Part shown: in pieces, positions 1 to 64,000 of the stretch
How positions within the stretch are numbered: the stretch's first letter is position 1
Layout of the letters: each line of letters starts with the position of its first letter
Assembly (NCBI GenBank): GCA_028554795.2
Contig: CM068825.1
Location: 98,139,451 to 98,203,450, forward strand
From: Sinohyriopsis cumingii
Taxonomy: Eukaryota; Mollusca; Bivalvia; Unionida; Unionidae
Direction of reading: 5' to 3'
Length of the DNA: 64,000 nt
Notes under the pieces: generated by a model
What the model was told of the DNA's origin: nothing
The model's database searches: none
The model's input: the letters and a program-made list of their open reading frames with translations, nothing else
Translations under genes and position numbers: made by a program

Positions 1-656
1 ACATCGGAGTACACAAAGATCAAATTCAGTCCTTGGTTCAGTTCTACCGGGAAACGAAATAACTTGCTAAAAGAATCGTTGTCGGAAATGATTGGCAATT
101 CGTTTTTCTTGATCATGGCCATTCTCATGTCCATGGCCCCGCCCAAGATGTCAAACAATTCAGGACAAAATATAATAGACATGATTTTACCTCCGTCAAA
201 TTTCATCAGGAAATGACGAGCTGCATTGTGGTACTCCAGGGTGACACTTTTTTTGACACTTTCCAAAGCTTTCAGAAACACGACATTAAATCTGGAGGTA
301 ATGGTGCTGACCAAATGTTGACCACTAAAATAGTAGCCTGGGGGAATAAACAAGTGGTAGGACCACTTTTGAGTTTTGTCATCATAGCTTTTGTGATCAT
401 ATTTGACATGGGTATTCAAGTACTTCTGCACTGGCTCGTCATCAACTTCCACCGTAAAAAAATTTTGATTGGGAAGAACATTGAGGACTTGTGTCGGGTG
501 AATGATTTCTACCAAAACCACTTCCCAATGGGCTTCGTGATCTAATTGGATGGCCTGAGGTAATTTGGCCGTGTAACAGCACAACGTGTTCTTGGGAAAC
601 ACCTCCATGGAACTGTCACTGGGTAAGGTTAAGTAAAATTGGTTTTGGTGACTCAT
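1..656 (-). CDS. Conserved Polinton structural-type protein (possible minor capsid/penton), partial
   Basis: The frame is open from an ATG at 656 to the left edge (218 codons, C-terminus missing). The N-terminus reads FYLTLPSDSSMEVFPKN and is followed by a WEVVLVEI segment and an IPPGYYFSGQHL segment. I recognise this pattern as a protein that recurs in animal Polintons beside the small membrane protein and integrase genes. Its role is not established to my knowledge; a capsid vertex or other virion role is inference from context and its beta-rich look. Its ATG overlaps the TGA of the upstream gene (ATGA), suggesting tight co-transcription. No lesion is visible in the part present. Confidence 0.72.
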   Translation of the reverse strand, partial: MSHQNQFYLTLPSDSSMEVFPKNTLCCYTAKLPQAIQLDHEAHWEVVLVEIIHPTQVLNVLPNQNFFTVEVDDEPVQKYLNTHVKYDHKSYDDKTQKWSYHLFIPPGYYFSGQHLVSTITSRFNVVFLKALESVKKSVTLEYHNAARHFLMKFDGGKIMSIIFCPELFDILGGAMDMRMAMIKKNELPIISDNDSFSKLFRFPVELNQGLNLIFVYSD

Positions 657-1006
657 AATTCCAGAGTTCTGTGGCTGTCCGAGGGGTTACTGGACGTCAG
701 AGGCGTGTCTCCGCCCAAAATGGGATTGTTGTTGTTGGTGTGGTGACTGGCACTGGCACTGGACACAAGGTTCCCGTGGTTCCCGTTCGAGGTGAATTTC
801 AGGGAGGGATTGGGTAGCAGGTAACCGTTGCAACTGCTCAATAAAATGGTCCACAGTTGTTTGTCTCCTTGTTGCAAACTCAAATCGGCAATGGCTGCCC
901 CGATGACACAATACACCACGAAGATTTGGCAGAAAAAGACGATTTGCGTTTTAGGCACACGTTCTCCACACCACACCCACAAGGGTTGTTTTTGTAAATC
1001 TTGCAC
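653..1006 (-). CDS. Small Polinton membrane protein
   Basis: About 117 codons. A hydrophobic segment near residues 23-43 (IVFFCQIFVVYCVIGAAIADL) is followed by a second patch, LWTILLSSCNGYLLPNPSLK, a signature I associate with a small membrane protein conserved in animal Polintons; the Ser/Asn-rich tail is variable. The frame as called opens at a GTG (1006). A TATA-like box at about 1069-1076 and an out-of-frame ATG at 1055 suggest the true start is upstream, with a one-base frameshift between them. It sits between the integrase (upstream) and the structural-type gene (downstream, 4 bp overlap). Function is unknown; a virion or cell-membrane protein is inferred. Confidence 0.65.
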   Translation of the reverse strand: MQDLQKQPLWVWCGERVPKTQIVFFCQIFVVYCVIGAAIADLSLQQGDKQLWTILLSSCNGYLLPNPSLKFTSNGNHGNLVSSASASHHTNNNNPILGGDTPLTSSNPSDSHRTLEL

Positions 1007-1060
1007 TACGTGAAGGAGGAGTGGTCGACGTAGCTGCGTCTGTGTGAAAGGGCATGATGG

Positions 1061-2259
1061 TCACTTCTTTTTATAGTCGATGACTTGCGAAGCGTCGATC
1101 CAAGAATCAAAACTGGGTGGATATCCTTTCCAACGTACTTTGACTTCTCTGACACGTCGTTTTCCCACTTTACAGGTTCTGCGTTCGAGAATGCTTTCGA
1201 TGTCGTACACGTCGTCTTCTTTTTTGGTGACACGTTGTAACTCGGGCAATAAAACGTTCCTTTGAGCACTTCTCTGTTCATGTCTTCTAATTTACAGACG
1301 GCAGGATGACGGCCATGCACTCGTCCAGTGACACGAAACAATTCGCTGGTCCAGTTAGGTAAGTAACCTTTGTCGAAAGTGCGTTTGGTTTTGCCAATGC
1401 GCACCCAATCTCCTACGGCCAACACTCCACTTTTCTTGGCGAAATCTCTCGTCGGGGACGTACCAAACAGACGCTCAAACACCAGCACTTCGTTGTCGGG
1501 AGTCACTTCTTGCGGGGCACGTCCGATGCTTCGATGGTAAGATTGGTTGTACGCTTGCACCAGGTGCGGTAAGATGTCGATGTACTTCAGAGTGTGGTAA
1601 TGCGTAAAATATTTCCACATGCGTTCTTTCAAAGTGCTTTGGAAACGTTCCACGATGCTGGCTTTGGTTTCGGGATTCTCGGTGGTAAAGAAATGAATGT
1701 CGCGTTTCTTTAATTCTTTTTGGAAAGCTCGGTTCAGAAATTCGGTACCTTTGTCCGTTTGCCGTCGAAGAGGGTGACGACCGCTTTCTTTCAACACTCG
1801 TTGCAGGGCTCGCACTAACTCGCTGCTCGATTTGGAAGTCAAGGGTACGACCCAGGCAAATTTGGAAAAGACGTCGATGACACAAAACAAATATTTGTAG
1901 CCGCGATTGTAGCTGGCCAAATGAGAGACATCGGCTAAATCGGCTTGCCATTGATGATCGATGCCTTCCACTAGGGTGCGACTTCTGGCAAACTTGCGTC
2001 GAATGGGTTTGTGTAAAATCTAGGTAGCTTGTTCTTGTAACCATCGTTGCACTTGAGGTAAACGGAGACTTTTCAGTCGCGTTTTGGCAGCACGATACAA
2101 TTTTTGAACTCCTGCGTAACCTGCAGGACGCGAGGGATCGTAGTAAATGCTGGCTAACACTTTTTCCATTTTTTGTTTGTTTGTTAATAAGGCACCCACT
2201 CTTGGAGGATGCCATTCTTTGTCTCTTGGGGTATGTTCTTGGATTGCAATGCTTTGCAT
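1061..2259 (-). pseudogene. Polinton integrase with C-terminal chromodomain (broken)
   Basis: Retroviral-type DDE integrase that would insert the element into host DNA. The N-terminal part (about 2169-2020) has IYYDPSRPAGYAGVQKLYRAAK. The catalytic core follows with the triad in QADLADV, QTDKGTEF and SIVERFQSTL. A chromodomain ends the protein (YDIESILERR ... VKVRWKGYPPSFDSWI, about 1061-1200), expected to guide insertion to modified chromatin. Lesions: a TAG stop in frame at 2020-2022, where the family normally has an aromatic residue, and a frameshift near 1250 between core and chromodomain. The ATG at 2169 is a better start than that at 2259, which overlaps the preceding gene in another frame. 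Confidence 0.9.
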
Positions 2260-2801
2260 GTGCGACCAGCAATAGGTGTCGAGGTGGAGGATGTCTGAAC
2301 AGGGGATATCGGTTCTTGTTTCACTTCTGTCTTCACCTTCTTTTTCTCTTGTGATGAAGAAGGGGTGGTCATCATCTTTTTAATCCATCCAATTCTGGAG
2401 GTAGGTGGTGTTTTTAACTTGCGTACTTCTTCTGGTGGAGTTTGAAACCCTTCCTCTTCTTCTTCTCCTTTTTCTGTCTTGGTCACTGGTAGTAGTGGTG
2501 GTAGTGGTGATGATGCTGGACTTTTCATCAAGGTCTTAAAATCTTTCAGAGTGGGTAGAGCTGTTTCGTCTAAAGCTTTGTGGTGAAAGAGTTGCAGTCG
2601 TTGCAAGAGTTGACCGTACTTTTGCGATTTTTCTGTTTCGGACAAATCTTGGCGATCCATCAAGGTTTCCAATTCGTGTTGTAACTGGGACATCTCGCTC
2701 AAATGGGGATTGGGAGGTAAATGCAGGGTGCGTTGTTCTTGCCACCGATGGTATTCCATCCATTGTTTGTAAGGTACTAAAGCTAGTTTTCGTCCTTCCA
2801 T
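2184..2801 (-). CDS. Polinton protein of unknown function, Lys/Glu/Pro-rich
   Basis: A 205-codon frame opens at an ATG at 2801 with MEGRKLALVPYKQWMEYHRW, a start pattern (K-L-x-L-V-P-hydrophobic) I associate with an unnamed Polinton protein. Residues about 38-75 look helical; the rest is low-complexity Pro/Ser/Thr with an acidic run (EEEEEGF) and basic patches, suggesting a disordered tail. It overlaps the start of the integrase gene by about 75 bp. A TATA-like run (2847-2853, minus) lies about 50 bp upstream. I see no catalytic motif. The lack of breaks hints at weaker decay here or tolerance of change in the disordered tail. Confidence 0.55.
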   Translation of the reverse strand: MEGRKLALVPYKQWMEYHRWQEQRTLHLPPNPHLSEMSQLQHELETLMDRQDLSETEKSQKYGQLLQRLQLFHHKALDETALPTLKDFKTLMKSPASSPLPPLLPVTKTEKGEEEEEGFQTPPEEVRKLKTPPTSRIGWIKKMMTTPSSSQEKKKVKTEVKQEPISPVQTSSTSTPIAGRTCKALQSKNIPQETKNGILQEWVPY

Positions 2802-2849
2802 GGGATGTCAGGGGTCGATTCTGAGATCTTGGGACTTCAGAGGGTCTTT

Positions 2850-3266
2850 TTATCTTCCTCCCATCAGTACTCCCAACATGGTTACCAAGACTCCTTTCAG
2901 TAATGGGCCTAACAAGAGGGGTAAAATTCATCCACGTTGGACCAATATCTTCTTCTTTTGTCCGATGGGAATTTTCTTTTGAACCATTTGACGAAGAACG
3001 TGACGATGTTTGCTTAAGCATTGTTTCTGGTGTTTGGACAAAGGGATCGTGCCTTTCAAGACGTTCAAACAACATTCGCACACGGTATCGATGACCTCTT
3101 TGGAGGCTGATTGAATGAGTTTTTCTCATAGGGATGGAGAAGCTTTGGACAGGACAGATAACATGTCCCCATGTTTGACTAAACGTGGAGGCAGTCCTTT
3201 CCTTTTCTTTCCTTGGGGTTGTTTAGAAGAGGGATGTTTTCTGGAGGGTGATATCTTCAGGAGCAC
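2850..3266 (-). pseudogene. pX-like basic Polinton protein, copy 1 (two in-frame stops)
   Basis: Small basic protein of the kind that Polintons encode beside their capsid genes and that is compared with adenovirus core protein X. Visible signature: KRKGLPPRL, then a helical block with NVLKGTIPLSKHQKQ and LVQRG, and a Leu/Gly-rich hydrophobic end (LPLLLGPLL). The frame is continuous over 139 codons from a GTG at 3266, probably a decayed ATG, and is interrupted only by TGA at 3126-3128 and TGA at 2928-2930. A TATA box (3302-3309) lies 36-43 bp before the start. It shares its block order with the next gene, so the two appear to be paralogues. Confidence 0.72.
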
Positions 3267-3301
3267 CAAAACACTGATACCCCTACTCGGTCACACACCT
3301 T

Positions 3302-3309
3302 TTTTTATA
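3302..3309 (-). promoter_or_regulatory. TATA box of pX-like copy 1
   Basis: On the minus strand the sequence reads AGTATAAAAAAA, placed 36-43 bp before the start of the pX-like gene. The spacing leaves room for a very short 5' leader. It matches the position of TATA boxes before other genes of this element. Confidence 0.6.
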
Positions 3310-4275
3310 CTGGAACGCGTCGCCACTGATTGTCTTTACGTCGTATTAGTTTGAGGACAGGCATGACACGTCGTGCAGGGGTACGCAACGGACTAAATCG
3401 AGCCAGTTCTTGCTTGGACAAATCCAGTAAACTTTGTAACATGCCCGATCTTTCTTGAACTTTGATTTTGGGAGAAGGTACTTTGTGAGCAGCAGCCACT
3501 GCCACTAAATTAGAGGGTCCTGCCACTGGAGAAGTTCTTGGGGTCATCAACGGAGAAGTTCTTGGTGTGATCAACGTCTCCAAGTACTTTTCAGTTCTTG
3601 GTGTCATCAACGGAGAAATGAATGAACCTGAGTCTACCGGAGACGCAGTCACCGACGTTGCAGTTCGTGGTTTGCGAGTGTAAGGTTGCGTCCTGACCGA
3701 AGTGCCTCTCTTGCGACTAGTTTTTTGTGGACTTTTCTTTTTCTGGGGACTTTTTCTCTGTTTCTTTTTCTGGGAGCTTCTTTTCTTTTTCTGGGGTGGT
3801 GTCTGGTAAGAGGAGGGTCCCGCCACTGGAGAAGTTCTTGGAGACACAGGTCTCCTTGGGGACCTGGTCTTGACACCGTGGCTCTTTTTCTTCTCCTTGG
3901 AGCTTCGTTTGACTTTTTTCTTGAGGGGAACTTTGGGGGCATTAGGATCCCATCTTAAGAGAGAGCGAATGATGACCCCTCCTAGAGTACCGCTCCCTCC
4001 AGGTTTCAAAATGATTTGTTTTTTGGTTTGAGTGTCGATGCGGGGATCGGCCAGTTGGGTCAAAGCGACTTTGTTTCGATCAAAAAAGCGTTTGGTTTGA
4101 TGAGGAATCTGAATGATCCCTTGTTGTAATTGACGTGCTGTCACCGTGAACCATCGTAAGACGTCTTTGAGACTAGCTTCTAAGACACGAGCTCGTATTT
4201 GTGGGTTTTTTCTCGACTGATGCCATACAAGGCACGAATCAATTTGACGGGAAGATGCGACTGAAGGGACGTCAT
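3305..4275 (-). pseudogene. pX-like basic protein, copy 2, with long Lys/Ser/Pro-rich tail
   Basis: Starts at an ATG at 4275. A frameshift near 4200, in a run of A/T, separates the first ~23 codons from the rest. The conserved block that follows (KNPQIRARVLEASLKDVLRW, then ALTQLADPRIDTQTKKQ and GGSGTLGGVIIRSLL) has the same order as copy 1: helix, basic helix, Gly-Gly, hydrophobic end. A long disordered region follows with the repeated phrase SPLMTPRTSPVAGPS and many KKK clusters, typical of a DNA-condensing or virion core protein. The repeated PRTSP units are encoded by short DNA repeats around 3515-3615 and 3820-3850. A core-protein role is inference. Confidence 0.65.
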
Positions 4276-4313
4276 GTTGACGCTGTGTGAGACAGACGAA
4301 AAGTGTTTGAGGT

Positions 4314-4322
4314 TTTTATAGA
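4314..4322 (-). promoter_or_regulatory. TATA box of pX-like copy 2
   Basis: The minus strand reads TCTATAAAAACC, 39-47 bp before the ATG at 4275. It lies between the end of the ATPase gene (4364) and this gene, so each gene has its own promoter despite close packing. Confidence 0.6.
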
Positions 4323-4363
4323 TTTTTTTTTAGTGAAGTTAAGTCGAGGACGGAGACGTGGCC

Positions 4364-5044
4364 TTAGTGGTGAAACAAGTGGGTACGAAATCGCAGGTGA
4401 TCGGGGTTCGTAGGTTTCAAATCGACGAGTAAATAAGCGTGTGGAGTTTGAGTGGCATCGTCGTACGCCTGAGTCAGCCAAGGCGTTCCTAACTGTTTGG
4501 CTAAGACTTGCACTTGCGATTTATCTCGAGGGCTTTTAAACAAGACCACGTAATGCGCATTGAGACTAATGGTGCGGTGCGCTTTACTTTGTTGAAACAA
4601 ATTTTGGGTGATGTAAACGACACTGGCATTACGATGATGCCCTTTGCGCGTGAACCGCAGTTTAATTTCTTCTTCGTCTTCTCCTAACATGTCGTCAAAA
4701 ATGACCAAATGGGTTAGACGGGAGTCAGAGACGATTCCGTCGTCTTCTTTAGGAATGCCTTCCACAAACACGATGGAATAGCCTTGACTTTCTCGCAAGA
4801 GGCTGTACGCCGATTGCCACTCTTTGTAACACCATACGATGCGTTGAGGTGGTCGATCGATCAAATGATGTTTATGTTCGATCAAACGTTTGACGAAATC
4901 GGTTTTGCCTGAACCGATAGGTCCAGCAATGAGCATGTTAAAGGGATGACGAAGATACAAAGCCTCCCAAATGGCACGATCTAAGTGTTCGTCGATGACT
5001 TTGACAGTGGAGGAAGAGGGAGCAGAGACAGCAGAAGTATCCAT
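4364..5044 (-). CDS. A32-like genome packaging ATPase (FtsK/HerA-type)
   Basis: ATPase expected to pump the element's DNA into capsids. From the ATG at 5044 the protein is about 226 residues, normal for Polinton packaging ATPases, and I see no break. Walker A is LIAGPIGSGKT near residue 40; Walker B is LVIFDDML near residue 113; the sensor region reads VVYITQNLFQQ. The frame is open further upstream to 5149, but I prefer 5044 because a TATA box (5092-5099) lies between the two. A decayed homologue with the same hallmark residues is found at 20,090-20,490. A second lineage of the ATPase occurs in element B. Confidence 0.92.
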   Translation of the reverse strand: MDTSAVSAPSSSTVKVIDEHLDRAIWEALYLRHPFNMLIAGPIGSGKTDFVKRLIEHKHHLIDRPPQRIVWCYKEWQSAYSLLRESQGYSIVFVEGIPKEDDGIVSDSRLTHLVIFDDMLGEDEEEIKLRFTRKGHHRNASVVYITQNLFQQSKAHRTISLNAHYVVLFKSPRDKSQVQVLAKQLGTPWLTQAYDDATQTPHAYLLVDLKPTNPDHLRFRTHLFHH

Positions 5045-5091
5045 AGTGTTAGGAATGTCACTTGTGACACGAAAACAGACAAGACAAGAGT

Positions 5092-5099
5092 TTATATAC
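5092..5099 (-). promoter_or_regulatory. TATA box of packaging ATPase, next to a poly(A) signal of the upstream gene
   Basis: Minus-strand AGTATATAAACT lies 48-55 bp before the ATPase ATG. An AATAAA poly(A) signal on the same strand (5114-5119) sits only ~15 bp upstream, so termination of the previous transcript and initiation of this one almost touch. Confidence 0.65.
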
Positions 5100-5126
5100 T
5101 TTTTCAGGACACGTTTATTGAATGTT

Positions 5127-5852
5127 TTAAACATGAACACGAAAGACAAAAATACATAAAAGCCAAAGGCTTAAGTACAACGATAAAAGGCACATGAAAG
5201 CCATCAACGTTGAATGGAAACAAGTGTCTGTACAACATGTTTTGGGTAAGGTTCTTACCAGTTCTATAGGGGGTAAGGTCACACAAGTGTCCTCCCGAAA
5301 GTGTCTTTCAGGCATGTCCACGACAGTCCTGTCCTGGGTGACGAGTTCTTCTTCTTCTGGCACCGTCACTAACACAGATTGAAAAGTAACTTTTTTCCTT
5401 GAACAACTCTCGTGCATACTGGGCCACTTCTTGGGTCCAAGCCTCAAAATCCCATTATTTCCAGGCACGGACATCTGTCCAATGGGGGTGTAAGTCACAA
5501 GCTACACACACATCGTCAAACACGTCTTCGGTAGCTAAAAGTTGACGAATCTTTCTTTCCCGTAGAGGTCGAGAAGTATCCAGATGAAAACACAAGGCTT
5601 TGAGCAAAATGAGTCTTTCGTGACCATTTAAGGACATTTGGGAGGTAAGTACTAATCGTAAAGAGTCCACAAGGAATCGGCTGGTAAACGAAATCCCAGA
5701 AAACAAGTCACTAAGACACACACCACTTGTCGACCCAAACTGATTGGATACAGTTCTTGTAATAAGTGATGGTAATGATCCACGGTTTGAATATGGTCAT
5801 TGAGTTCCTTCCACGGGATCTGTTCAATTACATGTGATAAAAGTAGTGGCAT
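5127..5852 (-). pseudogene. Unknown Polinton accessory gene, third of a tandem trio (F-box-like start?)
   Basis: Starts at an ATG at 5852 (MPLLLSHVIEQIPWKELNDHI). The frame then shifts near 5700 into a segment with SFTSRFLVDSLRLVLTSQMS and DDVCVACDLHPHWTDVRAW, meets a stop at 5455-5457, and shifts again near 5390. The same segment occurs in the decayed copy at 19,290-19,900 ([10 protein letters not shown] ... DAYEDVCVTC), so this is a genuine shared gene and not chance. Its start resembles its two upstream neighbours (short helix, IPxxEL). I do not recognise the function. A TATA box (5862-5869) lies only about 10 bp before the ATG, which is unusually close. Confidence 0.55.
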
Positions 5853-6316
5853 GGCAGCCTGTTTTTATACTCTCTTTGTTTCGGAAACAATACAAGTACT
5901 TTCTACCCAGAGATCTTCGTTCTTCAGTTGGGAATCTAAATCTTGCATACTGTAACCTAGACTTCAGAGTTCGCTTAGAAGTTTCCTCTTCCTCTAAGTA
6001 GATTCCACGTAAAATATGTTGGTAAGCCTTTAACTTGTCTTCTTCAATGTGTTGCACTAGGTGAATCTCGAAGTAACCAAAATTATGAACACGTGGATCA
6101 TCGGGGGCCTGGAAGTATTGAACAAGGTCTGACCATTGAAACAATTTCTGACGAATCAGTTCTTTTATTCCATTCAGGTACCAGTGGTTAAACATCTGGT
6201 GACATAACGGATCCAACTGTTCTTTACGTTTCACTCTGTATTTTGACCAGCTCTCGGTAAATGCGTTCTCTCAACTCCACAGGCAAAGCACGAATGTTCT
6301 CTTGTAAAGTATCCAT
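5824..6316 (-). pseudogene. Unknown Polinton accessory gene, second of trio (F-box-like start)
   Basis: Opens at an ATG at 6316 with MDTLQENIRALPVELRERIY, a leucine-rich helical pattern (LPxELxxxIY) like the first helix of an F-box. A frameshift near 6230 leads into a ~100-codon frame containing QLDPLCHQMFNHWYLNGIKE and LQYARFRFPTEERRSLG. The decayed inverted copy at 18,420-18,780 preserves both parts. If truly F-box-like, the product could recruit substrates to a ubiquitin ligase, but that rests on one weak helix and is inference only. The 3' end overlaps the next gene's start. Confidence 0.5.
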
Positions 6317-6727
6317 GAATAGGTCAGTCCGTACAATTCACAATCTTCTCCTAGAGCAAAAGTAATCCACATAGTGAGTAATTTCTGGTCACTGCCATTC
6401 AGGGTAACGTCCAAGAATGTCACTGAACTCTTTTGATGTAAACGGTTTAGAGTAATATAATAGGATGAATGCACCCTTGACCCAGAGAAATCGAACACAT
6501 TGGTTGACTTTTTTCACTTTCGTCTTGTGAATTTCTCGGCACAAATGTTCTACAGTTACCCATTGAGATTTCACTCTGGCAAGCCCCTGCCAAACTTCCT
6601 TGTAAATCTTCTCTTGCAGTTCTTTAGGTAATGATTCAATATCGTTTATGAAATGAAGTTTAAATACTGGTCTCGGTGATGTCCAACATTTGACTCCTAA
6701 CCAATTTGGTTTCTTCTTCAACGACAT
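6271..6727 (-). pseudogene. Unknown Polinton accessory gene, first of trio (F-box-like helix)
   Basis: Starts at an ATG at 6727 directly after the BIR gene (12 bp gap). Residues 33-44 read SLPKELQEKIYK, closely matching the opening of the next gene, so the two probably arose by duplication. The body contains VKKVNQCVRFLWVKGAFILL. A frameshift near 6390-6420 moves the frame to a segment ending in LTYSWILYKRTFVLCLW. No TATA box is visible before it, so it may share the BIR transcript. Function unknown; an F-box-type adaptor is speculation. Confidence 0.5.
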
Positions 6728-6738
6728 GGCAAGTTACT

Positions 6739-7374
6739 TCAATGTCTCGGTCCCACTAAGGGTAAGTATTGACAATGCGGTGACCATCGAGGATGTTCTA
6801 CGTAGGCCGAATCTTGCGGTTCCCAGTGGTGAAGTGACACACCGCAACTGAAGCACTTGACTTTATCCCCTTCGCCCAAGTAGAAAAATCCGGCTCTGGC
6901 TAATTCTTCGGGGGTCGGTCCTCCCAGATACTTAGGCCATTTTCCTTTGAACGATTGAAGACGATTTTCAAAGTCGCAGCATTCCGACAAACGCACAGGA
7001 AATGAATATTCGTCTTTCACAGGCTCGTTTCGATGAGGGTTTGGTGACATGGACAGGAGTTTGCTCAGGGCTGGATGACATCCGTAGGTAGGTAGACGTG
7101 AAGGTGGACATCCACCTTTAAAACGAAACCCAGTAAAGTGTCCAAGAGGACGAGCGTCATCGCTTTCGCATCCCTCATGTTTGACACGCATAGCATCACT
7201 TTGCATGATAGGGGTAGAGAGAACAAAGTTCCCATGATGCTTTACGGCATCGCTAAGGTCACAACGTACAGCATCGTTCCCATCGCAAGGCTCACAATCG
7301 CATTCTACTTCAGAGTCCCCACACTTGAATTGTGTCTGTCTGAACTTGCTTTGTGTTTCTCTCAAATTATTCAT
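6739..7374 (-). CDS. BIR-domain protein (inhibitor-of-apoptosis type)
   Basis: A 211-residue intact frame. A single BIR zinc fold lies at residues 135-206: FENRLQSF, WP, ELARAGFFYLGEGD, then zinc ligands C174, C177, H194 and C201 (CFSC ... EHPRWSPHC). No RING domain follows. The N-terminal 130 residues are poorly conserved and Cys/Asp-rich around 18-38. BIR proteins in large DNA viruses block host caspase-driven death, so suppression of apoptosis in the infected cell is a reasonable inference; caspase binding cannot be judged from sequence. TATA box at 7431-7438. A decayed homologue is at 18,240-18,400. BIR genes are common in bivalve genomes, so capture from the host is plausible. Confidence 0.88.
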   Translation of the reverse strand: MNNLRETQSKFRQTQFKCGDSEVECDCEPCDGNDAVRCDLSDAVKHHGNFVLSTPIMQSDAMRVKHEGCESDDARPLGHFTGFRFKGGCPPSRLPTYGCHPALSKLLSMSPNPHRNEPVKDEYSFPVRLSECCDFENRLQSFKGKWPKYLGGPTPEELARAGFFYLGEGDKVKCFSCGVSLHHWEPQDSAYVEHPRWSPHCQYLPLVGPRH

Positions 7375-7396
7375 CTTGTTCGCTTGGACTTGGTAG

Positions 7397-10300
7397 TCAC
7401 AATGAACTATCGATCTTGCCTAGGGTTCCTTTTATATACAGACCAATACCGACGTGTCCATACGGTAAGGTGAAGTGATTGGGAAGTCGCACTCGCTTCT
7501 GGTACACGATTTGATAGACTTTTTCCAAGGATCGACTGACGATGTGGTGAGTGGGTAAACGTACAATCTTGTTGGGTTGATAGGTGGTCACTTTAAAGTT
7601 TGCATCTTCTCTAGACTGCAAGGCTTCTTTCAATACGTCAAAGTTCACCACTTGACTGGTACGATAATTCAGAGTCAGTCCTTTCACTTTACACTTCGTG
7701 TGCACTTCTCCTTGTTTGTCCCGGTATTCGTAGCCGTAATTTTTAGGACCGCCACTGGCGAAACTTAGAATCTTGTCGTCGGGGTGCTCGTCTGTCCAGG
7801 CTCCTAAACGGTCTCCTTCGATGTCAGGGTGCTGTTGACTCGGGTGCTCGATGTAAATGCAACTGTCCGTGTCAAAGTACAGGACACGTTCCCCTAACAT
7901 TTCTAAAGCTTCGTACAATTTTAAGCGAGCATGAGCTGTCACGTAAGCCGCAATGATGACATTTCCAAAGGGGTCGTCTTGTACAAAGTCCAGATCTTCT
8001 TCGTAATTGACAAAGATCAAATTCTCGCGAACGACGTCCACGTGTTTCATGAATTTGGTTTTGTCGTGAATCATCTGAAAGTAGCGGGAAGGTTCTGTCA
8101 AATGTTCCGTCTTGGGTAAACACGGTCGCTGTGCCATTTTACCCCACAAACAATTTAACATCACTTTGGCAAACGATCGCCTGCCTTCGTTTTTCTCGAT
8201 GTGATCTAAAGAGATGCCTTCTTGTGCCCGGTATTTCTCTTTGAATGTCTTTTGGTCTTCGGGAGTGTGACACCAGGAAGGATAGCCACTGGCTTCTTGT
8301 TTCAGTTTCAAAAAGGCATCCACGTAGTCTGCGAAAATGCCGTTCTGCGTGGGGTCACCCTTGTGGTATTGTTGTGTCTTGGGAAAGTGACCAATTTCGT
8401 ACACTTCTAACAGTTGGTATCCCATGTCCAAAGCTTTGAACAATTCTACGCTGACCCAGGTTCCCGTCAAGGCCCGTTCTTCCTGGGTGTCCTGACAAGT
8501 CTGGTCTTGGTTGCACGTTTCGGCACAAGTACGGCACAAAGGAAACATCAGTTTGCCTTGGCAATGGTGAGGTAAGACGGGATGGTACAAGTCCGTGGGA
8601 GGCAAAACTTTACAGTTGATCAGACCTTCGTATTGTCGAATGTTTTTCAGGTCGATGTGTTCGGTGAACAATTGTGGGTGCCCTGCAGGAAAGCGACAAT
8701 ATTTGCACACGTAGGGATACAGCGAACACAAGTCCAAGTATTTCATTTCTTCTCCTTTCTCTTCGTCAGCTTGGTACAGCAAACAGGTGGCATTGGTCCT
8801 TCATCCGTACAAACTATCCCTCGGGTTCAGGGGGTCCATGAACTGGTAACTTTCCACGAGGCGTTTAAACTCGGGATCGGTTTTCAAACGGTAATCGTAT
8901 TCGTGTTCCCACATTTCCACCACTTGGTATCCTTGCTGTTCTAACTTCAAACGTCGCTGACAAGTGTCCTGGTACAAGTCTTCCATGGTTCGTTGTAAAA
9001 ACTGATTTTTAGTGCCACGGTCAGGGTAACAGACGGGATATCCGTGAAATAAGCAACCGTTAAACTCGTACACGATCTTGGGGTTTTCTAAGTCTCAGCC
9101 ATCCACGGAACAATTTCCGATGGTCTTCTCGCCTCCTCTGTTGCGGGCATGTTGAATCCATTTGTCTTCTTTATCGCACAAGTAATGTAACCACCGTAGG
9201 GCTTTGACCGAGTATTGATGTTTGACATAGTTGGTCGTTTGAGGACTGATGACAGCAACGGTGTTTTCAGGCATGAATCGTTGCCGGTACACTAAGGAAC
9301 ACGCTTTGGCAATGATGCAAGCTTCTTTCAAAGGATCGACCCCTCCGTGTTCCATGAACAGTTCTCGAAATTTTCCACAGCAACGCCGTAAAATGTCCAC
9401 GTCGCAAAGACAATACTTTAGCATTTCTTCCTGAAAGTCGAAAGGGTCCGAGGCGTGAGTCTGGTACCAAGCGTAGAAAGCTTCTCGTTGTTCGGTACGC
9501 ATGTTGTCGGGGTCGTAGTCTTTAGCCTCAGACAAATGGGGTAGAACGGCATGTTGATTGGCTTTGGTATTGAAAAAGTGTGGAAAGTACCCTTTAGCCA
9601 TTTCTGTCATTCCAAACGTTTTAGGCATTCGACTCAAAGGCATGGCCAAGTAACTCATCGAATCTTTAAACTGTACTTGTCCCACTTTCATGAAAATGAT
9701 TTTGGCTCCGTTCAAAGTCACTTTCGGACGTTCGGTGGTATGTTCCGTATAGTACCTCAAAAGAAACTGTCCATCGTATCCGGAGAAACTGTGAGCCATC
9801 ACCTTGGCATGACGATGACAATCTCCATAACGTTCGATGTCCTCTTGGCTCCACGTCTTGTCGATGGGGTCGAAGTCCCATCGGGCGAAATCGGCTAGCG
9901 TGTTCGGTCCTTGAAAGATTTTTTCACGTCCTCCAGGAATCTTACTGCAGTGAGGGCAATGACTGAAAATAGGTTCTTGAATGCACTTTTCGCACGCTCG
10001 ATGAGCCACGCAGAAATTAGGAATGTGAATGCCGGTCTCTTGCATGCATTCGAAATCGAAAAGATGAAATTGCCTTTTTTATTCTTGTGACCGTCCTCTT
10101 TCTCTGGTTGGGGTTGGTAGTTTTGCACGTAGCATTGGTGTTCCAAGTCCACGATGTGGTGACAAATGTGACATTTTTTCTTTCCTCGACATACGTGTGT
10201 CTTGGCATTATTGGTAAGTATGCCTTGTCCACACGTAGGGCACAATCTCAGTAGTTTACAAGCACATTTCCGCTGTGAACCTTGCGTATTCAAATGTTGT

Positions 10301-11464
10301 TGGTAACAGGCAGGGCTGACAAGTTGAACAATGCACTCGTTCTTGTCCTTCGGTCCGACAGGGTGGAGAGGCCAAACATCCTGAGCATTTCGATCCACAA
10401 TGCTTGTGTTGCTCTCGATTGTTATAGCCATAGTCACATTTCTCACAGTAATAACGGTATCCTAGGAATGCGGTGATACTGGTAATGATATCGAAATGTT
10501 CATCGTGATGATAAAGGTGAATGTATTTTCCATCCTTAAAGTCTTTCCCTCGAAACAACAGAGGCCCGCGCATTTCTTGAGGGTGCACTTTCAAGGTGTA
10601 GAGTGGAGCTAGGACATCTTGCAAGTTTTGCATCTCAGGAATGCCACAGGGTGTATCTGTGGACAGACCAGCTTGTTGCAACAGGAGTTCTGCTTCGTTT
10701 TGTTGTTTGGCTCGGTCCGATTCTTGAATAGTTTTCCAGGCTCTTTTCCATTCTACCGTGTCGTTCTTGTTGGCATAGGTTCGTCCCACCACGATAGCCC
10801 TAGCTAAACATGTCTGGTCTTGAGGGTTGTGAATTTGGACGAGGCTACGCTTAATGCTGCGAAGGTCATTCACCACTAACACCTTACTGCGTTGTCCGGT
10901 CCCTTGACGAGGTGAAACGTGGGTCATGTCCAGTGTGGCTTTTCCATCGGTGATGTCAAACTGATCATTGGATTGTTGCACGTGTTGAATCTTGTCCATG
11001 ACTTTGGAAGCGGTCAATTCTGCGGGGTTGCTAAACTCGATCCTAACAGGGGATTTCAAGCCGTCGTGTTGTATGGAAGGTCTCAAGCGATCGTCTTCTT
11101 TGGGTTGACATTGTCGCTTGAGTGTGGTGAGCAAAGAATCCCACATCTCGGTGATGAACCCTTCTGCTTTCTCTAACGGTACTTCGGACTTGAAATCTGT
11201 AAACTTCACCGTGTATTTGTAAGCCGTGGTTCTAAATTTTCTGGAGGGAGGCTTTTCCGTCTCTTGAATGGAATAGTACTTTTCAGGGTTGACTAAGGGT
11301 GGTGAACTTTGTTTAGAGGGTTTGGATTCTGGTTCACTCATGTCCTCTTCAAAATCACTGGCATGAATTTGTGCCAAGACTTCAGCTCTGGTACGAGGCG
11401 ATAGATCAGATTTCTGCCTCTTACTTTCGTCTTCTTTCTTCTTATATGAATTGGATCGTTTCAC
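7397..11464 (-). pseudogene. Family B DNA polymerase, protein-primed Polinton type (broken)
   Basis: Replicative polymerase of about 1,350 codons, the usual size for Polinton PolB with its long N-terminal region. A Cys/His-rich stretch lies before the exonuclease domain (about 10,150-10,350). Proofreading motifs: Exo I FDFEC (10,046-10,060), Exo II AHSFSGYDGQFLL, Exo III YCLCDVDIL. Polymerase motifs: A YLDLCSLYP (about 8712-8740), B KVMLNCLWGK (about 8140-8170), C YFDTDSCIY (about 7861-7881). Lesions: frameshifts near 10,330 and 10,060, TGA stops near 9093 and 8783; all motifs survive. A TATA box (11,512-11,518) precedes the ATG at 11,464. The gene is divergent from the CCHC gene. Confidence 0.93.
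7431..7438 (-). promoter_or_regulatory. TATA box of BIR gene
   Basis: Minus-strand TGTATATAAAAGG, 57 bp before the BIR ATG, embedded in the 3' end of the polymerase gene. Confidence 0.6.
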
Positions 11465-11597
11465 CTTGATAGCAAAATGTCAAATGACTAAAGTTTAAAC
11501 ACCATGGACTAATTTATAGTCATGGCAGACCAGCGTATATAAAGGGTATGTGTCTTGTCCTTTCACTATTCATTTCACTCTCAAACCGAGTAGAACG
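11465..11597. promoter_or_regulatory. Divergent promoter between polymerase and CCHC genes
   Basis: Two TATA boxes face apart: ACTATAAATT on the minus strand (11,512-11,518, 48-54 bp before the polymerase ATG) and TATATAAA on the plus strand (11,536-11,543, 55 bp before the CCHC ATG). The two cores are only about 17 bp apart, so the promoters may compete. Confidence 0.65.
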
Positions 11598-12068
11598 ATG
11601 GAAGAGACTACCCAGATCGAACGTTTCATCAGAGCTTTGCGAGGGTTCATTAGAAAATTTTCTTCAGACCAGCCGTCGGACTACTCTCCTTCCTATCGAG
11701 ATAAAAGTCAAGATACTTGCTATATCTGTCAGAAGAAAGGGCATTGGTCTTCAGAGTGTCCAGACCGTCAAAAAAGCAAAACAGGGGTTAAAAGAGACAA
11801 AAGTCAAGATATCTGTTATCATTGTCAAGAAAAAGGACATTGGTCTCCAGATTGCCCTAAGAAAAAAGAGGAGAGAGAAGAAGAAGAAAGGGATTATGGA
11901 GAGGAAGATGAAGAAGAAGAGAAAGAAAGTAGACAGGTGAAGAAAAAGAAACAGGAGAAGAAAAGAAGAAGAGAAGAAAGTGAGGAGGAAGAGGAGAAAA
12001 AGACTGTGACGGTGAAGAAATTTAAAAAACAGAAAGAGCGTGAACAAAGAGAAAGAAGAAGTCTATGA
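11598..12068 (+). CDS. CCHC zinc-knuckle protein with highly charged tail
   Basis: 156 residues from the ATG at 11,598, chosen over earlier in-frame starts because it lies after the TATA box. Two CCHC knuckles: CYICQKKGHWSSEC (C41, C44, H49, C54) and CYHCQEKGHWSPDC (C73, C76, H81, C86). The linkers repeat DKSQDxCY, so the knuckles arose by internal duplication. From residue 88 the protein is almost only Lys, Glu and Arg. Such knuckles bind single-stranded nucleic acid. A role in genome or RNA binding early in the cycle is inferred from the divergent promoter shared with the polymerase. An AATAAA signal follows at about 12,124. Confidence 0.78.
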   Translation: MEETTQIERFIRALRGFIRKFSSDQPSDYSPSYRDKSQDTCYICQKKGHWSSECPDRQKSKTGVKRDKSQDICYHCQEKGHWSPDCPKKKEEREEEERDYGEEDEEEEKESRQVKKKKQEKKRRREESEEEEEKKTVTVKKFKKQKEREQRERRSL

Positions 12069-12260
12069 ACTTTTTAAAGTGCTATGTTGTGAATTGTGAA
12101 CTGGATTGTAAATATTTATAAAAGAATAAATTAGGTATAAAAGGTAAGTGTCTTTGGGTTTTGATTTTAAAATAATAACCTATACTCACGCACTCATATT
12201 CAGACACGTACTATAGGGTAAAATGTTTCTTTTTTTGAGTTATTGGCAACTGAAAGTCTA

Positions 12261-12298
12261 TCTCTTTTCGAGAGACGTGGGTGGCCCTGAAAAGGGCC
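12261..12298 (-). terminator. Histone-mRNA-type 3' stem-loop and downstream purine element (minus gene)
   Basis: On the minus strand GGCCCTTTTCAGGGCC (12,283-12,298) forms a 6-bp stem and TTTC-type loop followed by ACCCA, the canonical metazoan replication-dependent histone signal. A purine-rich element TCTCGAAAAGAGA (12,261-12,273) follows ~10 nt later, in the place of the U7 snRNA-binding element. It lies 21 nt after the stop codon of the coiled-coil gene. No histone is encoded here. Confidence 0.82.
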
Positions 12299-12319
12299 TT
12301 TTTTGGTGTAAGGGTGAGT

Positions 12320-12887
12320 TTAAGCAATCAACTTTAACTGCCTTAAGCCTTTGCTACGGCCGAGGCCTACTTCTGATGATGATGATTTGGTTGAAATCAC
12401 TAAGGGTGGTACGGTAGGCTTAGTCACAGGGCTGGAGTGTTTAGCTCGGGAAGGTCGTATTCTCTTCGGCCGTGATAAAGAAGTCTGATACATTTGTTTC
12501 AGACTTCTTAACTCCACTAAAATGTCTAACAGTACCGTGACGGTTTGACTTTCACCCTCTTGTTTCTTTGCTGCTTCTTCTTCTTCTTGTTTTCTTACCT
12601 CTTCTTCTTGCTGATGCTGCTGTAGGAGAAAAGCTTGTTCTGCTTCCTTTTGCTGCTGTATAAATTTCTCCAATTCTTCTTTCTGTCTGTCTAAAATTCT
12701 CCACGTGTGGTAATGAAGGAGAAGGTGACGAAGGTTCTGGAACAAATTCTTGCGAGGTAAGAAAATCCACATAATCCCAGTTCACCTCTTCTGAAAGTAA
12801 GTCCGGGTTCCCTTGGGTAGTCTCCACCGTCGGTTCACCCCAATTGATCGTTTTCTGAGTTTCCGTCATGTTGAAAAACTGTCGCAT
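12320..12887 (-). pseudogene. Coiled-coil protein with acidic N-terminus, unknown function (one frameshift)
   Basis: Starts at an ATG at 12,887 (MRQFFNMTETQKTINWGEP), with an acidic aromatic patch VNWDYVDFL that looks like a transcription-activator motif. A frameshift near 12,700 joins it to a coiled-coil region rich in Gln/Glu (LEKFIQQQKEAEQAFLLQQ), a leucine-rich helix VTVLLDILVELRSLKQMYQ, and a basic Pro/Ser tail. The combination suggests an oligomeric regulatory or scaffold protein; that is inference. It has its own TATA box (12,917-12,924) with a CRE/E-box pair next to it, and ends in a histone-type stem-loop. I do not recognise a family. Confidence 0.55.
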
Positions 12888-12914
12888 GGATTGACTGCGC
12901 ACAGGCGCTAGCGA

Positions 12915-13046
12915 ATCTATATAGACCACGTGACGTCACAGACTTCTCTCTTCGGATTGGATGTGGGCTGACTAAATTTTGTAACGCGTGTTTGGATTGG
13001 TCAACGAACTCAATCCGTTTCAATCCTTCCTCTCTGTATAAATAAG
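12915..13046. promoter_or_regulatory. Divergent promoter with overlapping E-box and CRE palindrome
   Basis: CTATATAG (12,917-12,924) is the TATA of the minus gene; TATAAATAAG (13,037-13,046) serves the plus gene, about 50 bp before its ATG. Next to the minus TATA, CACGTG (12,927-12,932) overlaps the perfect CRE palindrome TGACGTCA (12,931-12,938). CRE and E-box sites bind cellular CREB/ATF and bHLH factors. Factor use is inferred, sites are seen. Confidence 0.65.
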
Positions 13047-13089
13047 CGCAGTTCACTGCATTCCTTCACCTGTTACTCGGCGCCTCAAC

Positions 13090-13320
13090 ATGTGGACCGA
13101 CGTGCAATCTTCCACGCTTGTATCATCCATGATGTTCAGGACGGACATACCGATATATGTCCGATCCAAGTGGACCGTTGTCCACAGGACAGACACCAGC
13201 CTATGGATACGTAGGATCTATGTGGAGAGGGAAGGATGCCTCAAAAGAGTGCTAATCTATGGTCCTACAGTGAGACGAAGTTTAAGAAGAAGAAGATGTT
13301 GCAGATGCCCTTTATGTTAA
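13090..13320 (+). CDS. Small Arg-rich protein of unknown function
   Basis: A 76-codon frame from an ATG 46 bp downstream of a TATA box, ending 28 nt before a histone-type stem-loop. The end of the protein is strongly basic (VRRSLRRRRCCRCPLC). Transcript signals at both ends support a real gene, but the frame could be damaged: an overlapping frame ends in a Lys-rich stretch (FKKKKML), so a frameshift may hide the original product. It is not a histone in any frame I read. A DNA-binding or protamine-like role is only a guess from charge. Confidence 0.4.
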   Translation: MWTDVQSSTLVSSMMFRTDIPIYVRSKWTVVHRTDTSLWIRRIYVEREGCLKRVLIYGPTVRRSLRRRRCCRCPLC

Positions 13321-13348
13321 TATACCTTAATATTAACATAAAACCAAA

Positions 13349-13386
13349 GGCCCTTTTCAGGGCCACTCCAATATCTCGAAAAGACC
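13349..13386 (+). terminator. Histone-mRNA-type 3' stem-loop and purine element (plus gene)
   Basis: GGCCCTTTTCAGGGCC at 13,349-13,364, preceded by CCAAA and followed by ACTCCA, then TCTCGAAAAGACC at 13,374-13,386 in the U7-target position. It mirrors the signal at 12,261-12,298: about 60 bp, including a shared GACTTTCA/TTGCC flank, form an inverted repeat around the gene pair. Confidence 0.82.
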
Positions 13387-13423
13387 TTGACTTTCAATTG
13401 CCTCCCCCATTTTTTATTTTATT

Positions 13424-13443
13424 TGTGTGTGTGTGTGTGTGTG
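13424..13443 (+). repeat. (GT)n microsatellite
   Basis: About ten GT dinucleotides just after the histone-type signal. Confidence 0.9.
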
Positions 13444-13483
13444 TTCTATCCCTCTCCCCTGTTCCATTTCCATGGACCCATCA

Positions 13484-13515
13484 GGTCGGGACCGTATTAA
13501 AATAGGGTCCCGACC
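13484..13515. repeat. Palindrome, 10-bp arms
   Basis: GGTCGGGACC and GGTCCCGACC face each other across a 12-bp AT-rich loop. The phrase CCCTGTTCCATTTCC occurs on both sides (about 13,457 and 13,515). It may mark the inner edge of the element's terminal repeat. Confidence 0.7.
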
Positions 13516-13720
13516 CTGTTCCATTTCCCCTTGACGCTATACAGGCCCACGATTTATTCCCATGTTAAATTTCCCTTGACGCTATACAGACCCAAAATAT
13601 ATTCCCATGTTAAATTCCCTTGACGCTATACAGGCCCACGATTTTTTCCCATGTTAAATTTACATAGACGCTATACAGGCCCAGGGGGTCCTGTAATGCT
13701 AATTCCCCTTGACGCCCTAT
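13516..13720 (+). repeat. 44-45 bp tandem repeat, about 4.7 copies
   Basis: The core TTGACGCTATACAGGCCCA recurs at about 13,531, 13,576, 13,620, 13,665 (start altered) and, degenerate, 13,709. Spacers carry TTCCCATGTTAAATT. Tandem subrepeats are common in Polinton terminal repeats, so this may be the terminal region of element A; the partner end is not in the window. Confidence 0.75.
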
Positions 13721-13764
13721 CGCCCCACTTCCCTACTTGTATTGCTTTGTTCTGTTTTTTTTAT

Positions 13765-16700
13765 ATGAGCGGAATCATTTATTCAAAAATTATTATTCTC
13801 TCGAATGACAAAGTGTTCAATAATATTCTTGGGCAGGAACATTGAATTGGACTTACAGTGAATTCAGACAAGGACATCTTGGAATATATTATCGTGATTC
13901 ATCAAGAGACTGTTGGCATATCTCTACGTCACATGTTACTAAAGGCACATCAACACATTCAGTTTTAGATCTCATTTCGAACGTCACTGGAATTTAATTA
14001 GAACTTTATTTATTCTGACTGGTGATAGAACTTTTTGGACTATTTGGGATTTAATTTGCTGTACTATACGTTCTTTTTTAATGTTCATTTTTTATTTTCT
14101 AGGGAAATACATTATTGGTTGAATTTTACAAAACTTGTTGGTTCTCGCTCTTTTATATTATCCTTACTTTAAGCGCAAATAGTTGCAATAGTGGAGACCA
14201 CAAGCCTAAAGCTAAGCTCGTTGAAATCTTTTCCCGAGTCTTCCTTCTGGTCATCCACCTCTTTCTCCTAAGTAATACAGTCTGAATGAGCTATCTGGTG
14301 CAATTTATCATAGAGCTTCACCCATTTTTTTATTCGAGCGCTGAAATTGCCTCTCCTATTTCTCCTGATTCTTAATCCTTCTCCCTTTACCACACTTTGC
14401 CTTGATCTTGAGGATTTTCTCATACATCACCTCTCTGATGAAATGTTTATCAATTTTCAGAGAGGTGATTTCCCTCTTCAAGTGCCTTAGATGGGGGTAG
14501 CACCCCATCTTTTCAACCCAACCATGGTGGCGCTGAACTCCTTCCATCAAGCTAATGTTTTATTTTAGCTTGCCCACTTTGCAGTGTTCAGCCACTGATC
14601 TTTCTTGCCCGATCGACGATGAATGATACGACTACCGATCCGATGTGATCTTGAATTATACCTAGCGTTTAGCCTTTCGACCATTTGCGATGAGATAAAT
14701 GTGCGCACGGCACACTACCTCATTAGTTAATTGCTAGGTTAGATCCTGGAGTGTCCGAAGGAGGCCAAGTTTGAAAAGGCTTGTCCACATGCACAAAGAT
14801 GCAGAGGAACATGAGTTGAAACGCCATAGATGTAGTTTTAGCCCAATTCTGGCCAGTTATCTAATCCGGGATGTCCCTATCGGCCATTTATGTGTGAGCT
14901 ACATGCTGTATTTCGTTGTCAAGCTCTCATTTCAGATCTTATATAATCTGTACCAATTTTGAAATTTTGTGTACACAGTGTACTTAAAAAATTCCGGAAA
15001 AGGTCAATTCAGGATATAATTAACCCCTTGTTGTTTTATTGATCTCGTTTTCTCATGAGATATTAGCAAGAACTTTATTTTTAAAAGGATGTGACATTTG
15101 GATCACATTTATGGTTAGATAAATTATTATCTCCGGCTGGAGTCCCCAAACGTCACCAGAATCCTTCTGAAATATAATGGATGCACTGTTCAACAAATTT
15201 TGCCCAGTTATCTAATTCGAGTTGGCCCTAAGAACCGCATGTGCATAAGTAGCACTTTGTAATTGAGATAAAGGTAATCAGTTTATATTTTATCTAATGC
15301 ATACCCTTTATGAATTTAGTGCGCATGGTGTACTTAATTGTTTTCCCAAAAAATTGATAAAAAACCGGGTAAATGCAATCCAGTAATGTTTTAGTGATCT
15401 TAATATAATGTAATATGCGTAAAAGATTTTAGGCCGGTGGTTACATGGATCAAACTTGCTTCTTAATAGAGCTGTTGACAAAATGGGTTTTCTAATCCGA
15501 AAGAAAACCCCTTAGGCAACTGTGCAATTCCTTAGGCCCTATAAGACCTGATGTGAACCGTCTGTCGGCGGACACAGAAACGGTGTCAGTCGGATGGACG
15601 ATTCAAATTTCCATCTGGCCCGGATCTTTGAGCTGTCTGGATCAATGGGATCAAATACTATATGGTTTCTCATTGGAGACCAGAGGGTGATGCAATGGTT
15701 CGGCAATTCGTATATCTCAATTAGAGAATTAAAGATCATCGTATCAATGGGATTTTTCAGCTACTATATATCTGCTCCAGTTTTCTAATGTTTCTGGTGC
15801 CCTTCTGGCACTGTCTCTTGGGTTTCTTGATATCTGGTCACTACATTTTAGTCTCTTTTTTGCTGTTAAGACCGTCCTGAAGTCATCCATGTGCCGCCCA
15901 GCCTTGTCCTGGTCCTACTTCACGTCATTTAATCCCAGGTTACCTGCCTGGTGAAGGAGTTACTGGACTGTGTCTTGCATGAGTTTTATTTGTTTCCAAG
16001 GATATGTTGTCGCGCTCGTCTCCGTATGTGGTTGACGTTGAAAGAAGTGGGGGGAATTTTACACGCTGCCGCCTTTTGAATTCTGTTCGTCTGTTTTCCC
16101 GGATCTTTTAGTGTTGGTTGAGATGTTGCTTGCGCACTAGGTGGGTGGGTGTTCTTCTCCACCTCTAGACTTCTTTTTCCCCCTCCTCTTTCTTTTCTTC
16201 CTGTTACGAGTTTAGGCTAGAATAAACAGTAACACAAGAAAGAGTGAAAACAACAAGCTTTGAAAAATAAAATAATTTATGTTCCTGGAAGAATTCTGTA
16301 AAAATGAAAAACATGAACTTACGGTTTTAAGAATCAAATCTAAAAATAATCCAAGAATAATCCACGAATAAATTTTTTGAACTCCTAATAATAAAATGAT
16401 CTAATGATCTCAAATTCTATCCCAACGAAAGATTCAAGATGGAAGACGATGATGTATGCTGTAATCTGTAGTGTTGAAGTCTACGGTTCCTTGTAGAAAC
16501 AAGAACTATCACTCCGGTTTTGGAAATCTGAATACATTTTATTAAAAGGTGTCCTTGTTCAACAGTTTCATAATGGCACATGTATTTTCCAGGAGAAAAA
16601 AAAAAGAATTAATCATTTTGAATCAAAGTAATTTGAAATAACTCCAAACGACACAACACCTTCCAGTTTAAAGGAAAAAGCCCAGCTGAGAATATCTCTC

Positions 16701-18235
16701 CAAAACAAAGGTGCTATCGTATTCAAAACCGAAAAAGGGGGTCACGTGATCATGCTCCAGAATCTCGTTAAAATTATTTACTTGTTAAAGACCGTGTACA
16801 CCCAGTGTAGCCCTGACGAAAACCTATCATTTTATTCTAAAAAATAAAATTAAAAAATTTGTTTACATCTTAAACTCGTAGTCCCATCATGACGTCGTCA
16901 ACAACCAACCATTTTAAAATAGAAAATGAACTTATTTACATGGTTGCTACTAATTTTGAATCAGGGTCAGGATCTAGGTCAACACCTGGTGTTTACAAAA
17001 CGAACTGTCAGGGTCAAACTATTTTCTGGAAAAGTACCATATCCAGTGAATAAATTTATATTATAATAGCATGTAATGAAAAACAAATAAAATTTAAAAC
17101 TGACAAACGAACAGTTCAATTGAAATAATTATATATTAAATCAGATATAATTAAATCAAATATACATAACACTTCCTGCATACCTTTCTTGTCAACTTAG
17201 ATGCTGTAGTTGGTAAAGGTGTCATGGTAGTCTGCTTCCTTGCTTTAACTTTCGTAGCTGGAGGTGGATTTGGTGGTGGAGGTGGTTTGTTGTTTATGCC
17301 CTATATTCGTATTACACACCTTTGGATTGTGCGTTCGGCTGTTGAGTCAGCACTGGATGCTCCTTCCGTGTCTGAAATTTTCATTTCTTCGGTCCCTGGA
17401 GGCTTCTAGCATGGTATCTAATCTTCCCAAATCAGTAGAAGAGTAGTTATCTTCTCCTGTGCTCTTATGGCCCATCCTGAGGCTACTGCCAGGCCCAAGC
17501 CTTTCAGTGCACTCAGTGCTTAGTCTGGTATCATATCCATTGTCAACGCGTTTGATTCTTGTGTTCTCTTCTTTTCGATTGATGGTCTGACTGATGATGA
17601 TGATGATGATCTTTAATTAAAGATGTTTGCGACCGTTCGATCATGTACGTCTGTTCGCTGTACGCACAACTTTCTCTTTAATTATTGGTCGAACTAGTGT
17701 GTGGCATCCGCTCGATGTTTTAATGTGTGCATTGGACGCTTTGCAATTGGTCACATCCAGTACCGGCAACGGAGGACAAGGGTGAAGACGGCTCTTGATT
17801 ACCCTGAGTAGAGAATTTTGTAATGTTTTTTGTCACTCTAACTGATCCTTATCTTCATATATAATGGTAAAATTTGCCACCCAATTCATATTTTACAAAT
17901 TCCTCGGTCCAGGCAGCATCCATGGCAACATAACTTGCAACCATCCTCCTCAGCATCCCATAGTTCCTCAAGGTCAGGATATGAAAATCAACACACATCC
18001 AGGCAGAGACAGCCAATCACGATCAGGATTCTGGCCTGTATGTATCAGCTTTATACAACAGTGTGTGCTTTGTGTAAGGGTGTACCACTTGTATTCGCTT
18101 ATAAGGCGGGTTCAACTGTAAACAACATAAACCCTAATCTGCTGTCACATAGTACGCTGACAGATCTTGTCCTGTGTCGTTTATTCTATTGATTAATGCT
18201 TACAAAATGCAAATATTCAGATATGCTGAGGTTGG
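13765..18235. other. No gene recognised
   Basis: AT-rich sequence with short frames only, none with a family signature. It holds a 13-bp inverted repeat (14,426-14,438 / 14,457-14,469, arms ATCACCTCTCTGA), Gly-coding low-complexity near 17,260 and a short GAT run near 17,590. If the decayed element at 18.2-20.6 kb once had a polymerase gene, it would have lain here; I see no trace. Confidence 0.6.
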
Positions 18236-18239
18236 ACCT

Positions 18240-18400
18240 ACAACCAAATAATTAGCCAGAGCTGAATTTGTCTACTTGTGAGAAGGAGATAAAGTCAAGT
18301 GTTTCAGTTACGGTGTGTCATTTTACAAATGGGAGCAGAAAGACTCGGCTTATCTGGAACATGCTCTATGATCTCCGCACTGTCACTACCTCTGGTGGGA
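18240..18400 (+). pseudogene. BIR domain remnant
   Basis: One plus frame retains EGDKVKCFSYGVSFYKWEQ followed by KDSAYLEH, matching the second half of the BIR domain of element A (EGDKVKCFSCGVSLHHWEP). The second zinc cysteine of the CxxC pair is Tyr here, and stops interrupt the region before it, so it cannot fold as a zinc BIR domain. Confidence 0.8.
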
Positions 18401-18419
18401 TCCTAGAAGTATCTCATCT

Positions 18420-18790
18420 TCATGGACACTCTAAAAGAGAACATTCGTGGTTTGCCTCTGAAACTAAGGGAATGCACTTACAGTGAGCTCGTCAAGATAC
18501 GAGTGTAACGTGAATAACAATTGCATCCTTTACGACACCAATGTTTAAAACCACTGGTACCCGAATGATCTAAGAAGACTGATTCTTTTGAAAGTGTTTA
18601 AATGGTGAGACGTTGATCAACTACCCGAGAATCAGAATATTTTGGATGCTACGACTTCTACTTACAAGGTGATGATTCTGCAAAAAGTTCCAAAGGAAGA
18701 CCAATTACTTCCAAAAAACACAATGCTGTGAATAACTAATTTAGAAGAACACATTCAAAACTTTGCGGGAACGGATTTACAGAGTTTGTC
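18420..18790 (+). pseudogene. Remnant of second trio gene
   Basis: Begins MDTLKENIRGLPLKLRECTY, the counterpart of the gene at 5824-6316. Later pieces such as ESEYFGCYDFYLQGDD correspond to its central part. Several stops and frameshifts are present. Confidence 0.68.
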
Positions 18791-18849
18791 AAGATACAGT
18801 GAGACGCAAACTCAAAATGTATGTCTATTTTTAAATTATGCTCTTTTCC

Positions 18850-19000
18850 AGAGTAAAAGAAGACTGATTATTGAAGGATCTATTTCTATCACAAATATAA
18901 GCGAGGGTATTGAACATCACCATGCGACGACAGACAAAAGAAGATTGATTATTGGAGGACACTATTTATATCACAAATATAAACGAAGTTATAAAAGCTT
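18850..19000 (+). repeat. Diverged tandem duplication, ~92 bp unit
   Basis: AAAAGAAGACTGATTATTGA at about 18,857 recurs as AAAAGAAGATTGATTATTGG at about 18,948, each followed by a similar TATCACAAATATAA stretch. It lies inside the decayed trio gene region. Confidence 0.65.
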
Positions 19001-19141
19001 AGCACCATGCTACGGCCTTTATTAGTACCGTTGCAGCAAATTCAGTGGAAGGAAGTCCTTGACTTTAGTCAGACTTGAGACGGATAGCCCCAAACTTTTA
19101 CTTTTGTTTCCATTAAATTCTGGGACACTATGTCGTGTGTG

Positions 19142-19301
<160 letters not shown>

Positions 19302-19302
19302 A

Positions 19303-19905
19303 CTACGTTTCTGGAATTTCGTTCACCAGCAGATTTGTTGTGGACTATGGTGACTATTTATGAATAGTTCCCGCAAAGACATAATGGTCACTGCACCTTT
19401 AAATATGAACGACTCATGCTGTTAAAAACGTTGCGCTGTCATATCGATACTTCTCAACCTCTCTGTGAAGAAAATATTTTTAACGCCTTATTGACTTTTG
19501 ATGCATACGAAGATGTGTGTGTAACTTGCTGGTTATACGAACATTGCAAAGATGTACGTGACTGAAAACGTTTTGGCTTTGATGCTCGGACGCAAGAAGT
19601 AGCTGAATATGCCAAAGATCTATGTTACTGATTTGATACAAAAAGTGGACTTAAAACCCAAAGTGAACGTGACATTCAAGCCCATGTTAGGAACAGCAGT
19701 GGATGAACCCGACATAGGAAAACTAAGTTCAGGATACTACCGTCGTTCGCATCGAAAGGCAAATCCGGGAGAAAAATTAGAGATTGTGCGTGTTGTAGAT
19801 ATTCAAAGACTACAAGGACGTATACCTAGAAATACTAGGGCACACTACAAGGACGTATACCTAGAAATACTAGGGCACACTTTGATCGACAATGTTGTAT
19901 ATTGA
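19303..19905 (+). pseudogene. Remnant of third trio gene
   Basis: The plus strand encodes [10 protein letters not shown], then an out-of-frame stretch with ERLMLLKTLRCHIDTSQPL and DAYEDVCVTCWLYEHCKDVRD, then KVNVTFKPMLGTAVDEPD. These match the gene at 5127-5852 in order, which also shows that the last part of that gene is coding. The final frame (19,609-19,905) is open for 98 codons. Confidence 0.72.
19812..19881 (+). repeat. Perfect 35-bp tandem duplication
   Basis: The 35-bp unit beginning ACAAGGACGTATACCTAGAA occurs twice without mismatch. It lies in the coding remnant, is not a multiple of three, and being identical must be recent compared with the decay around it. Confidence 0.9.
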
Positions 19906-20084
19906 CGTGTATATATTCCACTTTGATCATTTTGCTCTGTATTTTATCCATGTACTTAACCGTTTGGCTCTAATGTGTTTTTGTACTTGATGAAAAGCTG
20001 TGAGTTTGAACACCTGATAAATGTGTCTGAAAACTATATAATTTCTTGTGTGGTTCATGTCATTTTCAGAATTCTAATCACCTT

Positions 20085-20500
20085 CGCTATGGCTATCTTC
20101 TTTCTCTTCCTCTGCTCTCAAAGTCATTGACTAAAAGTTAGATCGTGCAAGTTGGGAGGCACTGTATCTTCGCCATCTCTTTAACATGTTGGTTGTCTGA
20201 CAGAGTGGTTCAGACAAAACCGATCTGTAAAAATTTGTGACCGAACATAAAGAGTATTTGACGGATCGTACACCCCAAAGTATCGTATGGTGTTACAAAA
20301 AGTGGCAATCGGCTTGAGGCCTACTTCAATAAAGTCAAGAAGAATCTATTATCGTTGTCGAAGGCATCCCTCACAAAGATGACGAGATTGTGTCTGACTT
20401 GAGACAAACATATAAGTCATCTTCGATGACAGTTAGGAACCATGGCTGAATTATGCGTACGATGGTGCCACTCCAGCACCTCAGGTATATTGACGACCCT
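20085..20500 (+). pseudogene. Packaging ATPase remnant with internal deletion
   Basis: Segments WEALYLRHLFNMLVV, SGSDKTDL (a decayed Walker A), SIVWCYKKWQSA and IIVVEGIPHKDDEIVSDL follow the ATPase of element A. After IFDD of Walker B the sequence jumps to WLNYAYDGATPAPQVY, so roughly 80 codons are deleted. Stops and frameshifts are also present. Confidence 0.82.
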
Positions 20501-20589
20501 TCGATAAAACTTACCACAAGAAGGTAAGACTCAAGAAAGAAAGAGAGCTCCTGCCATCAAGAGAGAAAGTATTGCTAAGTACGTACTCC

Positions 20590-20925
20590 AGAAAACCACA
20601 CAAACGTGTTCGAATCGATTGTCAAAAGGGATTCGGGAAAAAATGGTCACTTCTGTCTGAATACAGCCAATTTATCCCACAGGGGCTTGTTATGCCATGT
20701 GTAATATATCATGCGCTGATAAATTGTGTTAAATCTACGAACAAGAACAATAAAAACAAATAAAACTAAGGGTACTATACATTTATAGCGAGTGTAGGAG
20801 GAATGGTGGGCTGTACACCTGTAAAAAAGAATCCACCATATATACAAGGTGGTTTAAATGTTAGCTTATAGGTATAAATACTCACCTCTGTTCACAGTAG
20901 AATGTGGACAAAAAATACACACTCA
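20590..20925 (+). repeat. Dispersed repeat, copy 1 (partner at 56,468-56,810, inverted)
   Basis: About 330 bp match the reverse complement of 56,468-56,810, including GGGCTGTACACC and TTCACAGTAGAATGTGGACA. Identity is high over most of the length with small indels. No coding capacity is shared by both copies. It is an unnamed interspersed repeat. Confidence 0.75.
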
Positions 20926-21907
20926 ATTTTTGGTCCTTGGGTATAGATACTAATTTTATAAATATTAAACTATAACTAGGTGTTGACCAAAATTAAATTC
21001 AACCAACATATTGAACGTACTAATTAATTTGGAGTAATTTCTCATTGGCTGGTGGGGTCAGGTGGTTCTCAGAAGAACTATGTTATTTCCCACTGGCGCC
21101 TGGATTATGTCAGGTGGGTTCTTGGAAGAATTAATTTTTTTTCCCATTGAATGGGTTAGGTCTCGTTATTGTGAAATATTAGATTATGTATTTTGACTTA
21201 AATTATCGGATCCTCTTTTACAGAGCTTTTACTTAGACTTACTAAAGTTATTTGATAATAGACTTACCTTTTCCCTGAATTTGAAAACGCTCCAAATACA
21301 GTAAAATACCTAACCGATTCATATTGTGGTACGACTGGTGGGTATAAGTTGAGAATGCAGACAAGCCAAGAAACACCTTTCTATAGCATCCGTTAGCTAT
21401 GGCAAAAGTTACATTATGATAAGCTCATTATTTATCCGAAGGGACGCAACACTCACGGCAAAAATGAAGAACTCTTTCCGAAAGGCCTTTATTCTCATAA
21501 ACAGTACCTTTGAACGGATAAACCAGTGTAAAAAGTGTCGCATCCTGCGTGATCTGCAATGTGTATACTATTTAGGAAGTGTAAATGAAAGTATTAATTG
21601 ATCTTAAGTTCGCCTCTAGTGTTTCCATACATTTTATAACGAATAATCATTCTCTACGTAAAGTTTAATCCAAGTCAATCGATATTGTGCGTGTTGAAAT
21701 GGACAGATTAAAGAAAGTTACTGAATTCATTGCTTAGATACGTTGTATAGAATTCTAATAATGGAAATTGTATATTGCATACACATGTATCAATTAGAAA
21801 TATATATTTGCATGAATGTCTTTTTGTCTCTATATTTTGATTTTTTTAAAACAAAATCCAGTTTTCATTTTCATAATCGAGCTTCCCTCCTCATTTTTAA
21901 ACATTAA
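20926..21907. other. No gene recognised
   Basis: AT-rich flank of element B. Around 21,040-21,165 a diverged motif (GTCAGGTGG-TTCT-GAAGAA) repeats two to three times. Nothing else is supported. Confidence 0.6.
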
Positions 21908-22142
21908 AGCAGCAGGGAGGGCGAACAACCTCTAATTGGTTCACCTGTATTTCGTCAAATTAAGCCTTCCTACAAGATCACAAAAATCGTTTAAAAAATG
22001 CGATATCTAGCGTAAGACAACTCCGTCGATGACAAATTGTCTTACCTGTTATCGCCGATATGTTTTTTTTTTCTTTGTCGCATTGAAGGAAAAATGCGCG
22101 ATCGTCAGTGAAAGTTGACAGCGTCTCCCCCTCTGCTGCTAT
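21908..22142 (+). repeat. Left terminal inverted repeat of element B
   Basis: 235 bp, starting AGCAGCAGGGAGGGCG and matching the reverse complement of 37,502-37,737 with few mismatches and indels. Each repeat is itself framed by short inverted ends: AGCAGCAGGGAGGG outside and CCCCCTCTGCTGCT inside. Confidence 0.95.
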
Positions 22143-22167
22143 GAATTAAAAATTGCTATACCAAATA

Positions 22168-22628
22168 ATGATACATTCGGAATCTTACACAGCTAGACTA
22201 GCTAGAGAGCGAGAAGAAGCACTTAAGAATATATATCCCTATAAAGGAGGATTTTTAAAAAAAAATGTGCAATCGCGGCAACAAGCACAAGTTGAATTCG
22301 CGGCTGGCACAGAACAATTATTCAAACCGGTTACAACAGCTACTGAAAAAGTCGCGGCGTTCACTGAAAGGACTTTATTGGGAGATATTGAGGACGAGGA
22401 AAGAAGAAAAGGTATTCCTTCAATATTAAAACAGACCGCTGAGCAAGCTGAAAAAATAGCAGCAAGAACCAAAAAAAAAACAAAAGATTTTACGAGATCT
22501 TCCAACTGACATAGCTGCAGCAAGACCGCCCGGAGAGGTTTTTGTAGATGCGTCAGAAACGCTACCTGGAGCCGAAGCTCCGCCGGAATACAAACCTAGT
22601 AAAGCAAAACTCAATGAGGATGTGGATA
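22168..22628 (+). pseudogene. Polinton protein of unknown function, first gene of element B
   Basis: Starts at an ATG at 22,168 (MIHSESYTARLAREREEALK) 26 bp inside the terminal repeat. Helical, charged, with EFAAGTEQLFKPVTTATEKV. The frame is lost at a run of ten A residues near 22,471 and continues in another frame (PPGEVFVDASETLPGAEAPP) to a TGA near 22,640. Homologous pieces occur in element C (47,670-47,894). I do not recognise the family beyond these copies. Confidence 0.6.
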
Positions 22629-22638
22629 AAATGTTAAG

Positions 22639-23151
22639 ATGAAAAATTACGATACCGCGGTTGATCTTGTAGGTAAATTTAGTGATTATGAAAACTACCT
22701 GGAGCCGGGTTCGCCATTGTTAAAGTATGACCAGTGGCAACGGTTGGTGTTTACTACACATAAAGATATTAGTCGGGTCACGGCAAAATACGAAGATGAG
22801 TTTGAACGATTTAAGAAAGATGTTGAAGCAAGGAGAGTTGCAAGCCCTGTTGTGACTGCAGATCTGTCAACACCATTAAAAACACCCCCGATAATAACAC
22901 AGCCGACTAGCATGAAAAAAAAAACATCTGGCAAAGGTTTCGGAAGTGGTTTTATTCCCTGCCCTGATAATATTTTCAATGATGTTTCGCGGTTAGAAGT
23001 TCTCATAGGAGGAAAACGAGCTGGGAATAACTCACCAGAAATAATTAATGAAGCCGCTGATATTTGTCGGCGCTTATTTCAAGGTGGTGTCATGGATGCT
23101 AGTATTTACCAAGAACTCGTTGATGAACTCGTTGACGATTACAGCAATTAA
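22639..23151 (+). CDS. Conserved Polinton protein of unknown function, second gene
   Basis: 170 intact codons (MKNYDTAVDLVGKFSDYENY). The N-terminal half is helical, a Thr/Pro/Lys linker lies at about 70-105, and the C-terminal ~50 residues (RLEVLIGG, NNSPEIINEAADICRRLF, IYQELVDELVDD) are strongly conserved: the same block is present in element C at 46,840-47,268 and in element D at about 59,690-59,850. Retention in three copies says this domain matters, probably in virion morphogenesis because it lies directly upstream of the capsid genes; that is inference. Confidence 0.7.
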   Translation: MKNYDTAVDLVGKFSDYENYLEPGSPLLKYDQWQRLVFTTHKDISRVTAKYEDEFERFKKDVEARRVASPVVTADLSTPLKTPPIITQPTSMKKKTSGKGFGSGFIPCPDNIFNDVSRLEVLIGGKRAGNNSPEIINEAADICRRLFQGGVMDASIYQELVDELVDDYSN

Positions 23152-23201
23152 ACAGTAGTAAATAACATAACAAGGTCATATACAACAGACATTATACACC
23201 C

Positions 23202-23617
23202 GTGCAGGTCAGAGCAGTAAACTCACGATTACCAATCTATAGAGCAACTTACGGAGACGGACTCGGCGATGTGGTTCAGGGTTTACTTGCGGGGTTAGCA
23301 CCAAAAGTGGGTCCTCTTGCAAAACAGTTATCAATGAAAGCCATTATTGTTGTTGGTGAAAAAGCTACTGGTGAATTGTCGATGTTGCTGGTAAGGCACT
23401 CTCGGCAATCAAAGAAAGACTAGCGCGATTAATGCGACGAAAATCACCACCGGTGAAATTACCAAGCACCGAAATTATGCCCGCGGATGTTAGTAAGGTG
23501 ATAAATCAAGCTGCAAATCAGAAACTAGCAGCGTTGATAGATCAGGAATCTGACGTACAAAGAAATATAACAGCGAATTTGATAGCAGGAAGTGGACTTC
23601 GTGTGCGACGACTATAA
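23202..23617 (+). pseudogene. pX-like minor protein (frameshifted)
   Basis: The motif LPIYRATYGDGLGDVVQGLLAGLAP is the signature of the pX-like gene that sits just before the major capsid gene in many Polintons (typically YRGxxxxGxGLG followed by a hydrophobic helix and a basic end). After MKAIIVVGEKATGE a frameshift near 23,375 moves the rest (RRKSPPVKLPSTEIMPADV ... RVRR) into another frame, ending at a TAA at 23,615. The product of related genes is thought to be a virion protein. No good ATG is seen; the start near 23,202 is provisional. Confidence 0.7.
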
Positions 23618-25086
23618 TCACCATTTGGAAAATAGGCAATTGTATAAAATGTTCAAACGCATATCCGACCCAGCATTTAACATAGATGAGCCAGTCCAGC
23701 GAGATAACTCAGTGCTTGATTATCAGTTTTATTCCTATGATGCAAAGAAACCAGACCAACGAGCGCGTTTCGAACTTCAAGTTCATGATACAAGTAGATA
23801 TTTCCTGCCCGCTGAGGCGTTTATTGAAGTAGAAGGTGAACTTGTAAAGGCGGATAATACTGCATACAATCCCAATACACGAGTTGGTTTTGTCAATAAT
23901 GGAATTATGGCACTGTTTAGTAGCGCCATATATATGATTGTTGAAAAAATATCGAATCGATTCAGAATGATGTCGATGTTGCTACAACAATAATTGGTCT
24001 AGCAAGATATTCTGACGATTACACAAGATCAGCTGGTCCATCAATGATGTTTGCCAAAGATATTACCGACAACGCCGATCATATTCAGTATATTAAGTTA
24101 CGAACACCACGAAATACTGCATCTGATCCACAGCCAGCTGGCCCTGTATACGAAGCTAGACCAGCTGATGTTTTTGATATTATGAAAGGTATTAGTGAGA
24201 CTTACAACGTGGGATTTTTAACACGCCAAGCAATGTTGTCAGGAACACGAAAAAGTGTTTCGTGCGCGATTCCACTCTCTCATTCTTCGGATTTTGCAGA
24301 GATGTTAGAAAGGTCATCTTTGGAGCCAAACACACAGTTGTGCTCGTAAGAAAAGGTAATGATAATGATGCGATCTGGCGAGGAGCTGGTGTCGATGCTG
24401 GTATGGTAAATATAACAAAACTTTCATTGTGGATGCCGGTATTAACTCCATCGGTCACAGAAGAACCGCGAATACTCTCTTTTATGAATCAAGGCGGTAA
24501 ATCACTGTTATCGTGGTTAACAGTAACCACAGATACTATCCAAAGTTCCGTCAAAGATATATTTACTTGGCATATAGCATCACAACAAGGGGTTTCTGCG
24601 CCACGACATATTTTTATTGCGCTGCAAGATAATCGTCCTGGCTAACAATCAGGAACGTTCGCATATGATATTTGACAAACTCGACGTTACCGAGGTTTCG
24701 TTGAGGATAACGGGCAACAAGAACCGTCTGGGGATATATTATTAAGTTTCACACATAATCATGTGGCGCGCGCATATAATCGCTGGCTGACGTTTCTGTC
24801 GCGTAATATAAATATAGATACTGGGACTCAAATATCACAGTTTGATTTTACAAATTTGTACCCGATTTATTACTTTTCGCTGGAGCATCTTGATTTATCC
24901 AAACAATCTGTCGTTGATATACACTTCCGAGCTCGTGTTGGTACCCCACCAGTTCTCGCGACTGGTCCGCCAATTGTTTATGGCACCTATAAAGCAATCG
25001 CGGTCATTTTCAGTGACAAAGCAATGTTACTTGAAGGCATTAGTGGTCGAATGAGAGTTGTTGATGCACCAGTAGAAAACATGTAG
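23592..25086 (+). pseudogene. Major capsid protein, double jelly-roll type (multiple lesions)
   Basis: About 500 codons with the features of Polinton hexon-like capsid proteins: VQRDNSVLDYQFYSYDAKKP near the start, YFLPAEAFIEVEGEL, a central RKGNDNDAIWRGAG region, the NRPG-QSGTFAYD phrase, and a C-terminal FDFTNLYPIYYFSLEHLD followed by a last-strand DKAMLLEGISGRMRVVDAP. Frameshifts near 23,960, 24,270, 24,680 and 24,720 and a TAA near 24,643 interrupt it. The end recurs in element C (46,840-46,960). Start uncertain: GTG 23,592 overlaps the pX-like gene; ATG 23,649 is an alternative. Confidence 0.82.
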
Positions 25087-25137
25087 CATTGTTTTAACAA
25101 TGTGTAGACAATTAGATCAATCGCGTTAATTATAAAA

Positions 25138-25593
25138 ATGACATAGAGTCACGTTAATGTCACTCTGACTAATGGTCAGGCAAAAAAATTACAATCAACA
25201 AACGCGAACGCATGTGGGGCAACGATAACACTAAAACAAGATCAAATCGCTAATGGTGGCCCAAACAAGTTATCGCTGACTAAAACCCAACTAAAACATT
25301 TCAATAAAGCGAAGCAAGCGAAAACTGGAACTCAACTTGATTTCGCTCCAAAAGTCATCAAGGATATGGTTAAAACCGGTGGTATATTTCCACTTCTCGC
25401 AGCAATACCAGTACTGATAGCTGCTGCTGCCCCAGCTGTCGCAAAAGCAGCCTCGTTAGGAGCTGTTGGAACAGCTGCTGGAATGGCATTAAAGAAAGCA
25501 ACTGGAAAAGGATACAAAAAAGGACAATCCGTGAACGTATACGGCCTAAGACTTCCAGGAACTCTGCCCTCATGGTATCCCAAACGGTTTTAA
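25138..25593 (+). pseudogene. pVI-like amphipathic/hydrophobic minor capsid protein
   Basis: Reads VNVTLTNGQAKKLQ, later LSLTKTQLKHFNKAKQAKTG, then a Gly/Ala hydrophobic segment (FPLLAAIPVLIAAAAPAVAK) and a basic end (KKATGKGYKKG). I know this order from a Polinton protein compared with adenovirus pVI, the membrane-lytic capsid-lining protein; lysis here is inference. A TAG is the third codon after the ATG at 25,138; otherwise the 151-codon frame is open. Element C has a remnant with the same Ala-rich segment at about 46,530-46,740. Confidence 0.75.
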
Positions 25594-25979
25594 CACCGAT
25601 GTCAAATTTCAGAGGTGTTTTTATGAGAGATCAATTACCACAACAACCGAATAATCCAGAAACTGGAATTATTAATCTCGATAACAGCGATGGTCCAGGA
25701 ACTCACTGGGTTGCTTACGCGATACATTCACGTGGAATTATTTATTTCGATTCGTATGGGTTAGCACCGCCAGTTGAATTCCTCAAATACGCACGAAGCA
25801 CTTCCATTCCAGTCTGATATTCAACGCTACCAACACAAACACTAACCGATCCACCAATATGTGGCCGTGAAGTATTAAATGTTCTTGACGTGATATCAAA
25901 ATCGGCCAAACCACCTCACAGAGTCGTGCACAAATATACCGCGGGTCGATTTAAACAATCGTTAAAGAATAATGGTTGA
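25572..25979 (+). pseudogene. Adenain-type cysteine protease (capsid maturation), one stop
   Basis: Matches the adenovirus/Ulp1-like C5 fold: catalytic His in GTHWVAY, acidic residue in IYFDSYGLAPP, and nucleophile Cys in PPICGREVLNVL. The frame is continuous over about 135 codons except for a TGA at 25,815-25,817 between the acid and the Cys, so the present gene would make a product lacking the nucleophile. It starts inside the end of the pVI-like gene and overlaps the fibre gene start (25,972). In adenoviruses the enzyme cleaves pVI and other precursors; the same order of genes here fits that. A remnant is in element C near 46,020-46,330. Confidence 0.85.
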
Positions 25980-27014
25980 TATTTACGGAAGATCTCTCAT
26001 CGAAACAAAGACAAAAAAACGCGGCGACGTAGATTTATCAAAATATGCGACCAAAGATGAAATCGACAATGTTTTATCGTTATCCGGGATAGACCCAGAC
26101 GAGGTTGTTATTTTTCAGGACCGACACGGAAAACTAAAAACCAGCGATATAAAAGGGCATGAAATAATTCGTAGGGTTATTGGAGCTACTCCGGGTAACA
26201 TCCCTGTGTTCACTGACAGCGGAAAAATCAAAGATTCGCTGATATCAATCGCGACCTTAAGAGATGATACGCAGAAAGCTGCAGGGGAACGCGTAAAAAA
26301 GACCGTTGATACAATGACAGGTGAACTCAGCATGAACGGTAACAAAATAGTGGTTTTAAGAGATCCAACATCCCGGAAGATGCCGCGACGAAAAAGTATG
26401 TTGACGTTAACCACAGCGCCGTTGACGGTAAATTATCCACGTTGCGGGCCGAGTATGATGTTCACGTAAACGCGTTTGCAAATCTTCGCAGAAACTTTAG
26501 AAAAATTAATGAAACCGCAGAGGAATTCTTTGGTACTCCATCCACCGCTGATATGAAACTTTCTGATATCAAAACGAACATTGACACGATCAAACAAACA
26601 CAGCAAGATATCGTAAGTGGGATTCCTGAGATCGTTAACAAAACCAGTTTGATTAAAATCCCATCTGGAGTTACTCCCGGGCATATTACCAACATAGTAT
26701 ACACGGTATCATCTGGATTCGCAACATGGTCTAAACAAAATAATACTATCAAATATACCGCAACAGTCACTGGCCTGTACAGAAAGTCCGTGTTCAGTGA
26801 CGCTAAATTTGAGATATTTACAACGTATCCCTGGCGACATCCCACCGACATGTTTTCCGGGGTTTTGACTATCATATTAAACAAGGGAACCGAAGAAACA
26901 TTTATACTGGAAGCAGCCGATAAGAAATTAACCGCAACATCTTACTGGTGGTGTATGGAATTTGTAGCTGAAACGCCTCAATTGGTTACGCGTAAAATAA
27001 CAAAATGGCGTTAA
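25972..27014 (+). pseudogene. Fibre/spike-like protein with phage-tail-fibre motif (one frameshift)
   Basis: Begins MVDIYGRSLIETKTKKRGDVDLSKYATKDEID; a middle phrase (MNGNKIVVLRDPT, then PEDAATKKYVD) is the repeat typical of tail-fibre shafts in bacteriophages. A frameshift falls between these halves near 26,370. The C-terminal ~110 residues (KYTATVTGLYRKSVFSD ... FETTYPW-like strands) look like a beta-rich receptor-binding head. The N-terminal anchor and the KQYVDGQTA phrase are kept in element C (45,640-46,003), but the C-terminal part there is unrelated. A host-attachment fibre is inferred. Confidence 0.7.
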
Positions 27015-27589
27015 AAGTAAAGTCAGAGTGAACGACAACATTAGATGCGCAGCAATATAGATACGATCAAGTACGCGAATGGCAGTCAGAGTTAAAAAAT
27101 ACCATTGACAAATGCACAATAAAAGTAAAAAAATACAAGCGGCGTGTAATCGTGTTGGATGCTATAGTATACTCAGTATCCGCGTTAGTTGCACCCACTG
27201 GAGTAGTATTATCAGCGCTAACACCAATAATCGCAGGAACAATTACCGTTTCATCATCAGCGGCAATTGCAGGTGTTTTTAATATAATCGCGAAAAAAAT
27301 ATCTTCATGCGCGCTAACAAAATTGCACGATTATGACAAAGTTAAACACGCGGCCACGAGCGCCTACTCGAAATTATCGTCGCTGATATCATCAAGTCTC
27401 GATGATACAGCAATATCAGATTCCGAATTCGCGCTAATGGTTAAGATATACGAAGACTTCACCAGTCATTTGAAAAGACAAAATATAAATAATGACGGAA
27501 TTACTTCAACAGATAGCTGCAAATACAAATCAGACAGCCGCGAATACAAACCCCGTGAAAACCTCAATGATAACAATAATCTCGACTAA
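27005..27589 (+). pseudogene. Polinton membrane protein
   Basis: ATG at 27,005 overlaps the fibre stop. A TGA is codon 9; the frame is then open to 27,589. Upstream of the hydrophobic part the signature YDQVREWQSELKNTIDKC is followed by VSALVAPTGVVLSALTPIIAGTITV, a long apolar segment with two possible membrane spans, then a helical domain (SLISSSLDDTAISDSEFALM). This layout matches an unnamed Polinton membrane protein. Its role (virion membrane or cell entry/exit) is unknown. Its 3' end overlaps the start of the minor capsid gene at 27,492. Confidence 0.62.
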
Positions 27590-28958
27590 ACAGAATTTAG
27601 TATTAATTTTCCAACTGCGATTCCAGTGAAAGAAATCGCGTTAGCACAATTACGAGTATATTACAGCTGGCCCAATATCAGATCAAAATCATTTGGTAGA
27701 TTACCAGCAAATAGTTCGTTTGCGTTTGCAAATAAAAATAAACAAGATGGCACTCCCGACTGGAATGTCATTTGGTTACCAACCGGGTCTTATCAAATCG
27801 AAGAAATCAATGAGGAATTACAACGTCGAATAAAAAATATCACAGGAAAAGAATCCAAGATAACAATAACTGTTCATGAACCAACGCTGTCTTCTGCAAT
27901 CGAGATAAACTCTCCAGACTACGCCGTGGATATATATCCGAGTTCGATCAGAACAGTGTTAGGATGGCCTAAAATCCCACCACCGGCACCACCGATACCA
28001 CCAGAGCCCAAAAAGTCTGATTATATCACTGACAATAAATCATACCACGAAGTTAAACCATCATACAAAGAATTGTTGTTTGGAATAAAAAATTCAAAAT
28101 TGAAAGAATGTTTTACTGCCAATTTTGATGGTTTAGGATTGAGCAGAGATCAGGCCATGTACTGGAGTTTTGATTTAGACCCTCCCGTGAAAGTAGGAGA
28201 GATAACACATACAGGTTATTATTTTAAATTACAAAATATTATTAGATATTTTGAAGAAATTAATCAATTACATAAAACACAACTACAGCAAATACGGCAG
28301 CGCTTCCAAGAACATCTCTTTGATACATCGCTACGAAGTAAAATCATCACGCGAATAGAAATATTAAATCAAATTGTATCCGACATGGAATATATTAACC
28401 AGCGTGCAATTCAGATAATAATTGATAAGAGTAGTATTAAAGATAAACAAACATTTCTAGATTCATTCTTGTTAACAGAGGCGAATCTACCGAATTTTAA
28501 ATTTCCCGGGTATAATGCAACCGAGCTAAGAAGATCCGTTAGTGATCTCATCAATGAATTCTTTGATGACATACTTGCACAGTGGAGAAAAACACTACCG
28601 GAGCCAACTATTCTCCGATACAACAATAACTCACAAGGAGAAGCCGACATGTGTCCCCGGAAATCGTAAAGATAACCGAAGTGGTCGCGGTCAGTCTTGT
28701 ATGGGATGTAATCGATGGCAGCTACAGCACGGACACGACAGTATCAAATCAATCCCAGCAAGGATTTGTTCTTTATTCATTCACCCCGAAAGATATACCA
28801 CCTGGATTCTGATTGTGCAAGAGCCGATCAATCCTGTCTATCTATGATGTCATAATCCGTGGCTATCAAGAATAAATTTCAAATTAACAGACCAATCTGG
28901 TCACCTTCTTGCTTTACGAGGTGAAACACTACATATTAATTTGCTTGTGAAATCATAA
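27492..28958 (+). pseudogene. Minor capsid (penton-like) protein with large helical insertion
   Basis: ATG at 27,492 opens a ~35-codon Asn/Thr-rich leader (MTELLQQIAANTNQTAANTN). After a frameshift near 27,600 the body reads FPTAIPVKEIALAQLRVYY and LPTGSYQIEEINEELQRRI, the pattern of Polinton single-jelly-roll pentons. The end of the protein is kept in broken form near 28,840-28,958 (FKLTDQSGHLLALRGETL), typical of the final strands. Between the two lie about 220 residues of helix-rich sequence (e.g. YFEEINQLHKTQLQQIRQRF) not expected in a penton. Several frameshifts and a TGA near 28,810 are present. Confidence 0.68.
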
Positions 28959-29085
28959 AAATCTACGATTTTCAAGGATTTTCGATCCTAAAAATCTCAT
29001 CTAAGAAAACAGTCAAGGCGGATTTTCTTGAATTATTTTTTACTGACAGACCCTGATTTCTAATTAATCAAGCGAGTATTATATA

Positions 29086-29354
29086 ATGTACCAACATGTA
29101 AAGGTTTTCATACACGACAAGCAAGTACTTGAAAACTACATCATAAAATATTTACACAGTTTCTAGTCGGCTAAGTTGATTTAGTTATTGATGTATACGG
29201 TAACGAAGACTTCTTATTGACCCAATCACAGCTGGATAAACTACAGCGAGAACGGATTTCTATGATCACGTGTAATAAAGATCAGATTCTAAATTACGCG
29301 CATTCTTGCATTAAATCTCATCGACTAAGGGAAATATTATCTGTATCAGATTGA
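29086..29354 (+). pseudogene. Small unknown Polinton gene
   Basis: ATG at 29,086 (MYQHVKVFIHDKQVLENYII) opens a frame that breaks after ~30 codons; a second frame gives VIDVYGNEDFLLTQSQLDK and a helical, Lys/Arg-rich end up to a TGA at 29,352. The codon pattern and position after the minor capsid gene suggest a real gene of about 85 residues. No family recognised. Confidence 0.4.
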
Positions 29355-29447
29355 TGCAAGTAAAAAAAAAATATTTTTTTTTTACCGTCAGTGCAACCCG
29401 ACTGACATTATACTTTCGATTTCATTTCCAAGTACTTGACTTCATTT

Positions 29448-29941
<494 letters not shown>

Positions 29942-29984
29942 TAGACTAAAAATAAACAGTAGCCATGATGTGCGGTTATCAATC

Positions 29985-30267
29985 ATGAGTCTTGCACTGG
30001 CCTATGTGTACTCCACGAGGTCCTTTAAGACTTTTATCTCGGAGATTTTATCTCATTTGAGAATTTTTGTCTTACAGAACCTTTCGATGGTTTCTAGGCA
30101 TCCTCGTGATCGTTTTCTTTTTGGCCGCATTCTTTCTGAATGTTTTGTTTTTGTGGGACTCATGTGACGTAGAGCTTTATGCATCCAAGGCTACTGTTTA
30201 TTTTTGGGGGTGCCACACAAACATACCTCCAGCGAATTCTCTAAGCGAAAGTGAAACGAAACGTTAG
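29985..30267 (+). pseudogene. Possible small single-pass membrane protein
   Basis: The frame from about 30,067 encodes RTFRWFLGILVIVFFLAAFFLNVLF, one clear membrane span with a basic flank, then a short Cys-containing polar tail. It has no ATG; an ATG at 29,985 opens another frame over the first third, so a frameshift or a spliced start (CTTACAG acceptor-like site at about 30,075) is possible. Unknown function, low confidence. Confidence 0.35.
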
Positions 30268-31000
30268 CGTATTCAGAAGGCTGTCTGTGTACTTTTCATG
30301 TACATACCCCCCGAGATCAAATCCCTGGGGTGAAAAACACACCTCTACGATTTGACCTGGAGTAGATATGTACACGAGGGTCCTGCTGGCGCCCCCCCCC
30401 CCAATTATTATAAAACCCTATAAATTGGGACCGTCGACAGTATGTCCATGACGAGACTCGAACCGCTGATATTTGATATAGTCGGGTACGAGAGTCAGCC
30501 GCTCTACAACTGCACCATGGTCTTATCTAATAATATAGGATTTAAAAAATATCATACAGGTAACTATTGACAGACAGTTAACAGCTGAATTTAAATTCTG
30601 AACATTACTGCTAAATTTAAGTGCTGAAACATTACTGTGAAAATAACACTTACCTGTACTGACAACTGTTGATTTTATCAAACGCGGCGAAAATAGACTG
30701 CGGTGCTGTGTGTATACAATAAGAGGGTTACAATTGGCTGTAAAAAAAACAACTGTATACAGTTCTGCTCGCTGGATAATATTACCTGCAAGGTAGTGTG
30801 TTGCGCAATTACCTTGACGAGTCAAGGGAGAGATAATTGTATCATTGACTTTTACACAGTCGCTGTATAGTTATCTCCGTTATCTGCATCCAAATAAGAA
30901 AATAAGATCCAATTTTTGTACTTGTATGAAAAAGCTGATTTGGTCACTTTATCTGCCACACGTGGCACCCTCGCGGAGTTAATACCGAAATACTTGGCAG
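30268..31000. other. Non-coding stretch inside element B with tRNA-like sequence
   Basis: On the minus strand at about 30,430-30,525, TGGTGCAGTTGTAGAGC resembles an RNA polymerase III A box and GGTTCGAGTCT a B box, but acceptor and anticodon stems do not pair well, so I read it as a tRNA-derived SINE head inserted in the element. A run of nine to ten C (about 30,392) lies nearby. No gene recognised. Confidence 0.5.
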
Positions 31001-31006
31001 CTGAGT

Positions 31007-31378
31007 TCATTGACTGAAATATTTTCTCTTTGCCGGTCCTATATTTAAAGATTGAACTGCCTTAGGTTTTTTATTTCCCCTCCCAGTACTCCCCCGTGTA
31101 GAATTTTCACTAGGTGTGATAGCCTGTAAATTTTGAAGAGAGTTATCAAGTTTGTTGTTGTTGATGTGATCAATCACAAGACCGTCTTTGATCTTTCCAA
31201 AGGAACATTCAAGTACAAACCTGTGATTATGATAGGCTTTACCTCCAGCAGTAAATCTAAGATAACCAGCATTATCAAAAACAACAACTGGTTTTTTCAA
31301 CCTACAGTGCCTAACTATTCCATCACGATTCGCTTCGTAATTCTTGATGATAGGATGTGGGACAAATTCTTGATTCAT
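31007..31378 (-). CDS. HNH endonuclease (phage/homing type)
   Basis: 123 intact codons. Residues about 15-35 (NYEANRDGIVRHCRLKKPV) resemble the NUMOD4-type DNA-recognition segment that precedes HNH nucleases. The HNH core is LVIDHINNNKLDNSLQNLQA, with D-H and the N-N pair of the metal-binding site, followed by TPSEN. Such nucleases cut DNA and often promote their own spread. Here it lies in a divergent cluster with a zinc-ribbon gene upstream of the polymerase. It may be a homing enzyme that invaded the element or be used for genome processing; this is undecided. Confidence 0.8.
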   Translation of the reverse strand: MNQEFVPHPIIKNYEANRDGIVRHCRLKKPVVVFDNAGYLRFTAGGKAYHNHRFVLECSFGKIKDGLVIDHINNNKLDNSLQNLQAITPSENSTRGSTGRGNKKPKAVQSLNIGPAKRKYFSQ

Positions 31379-31502
31379 TTTATATAATAATGTATTTGTC
31401 TAACTTATAATTAGTCTGAAAACTTAGTTATATAATCGCGCTCACATTTTAGCGCATCATTGTTATTTTTTTGTTATAATATCTTTTAAGTTCACGGTAT
31501 AT

Positions 31503-31797
<295 letters not shown>

Positions 31798-31825
31798 TTA
31801 TTTAAATGTTTGTCTTAAATATAAT

Positions 31826-34800
31826 ATGGAGGAATTTGAAAGATTATCTGCAATCAAGCCCTGGAAAGCTTCTAGATTCGATCTTGACAGACTAACCTCT
31901 GACTCGCGGAGACGAGCCCTGACTGATCTGATTGATATTATCAGGGATGCCAAAAAAGAATTTCGTAATGATGGAGCATCTCACATATGGTCTACATTCA
32001 AAATTATACGCGACACTGACGAAGACAAGGACGCAACAATGAGCGATGCACGAGCGAAAACAATTATCAATTACCTCTTTGATAATCAGAAATATCATTT
32101 CAGAATAAAGTTTATTGTGCAAGCAGATTCCGATACTTGGATTATCCGTGACAAACGTGATCCTGCCCTTGATAATGGAAAAGCCGCTCTGTTAAGTAAA
32201 GATTCCAAACCAAGAATGTTGACTGGGATTGATAAACCATATTACACTCGATCGTATCCTGTAACAGCGGTCATTTATGGAATCTATCCGATAAAAAAAC
32301 CAAAAATCAATAAACTTTCCCCAATGAGATTGTCAAGGCTAAATTGTGTAGCCGAGCGAGTAATCGAACATTTTAAAAATGCGAAGCGTAGAAACTGTTT
32401 AAATGATCTGCGACGTGAAAAAATGAACAAATTGGCTGAATCGGTTAAGGATACAGGAGCGTCAATAAAACGATGTCGTGAATTATCAAGTAAATTAAAG
32501 TTTCCAATGATAGCAAAAACATTAACGAGGGAGGTTTTATATGAATCAGCGAATAAAGGAAAAGGAACACCAATTGAAATTATTGACCACAACGCTCACG
32601 CTTGGACCACCGCAGTCACAATATTTCCACGAAATCGTGTTGTGAGATATTACTTGTCAGGTGGAATGTTTGATGCTATCAGCCGGATAAGCAAAAACGA
32701 CCCTGTGTCGGTGTGGTTGTTTAAAAGTTCCGAAGATGGCGAGTATGATCAATTTGTAAGACCTAACGGCGAATTATATCGTACAGAATCTCTCCACGAA
32801 GAAATGAGAAAACTCGCACAGAGATATTCAGAAAACACTGAGCAGTTATTAACTAATTGTTTTACAGTTTCCTCAGTTGCTGCCCACGCCGCTCGAGAAA
32901 GAAATTCATGGAGACCAACACGCGCTGAGTTCCTTGAAGATGTTCAGTTAAGTTGTATCGAATACAGACATGACGGTTTGTGGAATACCAAATATGACCA
33001 CAAGGATATCATTTCTGTGGACATGACTGCATGTTATCCGGGAAGTTTTCTCGGGATGGGCGAGTGTGCTGGATATTTTAAAAGATTTGGTCATCCTTGT
33101 CATAAGATGGCAAGAGTATCAATTAATGGTCCATTACCCGATTTTTCCCTGACAGGATTTGCTCGTTTAGTGTCGTTTGAATTTACTATGAATCTTCATC
33201 CGATTTGTTATATTTGGTTTGGCAGACATTTTTCGGAGAAACGTTGGGCACCAATAGTGTTATTACGATATATGCTTGACAGTAAAATATTGATATCGTT
33301 GACGGTCAGTGAAGCGATCATATCATACCGAAAACAGACTTCGGTTTAGTTACCAACACCGGAATGTATCAGTGTAGATGAGGTCATTGAAGAATATGCG
33401 CGAGAGTGTCCAAATGTTTCTGCTGATGTCATTGTTAATGATGCTCCTAATATTCTTAAGATTAAACTCAGCAACAGTGAAAAAACAACAAAAGATCTCG
33501 GTAGAAGAATAATTGGTAAATTTACTCAAGGTGGTGCATATGATCATAAACGGCATCACTCATAATTGATTATGGATGATGTTGAATTAGATTTTATAAT
33601 TGCTGATGCCGCTGCGAGAAATATATTTTGTAATCGGGAAGACGCTTATTTGTCTGACGGAACACGGTTGGGTACAATTGTTAGTTACATTAATGGAGAA
33701 TCACCTCAGTACACACATTTAAGATCTTCGATGCTGGCTTATGTTTCTATAAATTTACTATCGCAAATAACTAGATTTCCCGACACTGCAGTTAGAGTTG
33801 CAACGGATTCATTTTATATCGATAAAAGATATTCAGAATTACTGGCTCGTTTTACAAGCAATGATGAATCATGGGGCTCGTGGAGAATAAAAAAGGAAAT
33901 GTTACATTGTTATTGTGAATCCGCTGATGTTGCGGTTAAAGATAGTTATTGCAAATCAGAATTATTAGAATTGTCGTCGGCGCCGTCTGGGTATGATCCA
34001 GTATCCAGACACAAAACCGTTTATTTGAACGGACCTGGAGGTTCTGGTAAGACAACTCGAGTGTTCGAATTATTTCGACAGAATTCAGATATGATTGTGC
34101 TAACACCAACACACAGACTCACCATGGAGATGAAACAACGAGGAGTTAATTCTTGTACTTATCACAGCTTTTTCAAATACAGCGGTGGTGTGTGGACTCC
34201 TGACCGAATTGAAGAGAAATATATCCCAAAAGTTATTATTTGGAATGAAGTGTGCACAGTGCCGTTAGAAACATTAAAAACGTTTCTTGATTGGTTATTA
34301 ACAAATAATACTGCAGTAGTTATGTGCGGCGATCACGGTCAGCCACCTCCGCTTGTTGGACCATCTCCACACGATTGGTTGAAACATTTTGTTGATTATT
34401 ACGAAGTAGTGACTGATGATCACAGATCTCTTGATGCAATGTTGAAGGAATTTAAAACATTAATCATACTACAACCGAATAAAATTCAATGTGAAATAAT
34501 GCGCAAAGTGATTTCAGAAACTTGAATAAGCGACTTTTGGAAAACGTGGAGACCAAACGATTTGATAGTGGCAAGTAGAAAGATAGTCAGAGACACACTT
34601 CAACAGCAGTTATTTCAATTACACAAGAAAACATTTCCAATGTTGCCAGTGCCGTTGTGTTATAGAGCAGCTGATACACGACTACAAAATATTGACGTTG
34701 ATATACCAGGACAGTCAGGGGAAAAAAATCTCGTATTAAATGATATTGTCACAGTTGATGTCAATGTTGTTGAAGATACGCTGCGCGCTGACCAATCCCC

Positions 34801-35020
34801 GTGGACGCTAGGATACGCAATGACGATTCATTCATCTCAAGGACTGACTATTACTGATACAGTTGTTTGGATCGTTGATGATCGAATCGAGTGGTCAAAC
34901 TTAGTTTACTTGGCTGTGTCCAGAGTCAGAAGAATATCTCAACTGCAGAGAATTGTCTTGGACGAGTCAATGGCTGATGACAACGATAAATGTCAAGTCG
35001 ATATAATAAGAAAAAATTAA
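31826..35020 (+). pseudogene. PolB-like DNA polymerase fused to SF1 (Pif1/RecD-like) helicase
   Basis: One reading frame of 1,064 codons interrupted only by three in-frame stops (TAG 33,347, TAA 33,563, TGA 34,523) and no frameshift. The N-terminal ~390 residues are of unknown fold; no 3'-5' exonuclease motifs are seen. Polymerase: motif A IISVDMTACYPGSF (33,017), a motif-B-like RRIIGKFTQGG (33,504), motif C VRVATDSFYI (33,793). Helicase: Walker A NGPGGSGKTTR (34,031), motif II IIWNEV, motif III MCGDHGQPPP, and LGYAMTIHSSQG with YLAVSRVRR. It takes the place of the usual Polinton polymerase. Motif A has Ala-Cys where canonical enzymes have Ser-Leu, and motif C reads ATDS. Confidence 0.85.
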
Positions 35021-35084
35021 CTAGTTACAAACAAAGTGACCAAAAAAAAATAATCGAGAATTTGACCTTGATGTTGAATTTATC

Positions 35085-35267
35085 ATGACACTGAAGCAAC
35101 AGCAGAATAATCACTGTGCGAGCTGTAATTGTATAATGTTGTGGCAGTATCTGAGTAATAATCCGAGACAATTCACCGTAGATAGAAAAGATAACAGTCG
35201 CGGTCATACACGAGAAAATGTGATGCTGACCTGTCTTGAATGTAATCGACGTCGGGGTGCTAGTTAA
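35085..35267 (+). CDS. HNH nuclease-like zinc domain protein
   Basis: 60 codons from the ATG at 35,085 (the frame is open a little upstream). CASC and CLEC form a zinc site; between them FTVDRKDNSRGHTRENVML gives the Asp, His and Asn of an HNH fold. It follows the polymerase-helicase gene by 65 bp on the same strand and may once have been a C-terminal domain of it or a separate nuclease. Intact. Confidence 0.7.
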   Translation: MTLKQQQNNHCASCNCIMLWQYLSNNPRQFTVDRKDNSRGHTRENVMLTCLECNRRRGAS

Positions 35268-36214
35268 GTGATCTGGGTGGTAATTGTGTGTCCTCGGGAA
35301 TTACTTGTAATTGTTCACGTGTGAATCCACGTTGAGGAGCAGTTGAATCCAGTCTATAAATTGCGGATCTACCTGTAGATCTAGATATCTTGTGTGTGGT
35401 AATACTCCAGATAGGATCAGTCGCTCTCTTTTTACCACCTTCAAGTTCACCTGGTTCATATAAATATCTCACAGTGACATTACCCAGTATTGGTTGTGCT
35501 GAAAAATCACGTCGCTGTGGTATATTTTTTTTGGTAATTGCATTAATAGGTTTCATGTTGGTTGTTCGAGTTATTTCATTATTTAATGCAGTTATCACGC
35601 TTGGTAATCTTGCAACCCATTTGCGAGATCTCTTGTCCTGAATGAATTCCTTCGCGTACTGATATCCAAATAACCGCTCAGCAAGTGTTCGATTAAATCG
35701 CTCAACAATTGCCTGATCACGGTGAATTTCAGTATGTCCTCGTCTGATGGTGACGTTATGTTGTTTCATCAGCGATGATACCGCGCCCTGAAATTCTTTT
35801 GCCAGGATCAACTTGTAACAACTGTGGCCATTGTAGAGGTCCTCGTTGATAAATTCGTTCAAAAGCAGAAGCAACCTCAGATGCTGTTTTAGTCATTAAC
35901 GGTTCTACATCTTTGTATCTACTTGCAACATCAACTACAGTTAACGCGTACTTGTATGTAATTTGACGTCTTCGGATTTTAACGGTATCATGTGGTAGAA
36001 ATAATATATCAGCTTGGTGAACTTCATTAGGAACACTAACATCAAAATGTGCGAAGTGAATTTTCTTAGGGCGCGGTAGATAAATTTGCCATATTGCCTG
36101 TTTGGATAACCAGTCTGCTGCAGCATCACGTGTGACTTTTGCTGCACTGGCAAGTTTACTAATTGCTGTGCTACCCCTCCAATATCCTCTTGGGGAATAA
36201 TAAATCGACTCCAT
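35260..36214 (-). pseudogene. Polinton integrase (one frameshift)
   Basis: ATG at 36,214. N-terminal YYSPRGYWRGSTAISKLA, then the DDE core: first Asp in HQADILFLP, second in LLQVDPG, Glu in AIVERFNRTLAERLFGY. A single extra base in an A run near 35,793 shifts the frame just after the second Asp; both halves are otherwise open. The C-terminal ~100 residues (GNVTVRYLYEPGELEGGKKR ... RSAIYRLD) resemble the SH3-like DNA-binding end and there is no chromodomain, unlike element A. It would insert the element into host DNA. Confidence 0.9.
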
Positions 36215-36219
36215 TATAT

Positions 36220-36816
36220 TTAATTACCAGCACCTAGCGCTAATTTACCTTTAATTGCGGATTTTATTAACCAACTAGCTAACCTCTCCTTGAAAGATTT
36301 ATCAGTAATGGAATTTATCGCGTGAATTAATTTCACATCCGCGAGATGCATGTCTTGTAGATTTTTACTTTTATAAGCTACATCATCAGCGTGACACGCT
36401 TTATCAATATCGTTTATCGGATACTCACCTGGTTTTGGTTGATCTTGGTCATCAAGACTGATATCAAGTCTGGTTCCAGGACCACAGTAATTATATCCTG
36501 GGAGATGTTTTTCTCCTGGATATTTAGCCCACGGAGCTCCTGGAAGTTTTATTAACTTGGCGGCAATATCACCTCCTTTTTTTATACTTGGCGCTGGCTT
36601 TGACTTTGATTTTGGTTTTGACATTGGCGCTGACTTTGGTTTTGGCTTTGGTTTTTCACCTGACTGCGTTGACTTGCCAGTGGAAATAAATTTAAATTTC
36701 TTTGTACCGCATCGCTCACACTTACCTGTAAGTGCTGATCTGTTATTTTTTGTTGTAACAGTTGTTGTATCTGTTGTTGGGGTACGTGCTCTACATTTTA
36801 AACAATATAAATCCAT
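36220..36816 (-). CDS. Zinc-ribbon plus phospholipase A2-like protein
   Basis: 198 intact codons. Residues 1-47 carry CLKC and CERC, a zinc ribbon (DUF5679-like) often found in viral and Polinton proteins. A Lys/Pro/Ser-rich linker with repeated KPKSK units follows. From about residue 93, WAKYPGEKHLPGYNYCGPGTRLD is the calcium-loop signature of parvovirus VP1-type PLA2, and NDIDKACHADDVAYKSK matches the active helix, except that the residue aligned with the catalytic His is Asp. In parvoviruses this domain breaches the endosome; here activity is doubtful. Divergent from the ATPase, 21 bp apart. Confidence 0.8.
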   Translation of the reverse strand: MDLYCLKCRARTPTTDTTTVTTKNNRSALTGKCERCGTKKFKFISTGKSTQSGEKPKPKPKSAPMSKPKSKSKPAPSIKKGGDIAAKLIKLPGAPWAKYPGEKHLPGYNYCGPGTRLDISLDDQDQPKPGEYPINDIDKACHADDVAYKSKNLQDMHLADVKLIHAINSITDKSFKERLASWLIKSAIKGKLALGAGN

Positions 36817-36837
36817 ATTTATATTATATTATATCTA
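36817..36837. promoter_or_regulatory. 21-bp AT-only divergent spacer
   Basis: The whole space between the two start codons is A/T (with one C) and contains TATTATATTATAT, readable as TATA on both strands. Transcripts must start inside the spacer or upstream genes, giving almost leaderless mRNAs. Confidence 0.5.
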
Positions 36838-37502
36838 ATGGAAATCACTCACTTTTCTGCAACAAGGAAACGAGAACCAGTTAAGCATCACGTAGCGCTA
36901 CCAAATTCTGTTCGTATGATTATAATTGGACCATCTGGGAGTGGTAAGACACAGTTGTTACTTAATTTAATAATGAAGTGGATGAAGTGGGATAAGTTGT
37001 ATTTGGTAGCACCATCTGTGGACGATCAACGATGCTACGAAGTGTTAAAAGATTTTAATGAAAGTGCAAAGTCATTAAATGAGAGTGGAGATAATGTTGT
37101 TGAATTTATAACTGACATTAATGAAGCGCCAAGTATTGATGATATTGATGGATTTATTAATAATTTAGTTGTTTACGATGATGTAATGTTGGATAAACAA
37201 TCAAATCCAGCTAGGATATTTTCCAGAGGTAGACACAAAAACACAGATGTGATTTATGCAACCCAAAGATACACCCAAATTCCTAAAGTGATCAGAGATA
37301 ACTGTAATATTCTTACTGTCTTTAACGGAGTTGATACACGTTACGAAATATTCATCAGACTTGGTGTAGCGGTGATATGGATATGAATAAGTTTAGAAAC
37401 TTCTTTCCACGAGCGCAAGCTACTCCACACGGATTTATAACAATAAATTTACATGATCCTCGAACACGGTATCGAATCGGGTTAGATAAAATTTTTGGAT
37501 GA
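36838..37502 (+). pseudogene. A32-like packaging ATPase (one frameshift near the end)
   Basis: ATG at 36,838. Walker A MIIIGPSGSGKTQLL near residue 30, Walker B NLVVYDDVML near residue 115, and a sensor-like DVIYATQRYTQIP. The frame is lost by a one-base change near 37,370 and resumes as MDMNKFRNFFPRAQATPHGF, typical of the family's C-terminus, ending in a TGA at 37,500-37,502 that touches the terminal repeat. A distinct lineage from the element A ATPase. A truncated remnant sits in element D at 60,780-61,161. Confidence 0.88.
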
Positions 37503-37737
37503 TAGCAGCAGAGGGGGAGACGCTTTCAACTTGTCACTGACGATCGTGCATTTTTCCTTCAATGCGACAAAGAAAAAAAAAACATATCGGCGATAACAGG
37601 TAAGCCAATTTTCATCGACGGAGTTGTCTTACGCCAGATATCGCATTTTTTTTTACGATTTTTGTGATCTTGTAGGAAGGCTTAATTTGACGAAATACAG
37701 GTGAACCAATTAGAGGTTGTTCGCCCTCCCTGCTGCT
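37502..37737 (-). repeat. Right terminal inverted repeat of element B
   Basis: Reverse complement of the left repeat, with scattered single-base differences and indels (for example in the central A/T runs). The ends are AGCAGC...GCTGCT type as on the left. Confidence 0.95.
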
Positions 37738-40700
37738 AGTAAACAAATAACATCTTACAAAAGCAGCATTTTTGCTTTTCAAAGAAAATTGATAGAATTG
37801 CATATTGTTAGTTAAAAATAACAAATTTATTGAAAACAAAATTGAAGGTTTCATTAGTTTTAAACGTTTTCTTAGAACTGGTAAAGACCATGAACGTACA
37901 GAAAACCTGACAAAATACCGGGGTGTATACAAAATCACGAGGAAATTTAACATGCCATTTTCTTTGGGTATATGAAAAACTGTATTAAAAATGTTTGTTC
38001 CACTTCCGGTGTTTGCTTTCCTGTGCTGATCAAAAACAATTATCTGATGTAGGCAAAAATAAGAAAAAATTATTTTTTAAAAAAATACAGCAAGTTGATT
38101 CATTACTTAATACAAACAATCTTCGTTATGGCATGTGCTATCCAACCAATCGCGTATACTCATGTCCGGATGCCTTTGTAAGGAGAATCGGAGTGTTTAG
38201 GGTGCACATTAGAAAGAGAGGATACATAAGGAACTACACTGAGGAGACTATTAACAAAACTAGACCCTTTTGATGAGGGGCCCTGATGAAATATAAAACC
38301 ATGAAAACCAACAAATCCGTCTCCTTCGTGGTCACTTTCGATCTCGATGCCCCAAACTTACAACAGATTATTATGAAGCATTGACACCAGATCGAATCCT
38401 CCAAAACGTTTGAATAACAACTTTCAAGACCGCATATTCATGTACACACTTCTGCAAAGAAAAGTTCTGCTTAATATGCAAACATACGTCATATATCAAG
38501 TGGTTTCAGCAGTGTGACGGCAGGAGCTGGCTTCACTGTCAATCAGAAGAGCAAAACTTAGTATATATATTCTAACATGTAAAATCTGTGCCGTTAAATG
38601 TGCTGGCGAACCGTTGATTTCAGGAAATGAATGAATTGATAACAAGATCCACATTTGTCCACACAAAAAAAAAGTCAGAGTCGACTGGCTATTCAGACTA
38701 ATCCCTCCAGATGCTAAAGATTGAAACTAACCTGGGCTGGACCTATATAGAATGCACATGTAAGGAGCAATAATATATACTGTAATTGAAATTCAAGGGG
38801 AGTTGGGCCTCAGTAAAAACGTCTAACCTTCCCAATGCAGTCTTATCAAAACTGCAGTCAGGTATCAGTTTATCACTTGTATGCAATTTGTGATATGCTA
38901 TTTACCAAGTAAACTCGTTACATCTACTGCTATTCATATGTCTATTCTTCTTCTTCTTGATACTACTACTACTAATATTATTATTATTATTATTATTATT
39001 ATTATCATCTTGCCCATTATATCGCTACACCATTCGCTTGACATATTCCCTTTAGTATATCCATACTTTACCTGGATACTATTTCTTTAGTAATTTTTGT
39101 AGATGGTTTTAAATTTTCCCGGTTTTCTGTCGTTTTAACCCAGCCTGAAATTAGGTCAAAACAATTTGGTCCTCTGTTCCTTCTTTTGATATGTGCTAAA
39201 CAACTTTGTTTGGCTGACAGCTACACAAAAAAGAGATGAAGTTTACACATTTTAAGACCGTTTTTCATTTTTGTCTTCTTTCTTTCCTCTGTTTTGATCC
39301 CTCATTTGATGATTTTACCTGTCATAGAAACATGTAGGAATCAACAATTTTATTGGCCTTTTTGTATTTACTGTTTGTTTTGTGGATGTAAGATGTTTTC
39401 TAATTGACGAAGAGCTTGTTAAGTAGTTCACAAGGTTGGAAACATCTTCTGTTTTGCGCAGTTATCAGTTTTTGTACACACACACACACACACAGGATGG
39501 AGAATGATAGTTGTCAATATTCAACAATAAGTTACTCAACGACTTTACATAAAGGAAAGTAGATTTGAATTAACAGACTTAACAAGATAAAAGATGACGA
39601 GTTGTAATGCTTATGAGTTATGGATGAGTCATTTAAATAGAGTTGTATGTGGCATGAGAGTTTTTTACTAGACTGGTTGTCTTTAAAATATATTGTACCA
39701 GTCTCAGAGACGCGAGCGACATACCTATGAGCAACAGAGCGGAGGAGCAGCGATTGGTTCGAATTCAAATAACTGTTAACTTTCAGTTGATCATGATGAA
39801 TGCTAAAATATACCATAACTTTACAATACTTAACATTAATTTGACTTCAATTAAATTGAAATCCAAGGCGAATAAATATAATCATTTTGCAGAAACTGTA
39901 TTCGTTGAATAAATTAGTGTCTTTAACGTTGCATAATGACGAAGTATAGTCTTGATAAACCCTTTATTATATGTTAATAAAACACATCCAGTTAGGTCAG
40001 TATATAAAATAATTAAAGAGATCTATTTTCATTAAAAAGAGATCAGGGAAGCATAATACCACACAACTATATCTGAGAATTCGATCCATGTAACTTCAAG
40101 CTGAGTTCTTGCCTCAATCAAGGGTTTATACATCGCTTGTGATACAAGGGAATTCTAATTAGAGTCTAAAAAACTAACTCGTAAGCTGACAAAAGCCATA
40201 CAGCAAACAGATAGTCTAGATAGAAGAATGCTCAGAAGAAATTGAATCTTAACTCTATTTTTAAAGAGTATAAATAAGGGCTTTCATGAACAAAACTGAT
40301 GGTGGGCATGTTACTTGTTAGTGATTACAGAAATAAGTTTGCTTTTAGTGGTGACAAACACTGGCACTCTTTACATTAGGAAAAGAAATACAAAGATGTT
40401 CCATAATTTCATGAGAAATAGTTATCATACTGAATCATTGTTTGATACTGTTAACAGTTACGGACCAAGACTACTAAAGCATATTCAATTAAAAGAAACA
40501 GAGTACTATTTTTTCAATTGTTTGTTTGTATTTTCGAGTTTTCATGAACTTTTTTTAAAATTTTGGTGAAGTTATTTAAAATTTTGAGGAGATTGATATT
40601 TAAAATGTCTTCATTGCTTAAATGTTCTTATTTGCTGAAAGGCAGTATTACCCATGTAATTTCATGGTTAAGTAGATGCAGCTGAATATGATGGTGACGA

Positions 40701-41500
40701 TGATGTTCTTTATTTTTTTAAAACGTTACTCGTCAGGTACACAATGAATTTAATTTAGGACAAGGTCAAGACAGAAATACAGTTATACATAACATATAAT
40801 CATGGTGAAAATCAAGCAAATAATACAAATTAAATTTACGCAACTATAGAGAACGAGAGAAAGAGAGTGATTTCTCTACTTGCATGTCTGTCTGTGTGTA
40901 TTTCTAACGAGTTAATTCCCTTATATCATTACGTCATAATTCACAAACGAAGTGACTCGCTAATTATTATATTTGCAAATTGCTTCCTTCCTTTGTTTTC
41001 TATCTAAATTCTTTATTCTAAAGATGGAGGTTCTGATGAGTTTGCAAATATTTCATTTCCGTCCTTGTATATCCTTAAAAAAAAACAACACTCAATTGTA
41101 CATATATTTCCGATCACTACGTGCTGAATGAATCAGATCACAAAGGTTAACATTTCAAACTTTGTATTATTTATCTCCATCTTTTCCTTTCTCCATGAGT
41201 AACAACGTTTCTCAAGTAGTTTCCATTTTAGGCCCAAATATCCAGTAGTACTCGACGAGCGGACTTATTGCCTTCCGTATTTAAGAAGTGAATTCGCACC
41301 GAAATTTCTTATGTTAAGTTTTGTGCGTGACTCGTATTCAGCACAGTGCCCTAGTTTGGACTATATCAAACTAATTCTGTTTTATGAATTGAACAATGGC
41401 CATTCACGCCTCCGTGTTGGCGCATTCGTAATATTACAACGATATTTCAAATTAAGCTTTGTGACATGTATAGAGGAGTAAACAAAACATCGTACCAAAT
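37738..41500. other. No gene recognised; microsatellites
   Basis: Host sequence right of element B. It holds a (TTA)n run at about 38,970-39,003 and a short (CA)n at 39,478-39,495. Short frames occur but none has a known motif or splice support. The promoter of the Ig gene presumably lies near its right end. Confidence 0.6.
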
Positions 41501-41557
41501 TTGTTAATTTGTGACATTGGCAATTGGATGGGGAGAACAATTAATCGTGAAGAGACC

Positions 41558-41927
41558 ATGACGTATGTTGTTTATTTAGTGCTTTTCTACATAGCATCAA
41601 ATAATATCTCTGAAGGTAGGACAATTCAAGCCATAATTGGAAGAAGTGCATCATTTTCATTTACGTTCACTAATGCGACAAAAAATAATGTTATATTGAT
41701 ATTTCATGATACATCACCTATCTTTACGGTGTGGCCAAGTACACGTGCATTTACGAGATGTGAAAAAGCGAAAAATAAACGAATTTCTCTTGACATATCT
41801 GCAGGCAAAAAAATTATACTGAATTTAACCTTCTCGAATATCACACAAGAAGATCAGGGCATATACAGGATGAAACGAGAATGGAATATGGAGGAATTCA
41901 AAGATAGTATTGTTCTGCAAACATTTG
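41558..41927 (+). CDS. Ig-like membrane receptor, exon 1 (signal peptide and Ig-fold domain)
   Basis: ATG at 41,558 starts a signal peptide (MTYVVYLVLFYIAS), followed by an Ig V-like domain: B strand region SASFSFTF, a WPSTRAFTRCEKA segment, ISLDISAGKKIILNLTFSNI and the hallmark EDQGIYRMKRE before the F strand. The two canonical disulphide cysteines are absent (Phe/Ser and Met in their places). Several N-x-S/T sites suggest glycosylation. The exon ends TTTG|GTATGT in phase 1, matching the transmembrane exon at 53,531. Likely a cell-surface adhesion or immune-type receptor; ligand unknown. Confidence 0.65.
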
Positions 41928-41949
41928 GTATGTAGCTCTTGCTAGTATT

Positions 41950-42080
41950 AATTGGGCGTATTTATTTACTGAAGGGTTTTTGATGCTAGGATAGAGTGGG
42001 TGTATTTGTTTATTGAATGGTTCTTGATTCTATGATTAACTGGCTGTATTTATTTATTCTTGGGGTTCTGTCAAAAAATG
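41950..42080 (+). repeat. Diverged tandem duplication just after exon 1
   Basis: The phrase (G)TGTATTTATTTA-TGAA-GGTT-TTGAT-CTA recurs about every 55-60 bp, two to three times. Confidence 0.5.
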
Positions 42081-42557
42081 TAGCAAAAGATTTGCTACAA
42101 GCAACATATATCTAGTTCTGCTTCTTAACGATCTTAATCCCTACCCCTCTGCGTCTCCCTCCCCCCCCCCCCCAGTTTATTCTAAAGCTCAACGCCAATC
42201 CGATTCAATGCTAACTCCATCTGAAACGGTAAAGAAGTATTCACACTGTATTTTGTAAGAGCTGATCTGCTAAGCTCAAGTCCCCTACATTTCTTCAAGA
42301 ATAGAAGAGACAGCTTGAAATGTTTTTTATTTTTATTTTTTATGTTTTTCGTACAGTTGCATTTATCGTAAAAGTACTTTTAGTTATATTTCCAGATCGG
42401 TACACCCAAGTCTCCTAGCATGTTCCTTGTTGGCTCGATTTAAAATGAGACTACCCGATGTAAAACAAGCTATTCATGTACTTGTATCAGATTTACAAGT
42501 GCCTGCCTGATGTAATACTGTGTTATTCATGTACATGTATCATACAGACAAGTGATT

Positions 42558-42815
42558 AGACCGCTCCGGTGGCCTGAGTGGTTACAGCGTCCGCTTCGGA
42601 TGCAGGAAGACACGGGTTTGAAACCCGGCCGAGTCATACCAAAGACTTATAAAAATGGTACTAGCATATGCCTTGATTGGCACTCAGCATTAACAGGTTA
42701 GTGTTAGGACTGTTACCATATGTCTGCATGATGCCCCAGTGCTTGAGATCACTATAAACTGCCACAATGAGGACACCGTAGCTATATGACTAAAATTGTT
42801 AAAACAACAACGAAC
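42558..42815 (+). repeat. tRNA-derived SINE, copy 1
   Basis: A box TGGCCTGAGTGG (42,570-42,581) and B box GGTTTGAAACC (42,615-42,625) lie at normal tRNA spacing. They are followed by a body starting ACCAAAGACTTATAAAAATG and ending in an AACAACAACGAAC tail. A second copy in reverse orientation is at 61,470-61,800 and shares body phrases such as TTAGTGTTAGGACTG (or TTAATG...). Located in intron 1 of the Ig gene. Confidence 0.8.
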
Positions 42816-43416
42816 ACTCGCGACTGTAAAACATCAAATAACACGTTTTTTACTTTTAAGTTAAATAATATCACCGTTCTATAGCTGAAATATTATATGT
42901 ATAAAATTTTGAGAAAAATATGCATCATTACTTCACAAGGTCATTATCGTCATAAAGGTGTCAACATATCGATAGCATGGCATATTATATCTGTCCAAAA
43001 TTTGAGCTTTTAAACAGTCACATAGCACGGTAGGTTCAAATTCATTCACATTTGTATGCGGTGATTCTTTTATTTAGAAATACATTAGGCATGATAAATT
43101 TAAAAACAAAAATAACTGAAAATATAGTGATGACATAAAAGTCAATTCATTCCAGATATCAACAACTGAATAGACTTTGTCGGAAAGTCGCAGATCATCA
43201 CGTGTGCAATCAATTGAAATTTGCAAAACTATTGCGCAATATTTTCACTACGACGGGCACATTTCATTCGACGACTTAAACCTTAAAACCAATCGATTTT
43301 TTTGTTGCTGTTGTTGCTTCTCGGATTTTTTTAAACAATCGATTCAAAACATGAACATTCTATAAAATGTGTATTCCAAACATATAAAGGTTTTGAATCG
43401 AGCGGGTATCTTCTGC

Positions 43417-43422
<6 letters not shown>

Positions 43423-43451
<29 letters not shown>

Positions 43452-43452
43452 C
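43423..43452 (+). repeat. (GA)n microsatellite
   Basis: About 14 GA units. Confidence 0.9.
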
Positions 43453-44439
43453 CAACATACTCACATAATGAAAACCCAATGCTTAAAACAGTGGAGCTAC
43501 AGCTATGTCGAGGGGGTTGGAGTCTCGATAGAGTAAGTACATAATCAGCGTGTGAACATGTTGTCAGGCTGATGCCAGCCAGTTTCACAGCGGACTGTGA
43601 CAAAAAGTGAGTAGCCATTCGATCTGGCAAGTTGAATTTTAAGATATGTCGAGTAAATTTAATATACAAATTTTACATTTTTATGCTATTAAAAGAAATA
43701 AGAAAAGCTACGTTAAAAATAAGAACGTGAATTGTTCTAATCACCACTTTTGATTCCGAGTCATACGAGAAGATAAATAACTCGGGTTTAATCTGCAGTC
43801 ACTATATGCTTGTAATTCCAAATAAAGACTCTTCGACTCTTTTGCGTCTATGCGACTTCTGATGACATATGCTACGTCCGATTCCCAGTATCAATATCTT
43901 GTGGCATTTTGGATGCCTGGACGCCACCAGAAGCTAACAATTCAAACACAGCAAAGGAAAAATTGAACTGTTCAAACGAAAACGACGGTTGAGTTACATA
44001 ATTGCTGGTAATACAGAAACTGGATGCATTCTAAGCATTAAGAATGATATCTGAGACCGTAACTTAGTAAATGGTTATACGAGCCTCTCAAAATGTAGCA
44101 AAAGTTGTCGAATTCGTTTCGCGCACGAACGGTTTTAACACAATTTGCATCAACATACACAGTCGATATATCCTGAAAATGTGGGTTCTGATAAATGTAG
44201 TCAGCCATATTGGTTATGGAGTTATCGAAGAGTTCATTTTTGATACAGGACTAAGCAGTTATGAGATCCGTCGTGTGCCACGATACAAACGCGTGGTCTA
44301 CTTGTTTGGCAAAAGTATTGTCATTATTGCGTTTATTTGTGCTTTTTATTCATGATATAAGTAATGGCCTCTATCACCGATGACCTGTGCCCATTTTAGC
44401 AAGCAAACCACATCATATGTGCAACCCGTAGATTATTAA

Positions 44440-44900
44440 TCCACGAATGTCAAAATTGTTTAAACTTGATTTTTATTGTCTTTAAATCCGCCAAGCGGTT
44501 CCTTATCTGTGCTCGGAATAGTCGGAGAGTTTTCCATTTCCGCCAACCTAATCACGAACTTGGCTAAGCTAATTATTTAACCTCGATTGCCATCGAATAC
44601 AGTTTACTAATCGTGTTAAGACTGCTTTTTGCCGCTGAAAGCAGTTCTGTGCAGACACGTATTTGTTAATATAATCGATTCGAAATTAATTTGCTAGCAC
44701 CACCAGAGACACCGGTTACTATCGACATATCCCCGAGAATATTTCCCATTGTTGCGCCTACAAGCCCGCAAATAGCAGATACAACCAAACACAGGGCGTT
44801 ATCTGGGTGATTTCATCTCGCAGATTTTGCCCCGCTTCGATTATTTTTTTCATGTCGGTAACATTGAGGGTCCATAATAGTTCTTCTATTAATAATCACG
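44440..44900 (-). pseudogene. Remnant of Polinton membrane protein
   Basis: Broken minus frames show MKKIIEAGQNLRDEITQI and an apolar Gly/Ala stretch, in the place expected after the fibre gene. Correspondence to 27,005-27,589 rests on position and hydrophobic pattern; similarity is weak. Confidence 0.45.
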
Positions 44901-44988
44901 TATCACAATTGCACGACAAGCAGACCCTGTCCTGAATCATCACGCCAACTACCATATTACCCTTTTTTTTGGCACAACTGTCATACAA

Positions 44989-45273
44989 TTATAAAAAGAT
45001 CTCTGCATGAAGAATATTTAAATTTTCAACAGTTCTAAGGTCATTGGGTTTACCATTACAGTCATTAAAAAATATACTGGTTGCACCTCGATTTGTATTT
45101 TTATGCCTAACATCATTATATTTTAATGTATACGAGGATCTCGTAACACCACTCTGACGCACATCTTCGTCGACAAGTGGGACAAAATTATCAACATTAG
45201 CATCCGCTGTCAATTGATCTAACACCCCGTCGGTAAATTCCGCAGCCTCATCATCACGGTCAGAATCTATCAC
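44989..45273 (-). pseudogene. Probable C-terminal part of the element C fibre
   Basis: 94-codon open frame (MIDSDRDDEAAEFTDGVLDQ) rich in Asp/Asn. It has no resemblance to the fibre head of element B but occupies the same position. If it is the fibre head, the head was replaced between elements. Confidence 0.35.
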
Positions 45274-45639
45274 TTATCCAATAAATCTGGTCTTAAACAG
45301 AAACACCTAAGACGGCTAAGAAGCCGGCCGGAGATATGTGAAATGCTACGAACTGAATTTCATCTTTAGTTAACAGTGATATTGCTGATGTTAATACGAA
45401 AGATTTAGTACCGTTTGTATGTTTATTCGCGGATCAATGCTGTTAATTGACTCTGTCCACTATAATAACCGGATACAATACCTAAATACGATCCAGACTA
45501 AATGCTGTTAAGATGTTAGATTTAGGCTTATAAAAACCATTTAATTCACCAAAATCATTTCGACCAGCTATTATTTTACTACCATTCAGTTTATATATTT
45601 TTTCACTGGTTATTATTAAGTATCTTGTAAATGAACTTA

Positions 45640-46003
45640 CTACGCGCAGTTTGTCCATCTACGTATTGTTTTGCTTAGCATTAGTATCATCAACAAACTC
45701 CGTGATAATAAGCAACCGACACACCAGCGTCGCAGATTCCCCCTGTTTTCAGTGATTTCAGTCAGGATCTTTGCGATAGCGCCTTTCAACTTGACAATAA
45801 TATCTTGAATGTGAATATTAGATGCTTTTAAGTTTCCTTGTTTTATCTTCAAAAGTCACAAGCTCACCTGGGTCGACACCGACAACAAACACGTCTAGTA
45901 ATTCTGTCAAATCCGCTTGGGTGGCAAATCTGTTCAGATCCACATCATCACAGTGTCGTCGGGCTGAGTTACATCCGTAAATATTAATATACATTTTGTA
46001 CAA
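45640..46003 (-). pseudogene. Fibre-like protein remnant
   Basis: DVDLNRFATQADLTELLDVF and GVDPGELVTFEDKTRKLKS match the start of the element B fibre (DVDLSKYATKDEIDNVLSLS). Further left, in shifted frames, the tail-fibre phrase survives as KQYVDGQTA. Two frameshifts at least. Confidence 0.78.
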
Positions 46004-46019
46004 TATTAAACGTACTTTA

Positions 46020-46330
46020 ATGTGAAATCAATAAATGTTTGTAGGGTTGGAGAACACTCAAGTGCATGTAACGATTCAACAACAAGCTGACCGTACATGG
46101 GACCATTGAACCGAGTTTGTACCTGTATAGTTAAATAAAACAGTGGTTGTTGACCACTGTTCTTTGATTAATAATTATAGCTTCAACGGGTGGCCGAAGT
46201 CCATACGAGTCAAACTACAAATAATGTTTTGGTGTCACCAAGTATGAGACCCAGTGAGTGCCAGAACCTGTTGTCAAATCCAGGCTGACAATACTGGTTT
46301 CACGTCTGCGTGGCATCATCGATCATTTTC
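46020..46330 (-). pseudogene. Adenain-type protease remnant
   Basis: The minus strand encodes GSGTHWVSY, a stop, then FDSYGLRPPVEA, aligned with GTHWVAY ... FDSYGLAPPVEF of element B. The Cys region is not recognisable. Confidence 0.72.
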
Positions 46331-46529
46331 ATTTTGCATAAAGACACTGCAAAATTTTGGACTGATTTTGTAATCGCAAGTAAATCAAGATTGGTCAACG
46401 GTGTTGCCTTCTGTGTGTTGTACCTTGAAATCGAAGACCTCTGTCCGATAGTATTCGACGATTTGTTCCTGGCAATTGAAGACCTTTTACCTTTCTTACT
46501 GACTTACTAGGTCTTCAATGCACTATGCG

Positions 46530-46740
46530 ATCACCAATCGCCTTTTTAGCACCATCGCAGATGCAGTTCCCACAAACGCTGCAGCATTTGCAACCGCTGC
46601 AGCCGCTGCTACAAACAACGCTGAAAGCGCTGCAAGGAATCAAAGTATTCAACCTTTTTCTTGCATTTGTGTCACCTCTGACTTAGATAACTTTAACGTC
46701 ACCAAAGTGTTATTGTGTTTTGCCGAATTAAACTGAACGA
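46530..46740 (-). pseudogene. pVI-like protein remnant
   Basis: The minus strand gives FLAALSALFVAAAAAVANAA and SAMVLKRRL, matching the Ala-rich segment and basic end of the element B gene. The plus-strand Ala-rich frame here is its shadow. Confidence 0.65.
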
Positions 46741-46839
46741 GTTGTATTTGCGTCAACCACCCTGGGACATTTTCCAGTCAGTTTTGCCGACGAAAGTTTC
46801 AGTGTGACTGGACAATTTTTTTATTGTGATAGGAAATTA

Positions 46840-47268
46840 TTATTTAAGAATATAACATTTTCCATCGAGTATTTCAACAGGTGCATCAATGATGTTCATT
46901 TGGCCACCAGAACTCTCCAACAACAGAATCTTGTGAAAAAGAATCACAGCATAACATTGATAATCTCCACCGCCATCACCGATACGTACATGAAAAATAC
47001 ACATATTTACAACACCATGCTGCATCACAGCATTAATTTTGCGTAGCACACGAAATGAGTCAACCGTCTCAAAACTCATTATTGGTATTGCATTTATGAC
47101 GCTCGTCGTATCATCATTGATATCTTTAAAAAGGACATGCATCAATACGCTATATGTATCGCTGTTCATGATATAATTGGTGAGTAGCCGGTGACAAATC
47201 GATGTGGCCTCATTAATGACTTCTGGTATGTTGTTTCCTGTACGAATTGATCCTACGAGTGTTTCCAA
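46840..47268 (-). pseudogene. Deletion fusion: second gene joined to end of major capsid gene
   Basis: One open minus frame of 142 codons begins with ETLVGSIRTGNNIPEVINEA (second gene, conserved block) and ends with AVILFHKILLLESSGG and MNIIDAPVE (last capsid strands). The ~1.9 kb that separate these in element B are missing. The fusion being open is probably chance, but makes an apparent new protein. Confidence 0.75.
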
Positions 47269-47330
47269 TCGATCAGCAAGGTAGAGTAGAAAGGATCACA
47301 CAGTCCACCAAGGTGCTTCCTTTCTCTTCT

Positions 47331-47894
47331 TCATGTGTGGTTGCAGGTGTATATTTTGATAATTGTTGCTGGTCTCACTTTTTGTTGTTGCTTTATCCAT
47401 TTATCTTGTTTTTCCTGTATGAGAAATTCAGGTACTCGTTTTTGCTCTAGCCACTTGAATAATAGTTTTCTTTTTCTTCTTCTCTCTGCATAGGTGTACA
47501 ATTTACTGTTGCTCCATCCACCTCTGTGGTTGTTCCGGTAGCTGTTCTTTCTGAGCGTCTTTACTCCAAGCTGGATGTTCTTGATATTTATTCTCTTCAC
47601 ATTCAGATTCCTTCCACTCTACACCTGTTGCCTTTGAGCTCAGGACCTACATAGTACGCTGGTAACTTTTTAATAGTCGTCTTTGCTGTTTATCTTGCTG
47701 ATAGTTATAATCTTGAAACGCTTTTTACGAATTCGATCCTGTTCATCTTCTGTTCCCGTTAGCGCCGCTACTTGTTTAACTGTTGCTTTTGTTGCCTTGG
47801 CATTTCCTTTTAATCGGCTGTGGAAATGTTTGTTCAAAACCCGCTGTGAGGACTTCTCGCGCAGTTTATCGCGACAGTAACATACCTTTGACAA
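47331..47894 (-). pseudogene. Remnants of first gene and spacer
   Basis: The frame at 47,670-47,894 (KATKATVKQVAALTGTEDEQ) resembles the TTATEKVAAFTERTLLGDIEDE part of the first gene of element B. The Lys/Arg/Gln-rich frame at 47,331-47,600 has no clear counterpart. Confidence 0.5.
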
Positions 47895-48119
47895 TTTTTT
47901 TGCCTTTTATAACATTACGAATCAGTTCTCGGTGTTCATGAGCTGCTTTATGGCATCGCTTTTCATACTCTGCGCAAACATGTCACGAAATTCTTCCCAC
48001 GAATGGTCGATGGCACAACACGTCCGATGAATCCTTGCAAGACCACGTTAGTCAGTGCCACGAAATATCATCAACATGTTACGATTGTAATGAATATATA
48101 TTACTTTAGTTACGTGTTC

Positions 48120-50251
48120 GCATCGTTGAGTCAAATAGACGGCATTGTGCCGATCTCGTGAAAATATTTACACGACAAAGATGAATATCACTTCCCGGCT
48201 TTTGAAATGTGGAGATCATAATATATTTTGGTCAAGTAATCACTTGGGCATGTTTTTGGTGTTCCTTGGCAATACAAAGCTATTGTAACTATACACTTGT
48301 CTTTTGCTTTCTTCTCTCTGGATAAATTTAAGGCAAAGGAGAAAAAATCTGTAGAATTCATTCTTCTCAGTGGATTGAAAATGTTTACTTGATAAAGTTT
48401 TTTTAAAAATTCATATTTAATTGCTAATTAGCAGTTTTGACAATGACACCTGTTCCGTTGGTCATAATTCTCAAATCCATTTGACGACCAGGTTTATGTT
48501 ATATTTTCCTGCACAAAGATGTTTTTGATCAAACACATTTTGAGGCAGCTACTTTGCAACAGAAAGTTTCTATTACGTAATAACAATCAGACCTTAAGTT
48601 GTGAATTGTAGATGTTTCTAAAGCAGCGGATTCTGACATTTTCTGTATCACCACTAAATGTCCGTTTGAAATGAGGCAAACTATCAAAGGCAAGAATTTA
48701 TATGTAGATTATATGCTACTATTTTTGTTTCCCAGTGAAAAACATTGCATTACATGTTACGTTCACCTTTCATTTTCAGACACTAATTATTGTATAGCCA
48801 CAAACAAGTCTCTGGACGGGGATACGAAAGTCATTGGTATATATGCTACTTTCTATAATTCAGTAAATAGTTTAACTTAAAGTTCACTGGCCAAACTCCA
48901 ACAGTTTCCTATTTATATCAGATTTGCATTACATGATTAAAAATAGTTATACTCGCACAAAAAAAAAGAAATTATCAAGTGTAAAGAAGAAATAATAATT
49001 TAATTACTCGCAATAGAAGTATACAACGCTGTTACTTCCCCTTAGTTACGATTTCCCACCTATAGAGGACGCAACCGGAAATGACGTACATTTATCCCTA
49101 CAAGACGAAGTACATGCTTCTTGTTGTCGTAAAATAAAGCACTATAAACTATGGATAGGGAATATTTTAGATGAAACTAATGAAAACTAATTTACTGTTC
49201 AGCCTTTAATCGATATGCGTGCATGACGCACTAGATTGTGTTGCTTTCAAAACTGTTTATTTTGAAAATTCCCGTTAATGCAGGTAAAAAAAATTAATGC
49301 TGGCTTCCCTGTGTCGGCAGACTTTAAAAAAAGAAAAAGATGAAAGAAATCGGCACACTTAAAGAATCCAAAGAAACCAAACTTGACTTCCTTTTGTCGG
49401 CGGACTTCAGAAGAAAAAATCGGCATACTAAAAAGATACCAAAGTCAATTTTCCGGGGTTGGTTTGCATTGTAATAAAATAACCTATGTATTTGGTATCG
49501 TGTCGGTAAGTTTAAACAATGAGTTTATTGCTCCATGCCAGCTGTGTTAATACCCGGGCTTCTATTTGTTTGCCATATGTAATCATAACTGATGTTTGAA
49601 GCGCAAATATTATACACAATAATAACTTGCTTTAATAATACTTTTATAACCCATGCTAGCAAACAGATTATCATTTGCACTCACATTGAATGTATTTTAA
49701 AATAATGATTTTTTTGAATTATTCGCGAGATACCAACTTATAGTTAACATGGATACAATACAATCTGGGTCAGTTTGCAGTACGTAACTTATCATGCGTA
49801 AATGGCAGGTGCCTTCAAGCAATCGGGTGATACTTTCGTCTCATTTGCGATTATGTTATTTGACATAAGCGATACACACTATACTAGGGATGCATACGCA
49901 AGCCGGCATCTGCTACATATACGGAAAAAAGAAGGAATATATGATAACAATGCAAGGTTAATTTCTTTCATTTTATTTTTAAACAAGTGTATGTTTATCA
50001 ATTTATTTTTTACCGTGAGTGTGTGTGTGCGTGGTGGGGGGGGGGGGGGGGGCACAAATTAAACACAAAATTATTTCCTTTCTAATTTGTACGGACTAAT
50101 GGAGCAAATATGATTGACGATATTGACCAGTAATGACAAGCTTCCAATTTACGCGCGCAAACGCTAAGACAACTTGAAAAATAAAAACAATAAAATTAAC
50201 TGGTAAGAGCTTCATATTGCAGCAACTAAATACTGACAAAATGCTCAACAT

Positions 50252-50284
<33 letters not shown>

Positions 50285-52246
50285 GTGTAATCTAGTATGT
50301 ATTGTATGCAGCTGTATTACAACGTGAAGCCTAAAATTAAGTATATTTGTTATAATATCTCATGTACACTACCCTTAGCAAAATGTATACGTATTATGTA
50401 GAATATTATCTGTTACGTATTTTTGTTTTATAAATGATTATTGATAATTTGACCGGAAGACTTAAATTGAGAATGTCGTTGTGCAGATGCATATATTTGT
50501 TAGCATAACAAATGTATATAAATATTTTAATTAGAACAAGCAAGATATGTCAGTTTGTGTTTTCTCTCATAAATATGTACGTTACGAAGTATGTTTATTT
50601 TCTTTCAAAGAATATCAAAATAGTTTGTTTAAATTTAGTTTTTTTTCCCCCTAAAACCTATCTTACATAGCATCTACTTTTTGGTTGAAGAAAAATAACG
50701 TACAAACTATTGTTAAGTTTGGCCGAATTGTATTTTGAGTTGGGCCTAATTGTCTTTGGGCCAAATTCACTATAATCCGGCATATATGATACAACTTTCT
50801 CATCCCTCCCCTATTCGATCCCACAGGTTAAATACACTTTTTCTGGTAAACATGGTTTTTCGGAAAAAAAGAAAGAACGCTTTTTCCCCATCATCACTCT
50901 TTTGGTTACATCCGTATACAACACAGTGCACCATATTTACTGTACAAAAGCACAATCGTACGCTATATCACATAGACATTTACGTGGGGAAATTAAGCAC
51001 TTGAATGGCTAGGTTGAATAGAAGGGATACATGTACGTCATATCCGGTTTTGGCACGCGGAAACTACCGATTGTTTACGGAGATTGCCGAATCATTTTTT
51101 CATGTTATAAAGCGGAGTTTTAAGTCTAATTAAACATTTTTATGGTGTGCATGCATAACCAGTGCGTTTTGTTTATAACTATAATAATTTCACACGTTTG
51201 TACAATATAGATGGCCGGTGACCTTTAATCGTCTACCCTTAATGTGAATGTTGCATAAGACCATATTTGACATATATAATAAATAAAAATATACATAAAG
51301 TGACAATAATAGCATGGCATAATATATAGGGTTAATAATCTTTGCCGATATTAAAAACAACACCTGTAATATTTTTAATTTGCTTTCTTTGGCCAAACAT
51401 GCCTAAACTTTATTTGAGTAAAAGAATAAAATGAAATCCGTCGAAAAATTTAATACTGCGTCAGTTTAGCATCTTTTTACATTCAGGATATTTAATCAAA
51501 AATATTTACAACACCATTTCAATAAACACTTTTTTAGACTTTTTCGGTGACACATTTTAGAACATTGTGCTTTTCCCCATGGAAGAAAATCATTTCTTCA
51601 AACAAAGTCTTTACTCGGTAAAAATTCTTCTGTCAAAACTAAACACAGAAGTATTCTAGGTTTGCGTTGCACAAACTTTAATGTTACGTATGAGGATAGT
51701 GCTTTATAATGCGTGCTTAATTTTTGTCTGTGACTGAGGAATGTGGATGGACTTTTGACGTACCTGACCTTCTATGATTCTAAGTAGTAAACGAGAGAGA
51801 GAGAGAGAGAGATAGATTTGATGAACGAATAACTAATCAGTCTGTGGAATTAGTTCCTATTTTAAGATCAGTTTCTTGAATCCGTCTGTTATCAGAATGT
51901 ATGGTTCTGTTCAAATATAATTCTAGAAGAATTGTTTATTTAAATCATTTATTGGAATTAGTAAGTGCTCAGTGACTATATTTGCACGTTAGTTTGTGAG
52001 TTTTGTTAATTAATTCAAAGACATTCTGGATTGGACTATTGGCACATCAGGATATTCAGTATACTGGAATTCATTCGGAACGTTCTAAACTTTGGAAAGC
52101 GAAAGCTACTAAGACATTTAGGATAATTTGGAACTGAATTTACAATACTGAAAGTGTCTTTTGAATTTTTACTATGTATTCTTGGGAATAATTTTTTGTT
52201 GAAGTTTGATTAAATTGTTAGTTTCACTTTCTTTCTGTTACATATT

Positions 52247-52281
<35 letters not shown>

Positions 52282-53530
52282 GACTTTGTATAGCGCCTAA
52301 TCTTTAGAAGCTCTGAGCGCTTTACAACATTAGACAACACCTATAAGATAAAAAACATATAATGATATGATTACAAAAACAAACCCCATGAAATTAGAAA
52401 ACATTAAAAAACATGCTGAGAATATTTAAGGTAGGAAACATTATTAGATCTTTAAGTTTGTTCTTGCAGTCGAAATAAGTGAGTTTTGAGAGCCCTCTTG
52501 AATGTGATCACTGTGTCTTTGTGTCAAAGTTCAGTGGGTAATTCATTCCACGTTGCTGGGCCCTGGTATGCAAAAGACATAGAATCGTAACTGGAATTGG
52601 GTCCTTTCTGCGATTTGAATTTGCTTAAGACATTTCGGAGATATTAAAATTGCCTTGAAATTTAAATTGACTTTATTACGGAGTTTTTGTTGTCCTTGAT
52701 AAAGATTTTTAATTTCACACATTTGAGAAATATTTAGAGAAACTGCAACAAGCATTCTCAATATCATCTAATTTAGAGAACATTGTTTCAAACACTACCC
52801 AGAAGGGGTTAGAGTGTATGAAAAAGGACGAGTTCCTTGACTTGCCAGACCGTATGATCTTTCTGAAGGGAAAGCATTTTTAAGACAGCAAGAGATAAAG
52901 AGCTAGAGAATATTTTCTGTTTCGTATTTTAAGACTTTTAATCGTATCTTTAGATCATGTCGTATCTACAGCTGTAGTTGAAGATAATTATTCAGGTTTA
53001 CAGCAATTCAATCTTGCGATCCATAACAATATTATGAGAATAGTTATACCCTAGATTAACATCTTAAACGTGATCATAACTTTAACCTCCCATAACACAT
53101 TTTGCATTGATAAGGTAGCTGTGCACAGCACTGACTCTTTAAATTTACCTAAAAATCTGACCTAACAATTAAAATATGCATCAGAGGTCTAAATTAATTA
53201 AAGTCAGTAACAATTAGATCGTGAACATTATATATAATTTATATTCAGTCAGAAAAAAATAGACATAAAATTAAACTGAAAACCTAGGAGAAATGTGCCT
53301 GCATTGCGGTACCCCATGACCAAAATATGCAGACATCTTATAAAATGAAACTTCAGTTAAAAACTCTCAAATAAGGCCGATTCTTCATGTTGCATTATTG
53401 CTGTAAGGGTTTCTTTGGGAAAAGAAAAATAAAACAATAAGAGTTTATTCAAACCAGATTACGAATAGTAGAATTAGATGTTTTTGTTTCTTATCTATAA
53501 ATCGTAGTAACTGAAGAAAATATATTCTAG
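48120..53530. other. Rest of intron 1; no gene recognised
   Basis: AT-rich intronic sequence. It includes a diverged ~85-bp duplication around 49,300-49,440 (phrase TGTCGGC-GACTT ... AATCGGCA-ACT), a G homopolymer near 50,035-50,052, a (CT)n run 50,260-50,281 and a (GA)n run near 51,795. I found no exon with matching phase, but short exons cannot be excluded. Confidence 0.55.
52247..52800 (+). repeat. (AAT)n followed by an interspersed repeat
   Basis: (AAT)n at 52,247-52,278 leads into GAGGACTTTGTATAGCGCCT and later GCTCTGAGCGCTTTACAAC and CATTCCACGTTGCTGGGCCC. These phrases recall a repeat seen widely in invertebrate genomes. The minus-strand 74-codon frame here is part of it. Confidence 0.5.
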
Positions 53531-53647
53531 GTGATCAGTTATTAGTAACCATGCCAGTGGTTGCAGGGACGGGAACAGGAATAACTGTTTTAGTCGCCAT
53601 TATTATCACTTTAGTCATCGTCGTCCTGAAGAAAAGACCACCTGAGG
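53531..53647 (+). CDS. Ig-like membrane receptor, transmembrane exon
   Basis: Acceptor ATTCTAG|GTGATC and donor GAGG|GTATGT. In phase 1 from the Ig exon it encodes a short stalk (DQLLVTMPVVAG), one membrane span (GTGITVLVAIIITLVIVVL) and a basic stop-transfer KKRP. Phase agreement with both neighbours is the main evidence that these exons form one gene. Confidence 0.7.
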
Positions 53648-54234
53648 GTATGTTCCATTAGCATCATTCTTTAGTTCAGTGCTATATAATACCGAGCTAT
53701 GAAGCTTGTGAAGACATTTTAGGCAAATAAGACATGGTCTGGATATAAATTACCATTACTGTTTCATTTTCATTTTCTTATTCCAGTTACGAAAACTAGG
53801 ATGCGAGAATAAACGAAATTTGTTAAAATGTTATCTACATGACACTGACTTTATCTATATATTGATTGTCTATGTTATCGTACGTCATGTCAGGCAAATA
53901 TTATGTTTTATAAGTATAACGAAATTATAAACATGGAAGGAGAAAGTAGAATATTAGCATGAACTGTAAGCTGTACATATTAAAGCAGACCTCGGTCTCA
54001 TAGAGATTTTGCGACTTACTTCATTCTGAATTATTTTATGACGTTGAATGTAAAGGAGTGTGCCTTTCTATTTTATATCGTTTGCATAAAACGGAAATTA
54101 GCATTCACCCCAAGCCTTTTTTAGTTAGTTTGTAATAATTTTGCAGACTATATTAATACATATCTGGCGTAATACATTGTGTATTTAGTTATATTATTAT
54201 ATTGTTATTTTTTTTATAATTTTTATTTTTACAG

Positions 54235-54265
54235 GCAATCCTTTTGAAGAAAACGAAGTTCCTGG
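54235..54265 (+). CDS. Ig-like membrane receptor, short cytoplasmic exon
   Basis: 31-bp exon between TTTTTACAG and GTAACA, encoding NPFEENEVPG. Entry phase 1, exit phase 2, fitting both neighbours. If the donor is not used the frame meets TAA at once, giving a short-tailed form, so this may be a site of alternative processing. Confidence 0.6.
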
Positions 54266-54579
54266 GTAACACAGTATCTATATCTTTATACACGCAAATA
54301 CCTCACACTCTCGTACACGCACTCTTCATAATATCTAATTAGTACCTAGTCGTAGACCACTTTGTTATGTATATATTAATTATTATAGAAGGTGTGATAT
54401 AAAACCTGTAGCTAGAGTGAGTTGACTAAGTTTCCTGTATAGCTGACACCCTGTAAAAGAAATTGTGGTGACATTAGAGAGCTTGTTGATAAAAATAGGA
54501 AATGCTGACACTGAAGCCAACAATGTGGCAACCATACTATTGATACAAATGCAGAAAAACGTTAACTGAAAGATATTCA

Positions 54580-54735
54580 TCATAGAGGGCTAGTATTCAT
54601 CACAGAGGGCTAGTATTCATCATAGAGGGCTAGTATGCATCATAGAGGGCTAGTATTTATTATAGAGGGCTAGTATTCATCATAGAGGACTAGTATTCAT
54701 CATAGAGGGCTAGTATTTATCATAGAGGACTAGTA
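54580..54735 (+). repeat. 20-bp minisatellite, about 8 units
   Basis: Unit CATCATAGAGGGCTAGTATT with single-base variants, in the intron after the short cytoplasmic exon. Confidence 0.9.
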
Positions 54736-54904
54736 AGCAAAAATCACACCGACTTTATACAAGAGAAAATAATTATTGGACTTGAAAAGTACATCAATTC
54801 AAATAGAAAACAAGTGTCCTCCTTAAAATCTTAAAATGATGTACAGTTTTACAAAGGAATACGTGTACTTAACACATTAACAAATGCTAGTAAATAGCTA
54901 ACAA

Positions 54905-54906
<2 letters not shown>

Positions 54907-54943
<37 letters not shown>
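54907..54943 (+). repeat. (ATT)n microsatellite
   Basis: About 12 ATT units. Confidence 0.9.
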
Positions 54944-54944
<1 letters not shown>

Positions 54945-56074
54945 TTAAAATCAGAAATGTTTCCAAAAATTTGGATTTGAATTGAAAATCTGTCACTAAT
55001 CTTATATGGCCACCAAGTTGGCATACGTGACACGTGTCAAACATGTGATTAAAGGCTCACAAATATAACTATATTTCTTATATTCAAAATCCGTTTGTTG
55101 CAAATACAATTACATTAAAAAAAAAGAATAATGTTTTGAATTATTTTGTTATATAAAACGAAAACATGCTGTTATTAGCAATATATTCATAACAGGATTA
55201 CTCCCGAATTTCCGTACATTTCTTTCTGACGAAAACTACGAAAGTACCAGTACAGAGAAAATGTACCGTGGTACATACACCGGAAAAATATGGTAAAACG
55301 CTATACGTGGTTATACCGCGCACCACTCAAGAGTGGAGGTATTGGCCACATCAAATGGGTAAACATGAAGAGCTTATTTATAGTGGAAAGGTTATTACTG
55401 GGACCTAAGTGTTTCTAATTACAACTTTTATTTCGTGCTATGTTCACAAAATGTTTAAACTTATAAAACATAAATGGACTCTAAGAATTTTAAATGACCT
55501 TTCACTTATGTAAAATTGACACTTTGTACACTTGTAAAGTAAAACTATAAAAACTTAAACATCAGTGAAAGGTATATAGTTCATGGTTTGGATTGTCTTC
55601 TGCGAAAGACACATTTTTGTTCCCGAAGATCCATGCAATTTTTGTATGGGATTTACGGTAAGAGAAGTTAGTAATCATAACATGGACCGATATACAATTT
55701 GTGCCAAGTATTAATGGGAAATAATTTCTTTTCGTGAGTATAAATTTGTGTGGTTTGACTTCTTGTACCTAGAATAGCGGATAGAAGAGGACTCTTATTC
55801 CCAAAGGAGGACCATTCAATGCTTGGGTATTTCCATTCTTGGTTGGAGGAACTTTAAATTAAAATCTACAGTTAATGGTATTCCACGAATACTAGATATT
55901 TCAAAGTGCATTATAATCATTAAAAAAACCTTGATATTTTGTCTGAGACAAATATTTATAAAACCCATTCATGTATCACAGGCCCTAGAAGAATTTATTT
56001 GATATGAACGATCATATAATTGGAATGACAAAGATCGTCCTTGACAAATTCACACACAAACGTATATTGGTAGA

Positions 56075-56220
56075 TATTTTAAATCTAATGAAGAAGTCGA
56101 TATGCAAGTAAGGAGTACTTGCACACACTATTTTATTCTAATCTGGATATCGGGCTACTTGTAGCATGAATAGTAATTAAACTACAGACTTAACTGGTCT
56201 TCAGGTGCTGCATTCGAACG
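56075..56220 (+). repeat. Direct repeat, copy 1 (partner 57,785-57,925)
   Basis: Shared phrases include AATCTAATGAAGAAGT and GAATAGTAATTAAACTACAG, in the same order over about 140 bp, 1.7 kb apart. The second copy ends just before the acceptor of the next exon. Confidence 0.75.
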
Positions 56221-56467
56221 AAAACACCACCACATACACCCACCTCATTACACAAAAACACCCACCCACCCCATAACTGTACTGTATTTGTGACCGGATA
56301 CTTGCATTATTTAATTTGGAACAGTAGACTACAGTAGATATAGACAACTGTTATTTAGTGTCGGAATTGCATCACATGATTACAAAAACAGCTTTGCTCA
56401 TTTGAACTATTTTACCGACTATAATGCTGTGATTGGATACATTTCTATGAAATTCTGTCATTCGAGA

Positions 56468-56810
56468 GACCGGTTTTTGTCCACATTCTACTGTGAACAA
56501 ATGTGAGTTTATTTACTCCTATAAGCTTAAATTTAAACCAAGCTTGTATATATGATGAATTCCATGTTACTGGTGTACAGCCCACCCCTTCCAGCACACC
56601 CGATAACAACTGACCAGTACCCCTAGTTTTATTTTGTTGTTTTTGTTCTTGTTCTTGGTTTAACGCCATTTTCAGCGCATGATATGGTATACATGTCATG
56701 ACAAGCCCCTGTGGAATGAATTGGTTGTATTGAGACGGAAGTGACTATTTTTTCCCAATTCCCTTTTGGCAATTGATTCGAAAAACGTTGATATAGTAAA
56801 ATCAAAACAT
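56468..56810 (-). repeat. Dispersed repeat, copy 2 (inverted relative to 20,590-20,925)
   Basis: See the partner at 20,590. The minus-strand 84-codon frame at 56,445-56,699 lies in it, but the partner copy has no matching open frame. Confidence 0.75.
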
Positions 56811-57327
56811 TCAAGAAGGCGGGGTAAGGAAAAATGCACACGATCACAGCCAATCAGTATAGAGAATACAGCGAAAGATTTTCATTTGGACTAATCAGTA
56901 TGACATAGAGTGGTATGTTAAAATGTTGTCATTTTAAACTGCACACACTATATGTAAAATGTAACGACTATGTGATATATCTGCGAGAGGTTGCATTTAA
57001 ATAACGTACATTGTGTAACTTATATTTGTTGAATTAGGTTGCGTCAGAGTTTGAAATTTTAGCATAATTCTTATACGTCTTTAAAAGAATCAGCCTTTGA
57101 TCAGACTTGTACGACACTTACCGGTTTACATTGATACAAACCCCAAATGAATACCTTTTAGGATCTTTAGATACTAGTACCTGTCATCTTTAATCTAATA
57201 AAATTGTCTTGCGAGTTTTTCTGGTTAAACGAGGTAGTCCCTGAAACTATTATATCCATCTAAATTCATAACAACATCACAATATCAATATGTACAGCTA
57301 AAGTGTGTCAATTTTTGACCAAAAATC

Positions 57328-57331
<4 letters not shown>

Positions 57332-57361
<30 letters not shown>
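57332..57361 (+). repeat. (CA)n microsatellite
   Basis: About 15 CA units. Confidence 0.9.
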
Positions 57362-57364
<3 letters not shown>

Positions 57365-57784
57365 GGTTCATAGTTCTTTTGTTTGTCCGTTATAATCTAA
57401 TCATGAAATAAAAAATATCTAGTCGTGAAGAAATATCATATAAAGAACATGAACAACAAATGTAAACAATCAAACAATATTTGATTGTTATTATTTTAAT
57501 ATGATTTAATCTTGAATTTATTACTGAATATATTAAAAGAGCTGAGTAATGTTCAACTTTTGCGAGATTTTAAAAAGCACGATAATTCAAAGAGCAATTG
57601 TCTTTCCGAATCAATAGAACATTTGACATAGACAACATCATTTTTCAAGACTGGATCTCTGACGGAAATTCCTATGTGATGTTACATAGATGACTCATGG
57701 TTAGGTTAGGCATCGCTTTTGATGAGAATGTGTAGAATGTTTCCAACTAAAGTGTGTTAATTTCACCATTAAGCGTATATTTCT

Positions 57785-57925
57785 AGAAATTTTGAATCTA
57801 ATGAAGAAGTGGAGGTAAAAGTAACAACTATTAGCACATACTACTTTATTATAATCTAGATATTGGGTTACTAGAAACACGAATAGTAATTAAACTACAG
57901 ACTTAACTGTTCTTCAGATGCTGAA
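57785..57925 (+). repeat. Direct repeat, copy 2
   Basis: Partner of 56,075-56,220. Confidence 0.75.
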
Positions 57926-57997
57926 CTGTTCTTGTTCAATTATTTTCTATTCTTATTTACACTTGATTTCACATTTAGACTTTTCTTCCATTTACAG

Positions 57998-58110
57998 GGC
58001 TGAAATAATCACAGAAGTGGTTCCAGCCGATATAAATAGCACCATTCCTAGCGCGTATGAAAGACTAAGGAATTTCAGGGAGGAGAACAATCCATATCTA
58101 CAAATGCAAG
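57998..58110 (+). CDS. Ig-like membrane receptor, tyrosine-motif exon
   Basis: Acceptor TTTACAG and donor CAAG|GTACAC. Entered in phase 2 it encodes an acidic tail with SAYERLRNF and NPYLQMQ. YERL and YLQM are separated by nine residues, close to the spacing of an ITAM (YxxL-x6-8-YxxL); YxxM alone is a PI3-kinase docking motif. Signalling through SH2 proteins is an inference from this pattern. Confidence 0.62.
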
Positions 58111-58487
58111 GTACACATCTTTGCTCGAAATGTCAGCATTTAGAGTTCAAAATTTGCAAATATGATCTTATTTCCATTCAAACTGGAGGAACAAGTAAAA
58201 AAACGAATGAAACATAATTTGTTCTTTCATTTGGAAGGGGTACTTAAATATTAGTTTGGCAAAAACGACAAATAAAACATAGTTTTAAAGTTTATTATAA
58301 TTTATCTCACCATTAATAATACGTTTGATTTTATTAATGATATACCTGCTCTCTTTCCTATAAATATATTATTTATTACACAAAACGTCTACAGTCAATA
58401 CAGTTTATCAAACAAACAAGATCGATCATCATCGTACACATATTAGATTTAGTTATTTCAGATTAAACGATATTTTGAATCAAGTTC

Positions 58488-58619
<132 letters not shown>

Positions 58620-58725
58620 GACCAAGGTCAAAACTATAAAGATATCTTTCTTCCACATTTATTTAACGTGATATCATTTTATATATGTACCATTATTTTC
58701 TGCTCGCGCCTTATGTTCTTTTCAG

Positions 58726-58763
58726 AACATTCAGCAGTCAGCATTCGAAACGATTCAAGGTAA
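58726..58763 (+). CDS. Ig-like membrane receptor, last coding exon
   Basis: Acceptor CTTTTCAG|AACATT. From phase 1 it encodes EHSAVSIRNDSR followed by TAA at 58,761-58,763. A strong GTAAGT donor 30 bp later could serve a spliced 3' UTR. Confidence 0.5.
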
Positions 58764-59689
58764 CTATAACTATTCTATCGAGCATCACCAAGGTAAGTTC
58801 CGTAATGTCAAATAAACGGGTTTTCTAGTGTTAACAACACAACAGGGTATAACACGTCTATGTACGATTGTAATTTATTTAAATATCAGGTAGATCTCTA
58901 ATGTACAGTTGTATTGTCGGAGTTTCTATCATGAGCCCGTCGTGGTACACAGACAGCCATAATGGTATTGAAAAGGCACAGGTGCCGCAGGAATAATTGA
59001 TATCGATCCACCTAGTTCCAAAATTTGTGAAAACCCAATCAGTATGTAAGACTGCAACGTTTGCGTTGTCGTGCCTGAGCTTCATAACTACTGTTGACGG
59101 CGTAACAAGTTAAACTGATTGCGTAAAAATTCGTTTGCCTACGTCAGTCTGTTCAGGCCAACGAGAATTGTTCTTTATGGCGACAGTGTGATGTCAACTG
59201 CGTACGATGCAGATTCGATTGAAATGACAGAACGGAGTAGGGTGTATACAAATCCTAATCTTCGAAAGTAGGTAAACAAATTCTCTATTGACTCACTTCA
59301 CTAATTGATTCTATATCGCATGTGCTCGAGGAAAGTTCAGTGTTAGTCCAGGTGGAGCCACTATTTGATGTAAACACAAACGACTTATTTGCAAGAAGAC
59401 CAATAAACGATCGTTATCGGATGTTATGCCAAATGGAATGTTCGCTCAGCGACGCAAGTTCAATCTCAAGCGTACGTGAATCTCATGCGATGATCGGTCT
59501 AGAGAAAGTCACATAAAATTCAGGTTTCGCTGATGAGATTGTACTCATTGAGCGATCCTCTGAGTTGTATTTACAGCAACATTTTTCATTACGACGCATA
59601 TTTAATTTAAAACGTGAAGTGTTTCAATGGAAATTGCTTCATAACTCATCATCAGCATTTGAACTTCATTCGTCCTATACATCATCGAT

Positions 59690-59850
59690 GTCTTCAATGA
59701 GTTCATGCATCAAGAAGGGAAACGTCTCCGAGTCCATGATAATACTGGTGAGCAGCCACCGTCAAATCGATGCAGCCGACTTTTGGTGCGTTGTTGCGCG
59801 CGCAATCTGACCCCACTAATGTTTCCAACCGATCCACGAGTTCATGTACA
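59690..59850 (-). pseudogene. Remnant of second Polinton gene
   Basis: The minus strand encodes ELVDRLETLVGSDCARNNAP, then broken pieces, matching VSRLEVLIGGKRAGNNSPE of element B and the element C copy. Confidence 0.65.
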
Positions 59851-60539
59851 TATTGTTCGTCCACAAACACGTTTTAACTGAATTTATTGTCATACAATCT
59901 GTGGTCGCTTCACTTTCACGTGTAAGTGCATGACCACCGAGGCCTTTTCCTCATTTGGGCGGTTCCTCCACTGGTGGGGACAAATATAGCTATTCTTCCT
60001 TGGGAGGCACATCCGTTTGTTTAGCCTCCAGATCATAGATACTTGGAATGTACATTTGGTTTGGCATTTTCTTCACCTATGGTTCGATAGAGGTTAGCAA
60101 GTTTCTCAGGTTATTGTTGTGTTCCCATGTTAAAAAACGGCAGTGGTTTTTGCGACTTTCTTTGTTCCACAGTTTCCGCGGTCATGACTGAAATTTCTGT
60201 TGTTGGTCCGATCTATGGTACAAACTTTCGTTCGAATCCCTCTGTGAGAACTTGCGTATTGTTGCGACTATTACATTCCTTTGACACGTTTGTACCCATT
60301 CATCTACTTGGGTAAAAGGTATAGTTGATCACGCGCGGCTTCGCAAGGTGATTACAAGTCTCTGTTATGATATCACTGGCGTATTTCGTCATTGTTTATG
60401 GTTATTACATTTGTTTAATTGTTTTATCAGATGCTTGCGTGCGACACGTTCATGCCCACTTCGGCTCAATCCTTGCATGGTTCACCAGGCAAATAAATAG
60501 TGAGGTAACTGTAGACCTCAACAAACATATTCCGAAACT

Positions 60540-60700
60540 AACCCCACGAGTAATCAGTGGCACACCAAGTCCAATGAATGTTTGCAAGACAAGACCAAGT
60601 CAATGTCACGAAATATCATTAACATTTTACAATAGTCTCGGACTACCTTAATGTAACTGTGCGGATCGTTGGATCACATAGGTCACATCTATGTTTTTCT
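60540..60700 (+). repeat. Flank shared with element C (47,970-48,130)
   Basis: CAAGTCCAATGAATGTTTGC and TGTCACGAAATATCATTAAC closely follow CACGTCCGATGAATCCTTGC and TGCCACGAAATATCATCAAC at 48,015-48,070, same orientation. It is probably part of the elements beyond the first gene, perhaps the terminal region of that subfamily. Confidence 0.65.
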
Positions 60701-60779
60701 GTCGGCCTCTGCAAAACGTTCTCGCTGGATTGTGTTGAGTTTATTATCACATTATATTACACAACAAGCTTATCCTCAC

Positions 60780-61161
60780 TTTAATCAAAGTTGTCAATGG
60801 TAGGAGCTTCATCGATTTTGGTAAAGAAATCAACGGTGTAAGATTTACTTCTTGGTGACGACTGAAACCCTACTGTAAACTATCTCGGTACATCATAACA
60901 CAGTTGATCGTCAGCTGATGGTACAATTATGTACAACCGATCTCACGTTAACTTTCTCAGAATCATACTCAACAGCAGTGGGATTTTCCCTGATTTAGCC
61001 TGGCCAATAATCAACCCACAAACTGAGTTCAGAAACATATCACCGTGCTTGGGTAGTTGGGCTTTCAGTGAGCAGAAGAGTCGATGACGGTTGAGAAAGA
61101 TCTTTCTCTTTTTTGTGATGCCATGTTGAACGTTACTTGTTGTATAACACAATTTTTGCAT
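60780..61161 (-). pseudogene. Packaging ATPase remnant (N-terminal half)
   Basis: The minus strand reads GLIIGQAKSGKIPLLLSMIL (Walker A decayed, Thr to Ile after GK), then DRLYIIVPSADDQLCYDV and FTKIDEAPTIDNFD, which follow the element B ATPase. It stops where Walker B would begin. Divergent from the PLA2 remnant, as in element B. Confidence 0.75.
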
Positions 61162-61319
61162 AAACCAACCATGTATTCATATTGTATGCGGTGCCGTATC
61201 AAAATCTGTACTACGAATCCAGCTCGAATTAAAATACGTCATGGATGAACTGAGTTTACCGGAACTTGTGTTCGGTGTGGAGCAAATATCTCCACTTTCA
61301 GTACAAAAAGTTGGCTGTT

Positions 61320-61468
61320 ATGTCGCTACTCCACAAATGAAAATACCATGGACACCATGGAGCAAATACTCTGGTGAAAAGCATATTCCTGGATATAATT
61401 ACCATGGTCTGGTACAGGGCTTGAAATACGGCTTGATTCTAACATCCAGCGAAAGTCTAAGTTTATGA
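61320..61468 (+). pseudogene. PLA2-like protein remnant
   Basis: TPWSKYSGEKHIPGYNYHG matches APWAKYPGEKHLPGYNYCG of element B. A frameshift follows, with GTGLEIRLDSN in the next frame, and the sequence then ends at the SINE. The catalytic part is lost. Confidence 0.72.
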
Positions 61469-61469
61469 G

Positions 61470-61800
61470 TCCTAATAACTCAAGTGTGTCAGACTTTCAT
61501 ATAAGGTTTGGTATTTATATTACACGTTGTCGCGCAATGTTTGACGTGTGGCAGGTTATAATAGTTTATAACAATGGGACATCATGCCGCAGACATATAG
61601 CATCATGTCCCACACAGTCACATTATTCTGACACCAGGTCGCCCAGTCCTAACATTAACGTCTTAATGATGAGCGCCAAGTGAGGCAGCAGCTAATACAA
61701 TTTTTATAAGTCTTTGGTTTGACTCGAATGGGGTTCGATCCCGCGAGCTTCCGCATCCGAGGGGGACGCTCTAACCATTAGAATATTCTCTGTTCACTTC
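61470..61800 (-). repeat. tRNA-derived SINE, copy 2
   Basis: Reverse complement shows GGTTAGAGCGTCC, a B box GGATCGAACCCC, and the same body start ACCAAAGACTTATA as copy 1. It lies directly against the PLA2 remnant, so it inserted into element D after it. Confidence 0.75.
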
Positions 61801-62880
61801 ATTATCCACATTTGGTGGCCTACTCAGGATCAGCGACTTCAGCTTACTTGAACAATATCAAATAATGAATTTTCACGTTTTCCTCTGATGATTGGCCAGG
61901 TCTAAGAAATAACCCAATGCTCTGGTAGATTGATGCCAGGATTTTTTACACATATATTATTTCAAAATAAGGCCAATTGTATGTTTCAATCTGTGAATAG
62001 TTTGCCATCGATATAATTGTTTAATATATTCTCACACATAATATTTTCTCCAATATATTGTATAGAAATATAGCCACAACAATATTCTCACAAAAATATT
62101 CTCTATGACATATATTATCCTAGCTATATTCTCACCAGAAAACAGTCTCTGTATAAATGTACTATTGCAGCATCACTTTAGGCTCACACGGGGTGAGGCT
62201 CTCTTCAGTATCATGTACACACATTTAAATAAAAACGTACGAGTGATTTAAGGTAAAGTTATGGAATATACAAGGCTTTGACGTGCATCAAAGCCTGAAA
62301 TCTAAAACGCTCATAATGATACTAATCAGCGCAATCGAATATATGCTTTACTTTTTGGACAACCATCTAGCGCATATGCAAATTTAATACTTGTTTTCGT
62401 TTGCGCTCATTCCTAACGAAGAGTAAAATGACTATAGATTGTGTTCTTTGTTCACGTGTTGTGTCTGTAGCCATAAGGGCCCAGAAGCTCAACTTCACAG
62501 TATCACAAAAAATGCCTTCTACATAAAAAGAAACAACTATCAAACGAATATCGACTGTCGTTTGTATGGAGGCGTATGTTCTTTATGTATTGTTTTGATC
62601 GCGTGTTGGAGCTTTATTTAAAAGCGAATCTGAATATTGGGATGAAGGTAGCTAAACATAGAGGAGGTGTATAAAGAAAGTCGAACCACAACAACAATAA
62701 TAACAACAACAACAACAAAAAACAAAAAACAAAACAAAACAAAACAAAAACAACAACCTATGGTATTATTTTATTAACGGGTTCTATCAGAAAAAGGATT
62801 ATAATATAAATGACTATTACCGTGCATTTGCTTTATTCGTTAATTGGTTCTGTAAACTATAATCAGCCCACTACACTACT
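61801..62880. other. No gene recognised; A/C-rich simple repeat
   Basis: AT-rich sequence with repeated ATATTCTC-type motifs around 62,020-62,150. (AACAA)n-type repeat at 62,690-62,757. Confidence 0.6.
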
Positions 62881-64000
62881 AAGATCATGGAAAGTTCCAG
62901 CTGCAAAGAGCTCTTCGAGATTACTAACAAGCTAATGTCAAGGAACAAATCAACACCACTTCCAACTACCTTCTCTCCAGTCGACCTTCCGGACATGTTT
63001 GCAAATTTCTTCCGTGACAAGTACAAACCATTAGAGATAAGCTTGACACCACAATTTCAATTGACTCGTCGTCACCATGCAGTTGGGATACAGAATTTGA
63101 GCGGCAACCATTAGCAGCATTTGAACCTGTCTCTATGGATTTCGTACGTACAATTGTGATGAAGAGTGCACCAAAGTCATGTGAACTTGATCCAATTCCA
63201 ACATCACTGCTGCTTGAGTGCTTAAATCCAGTATTGCATTCACTAACTGATGTTATTAATACCTCTCTCTCATCCGGGGAAAACCCATCATTTTTCAAAA
63301 CTGCCATTGTAAAGCCTCTGCTGAAGAAACCAACACTAGACCATAACGATTTAAAGAACTACCGCCCAGTTTCTAATCTCCCATTCATTTCAAAAATCTT
63401 AGAAAAGGTTGTTCTATCTCATCTTGTATCTCATCTAAATTCAAACAGTCTTTTTAGCAATGTACAATCTGCATATCGCCCTTGCCACAGTACTGAAACT
63501 ACTCTTCTAAAAGTAGTTAATGACATTCTCTCTGCGTTGGATAGCGGAAAGATTACAGTCCTCACCCTCCTTGATTTGTCTGCAGCATTTGACACAATAG
63601 ACCATGATATATTACTTCACCATCTCCAGCATGTATTTGGCATTCATGATACAGCCTTACTGTGGTTCAAGTCCTTCTTGGTCAACAGGATACAAATTGT
63701 ATCTGCAAATGGAATACACTCCAGCCAAGTTGATCTATGTTGTGGTGTTCCACAGGGATTTGTTCTTGGACCTGTTCACTTCATTCTGTACACTCATTCG
63801 CTCTCAAGTGTCATAGATCATCATCCAGTGTCTCACCAATTGTACGCTGATGACACCCAAATATACAAATCTAGCCACCCAACTGAAGTTGATGCTACCA
63901 TCCAAGGTGTAGAGAGGTGCATTTCTGATGTGAAATCATGGATGACATGTAACAAGCTGCAAATGAATGATGATAAAACTGAGGCCATTCTGATCACAAC
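62881..64000 (+). mobile_element. Non-LTR retrotransposon (L2/CR1/Jockey-like) ORF2 fragment, runs off right edge
   Basis: Reverse transcriptase in frames broken by at least one frameshift near 63,070. Pre-RT segment KELFEITNKLMSRNKSTPLP and LPDMFANFFRDK; RT blocks KNYRPVSNLPFISKILEKVV, LLDLSAAFDTIDHDILL, CCGVPQGFVLGP and the catalytic YADD. The endonuclease part upstream is missing, so the copy is 5' truncated at about 62,880, typical for LINEs. Not related to the Polintons. Confidence 0.9.

Follow-up and report, generated by a model that had tools for sequence, protein, structure and literature searches.

The frame at 31826-35020 on the plus strand of the window, the 64,000-nucleotide stretch of the Sinohyriopsis cumingii genome analysed here, is very probably a decayed Polinton replication gene of the pPolB-S1H kind, in which a terminal-protein (TP)-like domain, an OTU-like protease, a protein-primed palm without recognisable exonuclease, a Pif1/RecD-like SF1 helicase and an HNH nuclease are joined. 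The ORF map and motif reading of the window place PolB-like motifs A, B and C, and then the SF1 helicase, in this single frame, with three in-frame stops at 33347, 33563 and 34523, as the earlier note had described. The window copy is unable to encode the fusion protein as one chain, and its parts are the following:

31826..33346, plus strand: fusion gene piece 1, an open frame with the N-terminal region and palm motif A (VDMTACYP); homologues found; the model of 31826-33016 was compared with the PDB
33350..33562, plus strand: fusion gene piece 2, palm motif B-like IIGKFTQGG
33566..34522, plus strand: fusion gene piece 3, palm motif C (VATDS) and helicase motifs I-III (GPGGSGKT, WNEV, GDHGQPPP)
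34526..35017, plus strand: fusion gene piece 4, the C-terminal half of the helicase (TIHSSQG, AVSRVRR)
35040..35264, plus strand: HNH nuclease domain (Pfam HNH, E 0.0049, below cut-off)

The extent first given to the gene holds the palm and helicase and leaves the HNH piece outside. This piece is out of frame with the helicase in the window, and in frame in two other genomic copies (L004 and L009) and in natural homologues. Pfam recognised helicase families in piece 3 (AAA_19, E 1.5e-9; AAA_30, E 3.3e-7) and, below cut-off, in piece 4 (UvrD_C_2, E 0.0014), and no polymerase family in pieces 1 and 2. A C-terminal HNH nuclease is predicted for the family as a whole, with the HNH His kept in 43/43 aligned relatives and the four Cys in 43/44, 44/44, 43/43 and 43/43; the L009 protein was matched by the PHROG endonuclease VII (E 3.2e-7). 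Long TA-type dinucleotide runs are located just upstream of the fusion gene (31667-31822) and at 29809-29940 and 19128-19295; they translate as YIYIY and are the source of the 25 longest inverted-repeat pairs shown.

The polymerase nature of the first part is argued by structure prediction: in the model of a natural homologue the palm matches phi29 DNA polymerase and the helicase matches RecD2/Pif1. No comparison placed the first part in a family other than polymerases. Family profiles were less even, in that the helicase was recovered and a polymerase was not. A PDB search with the family profile returned helicase proteins and one weak PacI match, with no polymerase, and a PDB sequence search with one family protein gave no match. 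The domain content first proposed, palm and helicase, was correct as far as it went, but it missed the C-terminal HNH nuclease and two putative N-terminal domains. When the model of 31826-33016 was compared with the PDB, residues 15-159 of piece 1 were weakly like the Y-family little-finger/PAD, i.e. TP-like, and residues 170-259 weakly OTU-like, while Foldseek with the N-terminal model yielded nothing at E 0.001 or better. The models thus weakly support a terminal-protein-like N-terminus and, upstream of the palm, an OTU-protease-like domain whose structural likeness is weak and whose Cys and His are conserved. No exonuclease motif had been visible in the window, and none is recognisable now, the fusion pieces and the relatives scanned giving no Pfam match to an exonuclease family. 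In the stretch that leads from the OTU-like region to motif A, a single acidic column reaches 90% conservation. The phi29 superposition begins at model residue 271 and phi29 residue 52, which is compatible with a remnant of the exonuclease fold. The helicase motif WNEV is present in the window as originally read, but it is not the form of the family: the WDE Asp is found in 51/52 aligned relatives and in 17 of the 20 codon-aligned rows (19 loci and the window); two of these rows have Asn, the window's among them. This departure is a further mark of decay.

By architecture the mussel gene is, as far as sequence can place it, a pPolB-S1H fusion or "Tlr1-like helicase", a kind already published. 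According to the available text of PMC11071308, such fusions are known from Tlr1 of Tetrahymena, polinton-like viruses (PLVs) and transpovirons; they run TP-vOTU-palm-S1H, lack an exonuclease and carry GIY-YIG or HNH C-terminally in different PLVs. The same text suggests that the C-terminal nucleases derive from intein invasion, and proposes that exonuclease and helicase are compensatory. The suggestion that the window displays a different, novel replication mode therefore falls away, as the arrangement matches this published fusion. The mussel and Tlr1-like proteins share a single chain in which the SF1 helicase comes after the palm, a motif C without its first Asp and a C-terminal homing-type nuclease; an exonuclease is recognisable in neither, the putative OTU-like region of the mussel protein would correspond in position and in its conserved Cys and His, and Tlr1 also has an RVE integrase (PMC11071308, parts available). 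However, the mussel fusion sits in a Polinton of an animal genome and had no sequence match to any protein named Tlr1-like in the searches made. Its N-terminus is weakly of the PRD1/LF-PAD TP type, which the available passages of PMC11071308 report for Polintons and TvV-S1, and not for Tlr1 or the transpoviron Mama.

Two other systems were compared. The mavirus pPolB, to which a structural match was obtained (E 2.4e-10, TM-score 0.17/0.27), is likewise a TP-vOTU-palm without most of the exonuclease and lacks the same motif C Asp, whereas the mavirus helicase, of SF3, has a gene of its own (PMC11071308, parts available). The Helicase SF1-pPolB of OmPLV from Oxyrrhis marina also combines an SF1 helicase and a pPolB in one protein, yet there, by the available parts of PMC12721341, the helicase is N-terminal and the exonuclease complete, while in the mussel fusion the helicase follows the palm. 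The OmPLV type was rejected for the mussel gene on this difference in domain order and on the lack of an exonuclease family match.

Named sources of homologues were Sinanodonta (mussel), Desmophyllum (coral), Diversispora and Racocetra (fungi) and bacterial MAGs labelled Thiodiazotropha, most homologues being without a name. Among the relatives with a name, one of the mussel Sinanodonta woodiana comes nearest to piece 1 (56% identity across 53% of the piece). Three relatives (P0048, P0053, P0056) are from the arbuscular mycorrhizal fungi Diversispora epigaea and Racocetra fulgida, and transfer between animals and fungi is possible. Two others (P0057, P0068) come from MAGs that bear the bacterial name Candidatus Thiodiazotropha. 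This organism is a clam symbiont, and host contamination of the MAGs is the likely explanation. In a phage collection there were two matches, both limited to the helicase part.

The fusion might have arisen independently of that in Tlr1, PLVs and transpovirons, as the OmPLV authors infer for OmPLV (PMC12721341, parts available), although we regard such convergence as unlikely. It would fit with sequence searches that hit the named mussel, coral and fungal sources but, among hits that mostly had no name, nothing recognised as a protein of Tlr1, a PLV or a transpoviron, and with an IMG/VR scan for the fusion in which none of four pattern matches was confirmed. Against it stand the same domain order, the same missing motif C Asp and a C-terminal HNH as found in some PLVs (PMC11071308, parts available), structural agreement, at low TM-score, along a viral protein of 999 aa, and the fact that OmPLV itself is built differently.

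A somewhat more doubtful alternative is that the palm is a catalytically dead scaffold and the protein a helicase-nuclease, with DNA synthesised by a host polymerase or, in trans, by the canonical pPolB of neighbouring Polintons. The first Asp of motif C is indeed gone, being Ala in 51/53 aligned relatives, and the authors of PMC11071308 state in the available text that they formerly regarded the Tlr1-like palm as inactivated by this change. An element with a canonical pPolB also lies in the same window, though that pPolB is in pieces as well. However, the motif A Asp is kept in 51/51 aligned relatives and the remaining motif C Asp in 53/53, and the dN/dS of the palm against L009 (0.22-0.47) is similar to that of the other domains. 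The same available text notes that mavirus and other active polymerases lack this Asp too, and its authors now predict the Tlr1-like protein to be an active protein-primed polymerase.

Whether a palm fused to a helicase is natural, as the reading as a pPolB-S1H gene holds, was addressed with the other copies in the genome. The 2.9 Gb genome was searched separately with piece 3 and piece 1, and because only the best candidates were scored the resulting counts are lower bounds: at least 125 matches for piece 3 and at least 85 for piece 1, with 17 places common to both lists, giving at least 193 distinct places. Twenty-eight loci were examined, representing 26 distinct places including the window itself, two pairs overlapping; eight were best matches and the others were chosen mostly for long frames, such that L009-L028 are a non-random set. 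In 26/26 distinct loci (the window and 25 others) the five pieces occur in identical order and strand with near-identical spacing, which together with full-length homologues excludes chance as the source of the frame and its motifs. One open frame of 1138 codons runs through helicase motif VI in L023, and one of 1206 codons runs through the HNH domain in L009. Despite its open frame, L009 deviates from conserved residues in motif B, the helicase motifs and the HNH and so also shows decay. Single-chain natural homologues of up to 1,367 aa were found in the protein collection, many being 1,000-1,270 aa, and by a length cut palm and helicase are both present in 47 of the 55 rows of the homologue alignment (A1, which lacks P0056, one of the 52 homologues), the other eight rows falling below the cut. 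A further alignment, A2, is made up of 44 selected rows. Separate genes for polymerase and helicase are thus ruled out, both parts being together in 26 loci and 47 homologues.

Across 190 pairs from 20 loci the median dN/dS was 0.245 at a median dS of 0.42. Between the window and L009 it was 0.32 for the N-terminal part, 0.29 for the palm, 0.25 for the helicase and 0.26 for the HNH. As dN/dS is below 1 along the whole fusion protein, the parts were kept together by purifying selection while the lineage replicated. The collinear loci, the long single-chain homologues and these ratios make the fusion a natural one and not a product of decay, in agreement with the initial view that the PolB-type palm and the SF1 helicase form one unit. 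That two genes were joined by deletion or decay in the window copy only, as its three stops could suggest, is extremely improbable, and a decay-made chimera is refuted for the fusion family by the collinear order and nearly equal spacing in all 26 distinct loci and by the long open single-chain copies and homologues. Trees of the palm and the helicase have 15/44 splits in common and four conflicting split pairs with support above 0.95, so that some recombination between the two parts is possible. Fusion-gene copies also occur close together, with four on contig C170 and, on contig C6 (122365296-122380761), a pair of N-terminal matches separated by about 14 kb, which suggests clustered insertion or later duplication.

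The fusion gene lies within an element bounded by terminal inverted repeats (TIRs) of about 248 bp. A capsid gene and an integrase, as had been ascribed to this element, were found, and counts for neighbouring genes were taken over 20 longer loci:

21908..22154, no strand: left TIR, 94.8% identical over 249 columns to reversed 37490-37737; ends AGCAGCAGGGAGGG
24262..24642, plus strand: DJR capsid protein piece (Pfam DJR-like_dom PF21738, E 1.1e-11)
25374..25814, plus strand: probable adenovirus/Ulp1-type protease piece (Peptidase_C48, E 0.038, and Peptidase_C5, E 0.093, both below cut-off and on overlapping residues)
31010..31399, minus strand: free-standing HNH_3 endonuclease gene upstream of the fusion gene (Pfam HNH_3, E 1.4e-12; 18/20 loci)
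35263..36223, minus strand: retroviral-type (RVE) integrase, split over two frames that overlap (below-cut-off match to Pfam rve, E 9.1e-5)
36223..36816, minus strand: DUF5679 and phospholipase A2-like protein (Pfam, E 4.1e-13 and 4.5e-10; 19/20 loci)
36838..37383, plus strand: A32-type genome-packaging ATPase (Pfam Pox_A32, E 3e-13; 19/20 loci)
37490..37737, no strand: right TIR, matched in 10/20 loci

The integrase was matched in 20/20 loci over 35263-35892 and in 19/20 over 35759-36223. A large ORF at 27590-28666 was matched in 4/20 loci, most loci ending before its position. Polintons have a target-site duplication of 6 bp; the flanking 6-mers CATTAA and AGTAAA give no clear duplication here, and decay is possible. 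A tblastn search between the TIRs with the neighbouring element's pPolB pieces gave a best E of 0.34, and the presence of a canonical pPolB elsewhere in the fusion element was rejected. Judged on these predicted features, the element is Polinton-like by its integrase, capsid gene, ATPase and TIRs, and non-canonical in that no canonical pPolB with exonuclease was found in it.

The neighbouring element is a second, canonical Polinton, which lies on the minus strand and takes up roughly 1-12,900 of the window:

1009-1971, minus strand: rve integrase
4367-5149, minus strand: A32-type ATPase piece
6742-7374, minus strand: BIR-domain protein
7400-8782 and 9098-10045, minus strand: pPolB pieces (PF03175, E 6.8e-20 and 9.6e-14)

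The canonical and the fused replicase share a chromosome, with about 12 kb between the end of the former and the fusion element's left TIR. Both elements have an RVE integrase and an A32-type ATPase, and the fusion element shares TIRs, a DJR capsid protein and a probable protease with Polintons generally. The integrase of the canonical element finds that of the fusion element (33% identity over 60 aa, E 6.6e-6), whereas its pPolB pieces find nothing there; they match PF03175, while the fusion element has a helicase-fused palm in which PF03175 was not found. Two segments between the elements (18234-18620 and 19892-20438) are 70-80% identical, in inverted orientation, to 4682-5238, 6118-6319 and 6766-6921 of the canonical element, and are perhaps a fragment of a related element.

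Titles, abstract beginnings and passages of the literature contained no report of such a fusion in an animal, although a 2016 fusion paper with Polintons in its title may already include animal cases. The fusion is likewise not reported from an animal in the available parts of PMC10120064, PMC4642659, PMC3671162 and PMC10294476, and those of PMC12220804 mention PLV-like elements in insects with entomopoxviruses, without the fusion gene. The setting of this pPolB-S1H fusion may be new: an animal genome, in a Polinton that has TIRs and carries predicted integrase and capsid genes, with another Polinton nearby whose polymerase is canonical.

If the gene acted as the pPolB-S1H reading implies, a hydroxyl of the N-terminal domain would most probably prime synthesis at the TIR ends, the OTU-like protease would cut the primer domain from the polymerase, and the palm would copy the strand. 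Pif1 and RecD2 move 5' to 3', and on the displaced strand this is the direction of the fork. The fused helicase could thus travel with the fork and aid displacement in place of a proofreading exonuclease, after which the RVE integrase would insert the replicated product.

A broader history can be put forward tentatively. True Polintons of animals and fungi, integrating by RVE and bearing capsid genes, may have swapped an exonuclease-bearing polymerase for the TP-vOTU-palm-S1H-HNH protein while keeping a PRD1/LF-PAD TP. Such a lineage would survive as an intermediate linking canonical Polintons to the Tlr1-like replicases that transpovirons and viruses of protists carry. It would be the first of its kind in animals, and would share its host genome with canonical Polintons. 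Since PF03175 matched no fusion piece or relative scanned, surveys based on that family can miss such elements. The published link between exonuclease loss and helicase gain draws, in the available text of PMC11071308, on transpovirons and viruses of protists. An animal lineage that has this architecture in many copies and in a Polinton setting offers a large natural sample in which this trade-off can be tested, and allows one to ask whether animal Polintons have exchanged replication modules.
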